A stretch of DNA of 64,000 nt from Gossypium raimondii (Eukaryota > Streptophyta > Magnoliopsida > Malvales > Malvaceae). Location: positions 60,221,924 to 60,285,923 of the forward strand of contig NC_068570.1 of assembly GCF_025698545.1 (NCBI RefSeq), given 5' to 3'. A program made the translations under genes and the position numbers. A model generated the notes under the pieces. The model saw only the letters and a program-made list of their open reading frames with translations, had not been told where the DNA came from and made no database searches. This document shows, in pieces, positions 1-64,000 of this stretch; position 1 is the first letter of the stretch, and each line of letters opens with the position of its first letter.

Positions 1-1505
1 ACAAGTGGAGAGTTATATGGCGGAAGAAAGAGGGAAGAGACGCCAACTGCTTCAAAAATATATTGATATCTGCTCTGCTTCTAAGGTACCGTAAACGTTA
101 TTTACTATTTAGTTGCATTGATTTTTTCGAAGGAAATTTTGACGGTTAAAATTTTCTATTAGTCCCTGTACTTTTTGAAATGGTCGATTATAGTCCCTGT
201 GTCAATTCTTAATCCTTTACTTTTTGAATTTTGAAGTTTTAGTCCAAACCTATAGGGTGAATTTAAGAGGCCGGCAGGGAGTTTGGCCCCTCCAATGACT
301 TTTTGAATTTTGAAGTTTTAGTCCAAACCTATAGGGTGAATTTAAGAGGCCGGCAGGGACCTTGGCCCCTCCAATGAAAAATTATCTGTTTAGTCCTCTC
401 TAAAATAATAAAAATATAAATTAATATATGGTAAAAATTGACTGTCTCACAAATGAAAAAAAAATCCTTTTTAGTCCCTTAAAAAGGCTAAAATTATAAA
501 TTAATAAATGATAAAATTACTTTTTAATCTCTCAAAAATTTATACTAAATTTCGTCTCCCTTAAAAGAATTTTTTGATTCACCCCTGCCAACTCAAACAT
601 AAGCAATTAAATTCAATTACTAGTCATGTTCTATGCGTACAATCGTAGATTTGATTCATATTCTCTAATCGGATCATTCAAAAGCCCCTATACTTTTCGA
701 ATTTTGAAATTTTAATCTTAATGCAAATGACTATTGTCAATCCATTAACTGAATTTGTAAAAAGTAATATGTAGAAATAATAAACTGACAGGACATTATA
801 CATATGATAATTTGTTTAGCGTGTCAGATTTTGGAAATAGCGGAACTTAAATTAGTTAATTTAACAATTATCATTTAGTGAATTTTAAATTTTGAAAAAT
901 ATAGGGACAAAATTTGATCAAATTAAAGTATAAGACTAAATCTATGATTTCTGTAAAGTACAGGGAGTAATAGCAGAATTTAACCAAAACCTAACAGATT
1001 ATAGACCAATTGATTTTATTTATAACAGGTTAAGGTAGATACGATGCTTGTTGAAAGTGATATGGTTGCAAAAGCCATATTAGATCTAATACCTATTCTA
1101 AACATTACAAAGCTAGTGGTTGGAGCCTCCAACTCCAACTTCACAACTTCAAGGTAATCTCACACACACACACTTCTATATATTCTTAGAACCCTTTTCT
1201 ATGTTCTGTTTCTCTGTCTTTATCGTTGTCTTGTTTTGATGGGGTGTTTTAGGAAAGTAAAGTCAAGGAGAGGTGTTCGGATAGCTCATCAAATATTAGA
1301 GACTGCACCAAATACTTGCCAGGTCAAGGTCATATGTGAAGGAAAAGACGCGACTGCCCAAATGCTCGAATTGCCGTTGCCCTCACCATTGCCCTCACAA
1401 TCTCCAGCAGCCAATGAAGACCAGTTCAAGGTGTTGCCGGAAGCTGATGATGATCGCCGTAATGATTCGTTTGCGTGCATGTGTTTCAGACCCACCAAGT
1501 TCTAA
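1..1505 (+). CDS. Universal-stress-protein-like (USP/UspA) gene, 3' part
   Basis: This is the 3' part of a gene that begins left of the window. Three exons join in frame: about 2-85, 1029-1153 and 1253-1505. The introns are GT-AG, and the last codon before the stop is Phe. The protein reads QVESYMAEERGKRRQLLQKY, then VDTMLVESDMVAKAILDLI, then the strand-turn-helix segment ITKLVVGASNSNF, and later IAHQILETAPNTCQVKVICEGK. This pattern fits the C-terminal half of the USP/adenine-nucleotide alpha-hydrolase-like fold found in plant USP proteins and at the N terminus of PUB33-type U-box kinases. There is no kinase or U-box after it. A Pro/Ser-rich tail and the end ACMCFRPTKF close the protein, so it is likely a stand-alone USP-like protein. 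Its ligand is unknown. The first intron is swollen by a repeat. Confidence 0.7.
144..985. repeat. MITE-like inverted-repeat element in intron 1 of the USP-like gene
   Basis: The two ends are imperfect inverted repeats: GGTTAAAATTTTCTATTAGT at the left matches the reverse complement of the right end, which runs through ...AGTCCCTGTACTTT. Related sequence lies in OPT intron 3 (about 11526-11950) and at about 41975-42290. They share a core that reads roughly CATGTACTATGTGCACGG. No coding capacity is visible. I could not find a convincing target-site duplication. Confidence 0.5.
220..377. repeat. 79-bp tandem duplication
   Basis: Two adjacent copies (220-298 and 299-377) start CTTTTTGAATTTTGAAGTTT and contain AGAGGCCGGCAGGGA followed by TTGGCCCCTCCAATGA. 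They are nearly identical apart from a few bases after GCAGGGA. The pair lies inside the intronic MITE-like element, so it arose by local duplication after that element inserted. Confidence 0.9.
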
Positions 1506-1870
1506 GAATTTCTTCATTAGCATTATGAAACACAGTACTAAACAAGCTCCACTGTATGTCCCATTATTTCTCTCATGATTGTTACAATTTTATTACCAGA
1601 TATGGTTTTGGAGTTCATACATGAATGTTCTGGTCTGTCGTGCTACATTGCTCTCTGTTTGAAATCATATATTAATTCATGAAATAATTACGAAATGCAG
1701 ATTCAAATTTGTTAAATAGGTAGCAACAACAGACATAATTTTCTCCATGTAATGTTTCCATCAAGAAGAAACTTTCAGCCTCGGATTACTGACAACCATT
1801 GAGATGTTCATAATAATTCTTCCTGTTAAAAAGAAACAAATTCGGTTCTGCGATTTAATACCGACAACCG

Positions 1871-3680
1871 CTAAAAGAAATCAAACTCGAGATAATTGTC
1901 TGAACCTTTCTGATTATAAGCAGCTGCATTGACAGCAACCTTTTCACTTGTTGATGCCGGTGAAGCTGGAACTCGTTCAAGCTCGACTGGCTTTGGAATC
2001 TCAGGTGGAGTAGCACAACGAATCAATGCCCAATTCACACCTTCGAAGAAAGGATGTTGTTTAATCTCGGTTGCACCTCGCTTATAAGCCAATCTATGTT
2101 GTGGTTCCTTTACGAGTAGTCCTCGTATGAGGTCCCTTGCTGCGAAACTCACAATGGGTGATTCTGGAAACCGAAGAGGTTGTCCTACGACATTGAACAA
2201 TGTTGCTCGGTTCCCGGATCCCTTGAAAGGAGTTTTACCAAACAAGAGTTCATAGAGGAAGATTCCAAAAGTCCACCAATCAACAGCACTTCCATGGCCT
2301 TCACCTTTGATGATCTCTGGAGCCAAGTACTCGTGTGTCCCAACAAATGACATTGAACGTGCATCAGTTGGCTCTGCTATTAGCTCAGGTAAAGGACTCA
2401 CTTGGTTTCCGACTTCGTTTTTCAGCTTCCGGTCTTTCCTGGACTTGCTAGAAAAGAGACGGGGAGAAAAGCATGTTGTTGGAACAACACAAGCTGGTTG
2501 AATGCATGAAGGTTCGATGCAAGCAGGCTGAACACAATAAACAGGGTTCTTCCTTAACGGCTCTGATTCGAGAGAGGACGTTTTGACAAGAGTCGGACTA
2601 ACAGTACAACGAAGGGAAAGATCGAAATCAGAAAGCATTATATGACCATCTTCTCTTACAAGAACATTTTCGGGTTTAAGGTCACGATAGATAATCCCAA
2701 GCATGTGAAGATATTCTAGTGCTAGCAAGACCTCTGCTACATAAAACCTGCAAAATAGCATACAAGAGTTTCAAATATCAGCATATATGTTTCAAAAAAT
2801 CAGAAACTGTGGCATTTTCGGTTTATTTGTTATACTTTACTGCTTGTTCCGGAAAATGTTTCCCTGGTTGCTTCTGCCTAAGGGTGTGCAAATCTCCACC
2901 GGGACAGAACTCCATTACCAAACACGAGAACTTCTCCGTTTCAAAATGCGTGTAAAGCGTAGGAAGGAACGGATGATCAAGAGATTGCAGTATCTCTCTT
3001 TCTGTTTGAGCTCGAAGCAGCTTTTTACGACTTGCTAAAGATGCTTTGTCCATAACTTTCATTGCAAAATAACACTTTGTTCCACTCAACTCTGATAGAT
3101 AGACACTCCCAATGTCGCCACAACCTAACCTCTTTAGTAGTCTAAAATGGCTTAAACCAAGAATCCCATCTTTTGCCCTAACAGCTTGGATAGCTTCCCA
3201 TCTCAAATCGTTCGCTTTATGAGGCTTATTGATACTACTACTAAAGCTGCTACACGAGCTTTCATCGCTCACATCACTGCTTGTACTGCCTCTACATATG
3301 CTGCTCTTGCCACTCTCAACATAATCAAGACGGTCACTGATCTTGGCAAGACTACTAGTCCCGTCGCTAACTTTGGCAGACACCAAGCTGCTTTTAACAC
3401 TTCCATATTCCGATGTTTTCTTTTCTTGATCAACAGAGATTTCGGGTGAATCTCTAGTCTCGTAAATGGATGAATCTACTCCACTCGATGCTTTTTTAAG
3501 ACATGAAACCAATGAACTTGATTCCAACTTATTAGTTAAAGATTCAACAGAACCATTTTGATCTAAAATCAGTGACCTTTTCTTTTCGGAAGCCTCTCCC
3601 ACAACTTGTTTCGATGTAGTCCCTACCGATTCGAGAGTAGCCAGCTCGGATTTGCTTGTCTTGGAAACCTTTGAGGCCAT
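1871..3680 (-). CDS. D6PKL: AGC VIIIa protein kinase, D6PK-like
   Basis: Two exons, 3680-2836 and 2747-1871, join in frame (EQAVK|FYVAEV) to give 573 residues. Exon 1 holds a Ser-rich N-terminal region, the glycine loop [12 protein letters not shown] and the ATP lysine in YFAMKVMDK. Exon 2 holds the catalytic loop YRDLKPEN, then DFD in place of DFG, which is the hallmark of plant AGC VIII kinases. An insertion follows with Cys/Pro repeats and a basic stretch ([11 protein letters not shown]), as in the membrane-targeting middle domain of D6PK. Next come [11 protein letters not shown] and the C-terminal FxxF-type end LEFDFF, a likely PDK1 docking site. D6PKs phosphorylate PIN auxin exporters at the plasma membrane. 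The start ATG at 3680 gives [10 protein letters not shown]. The kinase class is clear; the exact paralogue is not. Confidence 0.93.
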
Positions 3681-4770
3681 TAGCAACGAGGTTCAAATCT
3701 CACAAATACATAGTCCAAAAATCATTACAAACAGCACCATATCTCCATCTGAAGTCCAACATAGCTGCTTCCTCTAACTCCAACCAAAAGCTAATCATAC
3801 AAAGCAGACAAAATTATCATAAGAACAACTCATCATGATTCACTGAGGTCTGAGGTCAGCTAATATAACTAGTGGTAAAAGTACCATGGAGGCCCTTGTG
3901 CTAGGAGTGAGATTGCATTTTGCCCCCTCTACTAAAAAAATGGGCATATTGATCCTTGTACATTAAAGTAAAGAGAAAATTGATACATCATTTAAAATTT
4001 CATTCAGCCACGCTAGTTTTTAGCACTAAAAATAGATAAAACTTTGACCACAAATGACTAGTTTGAGACTAATTTGTCCAATTTTTATTGGGTAAAGGAA
4101 GCAAAATGCAATACAAGGGCCTCTATGTACTTTTACCTATAACTAGCTGAACTACAATGGGAAAAGAATCCTAGAAGCATATTTGAATTACAAATACTAG
4201 AAATATCTTAAAAATTGAAACAAATTTCTCACCTAAAGAGAGAAAATTAGCCATTAGAACACTTTTTTTGCGTGTGTCAGATGGAGAAATCCCAGTAAAT
4301 ACAAAAGAATCAATCATAAAACAGCATGCAAGGTTCTTCCATTTACATATGCAAATTTTTATTCAAAAAAAAATACAAACTTTCCCCCCAAAAGAGATAT
4401 CCCAAAACAGTGAAACATTTGAGTGAAACCAGATCTCCATCAATGATAAAAAAGAGTAAGAGTTTTAAGTAAAAACCCAAGACAGATCCAAAGCTAAAAA
4501 GAAAAACCCAATCACTGAAAACCAAGATAATAGGAGAGAAACTACTAGTATTAAGCAAAGATCAGTAAAAACGCCATTAAAGCTAAAAAAAAGGTAAGAG
4601 AAGAGAGAGAGAGAGAAAGAGAGTACCAATGAAATGAAATTATGAGATGACCGTGGAATTGGGAAGGTTAAGGGAACGAGAGATTTGGGTTAAAGGAGAA
4701 AGCAAAGGACTGTAGAAGAAGAAAGAGAGATGTTTGGGTAGCTTCTTAAACAGTTACAGCCGCACCCACC
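3681..4770 (-). other. Probable 5' leader and leader intron of the kinase gene
   Basis: The interval between the kinase ATG and a good TATA box has no open coding sequence. On the minus strand a possible splice donor (ATTG|GTACTC) lies near 4626 and a possible acceptor (CTTCAG) near 3750. A leader intron is therefore likely. It would contain the MITE at 3874-4137. This is inference from splice-like sites only. Confidence 0.4.
3874..4137. mobile_element. MITE, Mutator-like by target duplication
   Basis: The ends are inverted repeats (GGTAAAAGTACCATGGAGGC at the left; its near reverse complement, ...CTATGTACTTTTACC, at the right). The flanks are a perfect 9-bp direct repeat TATAACTAG (3864-3872 and 4138-4146), with one base between the left repeat and the left end. 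Duplications of 9-10 bp point to the Mutator superfamily. It is non-coding, 264 bp long, and a relative of the element at 43184-43527. Confidence 0.75.
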
Positions 4771-4794
4771 ACCACTCAGTTGAGTTGAGTTTGG

Positions 4795-4806
4795 CCTTTT
4801 ATAAAG
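4795..4806 (-). promoter_or_regulatory. TATA box of the kinase gene
   Basis: On the minus strand the sequence is CTTTATAAAAGG, a strong plant TATA box. Transcription would then start near 4765-4775, about 1.1 kb upstream of the ATG, leaving room for a leader with an intron. CT-rich stretches near 4600 and 4820 are typical of plant leaders and core promoters. Confidence 0.6.
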
Positions 4807-4924
4807 AGAGAGAACATAACAAAATGGAAGCTTGAGATATATAGTGAGAGAAAGGGTGTTTTTCTTATGAGTGTTTACAAATTCCAAATGGACCGGCCTT
4901 CATTGGATACAAAACCTATTAATA

Positions 4925-5603
4925 ACTATAGGGTCATCAAACTATCAATATGTTTACGTTTTGGTCCTGTAACTTTAAAAAGTTATAAAATAGTCACTAA
5001 ATTATTCGAAAGTTTTTATTTAAGTGATTAGGTTGTTAAGCTTTTTTAAGGGTAAACTATAATAGAATTCATCCAACTTTTTTTTTGTTACTCAACTATA
5101 AAAAGTTACAAAATGGTCCCCCAACTATTCAATTTTATTTTTTTTGGTCACTACTTAGCTAATGTAAAAATAGAAACACCCAAAAATTCAAGGTAGTTTA
5201 CCCTTTTTTGAAAGTCCGACTAGTGAGTTCTAAGCAACGGTTTGTCAATTGGTATGATGGATTAGTACCCATCAACCGGTAGAAAAACATATCTTAGGTT
5301 CAAGTCAATCTAAAGCCAATGTCAAAAATCGAAGTAGAAAATTGTTTCAGTCTTAGTTTCGTAGATCCATGACATTCAAAGTTGTTTCAAGAAAAAACTA
5401 AATTGTAGAAACTAAGAGGAATGATAACTTTTTGTTGGTGGAGGCGGTTCGAACAAAGAACCCCACACAACAATAATTTTAATGGCTTAGTGACTTAAAT
5501 AAAATTTTTCGAATAATTCAATGATCATTTTGTAACTTTTTGAAATCGAATGACCAAAACATAAATTTACTAATAGTTTAGTGACATTAAGCGTAGCTTG
5601 CCC
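4925..5603. repeat. Inverted-repeat element with a second element nested inside
   Basis: The outer arms (about 4925-5045 and 5480-5603) are inverted repeats of the very common motif 'GTTTACGTTTTGGTC...AAAGTTATAAAATAGTCAC'. Between them, about 5050-5195 begins GGGTAAACTATAAT and ends TAGTTTACCC, so it is a second, shorter inverted-repeat element. The stretch after it (about 5240-5330) has a weak tRNA-like pair of boxes (TCAATTGGTATG and AGGTTCAAGTC). No coding sequence is seen. Confidence 0.55.
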
Positions 5604-6112
5604 TAATAATTATAAAATGCTAAAGAATTTTGATAAGATGGTTGAATTTTTTTAAGTGATATTATTATTCAAGTAAATTAATATCAAGATATATAAAAAA
5701 TACTGAAATTTAATTTAAATATATAATTTTACATGCTATAAAATAAAATTGTATCATCATTACCTCAATTTTTTTAAAATAAAAGCTTAGCAAACTTCAT
5801 ATAAATGTTTTTTTTCAATTAATAAGCTCAATCATGGTATGTAATGATGAATATAAATTATTGAAAACTTCTTTTAAAAAAGTAAGATAAAATATGTATT
5901 ATTTTATGATTTTGGAAATTTTAATACATAAAAATAATAATCTCATATGTAGGACCAAAATAAACAAAATATGATTGGCAGCCACCAACACATAAATTAA
6001 TGATCTGGTAAGAAATTAATTAAGCATAAATGAGAAAAATTTTAATTAATTTACTCTCCCACCTTTTCAAATATAAATTGATATTTATGGTGACATTGAA
6101 GATTGTTGATCC

Positions 6113-6515
6113 TAGGAGTGTTCAATCGGTTAAGAGACCTAAATTATCATTAATTGAATTAATCAACTCTTTTAAACCCTTAATCGTTAATTAAACTAAT
6201 TTTTTTAAAAAATTAATCGAACTAAATTTTTTCGGTTAATTTGGTCGGTTAACGGAATTAACCGAAATTTATATTTTTTTATTTTTGGACCGATTAATTT
6301 ATATTTCCAAAAAATTAACCAAACCGACTAAATTATTTATTAAATTTGATTAATTCGGTTAACTGACCAATTTCGAATCAAATTAACCGTTAACTGAACT
6401 TCCAAAAAATTATTAACCAACCCCCGACCGAATTAATTCGGTTAACCAACCGATTAATCGAATTCGATCGGTTAACTGAATTAATTTGATTTTACCCGAA
6501 ATTTGCACACCCCTG
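6113..6515. mobile_element. hAT-like MITE
   Basis: The element starts TAGGAGTGTTCAATCGGTTA and ends TTTGCACACCCCTG. Flanks are GTTGATCC and ATTGATCC, an 8-bp duplication with one mismatch, as expected of hAT elements. The interior is made of repeated CGGTTAAT/ATTAACCG units and can fold on itself. It is 403 bp and non-coding. Confidence 0.65.
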
Positions 6516-6646
6516 ATTGATCCCCTAAATTGGGTATTTTATTAAGAGTAAAACCATGCAAATTAATAAAAGAAAAGTAGATATGAAAATCAATTAATTA
6601 GTACAAGTTAAGGGTAGGTAAGAGTCAAAATGATTTTTATTTAATT

Positions 6647-7022
6647 TTTTAAAAAAATTAGATAAATATTAAATTTATATATGAATTTTGGTTCAATGTG
6701 TAATTTGAGATATAAATTTTTGTTTGATTGAAATTTGAATTGTGGTTCATGTATATATATATACATGAAACTTTAATTTTAATTCAATTGTACACATTCA
6801 AGAAAATAACTTTATACATTTACTTTCATATCGGATTAATATAATTGTTTGAGTATAAAATATATCAACATAAAATTGTGCTAATTCGATAACGTTGATA
6901 GTGATTTGTGAAAATTGAATCAAATCAGAATTTCATGTATAAAATCTAACAAAATAAAAGTTTGTGTATGATATTACACATTGGATCAAGTTCATGTATA
7001 ATTTTGATATTTATCTCTTTTA
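6647..7022. repeat. MITE-like inverted-repeat element
   Basis: The left end (GATAAATATTAAATTTATAT, then TTTTGGTTCAATGTGTAAT) is the imperfect reverse complement of the right end (ACACATTGGATCAAGTTCAT, then TTGATATTTATCTC). The interior is AT-rich and non-coding. A second copy follows directly at 7027-7920, and a third lies at about 58647-58915. Confidence 0.55.
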
Positions 7023-7026
7023 AAAA

Positions 7027-7920
7027 TGAGATAAATCTTAAAACCATACATGAACTTTGGTTCAATGTGTCACGGGGCTAGACCTTTAGTCTTGCAAATT
7101 GTACGACCTTATGCGATTTCTTAGCTTCAAATCTGCCTAAGTCAACTTAACCCTCAAATTTGAGAATTCTCTTGGAAATTTTCTAAGGCACAAAAAAATA
7201 TAGCGGAAGTAACTCGAAACGAAAAGAGCAACAAAAGTGTTGAAAAACCACAAGAAAGCAATGCACACAAAGTGTTTGAGTAAATGCTCTCAATATATTA
7301 TTAACTCAATAATAATTGGATATAATGGGATGATTACAAATGAAGGGAGAAGCCTCTATTTATAGTTGAGTTCTCCCAAAATCGACAGTATAAATTGAGT
7401 TACATCACGGTCAATATTAGAGCCTATCTACAATTGATTTGCCCTTTTTGCCCTGGTAACTCTAGTTTGACTGAAGTGTTTCACCGGGCTACCAATGTTT
7501 CAAGTAGATGGGTTTCTCCATAGGCTCAACAAACCGGGTCAGTTCATGTGGGTCAAATGAACCCCATTTAATAAGTTGACCTCTATAGAGTATTTTGTGC
7601 GCAATAGTCACGAGCTTTGATCCACAGCCCGTGACATAATGTTATATATAAACTTTGATTTTGTGCAACTTTACACAAACCATTTTGATTTATTCAATTT
7701 TTATAAAACAACTAACATCATTATCGATAAAACATCATTTTATGTTTACATATTACATACACAAATATTTATATTTATCCACTATAAAAAATAAATTGAT
7801 ATATTCATTCTTTAAATATATACAATTGAATCAAAATCAAAACTTAACGTGTATAATTACACAAAACCAAAGTTCATATATTAAATTACATATTACATCA
7901 AACTTCAATATTTATCTTTT
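7027..7920. repeat. Second copy of the same MITE-like element, split by an LTR
   Basis: The left end GAGATAAATCTTAAAACCAT and the right end CATCAAACTTCAATATTTAT match the ends of the element just before it. The solo LTR at 7068-7636 sits about 40 bp inside the left end, so the MITE is older than the LTR. Non-coding. Confidence 0.5.
7068..7636 (-). mobile_element. Solo LTR of an LTR retrotransposon (fossil)
   Basis: The 569-bp unit starts TGTCACGGG and ends CCCGTGACA, a perfect 9-bp terminal inverted repeat with TG...CA ends. The flanks are CAATG and TAATG, a 5-bp target duplication with one mismatch. On the minus strand it contains CTATAAATAGAGGC, a good promoter TATA, which sets its orientation. 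No internal region is present, so it is a relic left by LTR-LTR recombination. The family is not assigned. The single mismatch in the target duplication suggests moderate age. Confidence 0.7.
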
Positions 7921-8214
7921 TTTAAATTACAAAATTTTAAATTAATTTAATGTGACACTTTAAATTTAAAGTTCAATGCTACCCCTATAATGTAATTTAA
8001 AATTTGGGTTGAGCCATAGAAATTAGAAGTGAAGGTGATCCATTGATTTAGGGAGGCAATAGTAGTGGTAGGTAGGGTTTTCCATATATTTATGAAGAAA
8101 AGTATAAATAATAATACTTTTTTCTTCTCATCCTAAATATATCTACCAATCCTCAACACTCAATTCATAAATATTATATATTTACATATATAACTTCATT
8201 AATAACTCTACACA

Positions 8215-8890
8215 ATTTAAATTTGGTCACTTAATTATAAAAATTTATAAAATCATCACCTAAATTTTTAAATTTTGTTTTTTGTCACTGGCCGAGTAAT
8301 GGTGACAACTTTTAAAATTAGCTTAGTAGCAACTTTAACCCTCAACATTTATACATTGCATCAATTTAGTTTTGATTCTGAAAAATCTAACCCTCAACAT
8401 TTATAGATTGGATAATTTGAAAATTTTTTTACAGTTTTGTTTTTCTCTGTGACCCTTTCACGTAAAAAGGTAAAAAAATTATCAGTTAAATTTGATTGAA
8501 AATGTACAAACAAAAATAGAAACACCAAAAATCCAAGATAATAAATTTTATTTTTCTCGTTCTTTTAAAAGTAATCTTCAATGTCACAAAGAAAAGCAAA
8601 AAAAATGCATGTGTAAATGTTAAGGGTTAAATTTTTTATTGGATTCAAGAATAAATTGAAATAATTTATAAGTGTTGAGGATTAAAGTTGCTATTATACC
8701 AACTGTTAAAAGTTATCAGTGCTTTAGCCAACTGGTGATAAAATAAAATAGTTTGGTGACCATTTTGTAACTTTTCATAGTTAGGTAATAAAAAAAAGTA
8801 ATAATTGGGTGACATTTTATAACTTTTCATAATTAAATAACCAAAAAATTGTTAATAGTTGGATGACTAGTAATGCAATTTACCCTTTTA
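8215..8890. repeat. Long inverted-repeat (MITE-like) element
   Basis: Both ends carry the 'TTGGTCACTTAATTATAAAA...' type of sequence in opposite orientations. The interior repeats AACCCTCAACATTTATA on one arm and its complement on the other, so most of the element can fold into one hairpin. A close relative lies at 47490-48190. No coding sequence is seen. Confidence 0.55.
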
Positions 8891-10385
8891 GCTTTGATTG
8901 ATGCGGCCAAGCATATGATTTGAATCACAAAAACCAAAGATTTTGATTGATGCAAAACGATATATGTTGGATTGTAGCTGAGATTTTTTAAATAGGTTTA
9001 GATATTTTTAAATCTTAGATTTAGTGATAAATTAAGAAAGGGTTTTCCATTTTGATATTTTATGTTAATTTTATCAATCATATCGTTATTTTAAAATTGA
9101 AATTTCCTAAAATATTTAAAAGAAAAAGAAAAGAAAAGAAAAGAATAAATTAATAATAAATACAAATAAATATAAATATTTATTTTATAAATTATAACGA
9201 TAAAATTAAAGTTAAAATATGGCAACGTCCTTGTCTTCTTCAGATATTTGGAATTTAATTCATGTATTTTTATTTTCAAGAATTTAATTTATCTACTTTT
9301 TAAATTTTAAATTTCAATTGCAATTATCAACATTGTTAATTTTTTTATTAAATTTGTTGGTGTGACATTTTGAAATGATAATAAAAATTCACTTTGTGGC
9401 AACGTAATTTAAAAATTACGTAATGAATCTAAATTTAGTAAAATAATTTTAACAAGAATAAAATATAAAATTAAATTCTAAAATTATAGATTTATTAAAT
9501 TGGTAGTAATTTCTTAAAAAAGATGTTAAGATAAGATAGAGGGGAGAATAGTTGGAATTGGTTGGAGGTCCCAAAGGAAAATCTTATTTATTATATAAGA
9601 AGGAAGTTGGTAATGAATTCATTACAAATGCAATATGAGCCATAATAAGTTAGATTTATGTGAATAACATCCCCATCTCTCTACTATTTTATTAAATATA
9701 TGATGCCCACTTCTTTTCTTAAATAAATTCGGATTAAATTATTGTCGGTTGTGAAAGTGAACCTATTGTCCACATAAATTGAAAATTCTCATTCGCTTTT
9801 ATTTCTTTTCGTGAAATAATTTTGATCATTACTGAATCTATAAACCAAAATCTAAACAATTTTCTTATCTTATCTTTAATATTAGCCCCAGTGTTGACTT
9901 GGATTTAAAGTATGTTCTACTTGTCAATAGGTATTGATTCACTGTATCGATTGTCGAATTGTCGCTTGGTACTCTCTAGCTAGACTTTTTTTAAAAAAAA
10001 AATTAACAGCTCAATGACTTAATTAAAATTTTCAAATAATTTAATAATTTAAATAAAAACTTTTGTGATTATTTTGTAACCTTTGAAATTGAAGGACTAA
10101 AGCGTAAACTTAAATCGGGTGTAATTTGCCTAAACATTAATACAACATGTATTATGAGATGGGATAGTAAAACAAAGAGAGTACAAGGCAGGCGGCCGCG
10201 ACCATCCTTTGCATTTGGCATGCATGCATAATTGTCTTCATTTATAATTATAGCCATAGGACATGTAAATCTGTTTCCTCCGCCGATTATGGAAACGATA
10301 CCATCACAATAATACAGACATATATATATATATTAAACCTTGGGTTAGGTACCCATTTCTGTTGCTAATTCAGTCTGTCAGAGGC

Positions 10386-13300
10386 ATGGAACATCAAGAC
10401 TCTAAACTGATTACTTTGTCTTACCAGACCAAGAACATCGACATCCACGAAACCTCTGGTAAACTTCATTTTTCTTCTTCAGTTTCTTTGCATGAAATGG
10501 AACATATGTCTTGTAACAGGTTTAAGCTGTTTTGCAGATGATGAAGTAAATGATTCTCCAATAGAACAAGTCCGACTCACTGTTCCAATTGTCGATGATC
10601 CGACATTACCATGTTTGACATTTAGAACATGGGTTTTAGGGATAACCTCGTGTGCTGTCTTGTCTTTCTTGAACCAGTTCTTCCATTACCGTCAAAATTC
10701 ACTCCACATTTCTTCACTCACAGCACAAATCCTTGTTCTTCCACTTGGAAACCTGATGGCAACATATCTACCTAACAGAACACTTGTGTTGTTTCCTTCA
10801 ACCAAATGGTCCTTCTCATTGAATCCAGGCCCTTTTAACATTAAGGAACATGTTCTTATTACCATATTTGCAAATTCTGGTTCTACCAATGTTTATGCAG
10901 TCAACATTATCACCATAGTTAAAGCATTTTATCATGGTCAGATACACCCTTTCGCTGCTTTGTTGTTAGCTCATACTACCCAGGTCAGTTTTTTTTTCCG
11001 GGTATATTGGAAAGTATCGGTAAAAGTACTACGCAGGATTTTATACTTGTCGTCTACGTTATATATCAAATAGTAAATTAGTTTTTCTGCTAAAAGTTCT
11101 ATCAAGTTTTACTATTAAAAACTTGTGGCACACCACATATAAATGTCTGGTTATTCCGTCAACTACATCAATTTTTAACTATAGAAATAGATAAAATTTT
11201 TAATAAATTAAAATGACTAGTTTTCTTTTTATTTAATCTACAAGGGTTAATTTACTCATTTTTTAAATGAAAGAGACAAATACAATTCGGCTATTAGTAC
11301 AAGGACCTCCACAGTAATTTTACCATAAAATACCTCATATTTATATTATGGATTATGATTGTTTCTTTTTGGAATATTCAGATGCTTGGGTATGGATGGG
11401 CTGGGATTTACAGAAAGTTTCTTGTTGATTCACCGTATATGTGGTGGCCTAATAACCTAGTGCAGGTCTCCCTCTTTAGGTGCCGTCTCTTATTAATTTT
11501 ACCCATTTTCCTATACATATTTTTAGGTTAAATTATGCTATTATTCCTTCTATTTTTATGAAAGTTGTGGCTTTAGTCCTTATATTTTTTAAAATTTAAG
11601 ATTATAGTCCTAACCCAAATAGTAACAATTAAATCTATTTGGTTAAAATCAATTACGGTCATGTACTATGTGCACGGTTGTGGATTTAACTCATATTCTT
11701 TAACTGGACTATTTTAAGTCCCAATATTTTTCAAAATTTGACATAATGCTTGTTAATTCATTAATTGATGTTTTAGTGAATATAATATATGAAATTAACA
11801 AGATGATATGACATTACAAATATGATAATATGTTTTTTTTGTATCCGGACTAGAATTTTAAAATTCAAAAAATACATAAACTAAAAATGACCAAATTAAA
11901 GTACAGAAATTAAATCCATAACTTTCGCAAAGTGAAGTGACTAATAATTTAGCCCATATTTTTATAGTTTCCAACTCATTAAATCGTAGGGTAAACTACA
12001 ATAGTAGTCACTTAACTATGAAAAGTTACAAAATAGTCATCTCCCTATTTAATTTTATCTTTTTTTGTCACCAATTAGCTAACGTGAAAATGGAAATACT
12101 AAAAAACCCAAGATAATTAGGTGACCAAAAAAGACAAAATTAAATAGTTAAACTTTTCATAGTTGGGTGAAAAAAAAAAAGTTTGGTGATTTAGTAACTT
12201 TGGCCAAAAAGAGAAAAAAACATATAGTTGGGTGATAGTTTACCTAAATTGTAATTGTAGGGCGTTGCATGATGATGAGGTTAGGCAAAAAGGTGGCCTA
12301 ACAAGGTTGCAATTCTTCCTCATGGTGTTCATATCGAGTTTGGCGTATTATATCGTTCCAAACTATCTTTTTCCGTCCATTACGGCTTTATCCTTGGTTT
12401 GTTGGATATGGAAGGATTCGGTGACGGCCCAAATCATTGGAGCCGGTCGAGACGGTCTCGGGGTAGGATCGTTTGCACTGGATTGGTCAACTGTGGCTAG
12501 CTTTTTACAATCACCATTAGCCACCCCTGCATTTGCTATAATCAACATAATGTTGGGGTTTGTCATTGTAGTTTATATATTAACCCCTGTAGCTTACTGG
12601 ACTAACTCCTACGAAGCGAGGAGATTTCCGATCATCTCGTCGCATGTGTTCACCGACGACGGCGAGAAATACGATGTTTCGAGAATTTTGAATTTCACGA
12701 CCTACGAATTCAATCAACGAGGATATGATGGCTATAGCAAAATTAACTTGAGTGTGTTCTTTGCATATTCTTATGGTCTTAGCTTTGCTACATTGGTTGC
12801 TACTGTGTCACATGTTGTGTTTTTCCATGGAAGGTAAGGTACTTACCTTTTAGTTTAGGGTAAACTAAACTCAATGGCTGAACTATTAGGAAGTTCATGT
12901 TTTGGTTATTCAACTTTAAAAAGTTATAAAATGGTCACTGAACTAATCAAAAGTCTTTATTTAAGTTAAAGTTGAGTGATCAAAACATAAACATACAATA
13001 GTGACCTTGAGTGTAGTTTACCCTTTAGCTTGACAAGATAGCGGACGCATATTGGGTAACGAATAACGGCTGTTGTTTGATTCGTGTTTGTAGCACGATA
13101 TGGCAACAAACGAAATCGACATTTCGGGATAAGTTTAGTGATGTTCATTATAGAATAATGAAGAAAAGCTATGAAGCAGTACCGCAATGGTGGTTTTATA
13201 TGCTGTCGAGCATCGTAGTCGGACTCGCTGTGCTTATTTCTCAAGGCTTTGGCAAGCAGTTTCAACTCCTTACTGGGGAGTCCTTTTGGCAATTGGCTTG

Positions 13301-14292
13301 GCCTTGTTCTTTACTCTCCCAGTAGGTGTGATTATGGCTACCACAAACCAGGTATATTTTCGATACGCAGCTTGTTCATATGTTACTTTGTTATATTCAC
13401 TTTATATACATGTGCAGCAACTGGGACTAAATATCATCGCCGAGCTGATTATCGGTTACATTTATCCGGGAAAACCGTTGGCAAATGTTGTTTTCAAGAC
13501 ATACGGTTATATAAGCGCGGCGCAGGCGGTTATGTTTCTACAAGACTTCAAACTAGGCCATTATATGAAAGTTCCTCCAAAGTCGATGTTTGTTGTCCAG
13601 GTAAATTTTCTTAATGGATTCGATACTTTTATATCGATATAGTTGTCTGAAAATACCCGGAATGTCAAAGTTGGTAGGAACGGTGGTGGCTACTAGTGTC
13701 TATTTTGGGACAGCTTGGTGGCTCTTAACAACAGTGGAACATATATGTGACCCATCTAAATTGACAAAGGAAGTCCTTGGACATGTCCTGGTGATGACAT
13801 ATTCTATAATGCTTCCATCATTTGGGGTGTAGTTGGACCAGTTCGAATGTTTGGTCGGCTCGGTTTGTATTCTAAGATGAACTACTTCTTTCTTATCGGG
13901 ATTGTTGCACCGTTGCCCGTGTGGATACTGTCCCGTATGTTCCCTGAGAAAAGTGGATTAAGCTCGTTCACATGCCGTTGATTATCGGAGGTGCGGGGGC
14001 ATTGCCAGCAGCCAGGGTTGTGAACTACTGGTGTTGGGGTAGTGTTGGGGTGTTGTTCAATGTTTTTGTGTATAGGAGATATAAAGGTTGGTGGGCTCGT
14101 CATAACTATATATTGTCAGCTGGGTTAGATGCTGGTGTAGCTTTTATGGCTATTCTTTGTTACTTCACATTGCAAATGTGGAATGTTAATGGACCTAAGT
14201 GGTGGGGTGCTCAGTTAGATGATCATTGCCCCCTTGCTAGTTGCCCTACTGCTCCTGGAATACAAGTTGAAGGTTGCCCTGTTTTTCAATGA
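10386..14292 (+). pseudogene. OPT: Oligopeptide transporter (OPT family), copy 1, frame-disrupted
   Basis: The seven-exon structure is the same as in copy 2: 10386-10458, 10538-10983, 11382-11479, 12261-12833, 13094-13351, 13418-13600, 13671-14292. Splice sites are kept. Compared with copy 2, three exonic bases are missing, all in short homopolymers: one C near 13268 (exon 5), one A near 13767 and one A near 13953 (exon 7). Each shifts the frame, so as written the protein stops soon after residue ~455, losing the last transmembrane part. Because most copy differences elsewhere are also homopolymer lengths, sequencing error is as likely as true decay. Upstream DNA beyond 9597 is the ancestral flank, so this copy keeps the original distal promoter. 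Confidence 0.75.
10984..12260. repeat. MITE-derived sequence in OPT copy 1 introns 2 and 3
   Basis: Intron 2 (10984-11381) holds at about 11090-11328 a worn relative of the 3874-4137 MITE: ACTATTAAAAACTTG at one side, ACAAGGACCTCCACAGTAAT at the other. Intron 3 (11480-12260) holds a GGTTAAATTATGCTATTATT element (about 11526-11950), then a GGGTAAACTACAATAGTAGT element (about 11990-12250) that reaches almost to the splice acceptor. The coding exon between the introns is intact. Copy 2 has the same insertions about 11,820 bp further on. Confidence 0.5.
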
Positions 14293-15429
14293 AATTTTCC
14301 TGCTTGCTTTAAACATACTAGAACATATAAACCCTGTCGTATATAAAATTTTGACGGGTTAATATGTAAATTTGTTATCGTATTTTATGAACTAAACATA
14401 AATTTATCACTTTAACTTTATATTGAAATTTGTGGTTTTACTTTGCCACTAAAACTAGATTTTTATTGAATTATGTTATTCAATTTTAATTTAAATTAAT
14501 TTGAAGACAAATTTAATAAAAATATATTTTTATGTTCTACTTTAACATTCACAACAAGCTAATTAATATAATATTAAAAATAAATAAAATGGTTGTTTTA
14601 TAAAAATAAACTTAATTTTTTTCTTTTATGATATATGTATTTTTATTTTTCAAGTTTTTATTTCATTAAATAGAAATTAGATTTTAATTTATTAATTTTC
14701 AATATTTATAAGTTAAGTTATTGGTAACTATTAAAATAAAAAATTGAAAGAATTTTTCTTTTAAATTATGTTTTCAAATCATCAAAATTAATATTGAGTG
14801 ACAAATTTAATAGTAAAAATCAATCACATAAGAGTTTAATGGCAAATGTACTCATATTTTCAAAATATAATGACAAACATCAATAAAAAATATAGTAACA
14901 AATTTCAATTATCACTTATAGTATGATGGTAAATTTGCACTTTAACCCAATTTTGACACATTTGTATACTCATATCGTGCTCATGTAATTTTTTAGTGTT
15001 ATAATCATATCGTATTTAAAATTATCGAACCTAATTTCACGGGAGTAAATTTAACTATTTAACTTTACCTGAGGAGAGGGAAGACGATCCCAAATGTAAA
15101 TTGCAACATCATATATGCTCCTTTTATATCATGCAAACAAATATGATAATCAAGATAGTGCTTTGCCTCCATTTTGTTCAAAGAACAAAAAGATTAAAAA
15201 CTATATATCTATATATATAAATATGCTTTGAGCTTTAATTTATTCATTTGTTTTCAGAACAAGGATAGGCCATGAAACAATCTGGCCAGTTTCCTGATAA
15301 TGCGAGAATATTTCAACATTTTCCGGGTACAGTAAATCGCGGAAATAATTCTTTTGAGTATAAATTTGCAAACAACACTGCCAAACAGGCAAGAATAAGG
15401 AGTAAAATGGTGAAAATGAAACAATCAGA
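14293..15429. other. AT-rich interval between the convergent OPT and PGLP2 genes, copy 1
   Basis: This 1.1-kb stretch separates the 3' ends of two genes that face each other. It holds presumed 3' UTRs and low-complexity AT-rich DNA with runs such as TTAAATTAATTTG. I see no exon or clear element. The copy 2 counterpart is 26115-27247. Confidence 0.5.
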
Positions 15430-18400
15430 TCATTCTCCCAATAAACTGAGAATATCAGATACCTTGTTGGTGTAATAATCTGGTTTGATGCTGTTTGAGG
15501 GGTCATCAAGAGTGGACTGTGTTGTTACTCCTGAAATTTTAGGCATTGCAAACATTAGAAAATATAAGAAAACCTAAGAAGATTCTTAGTTTAATGGTCT
15601 TAAGAACAAGAGATAGCAATAAACCTGATAGAACAAGCAGGGTTTTGCAACCAGCATTTTGTCCAAATAAAATGTCAGTATCTAGTCTATCACCCACCAT
15701 GCACATTCTAGATGTACTTACATTAAATCTGCAAAGCACAACACAGCAGGGAAAAAAAGAGATTATCAGAATAAGTAGAGTAAGGTAAGTGTTCATCAGT
15801 ATTATGCACCAAAGAATCAGTATCAGGTTTGATCATTGTTCAATCAAGCTCAAGCAACTTGAGATATCAAACGAGCCAAATTCAAGTATTCTAATGCTTG
15901 ACTCGAGTAGCGAATTTTTATTTATAATTGTGATAAATCTTTATAAATAATAAAATATATTTAAAATTAAAAATTAGTAATATAATGAACAATGAAGGGT
16001 ATATAGGTCAGTTCAAAAGTTTCTCCAAATTAGTATTAGAAAATCTCAATTTGAACTCAGACACAAGCTCGAGTGTCATAGTTGAGTTTGAAGTGAGCAT
16101 GAAAATTAAATCCATGTTTTTACTATATAAACAAGCTTTTAATCGAGACTAACACCCTAATTGAGAGAGCTAAGAAATTCGATTTTATCCCGAATCTAGT
16201 TAAGCTTTAACAGTGAAACTTCATCAAGTTCAAGCTGGGTTTCGAGCCTAAAATTTCAAGTCAAGCTCTAGCTTCTCAAAACTTGATCTCGGTTCAGCTC
16301 GCTAAGAAGCACTTAACATAGCAGGGTTTTCTACCACGTTTGTTCCCAAACTGTGAAAATGCCATTTTCATTTTAGTGAGGTGCAAGCGACATGAATTTT
16401 AAGAGCCTACCACCACTACCAGTCAGATTCATTCATAATTGAGCAACAGACATTCTCAATCTTCACATGCAGTATATAATACTACCTGATGCTAATCACT
16501 TCAGAAGTAAACTCCAGACATTTAAGTCCATATAAATGCAAATTACACAAATTTTCATTGCTGGTTGGTATATATACAGAACTAGTGCATTAAAATAACT
16601 TACTTCTGCAGTAAAAAGTCCATCATGAAGGTTGAAGGTTTTCCAACTACAATAGGCTCTTGTTCCGTTGACCCACAAACGGCAGCAACCATGCATCCCG
16701 CACCTGCAAATATGAACTAAGAAATGAATGAAGTGGAACTCTCAATCAAACTGAGCAGTAATCTAATTTCTTTACCAGGCCACTCTTGCAGATCAGTCAT
16801 GTGTCCAACTGAATCACGGTTCGTAGCAATAAAAAGACAACCTGGGTTCTCACGGATGCAAAGGGTCGCATACCTGCCAGTTGCAAATATTTTAAAGAAA
16901 GATCAAAGACTCCAAAAAGCGCTGCCATATCTTACAAGTTCAGATCTGATAATAGTTTGTTTAAACTAGGCTTTATACGTTTAATAGAAGGCAATTATTA
17001 GCATTTTCTACTCATCTAGCCAAACATTGTAACCTAAAATTTCCTTGGTGCCCCTAAGTTAACTAGTATTTAACTAAAAATGACCCCTCAGATATATTTT
17101 AGGAGCAAAGAAATCATATTTTAAGTCTAACAATGTGCTGAGATCAATAACGTAGATGCATATACAGTCAAAATACTTTTTAGAGTTAAATATAACACGA
17201 AACTTGGGAACATGTGCTACTGATCAAGGTAGTGAAATATCTAATAAGACTGTTATTAGTGTATGTGATTCAGAACTTTTCCATGTTTTCATGACCAAAA
17301 ACAAAATATAAATTGCTCAGCAACGAAATCTATGGGGAATAGAAACTGGTTCTAAGTTATTTTAGGGGACAAATTTCAGAGACAACCAAAAGTTTAGAAG
17401 ACGTGCTATTTTTTTCCCTCAAAACCAAAGACCAAGCGAGTAGCCATCCACTTACTACGTGGTTCAAACCCTACATTCTCAGTGCACTTGCACAAACATA
17501 CTCGAGAAGCAAGCATAGAAGACGTCCTAATCTCAAATATTCATAACATCATCAAAAAGTGAAGATGGAATTTTTAACTTACTGAAGTTTGTAATAGTTA
17601 ATATCTGGATCTAATCCAACAACAACTGCTCCAACCTGAAGGTAGAAGTTATGAAAATCATGGAAAAGAACCAAGTGACACACTCAGAGAAATTGTAGGC
17701 AAGATGTTACATTACATATTTATCATGCTCAAAGAGACAATTTGATTTCCACTGAGCCCTTTTTTCTGCATCTTCCTGCAACAATATTTCCTCTAAGCAC
17801 TTAAAATTCATTAAAGCAAGAGATTATGATGCAAGAAAAACAAGCACGGTAGAATCAAGGAAAAGATTACAATGAAAAACAACCAAAGACACCCTAGCAA
17901 GGCAACAAGCAAAGGCAAGAATAGCAGTCCAGCACACAAACAGCATGTCAGTTGTTAGAGAGATGGAGAAGAGGATGTATTCCTAATCCAAAGTCATGAA
18001 CTGGAAAACAAAATTGAAAAGACTAAGAAAGTACTGGGCCACCAAGAGCGGTAAATCCAGCAAGTTGCAACTCCTGTACTATGCCTTCCCCGCCAATGAC
18101 ATAAACCTGAAATACAAACAAATTATTAATAGTGTGCAAAAGATAAAATAAATAGAGGTTAAATATTCATTTCCCCCCTAAATATACCACTGATACTTAA
18201 AGAATAAAAAATGGCAATTAGATACTTAAAGTTCATTCATCATGTACTTTGGTCCTTTTGGTTAACATTAGTAATCTAACAATTGATGAGGCATAAACTA
18301 ACACTCGATTATGACACTTAGTAGAAAATGTCATGTAATGATGATACATTGAAAAATATATTTATCTTTATTTCTAAACAAAATTTTTATTTTTGAACTT

Positions 18401-19960
18401 AAAGAAAATTGGAAACACAAAAGATCTGGGTGACAAAATGGGAAGAGAGGAGAGGAGGCTGGGGAAGCGCAGTGCAGAACTCTTGTGTGGTTTGTTGGTA
18501 GAGTGCAGGACTCTTAGCCTCAATGACTAGGAACCTAACCTTGACAATTTCATTTTCAACAATCAAAGATCAAAAAAAAAAGACAGAGCATGAAACAGGG
18601 AAGGGGGATAGTTAGCTGGAGATATACATATACTGATAGTCTGACACTTAACCGTACAGTTTGAAATGAAATTGAACTTTAGGTATTTAACTGTGAATTT
18701 CTATTCTATTAGAAAAGAGTGGTATTGTTCAAGGACAACTGCATATTCTGGCCAACAAATATGCTGGAAGAAAAGTTATGTTGCAAGAAAAGGAAAATAT
18801 ACATGAGGCAAAAATTGCATATTCCATTTGGATAGAAGGTAACAAGAACAGGGTAAGCAGGATTTAGCAGCCAAACATACAGTCAAGAGAGAATAGCAAT
18901 AAGAATTATAGAGAGACTCAAATAGCAACCACAACACTGTGTTAAGAGTCATAAATTTTCAATTTCAACTCTTTCCATAGCCGATATTTAAAGCAATTGA
19001 CTGCAGTAACATGAATATTCCATTTGGATAGAAGGTACCAAGAACAGGGTAAGCAGGATTTAGCAGCCAAGCATACAGTCAAGAGAGAATAGCACTAAGA
19101 AATTATAAAGAGATTCAAATAGCAGCCACAACACTGTGTTAAGAATCACTATTTATCAGTTTCAACTAGTTTCCATAGCCGATATTTATAGTAACTAGCT
19201 GCAGTAACATTCATTAGGTTTGCAACAACAATAAACACAATGCCAGTGAAAACGCATAGCCGCTACTTAAATGCCTTAAAATGTTTAAGGAGTGAAAAAA
19301 GAGAAAACAAGAATAGTAACCTTCTTGTGAGGAGGAAACTGGTTGACCTTCAAGTACATAGCAGCAGCAAAAGAAGACGAAAATATCTCATCCTAAAAAT
19401 ACAGTAGAACAATCAGGAAAAAAAAAAGAGTTGTTTCTTTTCTTTTCTTTGTAAAATTTAATAACATTTGAAGAACCTGATTGACAGAAAGTCCAAGAGA
19501 CTGAAACTTGTTAGCATATTGGATTCTGGACTTGGTAGAGTTGTTGGTCACAAATACCAGTTTCTTCCCCTATTAATCAGATAATAATATTATCGATCAT
19601 TGCACAAGGATGAACCATAGATTCAATAATCAAATGGAAAGCAAAGAAAGAGTGAGAGAGAGACCTTGGATCGAAGCATATCTAACGTCTGTGGGACTCC
19701 ATCGATCAGCTTGTCGCCTTTCCAAATAACACCTGCAATCGCATCGTTACCTTTTATTCACTGCAAAATCCAATGAAAGACAAAATAGGAGTAGAAAAGT
19801 GCGTGGAAATGGAACCATCGCAATCAAATAGAAATGCGTCGACGGAATCCAACAGTGCTCTCGCGTTCGCACAGCATAGAAGCTCGGCGGCGGAAGCAGC
19901 AGCGACGCCGCTCATTGAACTCGGATTCGGATTAGTAGCCTCCATTGATACTTGTTCCAT
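15430..19960 (-). CDS. PGLP2: 2-phosphoglycolate phosphatase (HAD family), copy 1
   Basis: Eleven exons (19960-19816, 19732-19665, 19569-19477, 19392-19321, 18106-18035, 17775-17716, 17635-17583, 16873-16776, 16703-16604, 15728-15625, 15530-15430) join with consistent phases to 966 nt, 321 residues. The HAD motif I is FLFDCDGVIWKG with the nucleophile and acid Asp; motif II is VFVTNNST; motif III lies at VVGKPS; motif IV is MVGDRLDTDILFGQNAG. The middle reads KVYVIGGEGIVQELQLAGF and HMTDLQEWPGAGCMVAA, close to Arabidopsis PGLP2 as I recall it. The enzyme dephosphorylates 2-phosphoglycolate to glycolate, chiefly with a cytosolic role for PGLP2-type proteins. The N terminus has about 30 residues before the core, without a clear transit peptide. 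All exons match copy 2. Confidence 0.93.
18483..18545 (+). repeat. tRNA-Lys-like fragment in PGLP2 intron
   Basis: GTTTGTTGGTAGAGTGCAGG then ACTCTTAGCC resembles the D-arm and anticodon arm (CTT) of a tRNA-Lys. The T-arm box is not preserved (AGGAACCTAACC), so this is not a working tRNA. It is probably a SINE head or tRNA relic. The copy 2 counterpart is about 30307-30369. Confidence 0.35.
18819..19210. repeat. ~196-bp tandem duplication inside a PGLP2 intron
   Basis: Unit 1 (about 18819-19013) and unit 2 (about 19015-19210) both start ATATTCCATTTGGATAGAAG and end near GACTGCAGTAACAT or AGCTGCAGTAACAT. They differ at several scattered bases, so this local duplication is clearly older than the 11.8-kb duplication, which carries it in both copies (copy 2: about 30643-31034). 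Confidence 0.85.
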
Positions 19961-22213
19961 CAACGCATCAACAACTAATGTTACAACCCTTTTGAAATCC
20001 TACCCACCCATAAAGAAAAGAGTAGTTCCTATAAAGATAAAAAAAGTACAGGAATGGTAAAATATTCCTAGAGAAGAAGGTTACGCAACTAAGAACACTA
20101 CTTTTAGCAAATGCTATAGAAGAACACTACTTTTAGCTAATGCTATAGTTTCATCAGCAAAATAGTGAGTGCCTAAAGGTCAGCTATCTACCTCGAAAGA
20201 TCAGTGTTTACAGATTGGTCAATTTATTAATGGAAAGTTATTTTTAAGGGTAAACTACACTTAAAGTCACTAAACTATTAATAAGTTGACGTTTTGGTCA
20301 CTCAGCTTCAAAAAGTTACAAAATGGTCGCTGAATTATTCAAAAATTTTCATTTAAGTCACTGAACTATTCAAAAGTTTTTATTTAAGTTACTAGGCTGT
20401 TAAGTTTTTGGATAAACTATACCATTATAGGTAAGTTTTCGTTTTGATCACTTAATTAAAAAAGTTACAATTTGATCACTAAACTTTTTAAAATTATTTT
20501 TTGGTCACTGGTTGTTAAGTGACACTTTTTAGTTGGTATAATAACAATTTTAGTCATCAACTATTATATTTTCTTGGTAATTTGATTCAGGTTCTATATA
20601 TAAATTATAAAAAAAACTCAAAATTATTTATTTAAAAATTAGTATATAAAAATTCTAAAAATCTCAAAATGTTGTTATTGAGAAACTAATATGTATGAGA
20701 AATAGAGAAAATTATCATTTAATAGAATGTAATAACAAATTAAAAACATAATAACACCAAAAAAGGTAGATCATTACATGCTTCCTCAAGATTTCTAAAC
20801 CAAATTAGTAATATCTTCAAATCGAGTTTCATACCCTTAAAAGTGTCCTAGATTAATACTATAGAAACTTGTGAAATTTACTTTGATACCAATTTTTAAA
20901 ATATAAAATATAAAATAAATAGCCGAATAAGGGTATCAATTAATTCTTATTTTCTAGATTTTTATTATTTGTATTAAATTAAAACTTTCATGGAAATGCT
21001 AGTGTGGCTTTAAAAGGTTTGTAGAGATACTATTGAGGTCGTAAACATGATTAAGGATATTACAATGAAATAAAAATATAGAGATTAAATTTCAAACTTT
21101 CAAAGAGTATAGGGACTTATATGATATATTTTAATCTATTACTTAGTACTGAAAAGGAAACTATGCGGGCAATTTATTTTTGGAATCTAATTCTTCTAGA
21201 ACTTGTTGGTACTATTCTTTTCTTATATTGTTTTGGGTAAAACATGTTTTTTTTTAACAATCTAATTATAGGTTCTGATCATATATGTCTCTTTTTGACA
21301 CAATGTCTAGAATTAACCACGGCCCCTCCCAACCCATAAATAGGAGGATAATACGCTTCAATGCACTCGAACTCACGTCCTCCTCCATTAACAATAATAC
21401 TTATACCAATTGAGAGGTATAAGAAGGAAGTTGGTAATGAATTCATTACAAATGCAATATGAGCCATAATAAGTTAGATTTATGTGAATAACATCCCCAT
21501 CTCTCTACTATTTTATTAAATATATGATGCCCACTTCTTTTCTTAAATAAATTCGGATTAAATTATTGTCGAAGTTGTGAAAGTGAACCTATTGTCCACA
21601 TAAATTGAAAATTCTCATTCGTTTTTATTTCTTTTCGTGAAATAATTTTGATCATTACGAATCTATAAACCAAAATCTAAACAATTTTCTTATCTTATCT
21701 TTAATATTAGCCCCCAGGTTGACTTGGATTTAAAGTATGTTCTACTTGTCAATAGGTATTGATTCACTGTATCGATTGTCGAATTGTCGCTTGGTACTCT
21801 CTAGCTAGACTTTTTTTAAAAAAAAAATTAACAGCTCAATGACTTAATTAAAAATTTTCAAATAATTTAATAATTTAAATAAAAACTTTTGTGATTATTT
21901 TGTAACCTTTGAAATTGAAGGACTAAAGCGTAAACTTAAATCGGGTGTAATTTGCCCTAAACATTAATACAACATGTATTATGAGATGGGATAGTAAAAC
22001 AAAGAGAGTACAAGGCAGGCGGCCGCGACCATCCTTTTGCATTTGGCATGCATGCATAATTGTCTTCATTTATAATTATAGCCATAGGACATGTAAATCT
22101 GTTTCCTCCGCCGATTATGGAAACGATACCATCACAATAATACAGACATATATATATATATTAAACCTTGGGTTAGGTACCCATTTCTGTTGCTAATTCA
22201 GTCTGTCAGAGGC
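19961..22213. other. Intergenic region between PGLP2 copy 1 and OPT copy 2, with the duplication junction
   Basis: This holds the divergent upstream regions of PGLP2 copy 1 and OPT copy 2. About 20250-20560 is a fragment of the common GGGTAAACTACACTTAAAGT inverted-repeat family. A minus-strand SINE lies at 21291-21414, and the junction is between 21420 and 21421. About 21700-21970 is another inverted-repeat remnant ending near CGGGTGTAATTTGCCC. No exon is seen. Confidence 0.6.
21291..21414 (-). mobile_element. tRNA-derived SINE, 5' head incomplete, at the duplication junction
   Basis: On the minus strand it reads CTCAATTGGTATAAGTATTA (A-box-like), GTGAGTTCGAGTGCATTGAA (B-box-like), CCTATTTATGGGTTGGGAGG, and ends ACATTGTGTCAAAAAG. 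It matches the SINE at 54492-54632 along its length. The duplication junction lies 6 bp beyond its head. The copy 2 counterpart is 33114-33237. Confidence 0.7.
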
Positions 22214-25200
22214 ATGGAACATCAAGACTCTAAACTGATTACTTTGTCTTACCAGACCAAGAACATCGACATCCACGAAACCTCTGGTAAACTTCATTTT
22301 TCTTCTTCAGTTTCTTTGCATGAAATGGAACATATGTCTTGTAACAGGTTTAAGCTGTTTTGCAGATGATGAAGTAAATGATTCTCCAATAGAACAAGTC
22401 CGACTCACTGTTCCAATTGTCGATGATCCGACATTACCATGTTTGACATTTAGAACATGGGTTTTAGGGATAACCTCGTGTGCTGTCTTGTCTTTCTTGA
22501 ACCAGTTCTTCCATTACCGTCAAAATTCACTCCACATTTCTTCACTCACAGCACAAATCCTTGTTCTTCCACTTGGAAACCTGATGGCAACATATCTACC
22601 TAACAGAACACTTGTGTTGTTTCCTTCAACCAAATGGTCCTTCTCATTGAATCCAGGCCCTTTTAACATTAAGGAACATGTTCTTATTACCATATTTGCA
22701 AATTCTGGTTCTACCAATGTTTATGCAGTCAACATTATCACCATAGTTAAAGCATTTTATCATGGTCAGATACACCCTTTCGCTGCTTTGTTGTTAGCTC
22801 ATACTACCCAGGTCAGTTTTTTTCCGGGTATATTGGAAAGTATCGGTAAAAGTACTACGCAGGATTTTATACTTGTCGTCTACGTTATATATCAAATAGT
22901 AAATTAGTTTTTCTGCTAAAAGTTCTATCAAGTTTTACTATTAAAAACTTGTGGCACACCACATATAAATGTCTGGTTATTCCGTCAACTACATCAATTT
23001 TTAACTATAGAAATAGATAAAATTTTAATAAATTAAAATGACTAGTTTTCTTTTATTTAATCTACAAGGGTTAATTTACTCATTTTTAAATGAAAGAGAC
23101 AAATACAATTCGCTATTAGTACAAGGACCTCCACAGTAATTTTACCATAAAATACCTCATATTTATATTATGGATTATGATTGTTTCTTTTTGGAATATT
23201 CAGATGCTTGGGTATGGATGGGCTGGGATTTACAGAAAGTTTCTTGTTGATTCACCGTATATGTGGTGGCCTAATAACCTAGTGCAGGTCTCCCTCTTTA
23301 GGTGCCGTCTCTTATTAATTTTACCCATTTTCCTATACATATTTTTAGGTTAAATTATGCTATTATTCCTTCTATTTTTATGAAAGTTGTGGCTTTAGTC
23401 CTTATATTTTTTAAAATTTAAGATTATAGTCCTAACCCAAATAGTAACAATTAAATCTATTTGGTTAAAATCAATTACGGTCATGTACTATGTGCACGGT
23501 TGTGGATTTAACTCATATTCTTTAACTGGACTATTTTAAGTCCCAATATTTTTCAAAATTTGACATAATGCTTGTTAATTCATTAATTGATGTTTTAGTG
23601 AATATAATATATGAAATTAACAAGATGATATGACATTACAAATATGATAATATGTTTTTTTTGTATCCGGACTAGAATTTTAAAATTCAAAAAATACATA
23701 AACTAAAAATGACCAAATTAAAGTACGAAATTAAATCCATAACTTTCATAAAGTGAAGTGACTAATAATTTAGCCCATATTTTATAGTTTCCAACTCATT
23801 AAATCGTAGGGTAAACTACAATAGTAGTCACTTAACTATGAAAAGTTACAAAATAGTCATCTCCCTATTTAATTTTATCTTTTTTTGTCACCAATTAGCT
23901 AACGTGAAAATGGAAATACTAAAAAACCCAAGATAATTAGGTGACCAAAAAAGACAAAATTAAATAGTTAAACTTTTCATAGTTGGGTGAAAAAAAAAAA
24001 GTTTGGTGATTTAGTAACTTTGGCCAAAAAGAAAAAAAAACATATAGTTGGGTGATAGTTTACCTAAATTGTAATTGTAGGGCGTTGCATGATGATGAGG
24101 TTAGGCAAAAAGGTGGCCTAACAAGGTTGCAATTCTTCCTCATGGTGTTCATATCGAGTTTGGCGTATTATATCGTTCCAAACTATCTTTTTCCGTCCAT
24201 TACGGCTTTATCCTTGGTTTGTTGGATATGGAAGGATTCGGTGACGGCCCAAATCATTGGAGCCGGTCGAGACGGTCTCGGGGTAGGATCGTTTGCACTG
24301 GATTGGTCAACTGTGGCTAGCTTTTTACAATCACCATTAGCCACCCCTGCATTTGCTATAATCAACATAATGTTGGGGTTTGTCATTGTAGTTTATATAT
24401 TAACCCCTGTAGCTTACTGGACTAACTCCTACGAAGCGAGGAGATTTCCGATCATCTCGTCGCATGTGTTCACCGACGACGGCGAGAAATACGATGTTTC
24501 GAGAATTTTGAATTTCACGACCTACGAATTCAATCAACGAGGATATGATGGCTATAGCAAAATTAACTTGAGTGTGTTCTTTGCATATTCTTATGGTCTT
24601 AGCTTTGCTACATTGGTTGCTACTGTGTCACATGTTGTGTTTTTCCATGGAAGGTAAGGTACTTACCTTTTAGTTTAGGGTAAACTAAACTCAATGGCTG
24701 AACTATTAGGAAGTTCATGTTTTGGTTATTCAACTTTAAAAGTTATAAAATGGTCACTGAACTAATCAAAAGTCTTTATTTAAGTTAAAGTTGAGTGATC
24801 AAAACATAAACATACAATAGTGACCTTGAGTGTAGTTTACCCTTTAGCTTGACAAGATAGCGGACGCATATTGGGTAACGAATAACGGCTGTTGTTTGAT
24901 TCGTGTTTGTAGCACGATATGGCAACAAACGAAATCGACATTTCGGGATAAGTTTAGTGATGTTCATTATAGAATAATGAAGAAAAGCTATGAAGCAGTA
25001 CCGCAATGGTGGTTTTATATGCTGTCGAGCATCGTAGTCGGACTCGCTGTGCTTATTTCTCAAGGCTTTGGCAAGCAGTTTCAACTCCCTTACTGGGGAG
25101 TCCTTTTGGCAATTGGCTTGGCCTTGTTCTTTACTCTCCCAGTAGGTGTGATTATGGCTACCACAAACCAGGTATATTTTCCATACGCAGCTTGTTCATA

Positions 25201-26114
25201 TGTTACTTTGTTATATTCACTTTATATACATGTGCAGCAACTGGGACTAAATATCATCGCCGAGCTGATTATCGGTTACATTTATCCGGGAAAACCGTTG
25301 GCAAATGTTGTTTTCAAGACATACGGTTATATAAGCGCGGCGCAGGCGGTTATGTTTCTACAAGACTTCAAACTAGGCCATTATATGAAAGTTCCTCCAA
25401 AGTCGATGTTTGTTGTCCAGGTAAATTTTCTTAATGGATTCGATACTTTTATATCGATATAGTTGTCTGAAAATACCCGGAATGTCAAAGTTGGTAGGAA
25501 CGGTGGTGGCTACTAGTGTCTATTTTGGGACAGCTTGGTGGCTCTTAACAACAGTGGAACATATATGTGACCCATCTAAATTGACAAAAGGAAGTCCTTG
25601 GACATGTCCTGGTGATGACATATTCTATAATGCTTCCATCATTTGGGGTGTAGTTGGACCAGTTCGAATGTTTGGTCGGCTCGGTTTGTATTCTAAGATG
25701 AACTACTTCTTTCTTATCGGGATTGTTGCACCGTTGCCCGTGTGGATACTGTCCCGTATGTTCCCTGAGAAAAAGTGGATTAAGCTCGTTCACATGCCGT
25801 TGATTATCGGAGGTGCGGGGGCATTGCCAGCAGCCAGGGTTGTGAACTACTGGTGTTGGGGTAGTGTTGGGGTGTTGTTCAATGTTTTTGTGTATAGGAG
25901 ATATAAAGGTTGGTGGGCTCGTCATAACTATATATTGTCAGCTGGGTTAGATGCTGGTGTAGCTTTTATGGCTATTCTTTGTTACTTCACATTGCAAATG
26001 TGGAATGTTAATGGACCTAAGTGGTGGGGTGCTCAGTTAGATGATCATTGCCCCCTTGCTAGTTGCCCTACTGCTCCTGGAATACAAGTTGAAGGTTGCC
26101 CTGTTTTTCAATGA
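22214..26114 (+). CDS. OPT: Oligopeptide transporter (OPT family), copy 2, intact
   Basis: Seven exons (22214-22286, 22366-22811, 23204-23301, 24081-24653, 24913-25171, 25238-25420, 25491-26114) sum to 2,256 nt, 751 residues, normal for plant OPTs. The family signatures are present: [20 protein letters not shown] in exon 2 and the KIPPR-like [12 protein letters not shown] in exon 6. Many hydrophobic segments fit the 12-16 transmembrane helices of the family. The N terminus is short, acidic and cytosol-like. OPTs are proton-coupled importers of small peptides, and some relatives carry metal chelates or glutathione. The sequence looks closest to the OPT1/OPT5 group, but I cannot fix the substrate. 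Exon 7 uses an unusual AAAG acceptor. Only 793 bp separate its ATG from the duplication junction, so distal promoter parts are absent. Confidence 0.93.
22812..24080. repeat. MITE-derived sequence in OPT copy 2 introns 2 and 3
   Basis: This is the counterpart of 10984-12260, with the same three element remnants at the same places. They were therefore in the gene before the segment duplicated. A further fragment of the GGGTAAACTAAACTCAATGG type fills most of intron 4 (about 24675-24845; copy 1 about 12855-13025). Confidence 0.5.
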
Positions 26115-27247
26115 AATTTTCCTGCTTGCTTTAAACATACTAGAACATATAAACCCTGTCGTATATAAAATTTTGACGGGTTAATATGTAAATTTGTTAT
26201 CGTATTTTATGAACTAAACATAAATTTATCACTTTAACTTTATATTGAAATTTGTGGTTTTACTTTGCCACTAAAACTAGATTTTTATTGAATTATGTTA
26301 TTCAATTTTAATTTAAATTAATTTGAAGACAAATTTAATAAAAATATATTTTTATGTTCTACTTTAACATTCACAACAAGCTAATTAATATAATATTAAA
26401 AATAAATAAAATGGTTGTTTTATAAAAATAAACTTAATTTTTTTTCTTTTATGATATATGTATTTTATTTTTCAAGTTTTTATTTCATTAAATAGAAATT
26501 AGATTTTAATTTATTAATTTTCAATATTTATAAGTTAAGTTATTGGTAACTATTAAAATAAAAAATTGAAAGAATTTTTCTTTTTAAATTATGTTTTCAA
26601 ATCATCAAAATTAATATTGAGTGACAAATTTAATAGTAAAATCAATCACATAAGAGTTTAATGGCAAATGTACTCATATTTTCAAAATATAATGACAAAC
26701 ATCAATAAAAATATAGTAACAAATTTCAATTATCACTTATAGTATGATGGTAAATTTGCACTTTAACCCAATTTTGACACATTTGTATACTCATATCGTG
26801 CTCATGTAATTTTTTAGTGTTATAATCATATCGTATTTAAAATTATCGAACCTAATTTCACGGAGTAAATTTAACTATTTAACTTTACCGAGGAGAGGAA
26901 GACGATCCCAAATGTAAATTGCAACATCATATATGCTCCTTTTATATCATGCAAACAAATATGATAATCAAGATAGTGCTTTGCCTCCATTTTGTTCAAA
27001 GAACAAAAAGATTAAAAACTATATATCTATATATATAAATATGCTTTGAGCTTTAATTTATTCATTTGTTTTCAGAACAAGGATAGGCCATGAAACAATC
27101 TGGCCAGTTTCCTGATAATGCGAGAATATTTCAACATTTTCCGGGTACAGTAAATCGCGGAAATAATTCTTTTGAGTATAAATTTGCAAACAACACTGCC
27201 AAACAGGCAAGAATAAGGAGTAAAATGGTGAAAATGAAACAATCAGA
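26115..27247. other. AT-rich interval between the convergent OPT and PGLP2 genes, copy 2
   Basis: This is the counterpart of 14293-15429. It differs from it mainly by single-base changes in A or T runs. I see nothing coding in it. Confidence 0.5.
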
Positions 27248-30200
27248 TCATTCTCCCAATAAACTGAGAATATCAGATACCTTGTTGGTGTAATAATCTG
27301 GTTTGATGCTGTTTGAGGGGTCATCAAGAGTGGACTGTGTTGTTACTCCTGAAATTTTAGGCATTGCAAACATTAGAAAATATAAGAAAACCTAAGAAGA
27401 TTCTTAGTTTAATGGTCTTAAGAACAAGAGATAGCAATAAACCTGATAGAACAAGCAGGGTTTTGCAACCAGCATTTTGTCCAAATAAAATGTCAGTATC
27501 TAGTCTATCACCCACCATGCACATTCTAGATGTACTTACATTAAATCTGCAAAGCACAACACAGCAGGGAAAAAAAGAGATTATCAGAATAAGTAGAGTA
27601 AGGTAAGTGTTCATCAGTATTATGCACCAAAGAATCAGTATCAGGTTTGATCATTGTTCAATCAAGCTCAAGCAACTTGAGATATCAAACGAGCCAAATT
27701 CAAGTATTCTAATGCTTGACTCGAGTAGCGAATTTTTATTTATAATTGTGATAAATCTTTATAAATAATAAAAATATATTTAAAATTAAAAAATTAGTAA
27801 TATAATGAACAATGAAGGGTATATAGGTCAGTTCAAAAGTTTCTCCAAATTAGTATTAGAAAATCTCAATTTGAACTCAGACACAAGCTCGAGTGTCATA
27901 GTTGAGTTTGAAGTGAGCATGAAAATTAAATCCATGTTTTTACTATATAAACAAGCTTTTAATCGAGACTAACACCCTAATTGAGAGAGCTAAGAAATTC
28001 GATTTTTATCCCGAATCTAGTTAAGCTTTAACAGTGAAACTTCATCAAGTTCAAGCTGGGTTTCGAGCCTAAAATTTCAAGTCAAGCTCTAGCTTCTCAA
28101 AACTTGATCTCGGTTCAGCTCGCTAAGAAGCACTTAACATAGCAGGGTTTTCTACCACGTTTGTTCCCAAACTGTGAAAATGCCATTTTCATTTTAGTGA
28201 GGTGCAAGCGACATGAATTTTAAGAGCCTACCACCACTACCAGTCAGATTCATTCATAATTGAGCAACAGACATTCTCAATCTTCACATGCAGTATATAA
28301 TACTACCTGATGCTAATCACTTCAGAAGTAAACTCCAGACATTTAAGTCCATATAAATGCAAATTACACAAATTTTCATTGCTGGTTGGTATATATACAG
28401 AACTAGTGCATTAAAATAACTTACTTCTGCAGTAAAAAGTCCATCATGAAGGTTGAAGGTTTTCCAACTACAATAGGCTCTTGTTCCGTTGACCCACAAA
28501 CGGCAGCAACCATGCATCCCGCACCTGCAAATATGAACTAAGAAATGAATGAAGTGGAACTCTCAATCAAACTGAGCAGTAATCTAATTTCTTTACCAGG
28601 CCACTCTTGCAGATCAGTCATGTGTCCAACTGAATCACGGTTCGTAGCAATAAAAAGACAACCTGGGTTCTCACGGATGCAAAGGGTCGCATACCTGCCA
28701 GTTGCAAATATTTTAAAGAAAGATCAAAGACTCCAAAAAGCGCTGCCATATCTTACAAGTTCAGATCTGATAATAGTTTGTTTAAACTAGGCTTTATACG
28801 TTTAATAGAAGGCAATTATTAGCATTTTCTACTCATCTAGCCAAACATTGTAACCTAAAATTTCCTTGGTGCCCCTAAGTTAACTAGTATTTAACTAAAA
28901 ATGACCCCTCAGATATATTTTAGGAGCAAAGAAATCATATTTTAAGTCTAACAATGTGCTGAGATCAATAACGTAGATGCATATACAGTCAAAATACTTT
29001 TTAGAGTTAAATATAACACGAAACTTGGGAACATGTGCTACTGATCAAGGTAGTGAAATATCTAATAAGACTGTTATTAGTGTATGTGATTCAGAACTTT
29101 TCCATGTTTTCATGACCAAAAACAAAATATAAATTGCTCAGCAACGAAATCTATGGGGAATAGAAACTGGTTCTAAGTTATTTTAGGGGACAAATTTCAG
29201 AGACAACCAAAAGTTTAGAAGACGTGCTATTTTTTTCCCTCAAAACCAAAGACCAAGCGAGTAGCCATCCACTTACTACGTGGTTCAAACCCTACATTCT
29301 CAGTGCACTTGCACAAACATACTCGAGAAGCAAGCATAGAAGACGTCCTAATCTCAAATATTCATAACATCATCAAAAAGTGAAGATGGAATTTTTAACT
29401 TACTGAAGTTTGTAATAGTTAATATCTGGATCTAATCCAACAACAACTGCTCCAACCTGAAGGTAGAAGTTATGAAAATCATGGAAAAAGAACCAAGTGA
29501 CACACTCAGAGAAATTGTAGGCAAGATGTTACATTACATATTTATCATGCTCAAAGAGACAATTTGATTTCCACTGAGCCCTTTTTTCTGCATCTTCCTG
29601 CAACAATATTTCCTCTAAGCACTTAAAATTCATTAAAGCAAGAGATTATGATGCAAGAAAAACAAGCACGGTAGAATCAAGGAAAAGATTACAATGAAAA
29701 ACAACCAAAGACACCCTAGCAAGGCAACAAGCAAAGGCAAGAATAGCAGTCCAGCACACAAACAGCATGTCAGTTGTTAGAGAGATGGAGAAGAGGATGT
29801 ATTCCTAATCCAAAGTCATGAACTGGAAAACAAAATTGAAAAGACTAAGAAAGTACTGGGCCACCAAGAGCGGTAAATCCAGCAAGTTGCAACTCCTGTA
29901 CTATGCCTTCCCCGCCAATGACATAAACCTGAAATACAAACAAATTATTAATAGTGTGCAAAAGATAAAATAAATAGAGGTTAAATATTCATTTCCCCCC
30001 TAAATATACCACTGATACTTAAAGAATAAAAAATGGCAATTAGATACTTAAAGTTCATTCATCATGTACTTTGGTCCTTTTGGTTAACATTAGTAATCTA
30101 ACAATTGATGAGGCATAAACTAACACTCGATTATGACACTTAGTAGAAAATGTCATGTAATGATGATACATTGAAAAAATATATTTATCTTTATTTCTAA

Positions 30201-31784
30201 ACAAAATTTTTTATTTTTGAACTTAAAGAAAATTGGAAACACAAAAGATCTGGGTGACAAAATGGGAAGAGAGGGAGGGAGGCTGGGGAAGCGCAGTGCA
30301 GAACTCTTGTGTGGTTTGTTGGTAGAGTGCAGGACTCTTAGCCTCAATGACTAGGAACCTAACCTTGACAATTTCATTTTCAACAATCAAAGATCAAAAA
30401 AAAAAGACAGAGCATGAAACAGGGAAGGGGGATAGTTAGCTGGAGATATACATATACTGATAGTCTGACACTTAACCGTACAGTTTGAAATGAAATTGAA
30501 CTTTAGGTATTTAACTGTGAATTTCTATTCTATTAGAAAAGAGTGGTATTGTTCAAGGACAACTGCATATTCTGGCCAACAAATATGCTGGAAGAAAAGT
30601 TATGTTGCAAGAAAAGGAAAATATACATGAGGCAAAAATTGCATATTCCATTTGGATAGAAGGTAACAAGAACAGGGTAAGCAGGATTTAGCAGCCAAAC
30701 ATACAGTCAAGAGAGAATAGCAATAAGAATTATAGAGAGACTCAAATAGCAACCACAACACTGTGTTAAGAGTCATAAATTTTCAATTTCAACTCTTTCC
30801 ATAGCCGATATTTAAAGCAATTGACTGCAGTAACATGAATATTCCATTTGGATAGAAGGTACCAAGAACAGGGTAAGCAGGATTTAGCAGCCAAGCATAC
30901 AGTCAAGAGAGAATAGCACTAAGAAATTATAAAGAGATTCAAATAGCAGCCACAACACTGTGTTAAGAATCACTATTTATCAGTTTCAACTAGTTTCCAT
31001 AGCCGATATTTATAGTAACTAGCTGCAGTAACATTCATTAGGTTTGCAACAACAATAAACACAATGCCAGTGAAAACGCATAGCCGCTACTTAAATGCCT
31101 TAAAATGTTTAAGGAGTGAAAAAAGAGAAAACAAGAATAGTAACCTTCTTGTGAGGAGGAAACTGGTTGACCTTCAAGTACATAGCAGCAGCAAAAGAAG
31201 ACGAAAATATCTCATCCTAAAAATACAGTAGAACAATCAGGAAAAAAAAAAGAGTTGTTTCTTTTCTTTTCTTTGTAAAATTTAATAACATTTGAAGAAC
31301 CTGATTGACAGAAAGTCCAAGAGACTGAAACTTGTTAGCATATTGGATTCTGGACTTGGTAGAGTTGTTGGTCACAAATACCAGTTTCTTCCCCTATTAA
31401 TCAGATAATAATATTATCGATCATTGCACAAGGATGAACCATAGATTCAATAATCAAATGGAAAGCAAAGAAAGAGTGAGAGAGAGACCTTGGATCGAAG
31501 CATATCTAACGTCTGTGGGACTCCATCGATCAGCTTGTCGCCTTTCCAAATAACACCTGCAATCGCATCGTTACCTTTTATTCACTGCAAAATCCAATGA
31601 AAGACAAAATAGGAGTAGAAAAGTGCGTGGAAATGGAACCATCGCAATCAAATAGAAATGCGTCGACGGAATCCAACAGTGCTCTCGCGTTCGCACAGCA
31701 TAGAAGCTCGGCGGCGGAAGCAGCAGCGACGCCGCTCATTGAACTCGGATTCGGATTAGTAGCCTCCATTGATACTTGTTCCAT
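27248..31784 (-). CDS. PGLP2: 2-phosphoglycolate phosphatase (HAD family), copy 2
   Basis: This is a second, intact copy of the gene at 15430-19960, with the same eleven exons shifted by 11,818 bp at the 3' end and 11,824 bp at the 5' end. The ATG is at 31784 and the stop at 27248-27250. The HAD motifs (FLFDCDG, VTNNST, GKPS, VGDRLDTD) are unchanged, and I saw no exonic difference from copy 1. It encodes the same 321-residue protein. Its upstream region beyond 33243 is the ancestral flank, so this copy keeps the original distal promoter, while copy 1 now faces OPT copy 2. A redundant photorespiration-linked phosphatase could change dosage if both are expressed. Confidence 0.93.
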
Positions 31785-34342
31785 CAACGCATCAACAACT
31801 AATGTTACAACCCTTTTGAAATCCTACCCACCCATAAAGAAAAAGAGTAGTTCCTATAAAGATAAAAAAAAAGTACAGGAATGGTAAAATATTCCTAGAG
31901 AAGAAGGTTACGCAACTAAGAACACTACTTTTAGCAAATGCTATAGAAGAACACTACTTTTAGCTAATGCTATAGTTTCATCAGCAAAATAGTGAGTGCC
32001 TAAAGGTCAGCTATCTACCTCGAAAGATCAGTGTTTACAGATTGGTCAATTTATTAATGGAAAGTTATTTTTAAGGGTAAACTACACTTAAAGTCACTAA
32101 ACTATTAATAAGTTGACGTTTTAATCACTCAGCTTCAAAAAGTTACAAAATGGTCGCTGAATTATTCAAAAATTTTCATTTAAGTCACTGAACTATTCAA
32201 AAGTTTTTATTTAAGTTACTAGGCTGTTAAGTTTTGGATAAACTATACCATTATAGGTAAGTTTTCGTTTTGATCACTTAATTAAAAAGTTACAATTTGA
32301 TCACTAAACTTTTAAAATTATTTTTGGTCACTGGTTGTTAAGTGACACTTTTAGTTGGTATAATAACAATTTTAGTCATCAACTATTATATTTTCTTGGT
32401 AATTTGATTCGGTTCTATATATAAATTATAAAAAAAACTCAAAATTATTTATTTAAAATTAGTATATAAAAATTCTAAAAATCTCGAAAATGTTGTTATT
32501 GAGAAACTAATATGTATGAGAAATAGAGAAAATTATCATTTAATAGAATGTAATAACAAATTAAAAACATAATAACACCAAAAAAAGGTAGATCATTACA
32601 TGCTTCCTCAAGATTTCTAAACCAAATTAGTAATATCTTCAAATCGAGTTTCATACCCTTAAAAGTGTCCTAGATTAATACTATAGAAACTTGTGAAATT
32701 TACTTTGATACCAATTTTTTAAAATATAAAATATAAAATAAATAGCGAATAAGGGTATCAATTAATTCTTATTTTCTAGATTTTTATTATTTGTATTAAA
32801 TTAAAACTTTCATGGAAATGCTAGTGTGGCTTTAAAAGGTTTGTAGAGATACTATTGAGGTCGTAAACATGATTAAGGATATTACAATGAAATAAAAAAT
32901 ATAGAGATTAAATTTCAAACTTTCAAAGAGTATAGGGACTTATATGATATATTTTAATCTATTACTTAGTACTGAAAAGGAAACTATGCGGGCAATTTAT
33001 TTTTGGAATCTAATTCTTCGAGAACTTGTTGGTACTATTCTTTTCTTATATTGTTTTGGGTAAAACATGTTTTTTTTTAACAATCTAATTATAGGTTCTG
33101 ATCATATATGTCTCTTTTTGACACAATGTCTAGAATTAACCACGGCCCCTCCCAACCAATAAATAGGAGGATAATACGCTTCAATGCACTCGAACTCACG
33201 TCCTCCTCCATTAACAATAATACTTATACCAATTGAGAGGTATTGCATAATCCATGTACCATTAGCATACATGAATCTCATAAATACTCAAGTACAAAAT
33301 CATCTACTACATGCAAACAATGCATTAGACCTGCCCATGCGCTGAGTCAATCCCTAACAAAATTATAGGTTCGTTTGATAGGCTCAAGCCTGACCCGAAA
33401 AACGAGCCTAAATTTTTACTAAAGTCTGACTTGGATTATATATGCTAAACTTGGGTCCAGTCCGGCCCATATTAATTTTTTATTATATTATATATATATA
33501 AAAATATTAAAAAATATAATATATAGAAACACTAAAAATTTTAAAACTGATATTTTTATCAAAATTGATATTTTTATCTAAAAATTAAATCAATGTTGGA
33601 ATTTGAAGGAAGAAATACTTAAGAGGAGTAATTTATGTAGTAAAAAAGTCAAACCTTAAACGCGAAAAGGGCAAAGCAATAGCAAATTGCAATTTGTAAC
33701 AGGTTCAAAAGTCTCCCTCCTTTCTTAATTCTTTGTTAAACAAAATAAAATTAATTAATTAATGAAGTAAAAGTGTCCTCCTTTTTTGGATTTGCTTTCG
33801 TAGATGATCTCATCTTTTTCCTGTTTTTGACATATTTTATTTGAATCTTTGTAGAATATATAAATTCCCCAGATTTAATCCATTTTGTAGATTCTTTATC
33901 AATATAATTTATTCTGTTTGCGTGCGTCCATTATTTATTTATCGTTTTTGAATCTGTGTTTTGTCTTCTTCTCCTTCTTCATCAACCAATGTAGCTTTCT
34001 GGATTTGTTATTTCTTATATGATTAATTAAGGGGATGCTACTGGGCATTGCCTTGATTCTTCATAAATAATTAAATAAAAAATTGAACAGTTTTGAGTTA
34101 GATTTGAATATTAATGCTTTGGGGATTTATCTCTCTGTTTCTTTCCTTCTCCCAGACATGGAAGAAGGGGAATTGACAATGATTAGAAGGAAATAATAAA
34201 ATGGCGGCATTGTTCATTCTTGGGTATTCTTGCTTGTATCAATGACGGAAACAGTGTTGATCAGAATTGGATTGGGGGAGTAATAGCAAATTTGGATCAT
34301 CTTTCGATTGATCCCTGAAATAAAACCTATAATAAAAGAAAA
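31785..34342. other. Intergenic region and leader of the C2/GRAM gene
   Basis: About 32075-32370 is a fragment of the common AAAGTTACAAAATGGTC inverted-repeat family. About 33358-33600 looks like a decayed hAT-type element (CAAGCCTGACCCG, TCCGGCCCATATTAA) with an AT-rich tail. About 33690-34342 is likely promoter and 5' leader of the next gene: it is CT-rich and free of stop-limited coding. No TATA box stands out. Confidence 0.4.
33114..33237 (-). mobile_element. tRNA-derived SINE at the right edge of the duplication
   Basis: This is the counterpart of 21291-21414, with one or two base differences (for example AACCAATAAATAGG against AACCCATAAATAGG). The duplicated segment ends 6 bp after its A-box side, and DNA beyond 33243 is single-copy. 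Confidence 0.7.
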
Positions 34343-37300
34343 ATGAAGCTTGTGGTGGGCGTAATTGAAGCAAGAAACATACCGGCAATGAATTTAAACG
34401 GCGTCAGTGATCCATACGTGAAGCTTCAGGTAGGAAAAAAGAGGTATAGGACCAAAGTGGTGAAGAAGACGTTGAACCCAAGTTGGGGTGAGGAATTCAT
34501 TTTCAAAGTAGAGGATTTTAAGGGGGAGCTTCAAATCTCTGTGTTGGATGAGGATAAGTTCTTCAATGATGATTTTGTGGGGCATGTTAAACTTCCAATT
34601 TCCCAGGTTTTTGATGCTCCCCAGAAATCTCTCGGCACTGTTTGGTATCCCCTCCACCCCAAGAACAATAGGTCCAAGAACAAGGATTTGGGTATGTTTT
34701 TTCTTTTTCCTATCTTCATTTTTCAGCATTTACAGAACTTCAGTTGCCTCTGTGCTAGAATTTTTATGTTTATTAAGGGTCTCAATGTCCCTTTTTGAGT
34801 CTCAAAAAGAGGTTAATTAAGTAGTTGGTGTGGGCTAATGCTTTACTGATTACCAAGAATTATTGTGCTCTTTCAACCTTGGGTACAGGTGAAGTGCTTT
34901 TAAATATCTATTTTCAACAAAAGAGTTCTTCCATGGACATGAGTTGTAATGGTGATAATGCATCATCATCATCAACCTGCCCTTCTCCTTTGAGACTAGA
35001 AGATAGCGTGTCTTCCAAGGAAGAGAAGGATAAATCATTCAAGGAAGAGAAAGAGAAATCATTATCACAAAAATCCCTAGCAGGTCGTATTGCTCAAATC
35101 TTTAATAAAAATTCTGACACTGCTGTGGCTAGCTCTACTGCTGGCATTGATTTGACTGAGATGCCTGAAAATTCAAAAGCTGATGTTGCTGATGAGAAGC
35201 CTGATGATCAATCATCCTCTGTGTCATTTGAGGAAGCAATGAAAACAATGGAATCTAAAGATCAGGGAAGTGAAATTCCAAGCAATTTACCTGGAGGAGT
35301 TCTTGTGGATCAACCATATGTGGTTTCGCCTGCAGAGCTAAACTCTCTACTTTTTTCATCTGATTCAAGTTTTCCTAAGTCATTAGCTGAGATGCAAGGA
35401 TCAAAGGATCCACAGCTAGGGCCTTGGAAATTTGAAGATGGTGATTCCAGCTTGAAAAGAGTTTATACTTACATCAAGGCACCAACCAAAATAATTAAGG
35501 CTACAAAAGCCACCGAGGAGCAAACGTATCTAAGAGCTGATGGGAAGAGTTTTGCCGTTCTAGTAGTTGTGAGCACTCCCGATGTTCCATATGGGAGCAC
35601 CTTCAAAACTGAATTGCTGTACTGCATTACTCCTGGGCCTGAGCTTCCATCTGGAGAACAATCTGCACATTTGGTTATTTCATGGCGAATGAACTTCTTA
35701 CAGAGCACGATGATGAAAGGTATGATAGAGAATGGAGCTCGACAAGGTCTAAAGGAAGGCTTTGAGCAGTTCACTACTTTACTAACTCAGTCTGTTAAAC
35801 CAGTTGATTCAAAGGATATTGGTTTAAACAAAGAACAGATTTTGGGATCATTGCAAGCTGAACCCAAGTCAGATTGGAAGTTGGCGTTCCAGTACTTTGC
35901 TAATTTTACTGTAGTTTCCACAGTTTTTATGGCCTTGTATGTAATAGTTCATATCTGGCTAGCTGCTCCTAGTACAATTCAAGGACTAGAGTTTGTTGGG
36001 CTTGACTTGCCTGATTCAATTGGTGAATTCATTGTGTGTGGTGTTCTGGTTCTGCAAGGTGAAAGGCTGCTGCAGATAATCTCACGCTTCATGCATGCCA
36101 GAGCTCAAAAGGGTAAACATTCACATCTAATTAGAACTCTGCTCTACAAGCAAGAAGAGTGGATGATTTCCATGTTTCATTTCGTGTTTTTCAGTCTTTA
36201 ATTTCCTTTTGCTTTTGTCTTTACAACAATAGGAAGTGATCATGGAGTGAAAGCACAAGGGAATGGATGGTTACTAACAGTTGCTTTGATTGAGGGAAGT
36301 AATTTAGCAACTGTAGATTCAAGTGGGTACTGTGATCCATATGTGGTGTTCACTTGCAATGGGAAATCTAGAACCAGCTCAATCAAGTTCCAGAAATCTA
36401 GTCCCCAGTGGAATGGTGAAAACTAGATTGTCCTTTGTCTATGTTTGAATTCAGTTTGCTTGTTTGCACTAGCATACTATATAATAATGATTCTTACAGT
36501 TTCTTTAGATCAAAACCTTTCAAAATTTGTCCAAGAATTATTTAAATCTTACTTCAATCAATTGTTTAAATGAGCTCTTATCTTTGCAGAAATATTTGAA
36601 TTTGATGCAATGGAAGAGCCTCCTTCCGTACTGGATATAGAAGTATTTGATTTTGATGGACTTTTTGATGAAGCTACATCCTTGGGACAGGCTGAGATTA
36701 ACTTTTTAAAATCTAATATATCAGATCTAGCTGATGTGTGGGTTCCTCTGCAAGGTAAGCAGGCTCAAGCATGTCAATCTAAACTGCACTTGAGAATTTT
36801 CTTGGACAATACAAGAGGTGGACATGTAGTTAAAGAGTACTTAAGTAAGATGGAGAAAGAAGTGGGGAAGAAGGTAAATAGATGGCTATTCTTCTATTTA
36901 GTTTCACATGGCCATGAATAAAATGTTATTTTCCATTCTTGTTATCCTCTTGCAAGCAAACGATATATATTTGCAGATAAATCTTAGGTCTCCTCAAACG
37001 AATTCAGCCTTTCAGAAACTCTTTGGCCTTCCACCTGAGGAATTTCTTATCAATGACTTTACCTGTCACCTGAAACGGAAAATGCCTCTTCAGGTTCTGT
37101 TTATTGGGCTATGTAATCTTTTGTAAAGCTCCCCTATTTTGTGATGTTCGCTCTGAGTAATTAATGTATTGCATTTGTCCCTTTTTGTTAATCTGCAGTT
37201 GCATCTATGCAGGGCCGCCTGTTTCTGTCAGCTAGAATACTTGGGTTTCATGCCAATATATTTGGGCACAAGGCAAAATTCTACTTCCTTTGGGAAGACA

Positions 37301-38677
37301 TTGAGGACATTCAAGTTTCTCCTCCTACTTTGGCATCAATGGGTAGTCCAATTATTGTGATAACTCTCCGTCTAGGAAGAGGACTGGATGCTAGACATGG
37401 TGCAAGGACACAAGATCGTGAAGGCAGGCTGAAGTTCAATTTCCAGTCATTTGTATCTTTCAGTGTAGCTCATAGGTACTTATATTAACTGTGGTTCGTA
37501 GGCAATCAAATGATGAAACTAGTTCCAAACGGGGATTTAAACTGCAGTCGCAATGTATATTCGGCCATGATGTGTTTATTGATGTATCATATGCTATTAC
37601 AGTTAACTGCGGTGAATACTGGTAATAAATATAGGTGGTGGAGAGCATGAAACCCCTAAATGACTGTAACGTTGCTTTGCAGCCTATTTAAATCTCCAGT
37701 CCCATGTATTAAAGATCTACGATGAGAAAAAAGAGGGTTGTGAAATCCTTGTTGTCATTTCTTTGACTTGCAAATTTTTTGTTCACTAGGACAATCATGG
37801 CACTGTGGAAAGCCAGGTCCTTGAGTCCAGAGCAGAAAGTGCAAATAGTTGAAGAAGAGTCCAAAACCAAATGCCTCCAAACCGAAGAGAGTGGATCCTT
37901 CTTAGGCCTTGAGGATGTTAGCATGTCTGAGATTTATTCGACTACTCTCTCTGTTCCTGTAAGTTCCCCTTTCTCTCCCTCTATGGAACTAGTTTTGCTG
38001 CAGTATGCATCCTGCTAAGAACCTTCTTTTTATACCCATCTTGTATCTGAGGTACTTCAAGTTTTCCCGTTATAGCTTTATCTTTAGGATTCTTCACATC
38101 TAAATGTAGTACATTTATGGATGTGTTGCATCTGATGATGGTAAATTACTTTGTTGGTGATTCAGATTAGTTCCTTCATGGAGATATTCGGTGGCGGTGA
38201 AATGGATCGTAAAGCTATGGAGAGAGCTGGCTGTCTTAACTATTCTTGCAGTCCGTGGGATTCAGAAAGTGCTGATGTATATGAGCGGCAAATATATTTC
38301 AGATACGATAAGCGTGTGTCCCGTTTTAGAGGAGAAGTGACTAGTACTCAACAGAAATCCCCACTTCCCGATAAAAAGGGTTGGCTTATCGAAGAAGTAA
38401 TGACTCTCCATGGAGTTCCACTTGGGGACTATTTTAATGTATGAATGCAATTGAAACCAAGGATTTTCTTTGCATTATCGGTTACTTTGAGTATTAAACT
38501 TTTCAATTTTTGCAGCTTCACCTAAGATACCAAATCGAGGATTTAAAAGCAAAGGGATGTTCGGTGCGAGTGCTTACTGGAATTGCATGGTTGAAAAGCA
38601 CGAAGCATCAGAAAAGGATTGCCAAAAACATCCTCTCAAACCTAGAAGATCGCTTAAAGGAATTTTTTAGATTGTAG
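34343..38677 (+). CDS. C2-VASt-C2-GRAM-VASt protein (At1g03370-like)
   Basis: Nine exons (34343-34691, 34889-36112, 36233-36415, 36590-36873, 36977-37093, 37213-37475, 37790-37958, 38166-38438, 38516-38677) sum to 3,024 nt, 1,007 residues. Residues 1-100 form a C2 domain (MKLVVGVIEARNIP, GVSDPYVKLQVG) with calcium-binding type aspartates. Residues ~257-417 form a VASt (StAR-like) domain. A hydrophobic stretch at ~446-477 may be a membrane segment. A second C2 (~526-650, SGYCDPYVVFTC), a GRAM domain (~681-810, FQKLFGLPPEEFLI) and a second VASt (~864-1000) follow. GRAM/VASt proteins of fungi and animals move sterols at membrane contact sites. A similar lipid role here is inference. The length and order match the Arabidopsis C2/GRAM family I recall. 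Confidence 0.92.
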
Positions 38678-39565
38678 TATAGACAGGATTCGCAGATGAA
38701 TGTCGATATCTCCTTACTGTAGTTTACATGTTGATTTTCTTTAGTGCTTGTTAAGTTTGCATGTTTGAGATCTACCCAGAATTGCATAATAGCCGCAATC
38801 AGGATGAGTATCTCGATCAAGTCAACCCCAAATTTTGTTCAAAAGCGAATGTGACAACCGGTGGCAGGCAGGTTCCTTGGCTTTGGAACCTAGCAGTGAA
38901 TGTAACCCTTCATTGAAGCAGACCTACCAAAGGTTTAGTTTATGAAAATAGAGGTCTGTTGAGGCTCTTTTTTTTCTTTCCCATTTCTGGATGAACATAT
39001 TCATTGTTGCTCTTTTTAGCAACACTTCAAACTGTATTTTCTGTTGTACTTTGGATGGAATTGTGAAGAGCAACTGTTGTTTCTTTGACAAAACTGCTCT
39101 GTAACCATACTTTAAATGCAAAAAGGAACATACATGTTTAATAAAACTTGTGCTGCTGCTGATATGCTGATATTTAGAGGATCTTAAGAGGAGCATACAT
39201 CCATGTATGTATTTCTATAGTGCAATGGAGCTCTAGTATGTTTTTGTTCAATTTAAACTTGGCATTTGATGTTTACATTTTTTGTCGATTTGATTTTTAT
39301 TTTTTTATAGTTAAATTTAATTCTCAATCTTTTAAAAAGAGTAAATTACTATTTTTTTAATAAAAATATTGACCAAAATATTAAATTTTTAAACTTGGTA
39401 ATAAAATATGGTTAAAATTAGCTAAAAAATAGAGTAAGAATAAAATTGATAAAATATATATATGTTGAGGTCTAAATTATGTTCTGTTAATAGAATAAAT
39501 ATAGATAATAGATAAATTCAAAAATCTCCGTCCCTTCATCATCCTTCACAGCAGGAAAACTAAAA
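38678..39565. other. 3' UTR of the C2/GRAM gene and short intergenic spacer
   Basis: The first ~480 bp look like 3' UTR (AATAAAACTTGTG near 39140 is a candidate poly(A) signal). From about 39250 the DNA is AT-rich with weak inverted-repeat character. No exon is seen. Confidence 0.45.
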
Positions 39566-40390
39566 ATGCAAGCTTGCAGATTCCAACTCCATTATCCTCA
39601 ACCTCTTCTTAAACATCCGACCCCCACCCCACCCATACCCAAAGACAGCGGTCTTCTTTTCCGCCAAAAGCTCCTGTACCTCCAATCCTTAAACATCAAT
39701 CCCCACAAAGCTCTCAACTTAAACCCTTCCCTCCGTTCCACCCCACTTTCATCTCTCATTTCCCTCGAACGCTCCCTCTCTTCCGTCGGCCTCTCTCGCC
39801 CTTCCATCGGCCGTATTCTCGACATGTGCCCCCTCCTCCTTACCTCCGACCCTCTCCCTCCCATTAACTTCCTCCTCCACGAAGTCTCCCTCCCTTTCCC
39901 TCACCTCCCTTTCTCCCTCACCCGTTGCCCTCGCCTCTTAGTCGCCTCCGTCCCCACCCAACTCCGCCCAACTCTCCTTTTCCTCACTTCCCTCGGCCTC
40001 GTCCTGAATTCCCATACTACCCTTCTCTTAGTTTCCGACGTGGAAAACACCTTGAAACCCAAAATTAACTTCCTTCAATCTCTGGGTTTTGACGAGCCGG
40101 AGGTGAACCGGATGGTGGTGAGATCACCCGGGCTGTTGACTTTGAGTGTGGAGAATAATCTGAGGCCTAAAGCTGAGTTTTTTTTGGAGGAAATGGAAGG
40201 TGACTTGGAGGAATTGAAAAGATTTCCTCAGTACTTTTCGTTTAGTTTAGAGAAAAAAATTAAGCCGAGGCATAGAGCTTTAGTGGAATATGGGTTCAAA
40301 TTGCCATTGTCAAAGATGTTAAAGATTAGCGATGGAGAATTTAATGCTAGATTGATTGAGATGCGATTGCAAAGAGTTCATAAGAGATAG
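39566..40390 (+). CDS. mTERF-family protein, single exon, probably organellar
   Basis: This is an uninterrupted 274-residue protein. Repeated mTERF-type units are visible: [48 protein letters not shown] then [19 protein letters not shown] and [20 protein letters not shown], with the LG...P spacing typical of the family. The N terminus lacks acidic residues and is rich in Pro, Leu and Ser, as in plastid or mitochondrial transit peptides. Short, intronless mTERFs of this kind bind organellar nucleic acid and affect transcription or RNA processing. I cannot name the orthologue. The first half is strongly C-rich in codon third positions and the last third is not, a sharp change inside one gene. 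The ATG at 39566 fits, with A at -3. Confidence 0.88.
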
Positions 40391-42578
40391 CTTTTTCTTT
40401 TTTTTGGTTCAATTTTGAGCCATTGTTGACATTTACTAGGTTTCCCATTGAAGAATATGTATCTGTAACATAGTGAGTTTAATTTTAAGCAGCCATGTGC
40501 AATTTAAAGATATTTCAATCATTTGCTGATATGTGGTCTTTTTACTTCGTTTATGGTACACTGTCTATTACTCGTCTCTTGTAGAGATTGCTCAGCCTAA
40601 TATGTCGTAGGTCCCTTGGAATGAGATTGAAATGGTGGTTTACTTTGGTTCCAAAGGAATGCTGTTGCCATTTAGGAGACTCAAGTTTTTTATTTGTTTC
40701 AATGGAGTGCCAATAAATACAATGGTTTTGAGTCTCAAAATTCTACTTTGATAATTTCCTTATCTGCTCTGTGTCTTTAAATTCCACTGTTACTTGATCT
40801 TTGTTTAATGATGGTTGAAGCTAGCTATTGACACTCATAAAAAGTGTGAGCTTAGAGGTAAGTATGGCTAATTGTTTGGTTTCTTCTTCTTCATTTGATC
40901 ATTGCTTGGAATTTTGGTTCATACCATTGCACTTCTTTCAATAGCATTGAATCTGTTTGTGGTAAGGTGGCTTATGCTCTAAATTATCAACTTGAGGAAT
41001 TTAGCCTGCTGGAAATGCTCTGCTATGATGATTCTTAGACTTGAGGGATTACAAGGAAGCAAGTTTGTGAATAGGGATTGAAAGTGCTGCTAGTTATTTT
41101 CTCTGAAGTCTACAAGATCATGCTTGATACGGTAATAACAAATCAGGACTTGCCTGTGCTTGTTACCCTCCAATGGAAGATCAATCAATGTTTACTATTA
41201 TGTCATGTTAGCAAATTATTTAAAAATTTTAAAAATATAAAAAGTTCATGAAAATTTTTAAAAAAATTAGCATGAAGTACATGTAAATTATTATACAAAC
41301 ACCATGTTCAAATATCTAAAGTTTTAGTCTGTATTTTTATTAAAAAAAATAAGATTCAAATCGATAAAAATGTAAATGATAAGATTATGCCTTAATAATT
41401 AACTCAATAGTTTGTAAATGAGGCCAAGGTTGGCAAATTGGGGGATACAAAATGGGCTGAGCCCAACAACATTACTGTGGCAAAAGACATATTATTGTAG
41501 AGGTATCTTTTAACACATTAACACCAAGTAGTGCAAATAATACCAAGTTTTTGGGTCATTCAGTTTCAGTGTTGGTGACCCAAAGCTTGATAGAAAGAAT
41601 GACGGTGAATGGCATAGCATAATCTGCACAGAGGGATCGAAAGACGGAAAGAGTGTGAAGCTTGTTGTTGTTGTTTGCGGTTGATTAGGCCTTTTGGTTT
41701 GGGGTTTCATGATGGATGGTGACAGATACAGTGTTGAATTGATTGCGATGGAATGTTTTTTGGTGCCCTTCCTGCCTTCACTCCCTCAGCGTTTCCTGCC
41801 TTATGGCTTATGAACCCTAATTACTAGCCAAGGTCAGTCAATTACTCTCTGCTATTGTTTAACTTTAGTAGATTATTGAATCAATTCTTGCACAACACTT
41901 TCTGGGCATGTGAATCTCATATGTTATTGGTTTTTTTTGGTTTCCTATCGATTTTCTGGAAAGACCTAAGCTCTATTTTACAAACCTTAAATTTTGCTAT
42001 TAATCCCTGTAATTTGAAGTTGTAGATTTAATCATCTTTTTTAAAATTTAAAATTTCATAAATTAAGTTTTGCTATTTTCAAAATATGCCGTGGTGAACA
42101 TATTATCCTATCTCTAATATCGTGTTAGCTTGTTATTTCCACATTTTATTCACTTAAAAATCCAGTTAATGGGTTAACTATGGCATTTATGTCAAGATTG
42201 AAATTTCAAAATTCAAAAGTATAGGGACTTGCAGTAATTCAATTGGAGAATATGGACTAAATCTACAATCATACATATAGTACATTGAATCTAATATGAT
42301 TGGTTTTATGGTTTCCTATCAATTTTACAAAATTTTTGTTTGTTCCGATGTGTTCTTTTGGTGCTATTACATTATTCCAATGTTTTTATTGGTTTTTTTT
42401 CTTTTGTTGTTGTTCAAGGGTTGCTGTTGCGGTCTACGCATGAGCTGGAGGATTACTTGCTAAAATTGTTGGCTGCTGAGTGGTGACATAATAATATTAG
42501 CAGCTAATTGTTAAATATACATGCTTTGATTTTACTTTGTTGAGTAATATCATATTAATAAAGAAAGAAAAAAGGAAA
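40391..42578. other. Intergenic region and leader of the NIPP1-type gene
   Basis: About 40391-41200 is probably the long 3' side of the mTERF gene. About 41975-42290 is an inverted-repeat remnant (TTGCTATTAATCCCTGTAAT ... AGTATAGGGACTTGCAGTAA) of the 144-985 family. The stretch 41790-42578 may hold a leader exon and leader intron (candidate acceptor TTCAAG before GGTTGCTGTTGC near 42420). No coding exon is seen. Confidence 0.4.
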
Positions 42579-44396
42579 ATGTATGGGAGAGGTGGTCTTG
42601 ATAGATTCAAAAAAGCTCAATCCTTGGAACCCTTCTCGGTTTCCCTGAATTCTTCTTCCCCCAAAACCGCACCCAAAGCTGGTCAAGTTGAACAACATTC
42701 ACATATTCAAAATGCAGTTGCTCAGCCTCAGCAAGAGGAGGATGTTCAATCCAAGCCAGCCACTCAGGTTGGGGCCGGTCAATCCACTTGGCAACCTCCT
42801 GATTGGGCTATCGAGCCTCGCCCTGGTGTCTACTATCTTCAAGTTGTCAAGGAAGGACAAGTACTTGAAACCATTAATATCGATAGACGCAGACTCATCT
42901 TTGGCAGGCAATATCATACTTGTGATTTCGTGCTTAATCATCTCTCCGTTTCACGTCAGCATGCTGCTGTTGTTCCTCACAAGAATGGCAGGTCATTTCT
43001 ATTCCTATTGCTTTATTTATTTACGGTAATAGAAGATTTAAAACTAAAGTTGGTTCTGCTCAAATTATTTCTTTTGGATTTGTAGTAATTGGTAGACAAC
43101 ATAGTCTATTTCTCATTACATGAAATCTTTATCTTCACTCTTGCATTTATATATGTACGTATATTGTATTTATGTCTGAAGCTGGTAAAAATACCATGGA
43201 GGTCTCTATACTAGGAGTCAGATTGCATTTTGCTCCTTTTACTTAAAAGATGGGTAAGTTAGTCCCTATATGTTGGATTAAAGAGTAAGCAAGACCTTTC
43301 TGTTAAAAATTTTATTCATTTCTACTATTAAAGACTGGCGTGACTGACGCAATAACTAGACAACCACATGAACATTATGCTCATGTACAGGGACCAGTTT
43401 TTAATAGTAAAAATGGTTAAAATTTTTGACAGGACCAATTTGCTCTTATTGTACGGATTAATTGGCCAATAGAGGGGGCAAAATGCAACCCGACTCCTAA
43501 TACAAGGGCCTCCATGGTATTTTTACCGTCTAAAGCTCCCAACTTATTTTAGAACCTCTTGTAATAATGTGTTATTCACCAGCTCTTATAATCTCAACAG
43601 CATATATGTCATTGATTTGGGATCAGCGCATGGAACCTTTGTTGCAAATGAGCGTCTGACAAAAGATACACCTGTTGAGCTTGAAGTAGGTCAATCTTTG
43701 CGTTTTGCTGCATCCACGAGAACTTATATCTTAAGGAAGAACAATGCAGCTCTATTTCCTCGTCCTCCACCCCCCACCGAGATAAATCTACCCCCACGGC
43801 CTGATCCTTCTGATGAAGAAGCTGTCGTAGCTTACAATACACTTATAAATCGTTACGGTCTGAGCAAATCTGACTTGCTGCCCAAATCCATCTCATTAGC
43901 TGAAAGTGAAGACAGCACACTGCCAGAGAGAGCCACTAAAAGAATGAGGAAACTAAAAGTTACCTTTAGGGATCAGGCTGGGGGAGAGTTGGTCGAAGTT
44001 GTTGGAATTTCAGATGGTGCAGATGTAGAAACCGAAACGGGACCCATAGGTGTAAAAGAAGGAAGTCTTGTTGGAAAATACGGATCTCTTGTACAAACAA
44101 CAGTAATTCCTAAAGGTAAGGATGTATCGTCTGTAAAAGAAGACGGTGTTTCTCAGAAAGGTGTGACTGATAAACTGCAAGAATTGTTGAACAAAGTAAA
44201 AAATACACCAAAAGGTGGGATTTATGATGATCTTTACGGAGAATCTTTATCTGAAAAAGTGGGTTCTTCTTCGTGGGCTTACACTAGTGATAGTGCTCCT
44301 ACAGGAGATGATGTTGTTGGTGGTGCCTCAAGTGGTAAACCTGGAACTAAGTCTGCCTCATATGATGATAGCGAAGATGATTTATTTGGTGATTGA
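42579..44396 (+). CDS. NIPP1: FHA-domain protein, NIPP1-like (nuclear inhibitor of PP1)
   Basis: Two exons, 42579-42991 and 43601-44396, give 402 residues. An FHA domain spans about residues 85-185 (RRRLIFGRQYHTCDFVL, LSVSRQHAAVV, DLGSAHGTFVANERL), a phosphothreonine-binding fold. Further on, KRMRKLKVTF (KVTF at 257-260) is a classic RVxF-type docking site for protein phosphatase 1, placed after the FHA domain as in animal NIPP1. The C terminus is acidic (DDSEDDLFGD). By family, it would anchor and restrain PP1 in the nucleus and bind splicing factors through the FHA domain. The intron splits the FHA domain and contains a MITE. The start MYGRGGLDRFKKAQ is the first ATG in frame after stops. 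Confidence 0.9.
43184..43527. mobile_element. MITE in the NIPP1-like intron, Mutator-like by target duplication
   Basis: Near-perfect terminal inverted repeats: GGTAAAAATACCATGGAGG at the left and CCTCCATGGTATTTTTACC at the right. The flanks are GTCTGAAGCT (43174-43183) and GTCTAAAGCT (43528-43537), a 10-bp duplication with one mismatch. It is 344 bp and non-coding. It is the best-kept copy here of the family also seen at 3874, ~11090, ~45160, ~46040 and ~52090. Confidence 0.85.
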
Positions 44397-44695
44397 TTGA
44401 AATGCTCTTTGGCAACAATTTTCCCACATTGGGTTTTTGATTAAATGACACAAAAGTAAGTTCTTTCTGGCCTTAGAAGCAAAAGGTTATTATTAACTCT
44501 TTTTAAGATGGAGAAATTTTCGTTGTAATTTATTACTAAACTTTCTTTGTACAATGGATTGTCAACCTCTGATTGGGGATTTTAAAGTCCACGTTAGAGA
44601 ATGTTTTCATTTCCTTTTAATCTACTCTTACTCTCGGCATGAACTAGAAAGTGGCTATGGTTAACGATAAAAAAGTACTAAGAGGTGGTTGTAGG

Positions 44696-45095
44696 TAGAG
44701 GTGTTCATGGGCCGGGCCTGTAAAAAATTTCGGCCCGCATACTAGGCCCTGGCCTGGCCCGAAATATGGGCCTGAAATTTTGTCCAGGCCCGGCCCGGGA
44801 AAAATTTCTTAAGCCCGAGCCCGGCCCGTTTTTTTAAAAATAAACACCAATTTTTTAAAAAAGTATTTTAAAAATATTTTAAAATTTAAAAAATATAAAA
44901 ATATATTTTTATTATATATTCGGGCCGGGCTAGGCTCGGGCCAAAAAAGTTGTGCCCGAGGCCTGGCCCGTTTTTTAAACGGGTTTTATTTTTTGTTCAA
45001 ACCCATATTTCGGGCCTATATTTTTACCCGAACCCTCCCATATTTTGGGTGGGCCGTTGGGCCGGGCTGGGCCGCCCGGCCCATGAACACCTCTA
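44696..45095. mobile_element. hAT-type MITE with long GC-rich inverted ends
   Basis: The left end is TAGAGGTGTTCATGGGCCGG and the right end CCGGCCCATGAACACCTCTA, perfect reverse complements. The flanks are a perfect 8-bp duplication GTTGTAGG (44688-44695 and 45096-45103). The arms repeat GGCCCGGCCC-type words around an AT-rich centre, so the element can form a long hairpin. It is 400 bp and non-coding. The perfect flanks suggest recent insertion. Confidence 0.88.
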
Positions 45096-45159
45096 GTTGT
45101 AGGAGTAGAAGTGAACATTAAATCAATGAGTAAATTGAGTTTTCTGTTACAAAATTCTA

Positions 45160-45500
45160 TGGTAAAATATTAGGAGTTAGATTGTATTTTGTCTCATTTA
45201 TTTAAAAAAAATGGGTAAATTAATCCTTGTACATTAGACTAAAAAGTGAATTGGTCTTTTCGGTTAAAACTTTCATTCATTTATGCTGTTAAAAACTGGA
45301 ATCAAACAATGACATAATGATGTGTCATGTGCACTTTATGCTGATTAATTTTAGCAATAGAATAGAAATAGATAAAATTGTTAACAAAATAACTAATTTG
45401 CTCTTTGATTTAATGTACATGAATTAATTTGTCCATTTTTTGTGTATAGGAGTATAATACAATCTTACTCATATTACAAGGGTTTCTATGGGATTTTTAT
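45160..45500. repeat. Worn copy of the GGTAAAAATACCATGG MITE family
   Basis: TATGGTAAAATATTAGGAGT at the left and ACAAGGGTTTCTATGGGATT at the right match the ends of the 43184-43527 element with many changes. The interior keeps the GTTAAAAACTGG core. A still weaker relative lies at about 46040-46330. Confidence 0.5.
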
Positions 45501-47489
45501 CAAATTTCATTAATTTACTCTTTGATCTAATATATATTAATTAACTTATTTATTTTAAGTAAAAATGTAAATTGAAGTTTTAATATTTCTACCTATCATT
45601 AACACCAACATATCTGTTATGGTTTTATTGGATCATACAGACACTTGTCTCAAAGTGAAATCATTATTCCTTGTATTAGTGGTTTTGGGTGTGGATGAGC
45701 AGTCAAATGTGGGTTATTAAGTTACGTGTCCCATGAGATTTGAGGTAAAAGTGTGGTGATGGTTTCTTTAGGTGATTTACATCACAACATTAAAAGTCCC
45801 AACTTACAGAATTTCCTTTATTCCTTAGTGGACTTTTAACTTTAGTGTTTTTTGTGCCGTACAAATTAGGAGACTTAAAACAAACACCTTTTCCATGGTT
45901 AAAACTTACGATTGTAGCAGTAAAAGTACACAATTTCTGATTGGGTCCAAAGCTCAGCCCAGTGGGGATTCTTCTTCCATCTCCACTCTACTTTTAAAAC
46001 AAAACAAAACAAAACAAAAAAAATAGTTCACCCCCTAAATTGTAAAAGTTTTTGTATTAAGAGTCTGATTGTATTTTATTTTATTTATTAAAAATAAATA
46101 AATTATTGTTTATATATTAGATCAGATAGTAAATTGATCTTTTATGTTAAAAATTTTATCTATTTTTACCATTAAAAACTGACATAATTAATGGAATAAC
46201 TAGAAACGTGTACATCATGTTGATTTATAAGGGCCAGTCCTTAACAGTAAAAACTGATAATTTTTTTAACAAAATGATCAATTTGCTCTTGGATCTAACA
46301 TAAAGAGATTGATTAGAATATTTTTTTAAGTAGAAAAAAAATGTAATTAGGTAATATTGATGGATTTAATTATTATTTGGTTAAACAGTCCACAATTGAA
46401 TTAAGTTAAGCCGTCTATTTTATCTTTCACAAGGGACTGAAAAGATGTGGAGGACCCTCCCCTTCGACATCCACCTTATACCAACGGACGAGTGTGACCC
46501 CCACAACTAAATTTTCTTTATTTACTATTTATTTTAATATTGATAATATATTAATATTTAAATTTGATAATTTTGTTAATTTTAGTATTTAAATTTGACA
46601 ATTAGATGCACTTTGGTCTTTAAAATTGGATTTTGTCAAGATTTAACGATTGCAACATGACTGGATTGGTTAGTCGGACTAATTAGACCGAAAATCAATT
46701 GATATACTAGTCTAAATAAAGGAGTTGAACTAATTGAATCGAAAACGGCTCGAAATAGGTAAAAATAAAAAAAATTAAGATAAAAATCAGTTGTTGAATA
46801 GGTTGAACCAATTTAATAAATTTTTTTTAATTTTAGTTATTGTTAGTCTAGTAATCGAATTAAGAACTTATAATCTGATTGGTTCAACTACTGGTTTAGT
46901 TATTAAAACACTGTATATGAGATTCTAAGATTATATAAAATTTGTAAATTTCATGTAGTATAATCACATAGTGCCATCAAAATTTTAAAATATTCGATTT
47001 GTTATACAGCCAAAAGCATAGGCAAAACAGGACATGAACAGAGAACAAAATGGTAGAGACGTATGGAAAGGTCGTTGCCTTAATAAATACAAGTAGACTG
47101 AGATGGGGAAAATATATAAAACGTGAAGAGAAGAAAAGAAAATGGGAAATGAGGGACAGGGGTGAAATAGATTGAAATGCTTTGTCTGAATTTGGCCTGC
47201 GAAACAACCAACAGGCAAGGGGTCAGACGGCATCCCATCAACACTGACTTTCGGAGGACTGATATCAACGGTAAAGAACATGACACGTGGTGGCCATGCA
47301 AATCGTGTAATGGCAATGATGGTCTAAGGGACAAGGGTCTAAATGAGATGGGAGAATATACCTACATAGTGGGGGGTACCATGATGACTAACGTACACAA
47401 CCATCTTTTTGCTTAATTAGCCCCTTCTTTAATTTTAAGTCTTCAACCCACTACTCGTCCCTTTGCTTTGGCCTTTTTTCTTTTTGGGT

Positions 47490-48190
47490 AAATTTCATTG
47501 ATAGTCATCCAAGTTTCTTTTTTGGTCACTCGTCTATGGAAAATAATAAAATAGTCACCTAACTATTTAATTGTCTTTTTTAGTCACTAGTGGACTAACG
47601 ATGGCAACTTTTAAAATTGACATAATAATAATTTAAACCTCAATATTTATATATTATATCAATTTAGTCCTGATTTTAAAAATCTAACCTCAATATTTAC
47701 ACATTGTGTATTTTGGTCTTTTATAATTTCGCTTTTCTTTGTGATCCTTTCACCTAAAAAGCTAAAGAAAAATGATTTTTAGCTAAATTTAATTGAAAAT
47801 ATACAAAACCGAAACACCCGTAAATCCAAGATAATAATTTTATATTTTCTCATTCTTTTAAAATTAACCCTCAATGTCACAAAGAAAAGCAAAATTGCAA
47901 GAAAAGGACCAAATTATACAATGTGTAAATGTTGAGGGTTAGTTTTTTGTAGAAACAAGACAAAATTGACATAATTTATAAATGTTAAGGATTAAAGTTG
48001 CTATTATACAAATTTTAAAAGTTGCCACATTTTGAAAACTAATGAACAAAAGGACAAATTTGAATAGTTGAGTGACCAAAAAAGAAATTTACTAATAGTT
48101 AGGTGAAGATTTTGTAACTTTTCATAGTTGGATGACTAAAAAAGAAATATACTGATAGTTAGGTGAGCACAAGTGCAATTTACCCTTTTA
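47490..48190. repeat. Long inverted-repeat (MITE-like) element, relative of 8215-8890
   Basis: It starts GGGTAAATTTCATTGATAGT and ends CACAAGTGCAATTTACCC. The interior shares CTCAATATTTATA and TTGTGATCCTTTCACCTAAA blocks with the 8215-8890 element, in the same order. No coding sequence is seen. Confidence 0.6.
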
Positions 48191-48707
48191 TTTTCCTATA
48201 ATATCAAAGCCTATCTGCCCTGTTTTACGGTTTTGATTCCTTAGTTTTTTTAAACATACAAAGGCAGACCCTTCCCCTCCCCACAAATAGATGATGGATG
48301 TTAGAAGATGAAAAAGAAGGGACTACACCTTAAAATCCTACTTTCTTTTTTTCTTTTAGGATTCGATTCAAAGAAGGTAATGATGGCGAGCACACACACC
48401 ATTGATGATACATTACCATGTTGACTAATCCCAACAAACCACTTTCTCTGTCTTATTGGTAAGACATTAGGGACACCCTCTCCCCACCATTTTCCCTTTA
48501 CTTGTGTCTAATTGAAACCCCATAAGCTAACCTAACCCTCTCTCTTTCTCTCTATTTCTTTTAGCTCCCCATTTACAAGTTATTACATGCATGAAGCAAT
48601 TCATATATCCTTTTCATGCCTCATCATCATCATCATCTTGTATGCAACTGCAATTGCATGATGTAAACTTGTTAGCTTTCTTACTTTACCATACACACAC
48701 AAAACAG

Positions 48708-48727
48708 TCTCTCTCTCTCTCTCTCTA
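48708..48727. repeat. (CT)n microsatellite
   Basis: A run of about nine to ten CT units follows CACACACA and precedes ATCTATATG. It may lie in the promoter or a leader exon of the NPH3-family gene, but no splice evidence ties it there. Confidence 0.8.
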
Positions 48728-49119
48728 TCTATATGTATAGAAAGTACAGGTTCTTTCTTGTTCTGATGCACTCAAGGGTAAAATATTAGTATCTAATTGC
48801 AGCTTTTTGGCATATCCTATTAAGTCGATAACAGCTAGTTGCTGCTATGTTTGGAATAAGCTACTTTGAACTTCCACAAGCATATGATTAAGGGTATGTC
48901 TTTTGAGTTTTGATTTTTCTTTTTTTATCATTCCTAGTGATGATATACTGCAGATTCTGTTATTACAATGCCTTCAAAGGGGATGATTTGATTGATAGAA
49001 ATCTCATTACTTCTTATTATTGGTTTCCCACTCCAATTAAAAGCACTCTCTCAAGTATATGCATATATTATGGATTACCACATATATAGTTTTTGCTTTC
49101 CTACAAGATTAAAATTTAA

Positions 49120-49540
49120 AAAAAAAAAAAAACTACTTTGAAAAGTTATAAAAGAAAGTTTTTATTTAAGTCTTGTTAAAATTATTGTTATATGGCCGCC
49201 TTCATTTTTACTGTCAGGGTCTGCACCATCGAAAGCTTTCCTTTCATTTTATTTTCAATCGAAAGTTTTCTTTTCATGAAACAACTTTAAATGTTACGAA
49301 GCTACATTGATCTCTCCATTAACCGTCAGATTAACTTGAACTTAAGATATATTTTTCTATTCTTCGATAGGTATTGTCATTGTCTAGAGCTTGCTAGCTA
49401 AACTTAGAAAAAGGAAACTTAATAGCTCAGTAACTTAAAAAAAAATTTAATAGTTAAATGATCATTTTATAACATTTTAAAATTGAGTGATTCAAAATGT
49501 AAATTCATTAATTGGTTAATTTGTGTAATTTACCAAAAAA
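49120..49540. repeat. Inverted-repeat (MITE-like) remnant
   Basis: The arms read GAAAAGTTATAAAAGAAAGT at the left and ATCATTTTATAACATTTT near the right. The interior includes CGATAGGTATTGTCATTGTC, which is shared with about 9900-10000, 21740-21800 and 62180-62220. It belongs to a third common repeat family of the window. Confidence 0.5.
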
Positions 49541-51368
49541 AAAAGGAAAAAAGAAGAATAAAAAAACGATACAAAGCTTTTTCAAATTTCTGGGCAGATC
49601 CCTTTATAACTTTTGAAAAGACTGCAGATATATAAGTTGAAAAGCTTTGGAAGCCATTTGAGCAACGCCTGCCATGAACAAGCATGAAATGGAATCTTCA
49701 TGTTCATAGGGTAAGCTTTTCTTATTTTGCTATTAAAAACAGTTGTGGGTCATTTTCGTATTAGTCTAGACTGCTCTACTTGAACCTCTTAGGTTTAAAT
49801 AATGGTTGAATATGGATATCGAAATATTAAAAAAATTTAAAAGGTGATGATGTTGGATGAAGTGTCGGTCAACCAAGTTGTAGGATATTCATTTTGGGCT
49901 GGCAATTGTGTCTGAATGCACTCAATGACAGCCACGAAAGCAAAAACCTCAGCCACTTATTTTTTATTGTATCCTTTTCAAAGTATAAAAGAGAGCATAA
50001 AAATATTATTAGTCACAACCCATTTTCCTCTGTATTAAATGAGTGTATCCAAATGTTAACTCATGCCATGCTATTTATAATTTCAAAGATTAATTAATAT
50101 CCATCATTTCATCCGAACAACAATATCAAAACTCTAAAAAAAGAAAAATTAACTCATAATTACTGTCGACCAGATATTATTTCCATGGAAAAAAAAACAC
50201 CATTAGTATAACTGCATGCGCTAGAGCAGTGATATATGTTCTTCGACTATCCACCAAAATTAATGTAAGTGAGCTACCTTGCTACAATTCTGTATATGCT
50301 TTTATACAATAATTTGAGCTCTTTTTGCACTGTTCTTAAGCTTCATGCTCTGGTCTTTGTGTCAATTATGAGTTTATTAAATCAAAGTATTTAAATAATA
50401 TATGTATAGGCTTTTCGTTTTCCTAGTATGGTATATGGAAATTGCTTTATCTTATCAAATATATATATATATAGAAAAGCAGTAGATACATATAAGGCCA
50501 AGTTTCATTCATTAAGTGGGAACCAGGTTCTGGGGGTTTTCAGTTTCATGTAGTAACATGTGTCTGGTAATAAGCAAAAAAAGCTGAAAAAACTTAAGCA
50601 CTAACTTCAATGGAAACTGCCAAAGATTGAAAGGGTATTAGCTGATATATTATTACAGCAAGGTTGGGGTTGTTTTGTTTCTTCAAGACTCTTCTATGTC
50701 AGTGCATGACAGCAAAGAAATATAAGTGATTTTATCTTTTTTTATTTTGCAGGTAAAAGACATATTATTACAGGCTAAAGGGTCTTGTAGGGTTGTAAAC
50801 AGGGAACTGGTGAAGTTGATGGGACCCTTTGTGTTGAATAAAAGTTAAGGTAATTTTTTTCTCTTTTTTTTTTTTGACAAACTTCACAATGTAAAACAAA
50901 TACATTGATTGCATTTGTCTGTAACAGTTCAAATACTGATTACTAAAAGCTCTGGTTTCATAGAACCTTTTTTTATAATTTTACTTTACTCTTCTATACA
51001 TTCTATATTCCTTCAGCTTCTTTTTTTTCTCTCACTTTCTTCTTTTCATCTTCTTTTTGCCATGTTTATGAACTTCATAGGGTGTTTACTGGAGACTAGT
51101 TAAGGCGATATGTTTCAGTTTCTTACATGTCTTTTTCAGTATATATCTGCCAAAGACCAAAATCCAATATGTTGAAAAGAACCAAAAGGGTTAAGTCTGG
51201 TTCAACTGTGCTTGTCAGATTATGCATGTGCACGTGTTTATGACTATGGGTTTTTTTTGCTGGTTGTATTAAATTAATACATATGTTCAGCTACTTCATT
51301 TTCATGTGTTTACTGTGCTTCAATCAAATGTTGCAGTGTTGTAAAGGGAAAAATTAATCAGAAGAAAC

Positions 51369-54004
51369 ATGAAGTTTATGAAAATTGGGACAAAACCAGA
51401 CACCTTCTACACAGAAGAGGCTACCAGGTATAACAAGTGTGACCATGTTTATTATTACAGGATAAATCTAATAGTTTTGGTCATTTGGTAATGTAGGACT
51501 GTGATTTCTGACATACCAAGTGATCTTACAATAAGGATTAACAATGTTTGTTTTCTTCTACATAAGGTATACTTTGCTGACTTCATGTATTCTTGCCTTA
51601 TTTCAATGGTTTCTACTTTCTAGCATATATTTATGCGTCATATTCTTAGCTGCAGATTCCACTTGTTCCGAAGTGTGGTCTCTTACAACGGCTCTGTTCC
51701 GACGCTGATGATTCCGACATTGTTACGATCGATCTTCACGATGTTCCGGGGGGAGAAGATGCTTTCGAACTCTGTGCTAAATTTTGCTATGGGATAACGA
51801 TCAATCTCGGTGCACATAACTTTGTTCCTGCATTTTGTGCTGCTAAGTTCCTTAGAATGACTGAATCTATTGAGAAAGGGAATTTTGTTCTGAAACTTGA
51901 AGCTTTCTTCAATTCATGCATTCTTGAAGGTTGGAAAGACTCCATCGTCGCACTTCAAACCACGATCAAGTTACCTGAATGGTCTGAAAACCTTGGAATC
52001 ATTAGAAGGTGCATTGATTCTATTGTAGAGAAAATCTTGACACCAACATCAAAGGTTTTTTTTTTTTCTTTTTACATCTATTTTGCTACTTGCAGAAAAG
52101 GTATAATGAGACTCCTGTACTAGGAGGTAAATTTAGAAGTCAAATTACATTTTGCCTCCTCTATTAAAAAACGTAGGTAATTTAATCCTTATACGTTAGA
52201 TCAAAGAGCAAATATTTCAACGATTTGTACTGTTAAAAACTGGCGTGACTGATAGAATAACTAGATAGAGGCACAACACTATGCCATATGTACCTTATGC
52301 TAATGTATAGAGACTAGTTTTTAACAATACAAATGGATAAAATTTTTAGCTAAAGAACTAGTTTACTCTTTGATCTAATGTATAAAGATTAATTTGTCTA
52401 TTTTTTGAGTATATGAAGCAAAATGCAATACTTTTACTTGCAAAAAACATATGATACGTTAGGTTGAATTATATGAATTCATGCAGGTTTCATGGTCCTA
52501 TACTTATACTAGACCAGGGTACATAAAAAAACAACACCAGTCTGTTCCGAAAGATTGGTGGACCGAAGATGTATCGGATCTCGATATAGACCTTTTCCGA
52601 TGCATAATAACAGCGGTAAGATCAACATATATACCACCGCCACAGCTCATTGGTGAAGCTTTGCATGTGTATGCATGTCGTTGGCTACCGGACACTACAA
52701 AGTCTAGACCTCTCCATAGTTCAGGGTCACAAACCGAAGAATCCAGGGAAAAAAGTAGACGGATCCTCGAATCTATCGTGAGCATGATTCCGTCTGATCG
52801 AGGCTCGGTTTCGATAGGTTTCTTGTTAAAGCTTCTTAGCATTGCAAATTATTTAGGAGCATCCCCTGTGACAAAGACTGAACTGATAAGGAAAGCTGGC
52901 CTGCAATTTGAGGAAGCAACACTTAATGATATGTTGTTTCCTTCACAGTTGCCCACTGATCAACACTTTTATGATATTGATTTGGTTGCGGCTGTATTGG
53001 AAAGTTATTTGGTGTTATGGAGAAGACAATCCCCTTTGCCTACAGAAAATAGCCACATGGTTAGATCGATTAGAAAGATTGGGAAGCTTATTGATTCGTA
53101 TCTTCAAGTTGTTGCAAGGGATGTGAATATGCCAATATCAAAACTAGTTTCTTTAGCTGAAGCATTGCCAGATGCTGCTAGGGAAGATCATGATGGTCTT
53201 TATAAAGCCATTAATATTTATCTCAAGGTAAGACCAATTTACTAATCAACTGCATGTTATGGATAGGGTTAAATTACTTTTGGGCATCAACTTTGTAACT
53301 ATTCTCACATTGGGTTTGAATTTTTTCTTTGTCTAAGGTTTTGAACTTGGCTTCTCACATTGGGTTTGAATTTTTTTTCCAGGGTTTTGAACTTGGCAAT
53401 TGTCAAGTTTAGGGGTCAACTTGAATAAAAAAAAAGTTCAAACCCTAATGTGAAAATATATTTTCTAATTTAGGGTCTAACTCAAATAGTGAATTGACCC
53501 TTATGGATAAGCATATACATACACACATAAATCAGTCTGTTTTATATGTTCATTCATTGATATAAACAGGAGCACCCGGACGTAAGTAAAGCAGACAAGA
53601 AAAGGATGTGCCGAATGCTGGACTGCCAGAAACTGTCCCCAGAGGTACGTGCTCATGCGGTGAAGAACGAGCGGCTACCACTGAGAACAGTGGTCCAAGT
53701 CCTGTTTTTCGACCAAGAGAGTGGTTCCAGGTCCACAACTCATAAACCAGAGTCAATCACCAGAGCAAGACAAGCACCAATTGAAGCAGAAGCCAAAGAA
53801 GAGTGTGACAAAAAGGTGCAACATGAAGTGACAAAGAGTAGCAGCAGGGTGACTGAAACCAGTGAAAGAGAAATTCAGAAGAGAATGGAAGCCAAAATGG
53901 TGAGAGGAGATTCAGAGAAAGGCAAAGAAAGGAAAGGGGAAACCAATTCAACTGCCAAAATGATGGAACCTAAACAGGTATTTCAAAGGAGAAGTAGTAG
54001 ATGA
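51369..54004 (+). CDS. NPH3/RPT2-family BTB protein
   Basis: Five exons (51369-51427, 51497-51566, 51656-52054, 52487-53227, 53570-54004) sum to 1,704 nt, 567 residues. The start MKFMKIGTKPDTF is typical of the family. The BTB/POZ domain covers about residues 25-120 (TIRINNVCFLLHK, FELCAKFCYGITINLGAHN). The NPH3 domain runs from about 177 (PKDWWTEDVSDLDIDLF) to about 475, ending with AVKNERLPLRTVVQVLFFDQ. The tail (490-567) is rich in Lys and Glu and may coil. NPH3 proteins act at the plasma membrane, many as adaptors of CUL3 ubiquitin ligases, in phototropin signalling and auxin transport. This one resembles the At3g08570/At3g08660 group, but I am not certain. Intron 3 contains a MITE and intron 4 a repeat. 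Confidence 0.93.
52090..52440. repeat. Worn MITE in NPH3-family intron 3
   Basis: The stretch carries the family core (TGTTAAAAACTGGCGTGACT, then ATAACTAGA and ACTAGTTTTTAACA) and ends like AAGCAAAATGCAATACTTTT. It is a relative of the 43184-43527 element, with ends partly lost. Confidence 0.55.
53267..53500. repeat. Inverted-repeat element with an internal ~50-bp tandem duplication, NPH3-family intron 4
   Basis: TTCTCACATTGGGTTTGAAT occurs twice about 50 bp apart, each time followed by GGTTTTGAACTTGG. The right arm (AGTTCAAACCCTAATGTGA) is the inverse of the same sequence. The outer parts also pair (GGGTTAAATTACTTTTGGGC against the GACCCTAAATTAG strand). Non-coding. Confidence 0.55.
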
Positions 54005-54491
54005 AGAATTATTGATTTGAAAGATATAATATATATAGTGTTGAATAATTGTCTTTGTTATTGTGTTTTTCATGTACACTTTTTTTTTTTTGCATACATA
54101 TGATATTAAATTGCAGCAAGCAATGCACCATTTGTAATAGCTTAGGAAAGAGATTTCTTTTAAGCTGTAAAGACCAATAAATTATAAGCTTAGCCTTCCA
54201 TCCATCCTTAGTATTTTATTTATTATGCGTTTAATACAATAAAAAGGTTTGTATTTGAATTGACCCATTTGTTCACTAGTCTTGTTTCTATATGGTAGGA
54301 TTCTTGTTCATCATAATGGAGCCTAAACCTATACTCTTCTGCTAAAGATGCCACACTTCTAAGTTTAGTAATTACAATCCCATTTGTTAATTTATGATTT
54401 CAGTCTCTTTATTATGGTAATTTTTTTTAAAACATACTTTTATATGATCTTTTTTATGTCATAAGAAGTGTTTATAAGAAAATATCTTTTT

Positions 54492-54632
54492 GTGGATTGA
54501 GTCTTAGCTCGATTGGTATGGATATTGTTGTCAATACAGGAAGACATGGATTCGAATGCACTGAAACGCATTATTCTTCTATTTATGGGTTAGAGAGGGA
54601 CTATGGGTAGTTTTAGGCATTGTGTCAAAAAG
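54492..54632 (+). mobile_element. tRNA-derived SINE
   Basis: An A-box-like TTAGCTCGATTGGTATGG and a B-box-like GGATTCGAATGC lie about 35 bp apart, as in a tRNA-derived RNA polymerase III promoter. The body reads ATTCTTCTATTTATGGGTTA and the end is GGCATTGTGTCAAAAAG. The minus-strand copies at 21291 and 33114 align along the whole length. A shorter copy lies at 61181-61275. No clear target duplication was found. Confidence 0.65.
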
Positions 54633-54648
54633 AATAGATATGGCAAAT

Positions 54649-56048
54649 TGATGGGTGTCGAATCCACCAATATAAACCTACGCCTAATTTGCGATTTAAG
54701 CAGTATAGGGAGTAGGGTCGATCCCTCAGAGACTGGGTTTACTGCAAATTGTTCCTCTTTTGACCAGATTTATGTCGGGGCAGTTGTCGTGCCCAAGAAG
54801 TTCGAGGGATAAAATTTGAAGACCTGAAATAAATAAATAAAATGCGTGAAAAGAAAAAGTTGAAAACAGAATAATAAAAACAGTTAAATAAATATGAAGA
54901 AAATTTAATTAGAATAAGCTCAGCTTTAGGCACAAATTTTCCTCGTCTTTGAACCGATCCTCGAAATTAGATGAACTCCTCTTTTCCAAGAAGCTAGTTA
55001 TAGCTACCAAGGACGCATCGGACACCAACTCTTCCTTGTGTAAATTAGTTATGGAACGTCCAATAACTAACCCTTACCGATCGAACAACCATGAAACGTT
55101 CGTGATTTAGAACTCCGGCAGCTTTGCGTTCTAAAAGAGCCTCAACCGCGTGGGACATTTAAATCCGGTTACTACTTCCCTTGACGGAACCAAACAACAA
55201 TCTCCACTTGGCACGCCAATGTGTTCACAGAAAACCGATTAGAAACGTTCCTTTTGGAATTCCAACTGTACGTCTAACCACACTAAATCAAACGACGTCT
55301 TTTTTGACTTAGTGTTGACCTGACTTTGTGAGTTGACAAAATCATACTCTTAATCCTGAGAAGTAATAAGTACTGGAATTTTAGGAGTTAAATTGCTCGG
55401 GTTCGTAACTCACGGGTTTTGACGAGGCTAATTTCGACCTAAAGCTGAAAATGAGTTTAGTTGACTAAAGTTTGGGGCATGTTGGTTATTGAATAAATTA
55501 AATAAGGTAAATGGGTAGTTGGCTACTAGAAATTAAAAGGGAATTTGAAAAAAAAGATTGCAAATGGCTTAAGTTGGTGGCTACTAAGAAATAATAAATT
55601 GAAGGAAAAGAAACTAAAGGCAGCAAATGAATTCGTGACAAGAAGAGAGAATGTATTGAAAGATGAAAGCTTGATATTTTGATTGATTCAAGACTTGATG
55701 ATTAAAATGAACAAAATAAGCCACTATTTATACTAGTGGCTTTGCTAAATTAAGAGCCAACCAGTATAGAAAATCAAGGAAAAATATCCCATGATATAAA
55801 AAAAAATCCCAAAATAATCTCCCACTAAGTCAACAAAAATTTCAGCTAATTAATCTTGGAAAAATTCTGCTTTGGTCCTCCTTCTTTGCTTCTTTCTTCA
55901 ATCTAGCCCAATTGTTTCATTTTTCTTCTATTTAGCCCCAAATTGCATCCCTGCACAAAATTCAACAAAAATAAGGAAAAATTAGTGGTGCACTCTCATA
56001 AATTAACCAATTTAATTACATAAAATATGTAACTTTAGCATTTAATCA
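54649..56048 (-). mobile_element. Solo LTR, 1.4 kb, of an LTR retrotransposon (fossil)
   Basis: The unit starts TGATGGGTGTCG and ends CATTTAATCA (TGAT...ATCA ends). It is flanked by a perfect 5-bp duplication CAAAT (54644-54648 and 56049-56053). On the minus strand it contains CTAGTATAAATAGTGGC, a promoter-like TATA. GTAGGGTCGATCCCTCAGAG near the left end is a block I recall from Ty3/gypsy elements of the Tat/Athila kind. That family call is tentative. No internal region or second LTR is present. The perfect target duplication points to a fairly young insertion. Confidence 0.8.
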
Positions 56049-56180
56049 CAAATTAAGCATTGTGACTCATTTTTTAAATTGACAAGATGCTAAATTACTC
56101 AATTTTTAGAAGGATCAATTTATTTAATTTTAAAATTAAGAGCCAACTTTTGAGTTTCAACTGTGAGCCCAATTAGCCCA

Positions 56181-56189
56181 ATATATAAG
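56181..56189 (+). promoter_or_regulatory. TATA box of the PMEI-like gene
   Basis: ATATATAAG lies 55-63 bp before the ATG at 56244. Transcription would start about 30 bp downstream, giving a leader of roughly 30 bases. It is only about 130 bp from the end of the solo LTR. Confidence 0.55.
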
Positions 56190-56243
56190 TATTGAACTTA
56201 GCAATTTGCAGACCAAAAATTCATTATCTGAATCAAAAGAGAC

Positions 56244-56801
56244 ATGGCAATGCCAAGATATCGTCCCCTTCATCTCTGTCTACTCATCTTGGTCATCTAC
56301 ACCACTCCTTCCATAGGACTCCTCAATGGCACCGAGCTCCTCAAGGCGGCCTGCAACCAAACGTCCGACTACGCATTCTGCTATGCTACTTTAACTGCCG
56401 ACCCCAACGCAGGTGGCCCACAAGCCCTTGCCGGCGACCTTGCTAATGCTGCTTTACGTTTAGCTCAAACCAAGGCCACCCACGCGCAATCCCTCATACC
56501 TCTCCTCCTTCAAAATGCCACCACCTCTTTGGACCACAACCGTCTCCAAATGTGCCAAAGTAGCAACAACAAGGCCATTTCTCAGCTCTCATCGGCTAAC
56601 AATGACTTCAACTCCGACTCACTCGACACCATGGTGGAAGAGATAAACACTGCTGCTCGGGCTACTAATGACTGCTTGAATGAGATCCAAGACAAAGGCA
56701 CCCACTTTTCACTTTTGGCAACCATCAATGCAGATTTGATTAAACTCTATGAAATCTGTATTGTATCCACTAGATATTTTACTGTTGAAGATTTGTACTA
56801 G
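56244..56801 (+). CDS. Plant invertase/pectin methylesterase inhibitor (PMEI domain)
   Basis: This is a single-exon protein of 185 residues. An N-terminal signal peptide is clear (LHLCLLILVIYTTPSIG), so the protein is secreted to the cell wall or vacuole. The mature part starts LLNGTELLKAACNQTSDYAF and follows the PMEI pattern: a helical hairpin with two early Cys (KAACNQTSDYAFC, eight residues apart), then a four-helix bundle with Cys in LQMC and TNDC. An additional Cys lies near the C terminus (YEIC). Family members block pectin methylesterase or acid invertase. Sequence alone does not tell which. The C-terminal tail after YEIC (IVSTRYFTVEDLY) is longer than I would expect. Confidence 0.85.
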   Translation: MAMPRYRPLHLCLLILVIYTTPSIGLLNGTELLKAACNQTSDYAFCYATLTADPNAGGPQALAGDLANAALRLAQTKATHAQSLIPLLLQNATTSLDHNRLQMCQSSNNKAISQLSSANNDFNSDSLDTMVEEINTAARATNDCLNEIQDKGTHFSLLATINADLIKLYEICIVSTRYFTVEDLY

Positions 56802-59792
56802 TTTGATCTTTGATGCAGTGTTTTTAACCCAATTCATCTTTGTAATATACGTATGGATGCATGATTAGTGATTTAGACAAATAAACTATATGGTTAATGA
56901 ACCTTTCATACAATATGTATAATACAAATAGGTAGTGCCAAAGTTGATGATGGGGACCATAAGCAGATGCATGTATACCTTCATGGTCACGGGTTAAACA
57001 GTTTGGTTTTTTGTTTTGTTTTGTTTTGATCATCCATGGCGTTGGTGTTGGGTCTACTTTAATAAGTCTAAACCCTAAATATGTGTGTCCCGCTCCTATG
57101 TATTAACAACAAATTATAAAGCACTAATAATGCAAATCTTTTGAGTTCCATCAACTGATAGGGTGAGCCTTTAAATTTAAAAAAAAAACAATACAATAGG
57201 CTCCGATGCTTTCCATATTCATTTAATTGGTTAAATCATGAAAGTAGTATACTATTCATTAATCATTGTTTTCAATTGTCACCCTTATTCAATATATTGT
57301 GTTATAGATGTCGATAATGGCAATAGAATTCTCACAAAAATAAACAAAAATAAGAACACACAGATTTTTACATGGAAATCCTTTCAGAAAAAAATCACGG
57401 GTAAAGGAGAATAAATTCACTGATGTTGAAAAACGAATGGTACAAGAGGAGTTTAGACTACATCTATTTAAAGGTTGAAAAATCTTATTATAGTCAATGT
57501 TAAATAGGAGTTTCGACCCTCGGCCTTAAGCCCTATACAGATCCCCTTATTTTGCCACTATATTTTTTTTAACAATGATTCAGATCACACAACTCTATAA
57601 TCTTGCTTATTTCAACTTCTCTTTTAAGTCTACAACTTTCAACTTCCCTAATTTATATGCCTAATCTTTTTTAGAGTTAAGAAGTTGAGTGGAAAATTAT
57701 TTTTTATTCCTTTTAAAATTTATAGAATTTTATGTTAATCTATAGTAAATTTGTATTTTAGCTCTTCTTAAATTTTAAAATTCAATTTTAACCCTCCAAA
57801 ATGAAAAGTTTATAATTTGATCCTCAAAAATTGTAAAAACTTACATTAATTCATTGATAAAATTGCATTTTAACACTTTAAAAATTATAATTCAATTTTG
57901 ACCTCTCAAAAATATTTCGACTTCACCCTTGCTTGGTTCAATAGAAAAGTTAAAAGTATAGAAATAGAAGAAAAAAGGAAAGATAAATGAACATTTTTAT
58001 TTAATGTATAAAATAAACCAATTCATTTTGAATGATAAGAGGAGACGAAATGAAAGAGATGTGCGTATTTGTAAGATTCTCATATTCTTTCTTCTAAAGT
58101 ATCTTTTATGCCCATTTTATAGTTTATGAAGATTGATTCTTTTAAAATTCGTAGATTTCCCTTTCAACGATATTGTCTCTGAAATTTAAACTCGAATTCT
58201 CCCTTTAAAAATGTAATAAGTAAGTTAAATCAAAGAAGGCATGAATTTTTTATTTAATTTTCTTTTCCTACTAAGTACACCAACCATATATATAATGTTT
58301 TCCCTCTATTTGTTTTTTCTTTTCTCTAATTTCCTTTCTTAAAAGTACTAAAATTTGCTAGAACGGAAAAAGAATTGACCCGACAATCTGTTGATGGAGG
58401 AGAAGAAGAAAAGTGAATTGTAAAATATATTGTATTTTTTTAAGGTATTTATCGAAGCGAGTTCATTAATTAATCTTCCGCATTCTGTAGGTCCATTAAG
58501 GAAGTAGATGCTAGCAAAAAATAGATTGAATTTAAAAAAAAAACTTAATCGAACTCGAAAATAATATTATTAAGAAGAACAATCACAAATTTGAAAAATT
58601 GTTCTTTATAAATCATAAATCAGACATAAGATATAATTTGATTATATCAAATTTATATAAAAGGAATAAATATTAAATTTATTACTAAATTTATATCCAA
58701 TGTGTAATTTGGTACATGAATTTTGATTTGGTACAATTATATACATGAAACTTGAATTATGATTTATATATATAGATAAAACTTTAGTTTTGATTTAATT
58801 GTACACATTTAATGAAATTAATACATACATTTAAATTTCATGTATAAAAATGCACAAAATCAAAATTCATGTATGACATTACATATCGATTAAAATATTT
58901 TTATACAAAAATAAATACGATAGATGATAGTGTTAAATTTTAAATACTTGAGAGGATGAGAAATGAAGTAAAATGAAGAGGGTAGCAACAACGGGTAAAC
59001 AATGTATACAATTAGGGATGGTAAAACCCAAACCCTCAATGGATTTCGAATCAATTTTTTTATTTGAAAAGTGGATGGAGAGGTAGGTGGATTTTTTCTT
59101 TTAGGTAGTGGGTATAAAGCGATTATCGTAGTTGCTTGTCTCACCTTGACCCACTTCACCATATAAAATTATCATTTTATCGTTATAAACTATTAAAAGA
59201 GTAAATATGTAATAACACGATATAGAAAAAAAAACATATCTTATATTTAAATATTTTTTTGAATAATTATGTCTAAATATTTACTTAATTTTAAAAACAT
59301 TAAAAAAATTAAATTGAAACATAATAAGATGAAATGAGGCGAGAATAAATATATCCAACATCTATAAAAGTGATAATAATTTTCAAGTGATGGAGAAAAA
59401 TATATCAATTATAAAGCGGTAATAAATTTTTATATTTAATGTAGGGCAGGGGAATTTGAAAGGGGTTTTGGATATTGGGAGGTAAATGAAAAAAGCCAAT
59501 GACTAGAAGCCAAGCCATGATGAGTCATGGAAAGTCGTGACAGTCAATTCACATTGACCATACACACCCACACAGAGATGTTCCATCTCGGTCCATCGCC
59601 ACTTGAAATTCAAATCTAACGCCTAACCTAACGGTTCTTTTACTTTTTACTTTTCTTTACTTTTGGTCCCTACTTGAATTAAAATGTTAGAAATTTAATA
59701 AAAAAGTGAAATCAAATTGAACAAAAATAATTTTGTTATACTTTGATTTGAATTGGCGGTTGCAAAAGGTGGTAAGCTTGGCCATTTCCTTA

Positions 59793-59937
59793 CGGTGGGT
59801 TTGGATGGGCGATTGGGTGCGGTGCGTTTAGCTTACTTTTTGTCTTATGCTACAGTATCGCTACAGTATCTAATCTCACCGCCACTGCTGTTTTTACACT
59901 AACCGCAGGTAAACGCATTGCCCATCCAAACTCACCC
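59793..59937. mobile_element. Tourist-like (PIF/Harbinger) MITE
   Basis: The left end CGGTGGGTTTGGATGGGC and right end GCCCATCCAAACTCACCC are near-perfect inverted repeats. The flanks are TTA on both sides (59790-59792 and 59938-59940), the usual 3-bp target of this superfamily. It is 145 bp, with CGCTACAGTATC and TATCGCTACAG-type words inside. Non-coding. Confidence 0.75.
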
Positions 59938-61180
59938 TTAGTCGAGGTGTCAGAGGACTTGGTTCGGGACTTAGGGCCTTTGCCCACTTCATTTTTAAGC
60001 TAATCCATGTAATCTAACCATATAATCTCTAGAGTTGCGTGAATTTATTATATGGTTTTAATTTATTGCGTTTTGGGCTAGTATTTATTAATGTGCGTTA
60101 CGTATTGTAGTAAGACATATTACATAAGAAGACAACGTTATAAAATAGTATTGTTAACATATTGTAGTAAAACATTCAATGTTTTAAAGATCGAGAATCA
60201 TAAAATTTATTAGGAATTAACACCCAACGATTCTTAACACGTTTTGAATGATGATTTAGTGGAAGAATTTTATTTTCATAATTCTAAATGAATTAATTTA
60301 TTTGAGAAAAAATACTCAAAAGATATATTTTTTCTTCAGTATAATTTTATTTCATTTAATACACATTTTAATATAAAATAAAAAGAATAATTTTATTTAA
60401 TTACAATGCATATATTTTTGAAAATTAATATTTATAAATTATTACAAAGGTGTGTTAATGATTTTCACATCCAAACATATGGCTAGTATTAATAATCATT
60501 TCAAACACCAAAAGCACGTGATTTGTTAGTGGAATGCTAGACTCTTAATTCCAATAAACAAAGATCAAACTTTGGCCAAATGAGATGTAATTATTTAATT
60601 CAAAATAAATTAATTGCATCAATAAAATAAAAGTACAGCATTTTAACGTAATTTAGGTTTCTTTATTACATTTAATTCCCAATTATGATTTCCTTTAACC
60701 AAAAAAAAAAAATTGTCCCACAAAGCATAAATATTAGTAAAATAATAAAGTTAGAGTCTAAGATTTGAGTTGTATTATTATATGTAATGTGATATAAATT
60801 ATATTATTTTGATTTTTTTTGCAAATAGAAATTTAAATGTGATATTAATTTTTTAAAAAATTGTTCGTATTTTTCTTCTAATGTTGGATATAGCATATTG
60901 AATAGACAAGTTAAGCCTAATAAAAATAAATTAAAATGTAAATTAAAAAATAAATGTAAATAAAATGGAGGAATCATGAAATTTTGAGAAATTAACATCT
61001 GACGGACTTCACACTTACGAGTGTTGAGATAGACTAAAAAATTGAGAAATGATTTAAAATAGTTGTATAATATCAATATTAAAATAAATCAAGACATTAT
61101 GAGTTTGATAATAAATTTGTGTGAATCTCAAGTTGATTGTCAGTAGCACTATCTATAATTATTTATTATTAATAATATAT

Positions 61181-61275
61181 AAATTGATTGAGCCTTAACT
61201 CGATTGGCATAGACATTATTATCAAAGCAAGAGAACATGTGTTCTAATACGCTGAAACACATTATTTTCTTATGA
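61181..61275 (+). mobile_element. Truncated copy of the tRNA-derived SINE
   Basis: GAGCCTTAACTCGATTGGCA, GTGTTCTAATACGCTGAAAC and ACATTATTTTCTTATGAATA follow the 54492-54632 SINE in order, with several changes and without its 3' end. Confidence 0.5.
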
Positions 61276-62907
61276 ATATTAAAAATCCGATAAAAAGTTG
61301 TTTGATTCTTCATTTTTGACAAACAAATAGCAGTAACATCTACAACAATGTTCATAATGCTATGAACAATACTGTTAATTTAACTGTTAAGATATAAAGC
61401 ACAGACTCATCCTTCACAAACCTCGTATAGTCAGATAAGTTGGATAAAAAAGTATAGTTAGAGATAATAGTATAATACTATAGCATGAAATCCACTATCA
61501 AATAAGGTTTAAATATGCCACAAGTCCCTGTTATTTTTAAAATTAGGATTTTGGTCTCTATACTTATATTTCATGAAGTTTAGTCCTTTTATTTTCATAT
61601 TTCAAAATTCAGGTCCAATTGTTAGTATTGTTAATTTTTTTATCAAATAAAAAAATCACTTGGTAGACATGTAATTTAAAAACAACTTTGTAATTAACTT
61701 GGATTTAACAAAAATGTTATCAGATTAACAATTAGACTTAAATTTTGAAATTTAAAAAGTAGAGAGATAAGTTCCATGAAATATAAGTACAATGACTAAA
61801 TTCTAACCATCAAATAAATATATCCTTTGCTAGTGGTTCTAGTCTACCTCAAGCGAGTTTAACAAATGGTAAACAACACTCAAGGTCATAAACTATTAGT
61901 AAGTTTAAATTTTGATTACTTAATTTTAAAAAAGTTACAAAATGATCACAAAACTATCCGGAAGTTTTCATTTAAGTCACTATATTATTAAAACCGATGT
62001 TGTATGGTCTTCTCTATTCACACCGCTTGTACCAATCGAAAGCTCTCATTCCCTTTATTTTCAACAATTTAGCTTTTTTTTTCTTAAATAACTTTAAACA
62101 TTGTGAATTTACGAAACAAAATCTAATTCTTCTTAGATATTTGACATTAACCGTCAAATCTACTTAGATCTCAAGTATGTTCTTTTATTCGTTGATGGAT
62201 ATTGATCTATTGTAATAATCTAGTGACTTAAATAAAAACTTTAGAATACTTCAATGACAGCTTTGTAAATTTTTTTAAGTTGAATAATCAAAATGTAAAT
62301 TTAACCATAAAAGAAATTGAAGGCAGAGGGATAGATTAGAAGGCAAAATGACCATCCAATCCATCTTTTACTTTAGGAGCTAAGAGTGAAATTGAGAGAA
62401 AAAGGGGAAGGCCCAATCCCCAATAACAAAAGAGTGCTCTGAACAAAGAAAAAAAAAGGTGCAATCTTACTATTATTATATTAGTGTCCAAGTGGTCCCT
62501 CCCAAGAAGCATCCTTTTGTTTTCTTTCTATGTGCCTCTAGTCTACCACTTTTTATAATACAATATTATTGTGAAATATTTGCGTTTGTTGAATAGTCGT
62601 GATCTTTTTACATAAAAAAAGGGCAACGGTGGCGTGTACTGTGTAGTATACAATGATATATGGCTCTAGAAAATTATATTATAAAAAAACAGTGGAGGTG
62701 ACACCAAACACTCATTCAACAAACAGCAAACAAAGGGGCTGGTTAAGACCTTAGAGAGTGGTAGACATTTTTGCAGATTTTGCAGACCTCTGTCCCCGTT
62801 TCTCTATTTCTTTCTTTCTTTTACTCTTTTTCTTTTTCACATCCTTCTGTTATCTTCAGTACCATCACCAAAATTTGGAAGCTTGAAGAAGAAGAAGAAA
62901 GAGGGCA

Positions 62908-63973
62908 ATGGGGGTAGGTTCAACTGCATCTTCTAAGCTCAAAAAAGCGGCTAAAAAAATGGTGGTCGCTGCATGTGGTTCTTTCTCAAAGAATACTCCT
63001 CCTTCTCCTCCTCCTCCTCCTGCTGCTGTAAGCCTTTTTTTTAGCTTCAATATTTTAGATTAAAGATCCCTTTTTCTTTTGGGGGTATGGAATGTGGAAG
63101 ATTGGGTTAATCTTTTCTTTTTTTTTTTTTGTTATGGCTTGTTGTCCATAATGTTAAAAGCATTGAATGATTCAAAGAGAACCCAATTCCTTATTTTTGC
63201 AACAATTTCAATTGCTTTTGGATGGCAGCTCTAATGTTATTATGTTAATGAATGTAGATGTCAATGTCACCATTGAAACCAAAGAATAAGTTTGAAGCAG
63301 TATCAGCTGGAATTGAAGCAGAATCCATCACCAACCATAATGACCTTGCATCTAAGGTAACCCCTTTTTGATAAGCTAAAAAACACTCAATTTTCTGAAA
63401 GAAATTTCATATGATACTAGTAGAGATTATACAGCAGTTAAAGAGATTAGGAAGGCAGTGTTTTAGCTCGGTTATTTCGTGTAGCCGATCTTAAGAAGTG
63501 GCGGTCGATTGTCTAGGTTTCGAATCTCATCATCTGTGATCCTTTCCTTTCTCCCCAGGCAAAGGCTTTGAACATTTTAGCGCTCAAAAGGCTAGGAATT
63601 TGTGACTTTAAAGTAGAAAAAGGTAGAGTAATACACACTCTTAGAATCCGAATTCCGATAACCCTCGCCTCTCATCGTTGAGATGGGAAAGTGTGAGAGA
63701 TATCTTATTTAGAGAGTAAGTTATTCGAGCTGTACAAACTCGCTACTTTACCTTCAATTCTACTAAGTTCCCTTTTTCTCTAGATTCATGATCTGGACAT
63801 TTGTCGCAGTGAATCTAATTGGAACTGCACAAAACATTAGAAAATTTACATGTTAATCACAAATGTTTGCTGAAATTCCTACTATGATATTTACTTATAC
63901 CTTTGTAGTGATATTTATATAGTATTTTTAGCTTTTGGTAACACAGGAAAAATTTCATTCTCTAGCTATCTAG
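62908..63973 (+). CDS. Unrecognised gene, first exons (possibly a short protein)
   Basis: Exon 1 (62908-63027) encodes MGVGSTASSKLKKAAKKM then VVAACGSFSKNTPPSPPPPP. Exon 2 (63258-63356) encodes MSMSPLKPKNKFEAVSAGI then EAESITNHNDLASK. Both are in phase 0 with GT-AG borders. A candidate third exon after ACACAG at 63947 would read EKFHSLAI and stop at 63971-63973, giving an 81-residue protein. That exon is uncertain, and the gene may instead run past the window. The N terminus has a basic amphipathic stretch and a Pro run, and no domain I recognise. ATG context GGCAATGG and a purine-rich leader of GAAGAAGAAG type support the start. Confidence 0.5.
63455..63760 (+). repeat. Possible tRNA-derived SINE in the last gene's intron
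   Basis: TTTTAGCTCGGTTATTTCG resembles an A box and GGTTTCGAATCTC a B box, about 45 bp apart. The following body (TCCTTTCCTTTCTCCCCAGG and on) has no relative elsewhere in the window, so this would be a different SINE family from that at 54492. Boundaries are not clear. Confidence 0.3.
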
Positions 63974-64000
63974 ATCCTGAGAATGATGGCAACATTCAAT

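Follow-up and report, generated by a model that had tools for sequence, protein, structure and literature searches.

Does a nearly perfect tandem repeat in the written genome of Gossypium raimondii record a very recent duplication in the plant, or was a single locus placed in the assembly twice? The question is raised by an 11.8-kb unit that carries an OPT-family gene and a PGLP2-like gene and is written in two direct copies. The window, by which we mean the whole 64,000-nucleotide stretch that was analysed, is C6:60,221,924-60,285,923; C6 is 60.4 Mb long, and the genome searched comprises 750.8 Mb in 281 contigs. Coordinates given below without a contig name are positions in the window. The reading that we favour, with a probability of roughly 0.48, is a direct tandem duplication of an ordinary kind and very recent date, whose copies would in truth be identical or nearly so, with the indels between them being mostly residual consensus error. 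This is a lean, in which a real and undiverged duplication is ranked very slightly above a false duplication of one locus, and the odds are a matter of judgement.

Whether real or false, the duplication is an ordinary kind of thing. A real event would add another to the recent copy-number changes that carry genes; if the duplication is false, the assembly contains a spurious OPT gene and a spurious PGLP2 gene, and gene-family counts are misled. In either case, the written differences between the copies are unfit for dating the event or for naming the OPT gene of copy 1 a pseudogene.

The duplicated unit, its junction and its genes

The written structure of the locus can be read directly from self-BLASTN of the window and from pairwise alignments. 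Copy 1 occupies 9594..21420 and copy 2 occupies 21418..33243, both on the plus strand, so written that the copies lie in direct orientation and adjoin each other directly, with an overlap of 3 bp at the junction. Their alignment runs to 11,852 columns at 99.49% identity (E = 0), and 9 mismatches and 48 gap openings were counted in it. The direct tandem arrangement described in the initial annotation is borne out, and the ends found here lie within 3 bp of those that it gave.

The overlap consists of the bases TAT (21418..21420, strand not applicable), which the alignments directly reveal as common to the left breakpoint, the junction and the right breakpoint. There is no N in the whole window, and so none between the copies. 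A DNA query taken across the junction (21171-21670) matched at full length solely at its own place among the candidates scored. Because only 6.9% of random position pairs drawn from the window share at least 3 bases (P = 0.069), the 3-bp microhomology gives mild support to an origin by end joining. The unit also resembles segmental duplications formed by microhomology end joining in having abutting direct copies, arbitrary ends, a short junction match and genes carried along, and in being without a long repeat at both of its ends; it differs in that its true divergence is masked by probable consensus errors.

Unequal crossing-over between long flanking repeats was rejected as a mechanism, since the match terminates at both breakpoints and no long repeat is common to the ends.

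The first of the two genes belongs to the OPT family (PF03169) and was located on the plus strand by profile search, running from the first to the last matched piece over 10612..14289 in copy 1 and 22440..26111 in copy 2. The exons of copy 2 are open: five pieces span positions 1-621 of the 623-position profile, and four frames score from 97.6 to 132.1 bits against a PF03169 cut-off of 25.8. The OPT gene of copy 1 differs in that its frame is broken as written. Compared with copy 2, one base is missing at each of ~13270, ~13769 and ~13953, and this leaves the last exons in several frames. The only further difference within the matched OPT pieces is one substitution, which lies at 13362 inside a putative intron. 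In both copies, the OPT piece at profile positions 149-327 overruns its exon to a TAA.

The second gene is a PGLP2-like HAD phosphatase on the minus strand, at 15439..19891 in copy 1 and 27257..31715 in copy 2, with exon pieces along nearly the whole query. In both copies, the tblastn pieces lie between residues 2 and 298 of the Arabidopsis query; PF13344 and PF13242 are matched as well, and the pieces of copy 2 are above the Pfam cut-off. On the near full-length similarity to this Arabidopsis PGLP2 sequence and on the two domains, both gene copies are predicted to encode a putative PGLP2, a phosphoglycolate phosphatase of the HAD superfamily. The PGLP2-like exon pieces contain not one of the 57 differences listed below. 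The earlier description of a whole OPT gene and a whole PGLP2 gene in each copy holds insofar as pieces of both genes are present in both copies, but is not borne out for the OPT gene of copy 1, whose frame is broken as written.

Between PGLP2 exon pieces lies a 199-bp direct repeat, 89% alike, at 18816-19210 and again at 30640-31034. Since none of the 57 copy differences lies in it, this repeat is older than the written duplication.

The spectrum of differences between the copies

A second alignment resolved the differences into 57 events, 9 substitutions and 48 indels, over 11,801 aligned bp. The indels are short, 45 of them being 1 bp and three 2 bp in size, with none above 2 bp. Homopolymers of at least 4 contain 33 of the 48 and runs of at least 5 contain 31, so that 17 fall outside runs of at least 5. 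The initial annotation had noted a very low divergence made up mostly of homopolymer-length changes, and these counts agree with it. Four of the nine substitutions sit in two adjacent pairs. Six of the nine are transitions, with G/C in copy 1 and A/T in copy 2, and these could be true mutations in copy 2 instead of error.

When A/T runs are classed by the longer version, the fraction that differs between the copies is 2/177 at length 4, 17/69 at length 5, 9/18 at length 6, 1/5 at length 7 and 3/10 at length 8 or more. A jump at run length 5 is typical of noisy long-read consensus, and nanopore reads are a likely source of the noise. The rise with run length stops beyond 6, where the numbers are small (4/15 for all runs of at least 7), and this speaks against pure noise. 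A/T runs of at least 6 occur at ~2.5 per kb in the copies and ~4.3 per kb in the flanks; composition may explain their scarcity in the copies, because a pericentromeric sample has ~2.7 per kb.

A comparison was made with all eleven listed repeat pairs, at 85 to 97% identity, from the 200 kb of C6:25.0-25.2 Mb, a stretch with 33.3% G+C. Over 7,923 aligned bp, these control pairs differ by 636 substitutions along with 49 indels, of which 27 are of one base and nine are both short and located in homopolymers of at least 4. The contrast between the unit (9 substitutions, 48 indels) and the controls (636, 49) is extreme (Fisher p ~6e-39, with events treated as independent), for control pairs that are much older than the unit and whose polishing is not matched to that of the unit. 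Since the control pairs are so much older, short reads can tell their copies apart. Homopolymers of at least 5 differ in 31 of 107 cases in the unit; the controls have 3 of 26, a contrast that taken alone falls short of significance (p = 0.08) but is seen at a substitution difference about a hundredfold lower in the unit. A query from a second repeat family matched six places. Besides the query itself, these were two at 89%, one at 97% and 342 bp long that the control set already included, and two short ones. One of the pair at 89% could be aligned with the query over 1,355 bp, where 107 substitutions and not a single indel separate them.

The error-like spectrum is thus a direct observation, and the majority of the differences that separate the copies as written are very probably errors, whether the duplication is real or false. 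Dating from the 99.5% identity was rejected on this account: the 0.5% "divergence" probably consists mostly of noise, which gives no age and which also argues against two haplotypes. Of the earlier proposal that the duplication is very young, the low and indel-dominated difference stands, but that difference has the look of consensus error and not of age. What the alignment does provide is an upper limit on the true substitution divergence, 9 in 11.8 kb or 0.08%.

A possible real duplication and its rivals

In a real event, the two ends of one 11.8-kb gene-bearing segment would have been joined through ~3 bp of microhomology, giving two copies whose true sequences would be identical or nearly identical and both of which, we infer, exist in the plant. 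Most of the 48 indels, and perhaps also the nine substitutions, would then be residual long-read consensus errors. Short-read polishing would have been unable to remove them, because the reads at each error site would map better to whichever copy is right there. A real event is slightly favoured by the gap-free junction, by its 3-bp microhomology and by a sequence quality that shows no clear drop there. Counting against it are the end-decay counts for ends wider than 2 kb (see below), the lack of a rise past A/T runs of 6, the 17 of 48 indels outside runs of at least 5, and the one-sided direction of the six G/C-to-A/T substitutions.

A serious contender, to which we give somewhat less than an even chance, is that two successive contigs both contain one and the same locus, the first at its end and the second at its start. 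Their 11.8-kb overlap would have escaped merging, scaffolding or gap closure would have linked the ends without inserting N, and the differences would be the consensus errors of two contig ends. For such homotype false duplications, Rhie et al. 2021 (PMC8081667) and Ko et al. 2022 (PMC9516828) give as marks contig boundaries or gaps, a read-like length, differing consensus quality and low depth, and describe duplicated sequence as attracting reads during polishing; the former puts their length at the order of a long read. The unit shares with the duplications described there its near-identical neighbouring copies, its read-like length and its error-type differences, and differs from them in a junction that has neither a gap nor a clear decay of quality. 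The absence of N is a weak argument, however, because false copies can also be fused without N when a gap is filled, as Ko et al. 2022 (PMC9516828) relate.

The few substitutions and error-type indels, the poor consensus and the length of 11.8 kb, close to that of a long read, all suit an unmerged overlap, although a poorly polished real copy would give an equally error-like spectrum. The short side of the indels is clustered, with 17 runs of same-copy-short indels (shuffle p = 0.014), and this fits patchy polishing, although a real copy could show the same. On the other side, the shorter version belongs to copy 1 at 23 indels and to copy 2 at 25, and such a balance counts for a real duplication and against two contig ends; a 3-bp microhomology would also be somewhat unusual for a blunt join. 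A decay in quality was sought by assigning each error to the shorter copy and comparing the predicted contig-end corners with the opposite corners. Errors at predicted and opposite corners number 6 and 12 within 1 kb and 13 and 13 within 2 kb, and the counts then tip the other way, to 16 and 14 within 3 kb and 20 and 15 within 4 kb. There is no clear loss of quality toward the would-be contig ends.

A more specific version of the real and undiverged duplication, in which it is private to some accessions, doubles the dose of OPT and of the photorespiratory phosphatase, and was kept for that dose, is improbable in our judgement.

The initial annotation had offered uncollapsed haplotypes as an example of an artefact, that is, the two haplotypes of a heterozygous plant set in tandem, and this heterotype false duplication now appears highly improbable. 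The nine substitutions could be heterozygous sites. Alleles are expected to show an excess of substitutions, however, and what is observed is 48 indels, none above 2 bp, against nine substitutions, four of which are in the adjacent pairs; furthermore, the control repeats on C6 are rich in substitutions. With haplotypes disfavoured, the readings that remain are a homotype false duplication or a real copy with a true divergence of about zero.

Least probable of all is that the duplication is real but older and that three true frameshifts have turned the OPT gene of copy 1 into a pseudogene. The three one-base deletions do fall in the OPT pieces of copy 1, and none in those of copy 2. All three, however, lie in homopolymers (3 to 5 in length), as do many of the other indels, and the OPT and PGLP2 exon pieces are free of substitutions save for 13362 in the putative OPT intron. 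Coding sequence does not usually decay by frameshifts without coding substitutions.

Flanks, dispersed repeats and related sequences

Outside the unit, the domain scan found a protein kinase (PF00069) in two long open frames on the left (1874..3692, minus strand) and exons of C2, VASt and GRAM domains, with frames open, on the right (34319..38441, plus strand); NPH3, mTERF, FHA and PMEI domains in the flanks also lie in long open frames. These frames suggest that the flanks are better polished than the unit, but this is loose evidence, since the domain scan took open frames by choice.

A third copy of the unit at high identity was not found among the best candidates scored with DNA queries 9597-10600 and 21171-21670, which cover the start of the unit and the junction, or in OPT and Hydrolase_6 family searches. 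The remaining matches in these searches are dispersed repeats or other family members. We found no literature on tandem copies of OPT or PGLP2 in Gossypium raimondii or in Gossypium. Among the matches listed for WRKY and NAM (of 160 and 179), inspection by eye found no adjacent same-strand pair of equal score, the nearest to such a pair being on C5 at 28.65 and 28.68 Mb, with 92.8 and 93.0 bits.

Two dispersed repeats lie within the unit. One of ~168 bp, at 21247-21414 and 33070-33237, ends ~4-6 bp inside the right breakpoint of the unit, and among the scored candidates it has counterparts on many chromosomes, for the most part at 80-86% similarity. By its putative box motifs, it looks like a tRNA-derived SINE in minus-strand orientation; no common word of at least 6 that would mark a target-site duplication was found around the element at the right end of the unit. 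The other, of ~310 bp (9797-10112), starts ~200 bp inside the left breakpoint; its counterparts among the scored candidates also lie on many chromosomes, for the most part at 71-77% similarity. At 219-377 in the window, a 79-bp unit stands in two tandem copies with 97% matches.

On another contig, C5:17900817-17917905 contains three sets of OPT exon matches within ~17 kb, with unequal scores, and represents a tandem array in the OPT family whose members have diverged further.
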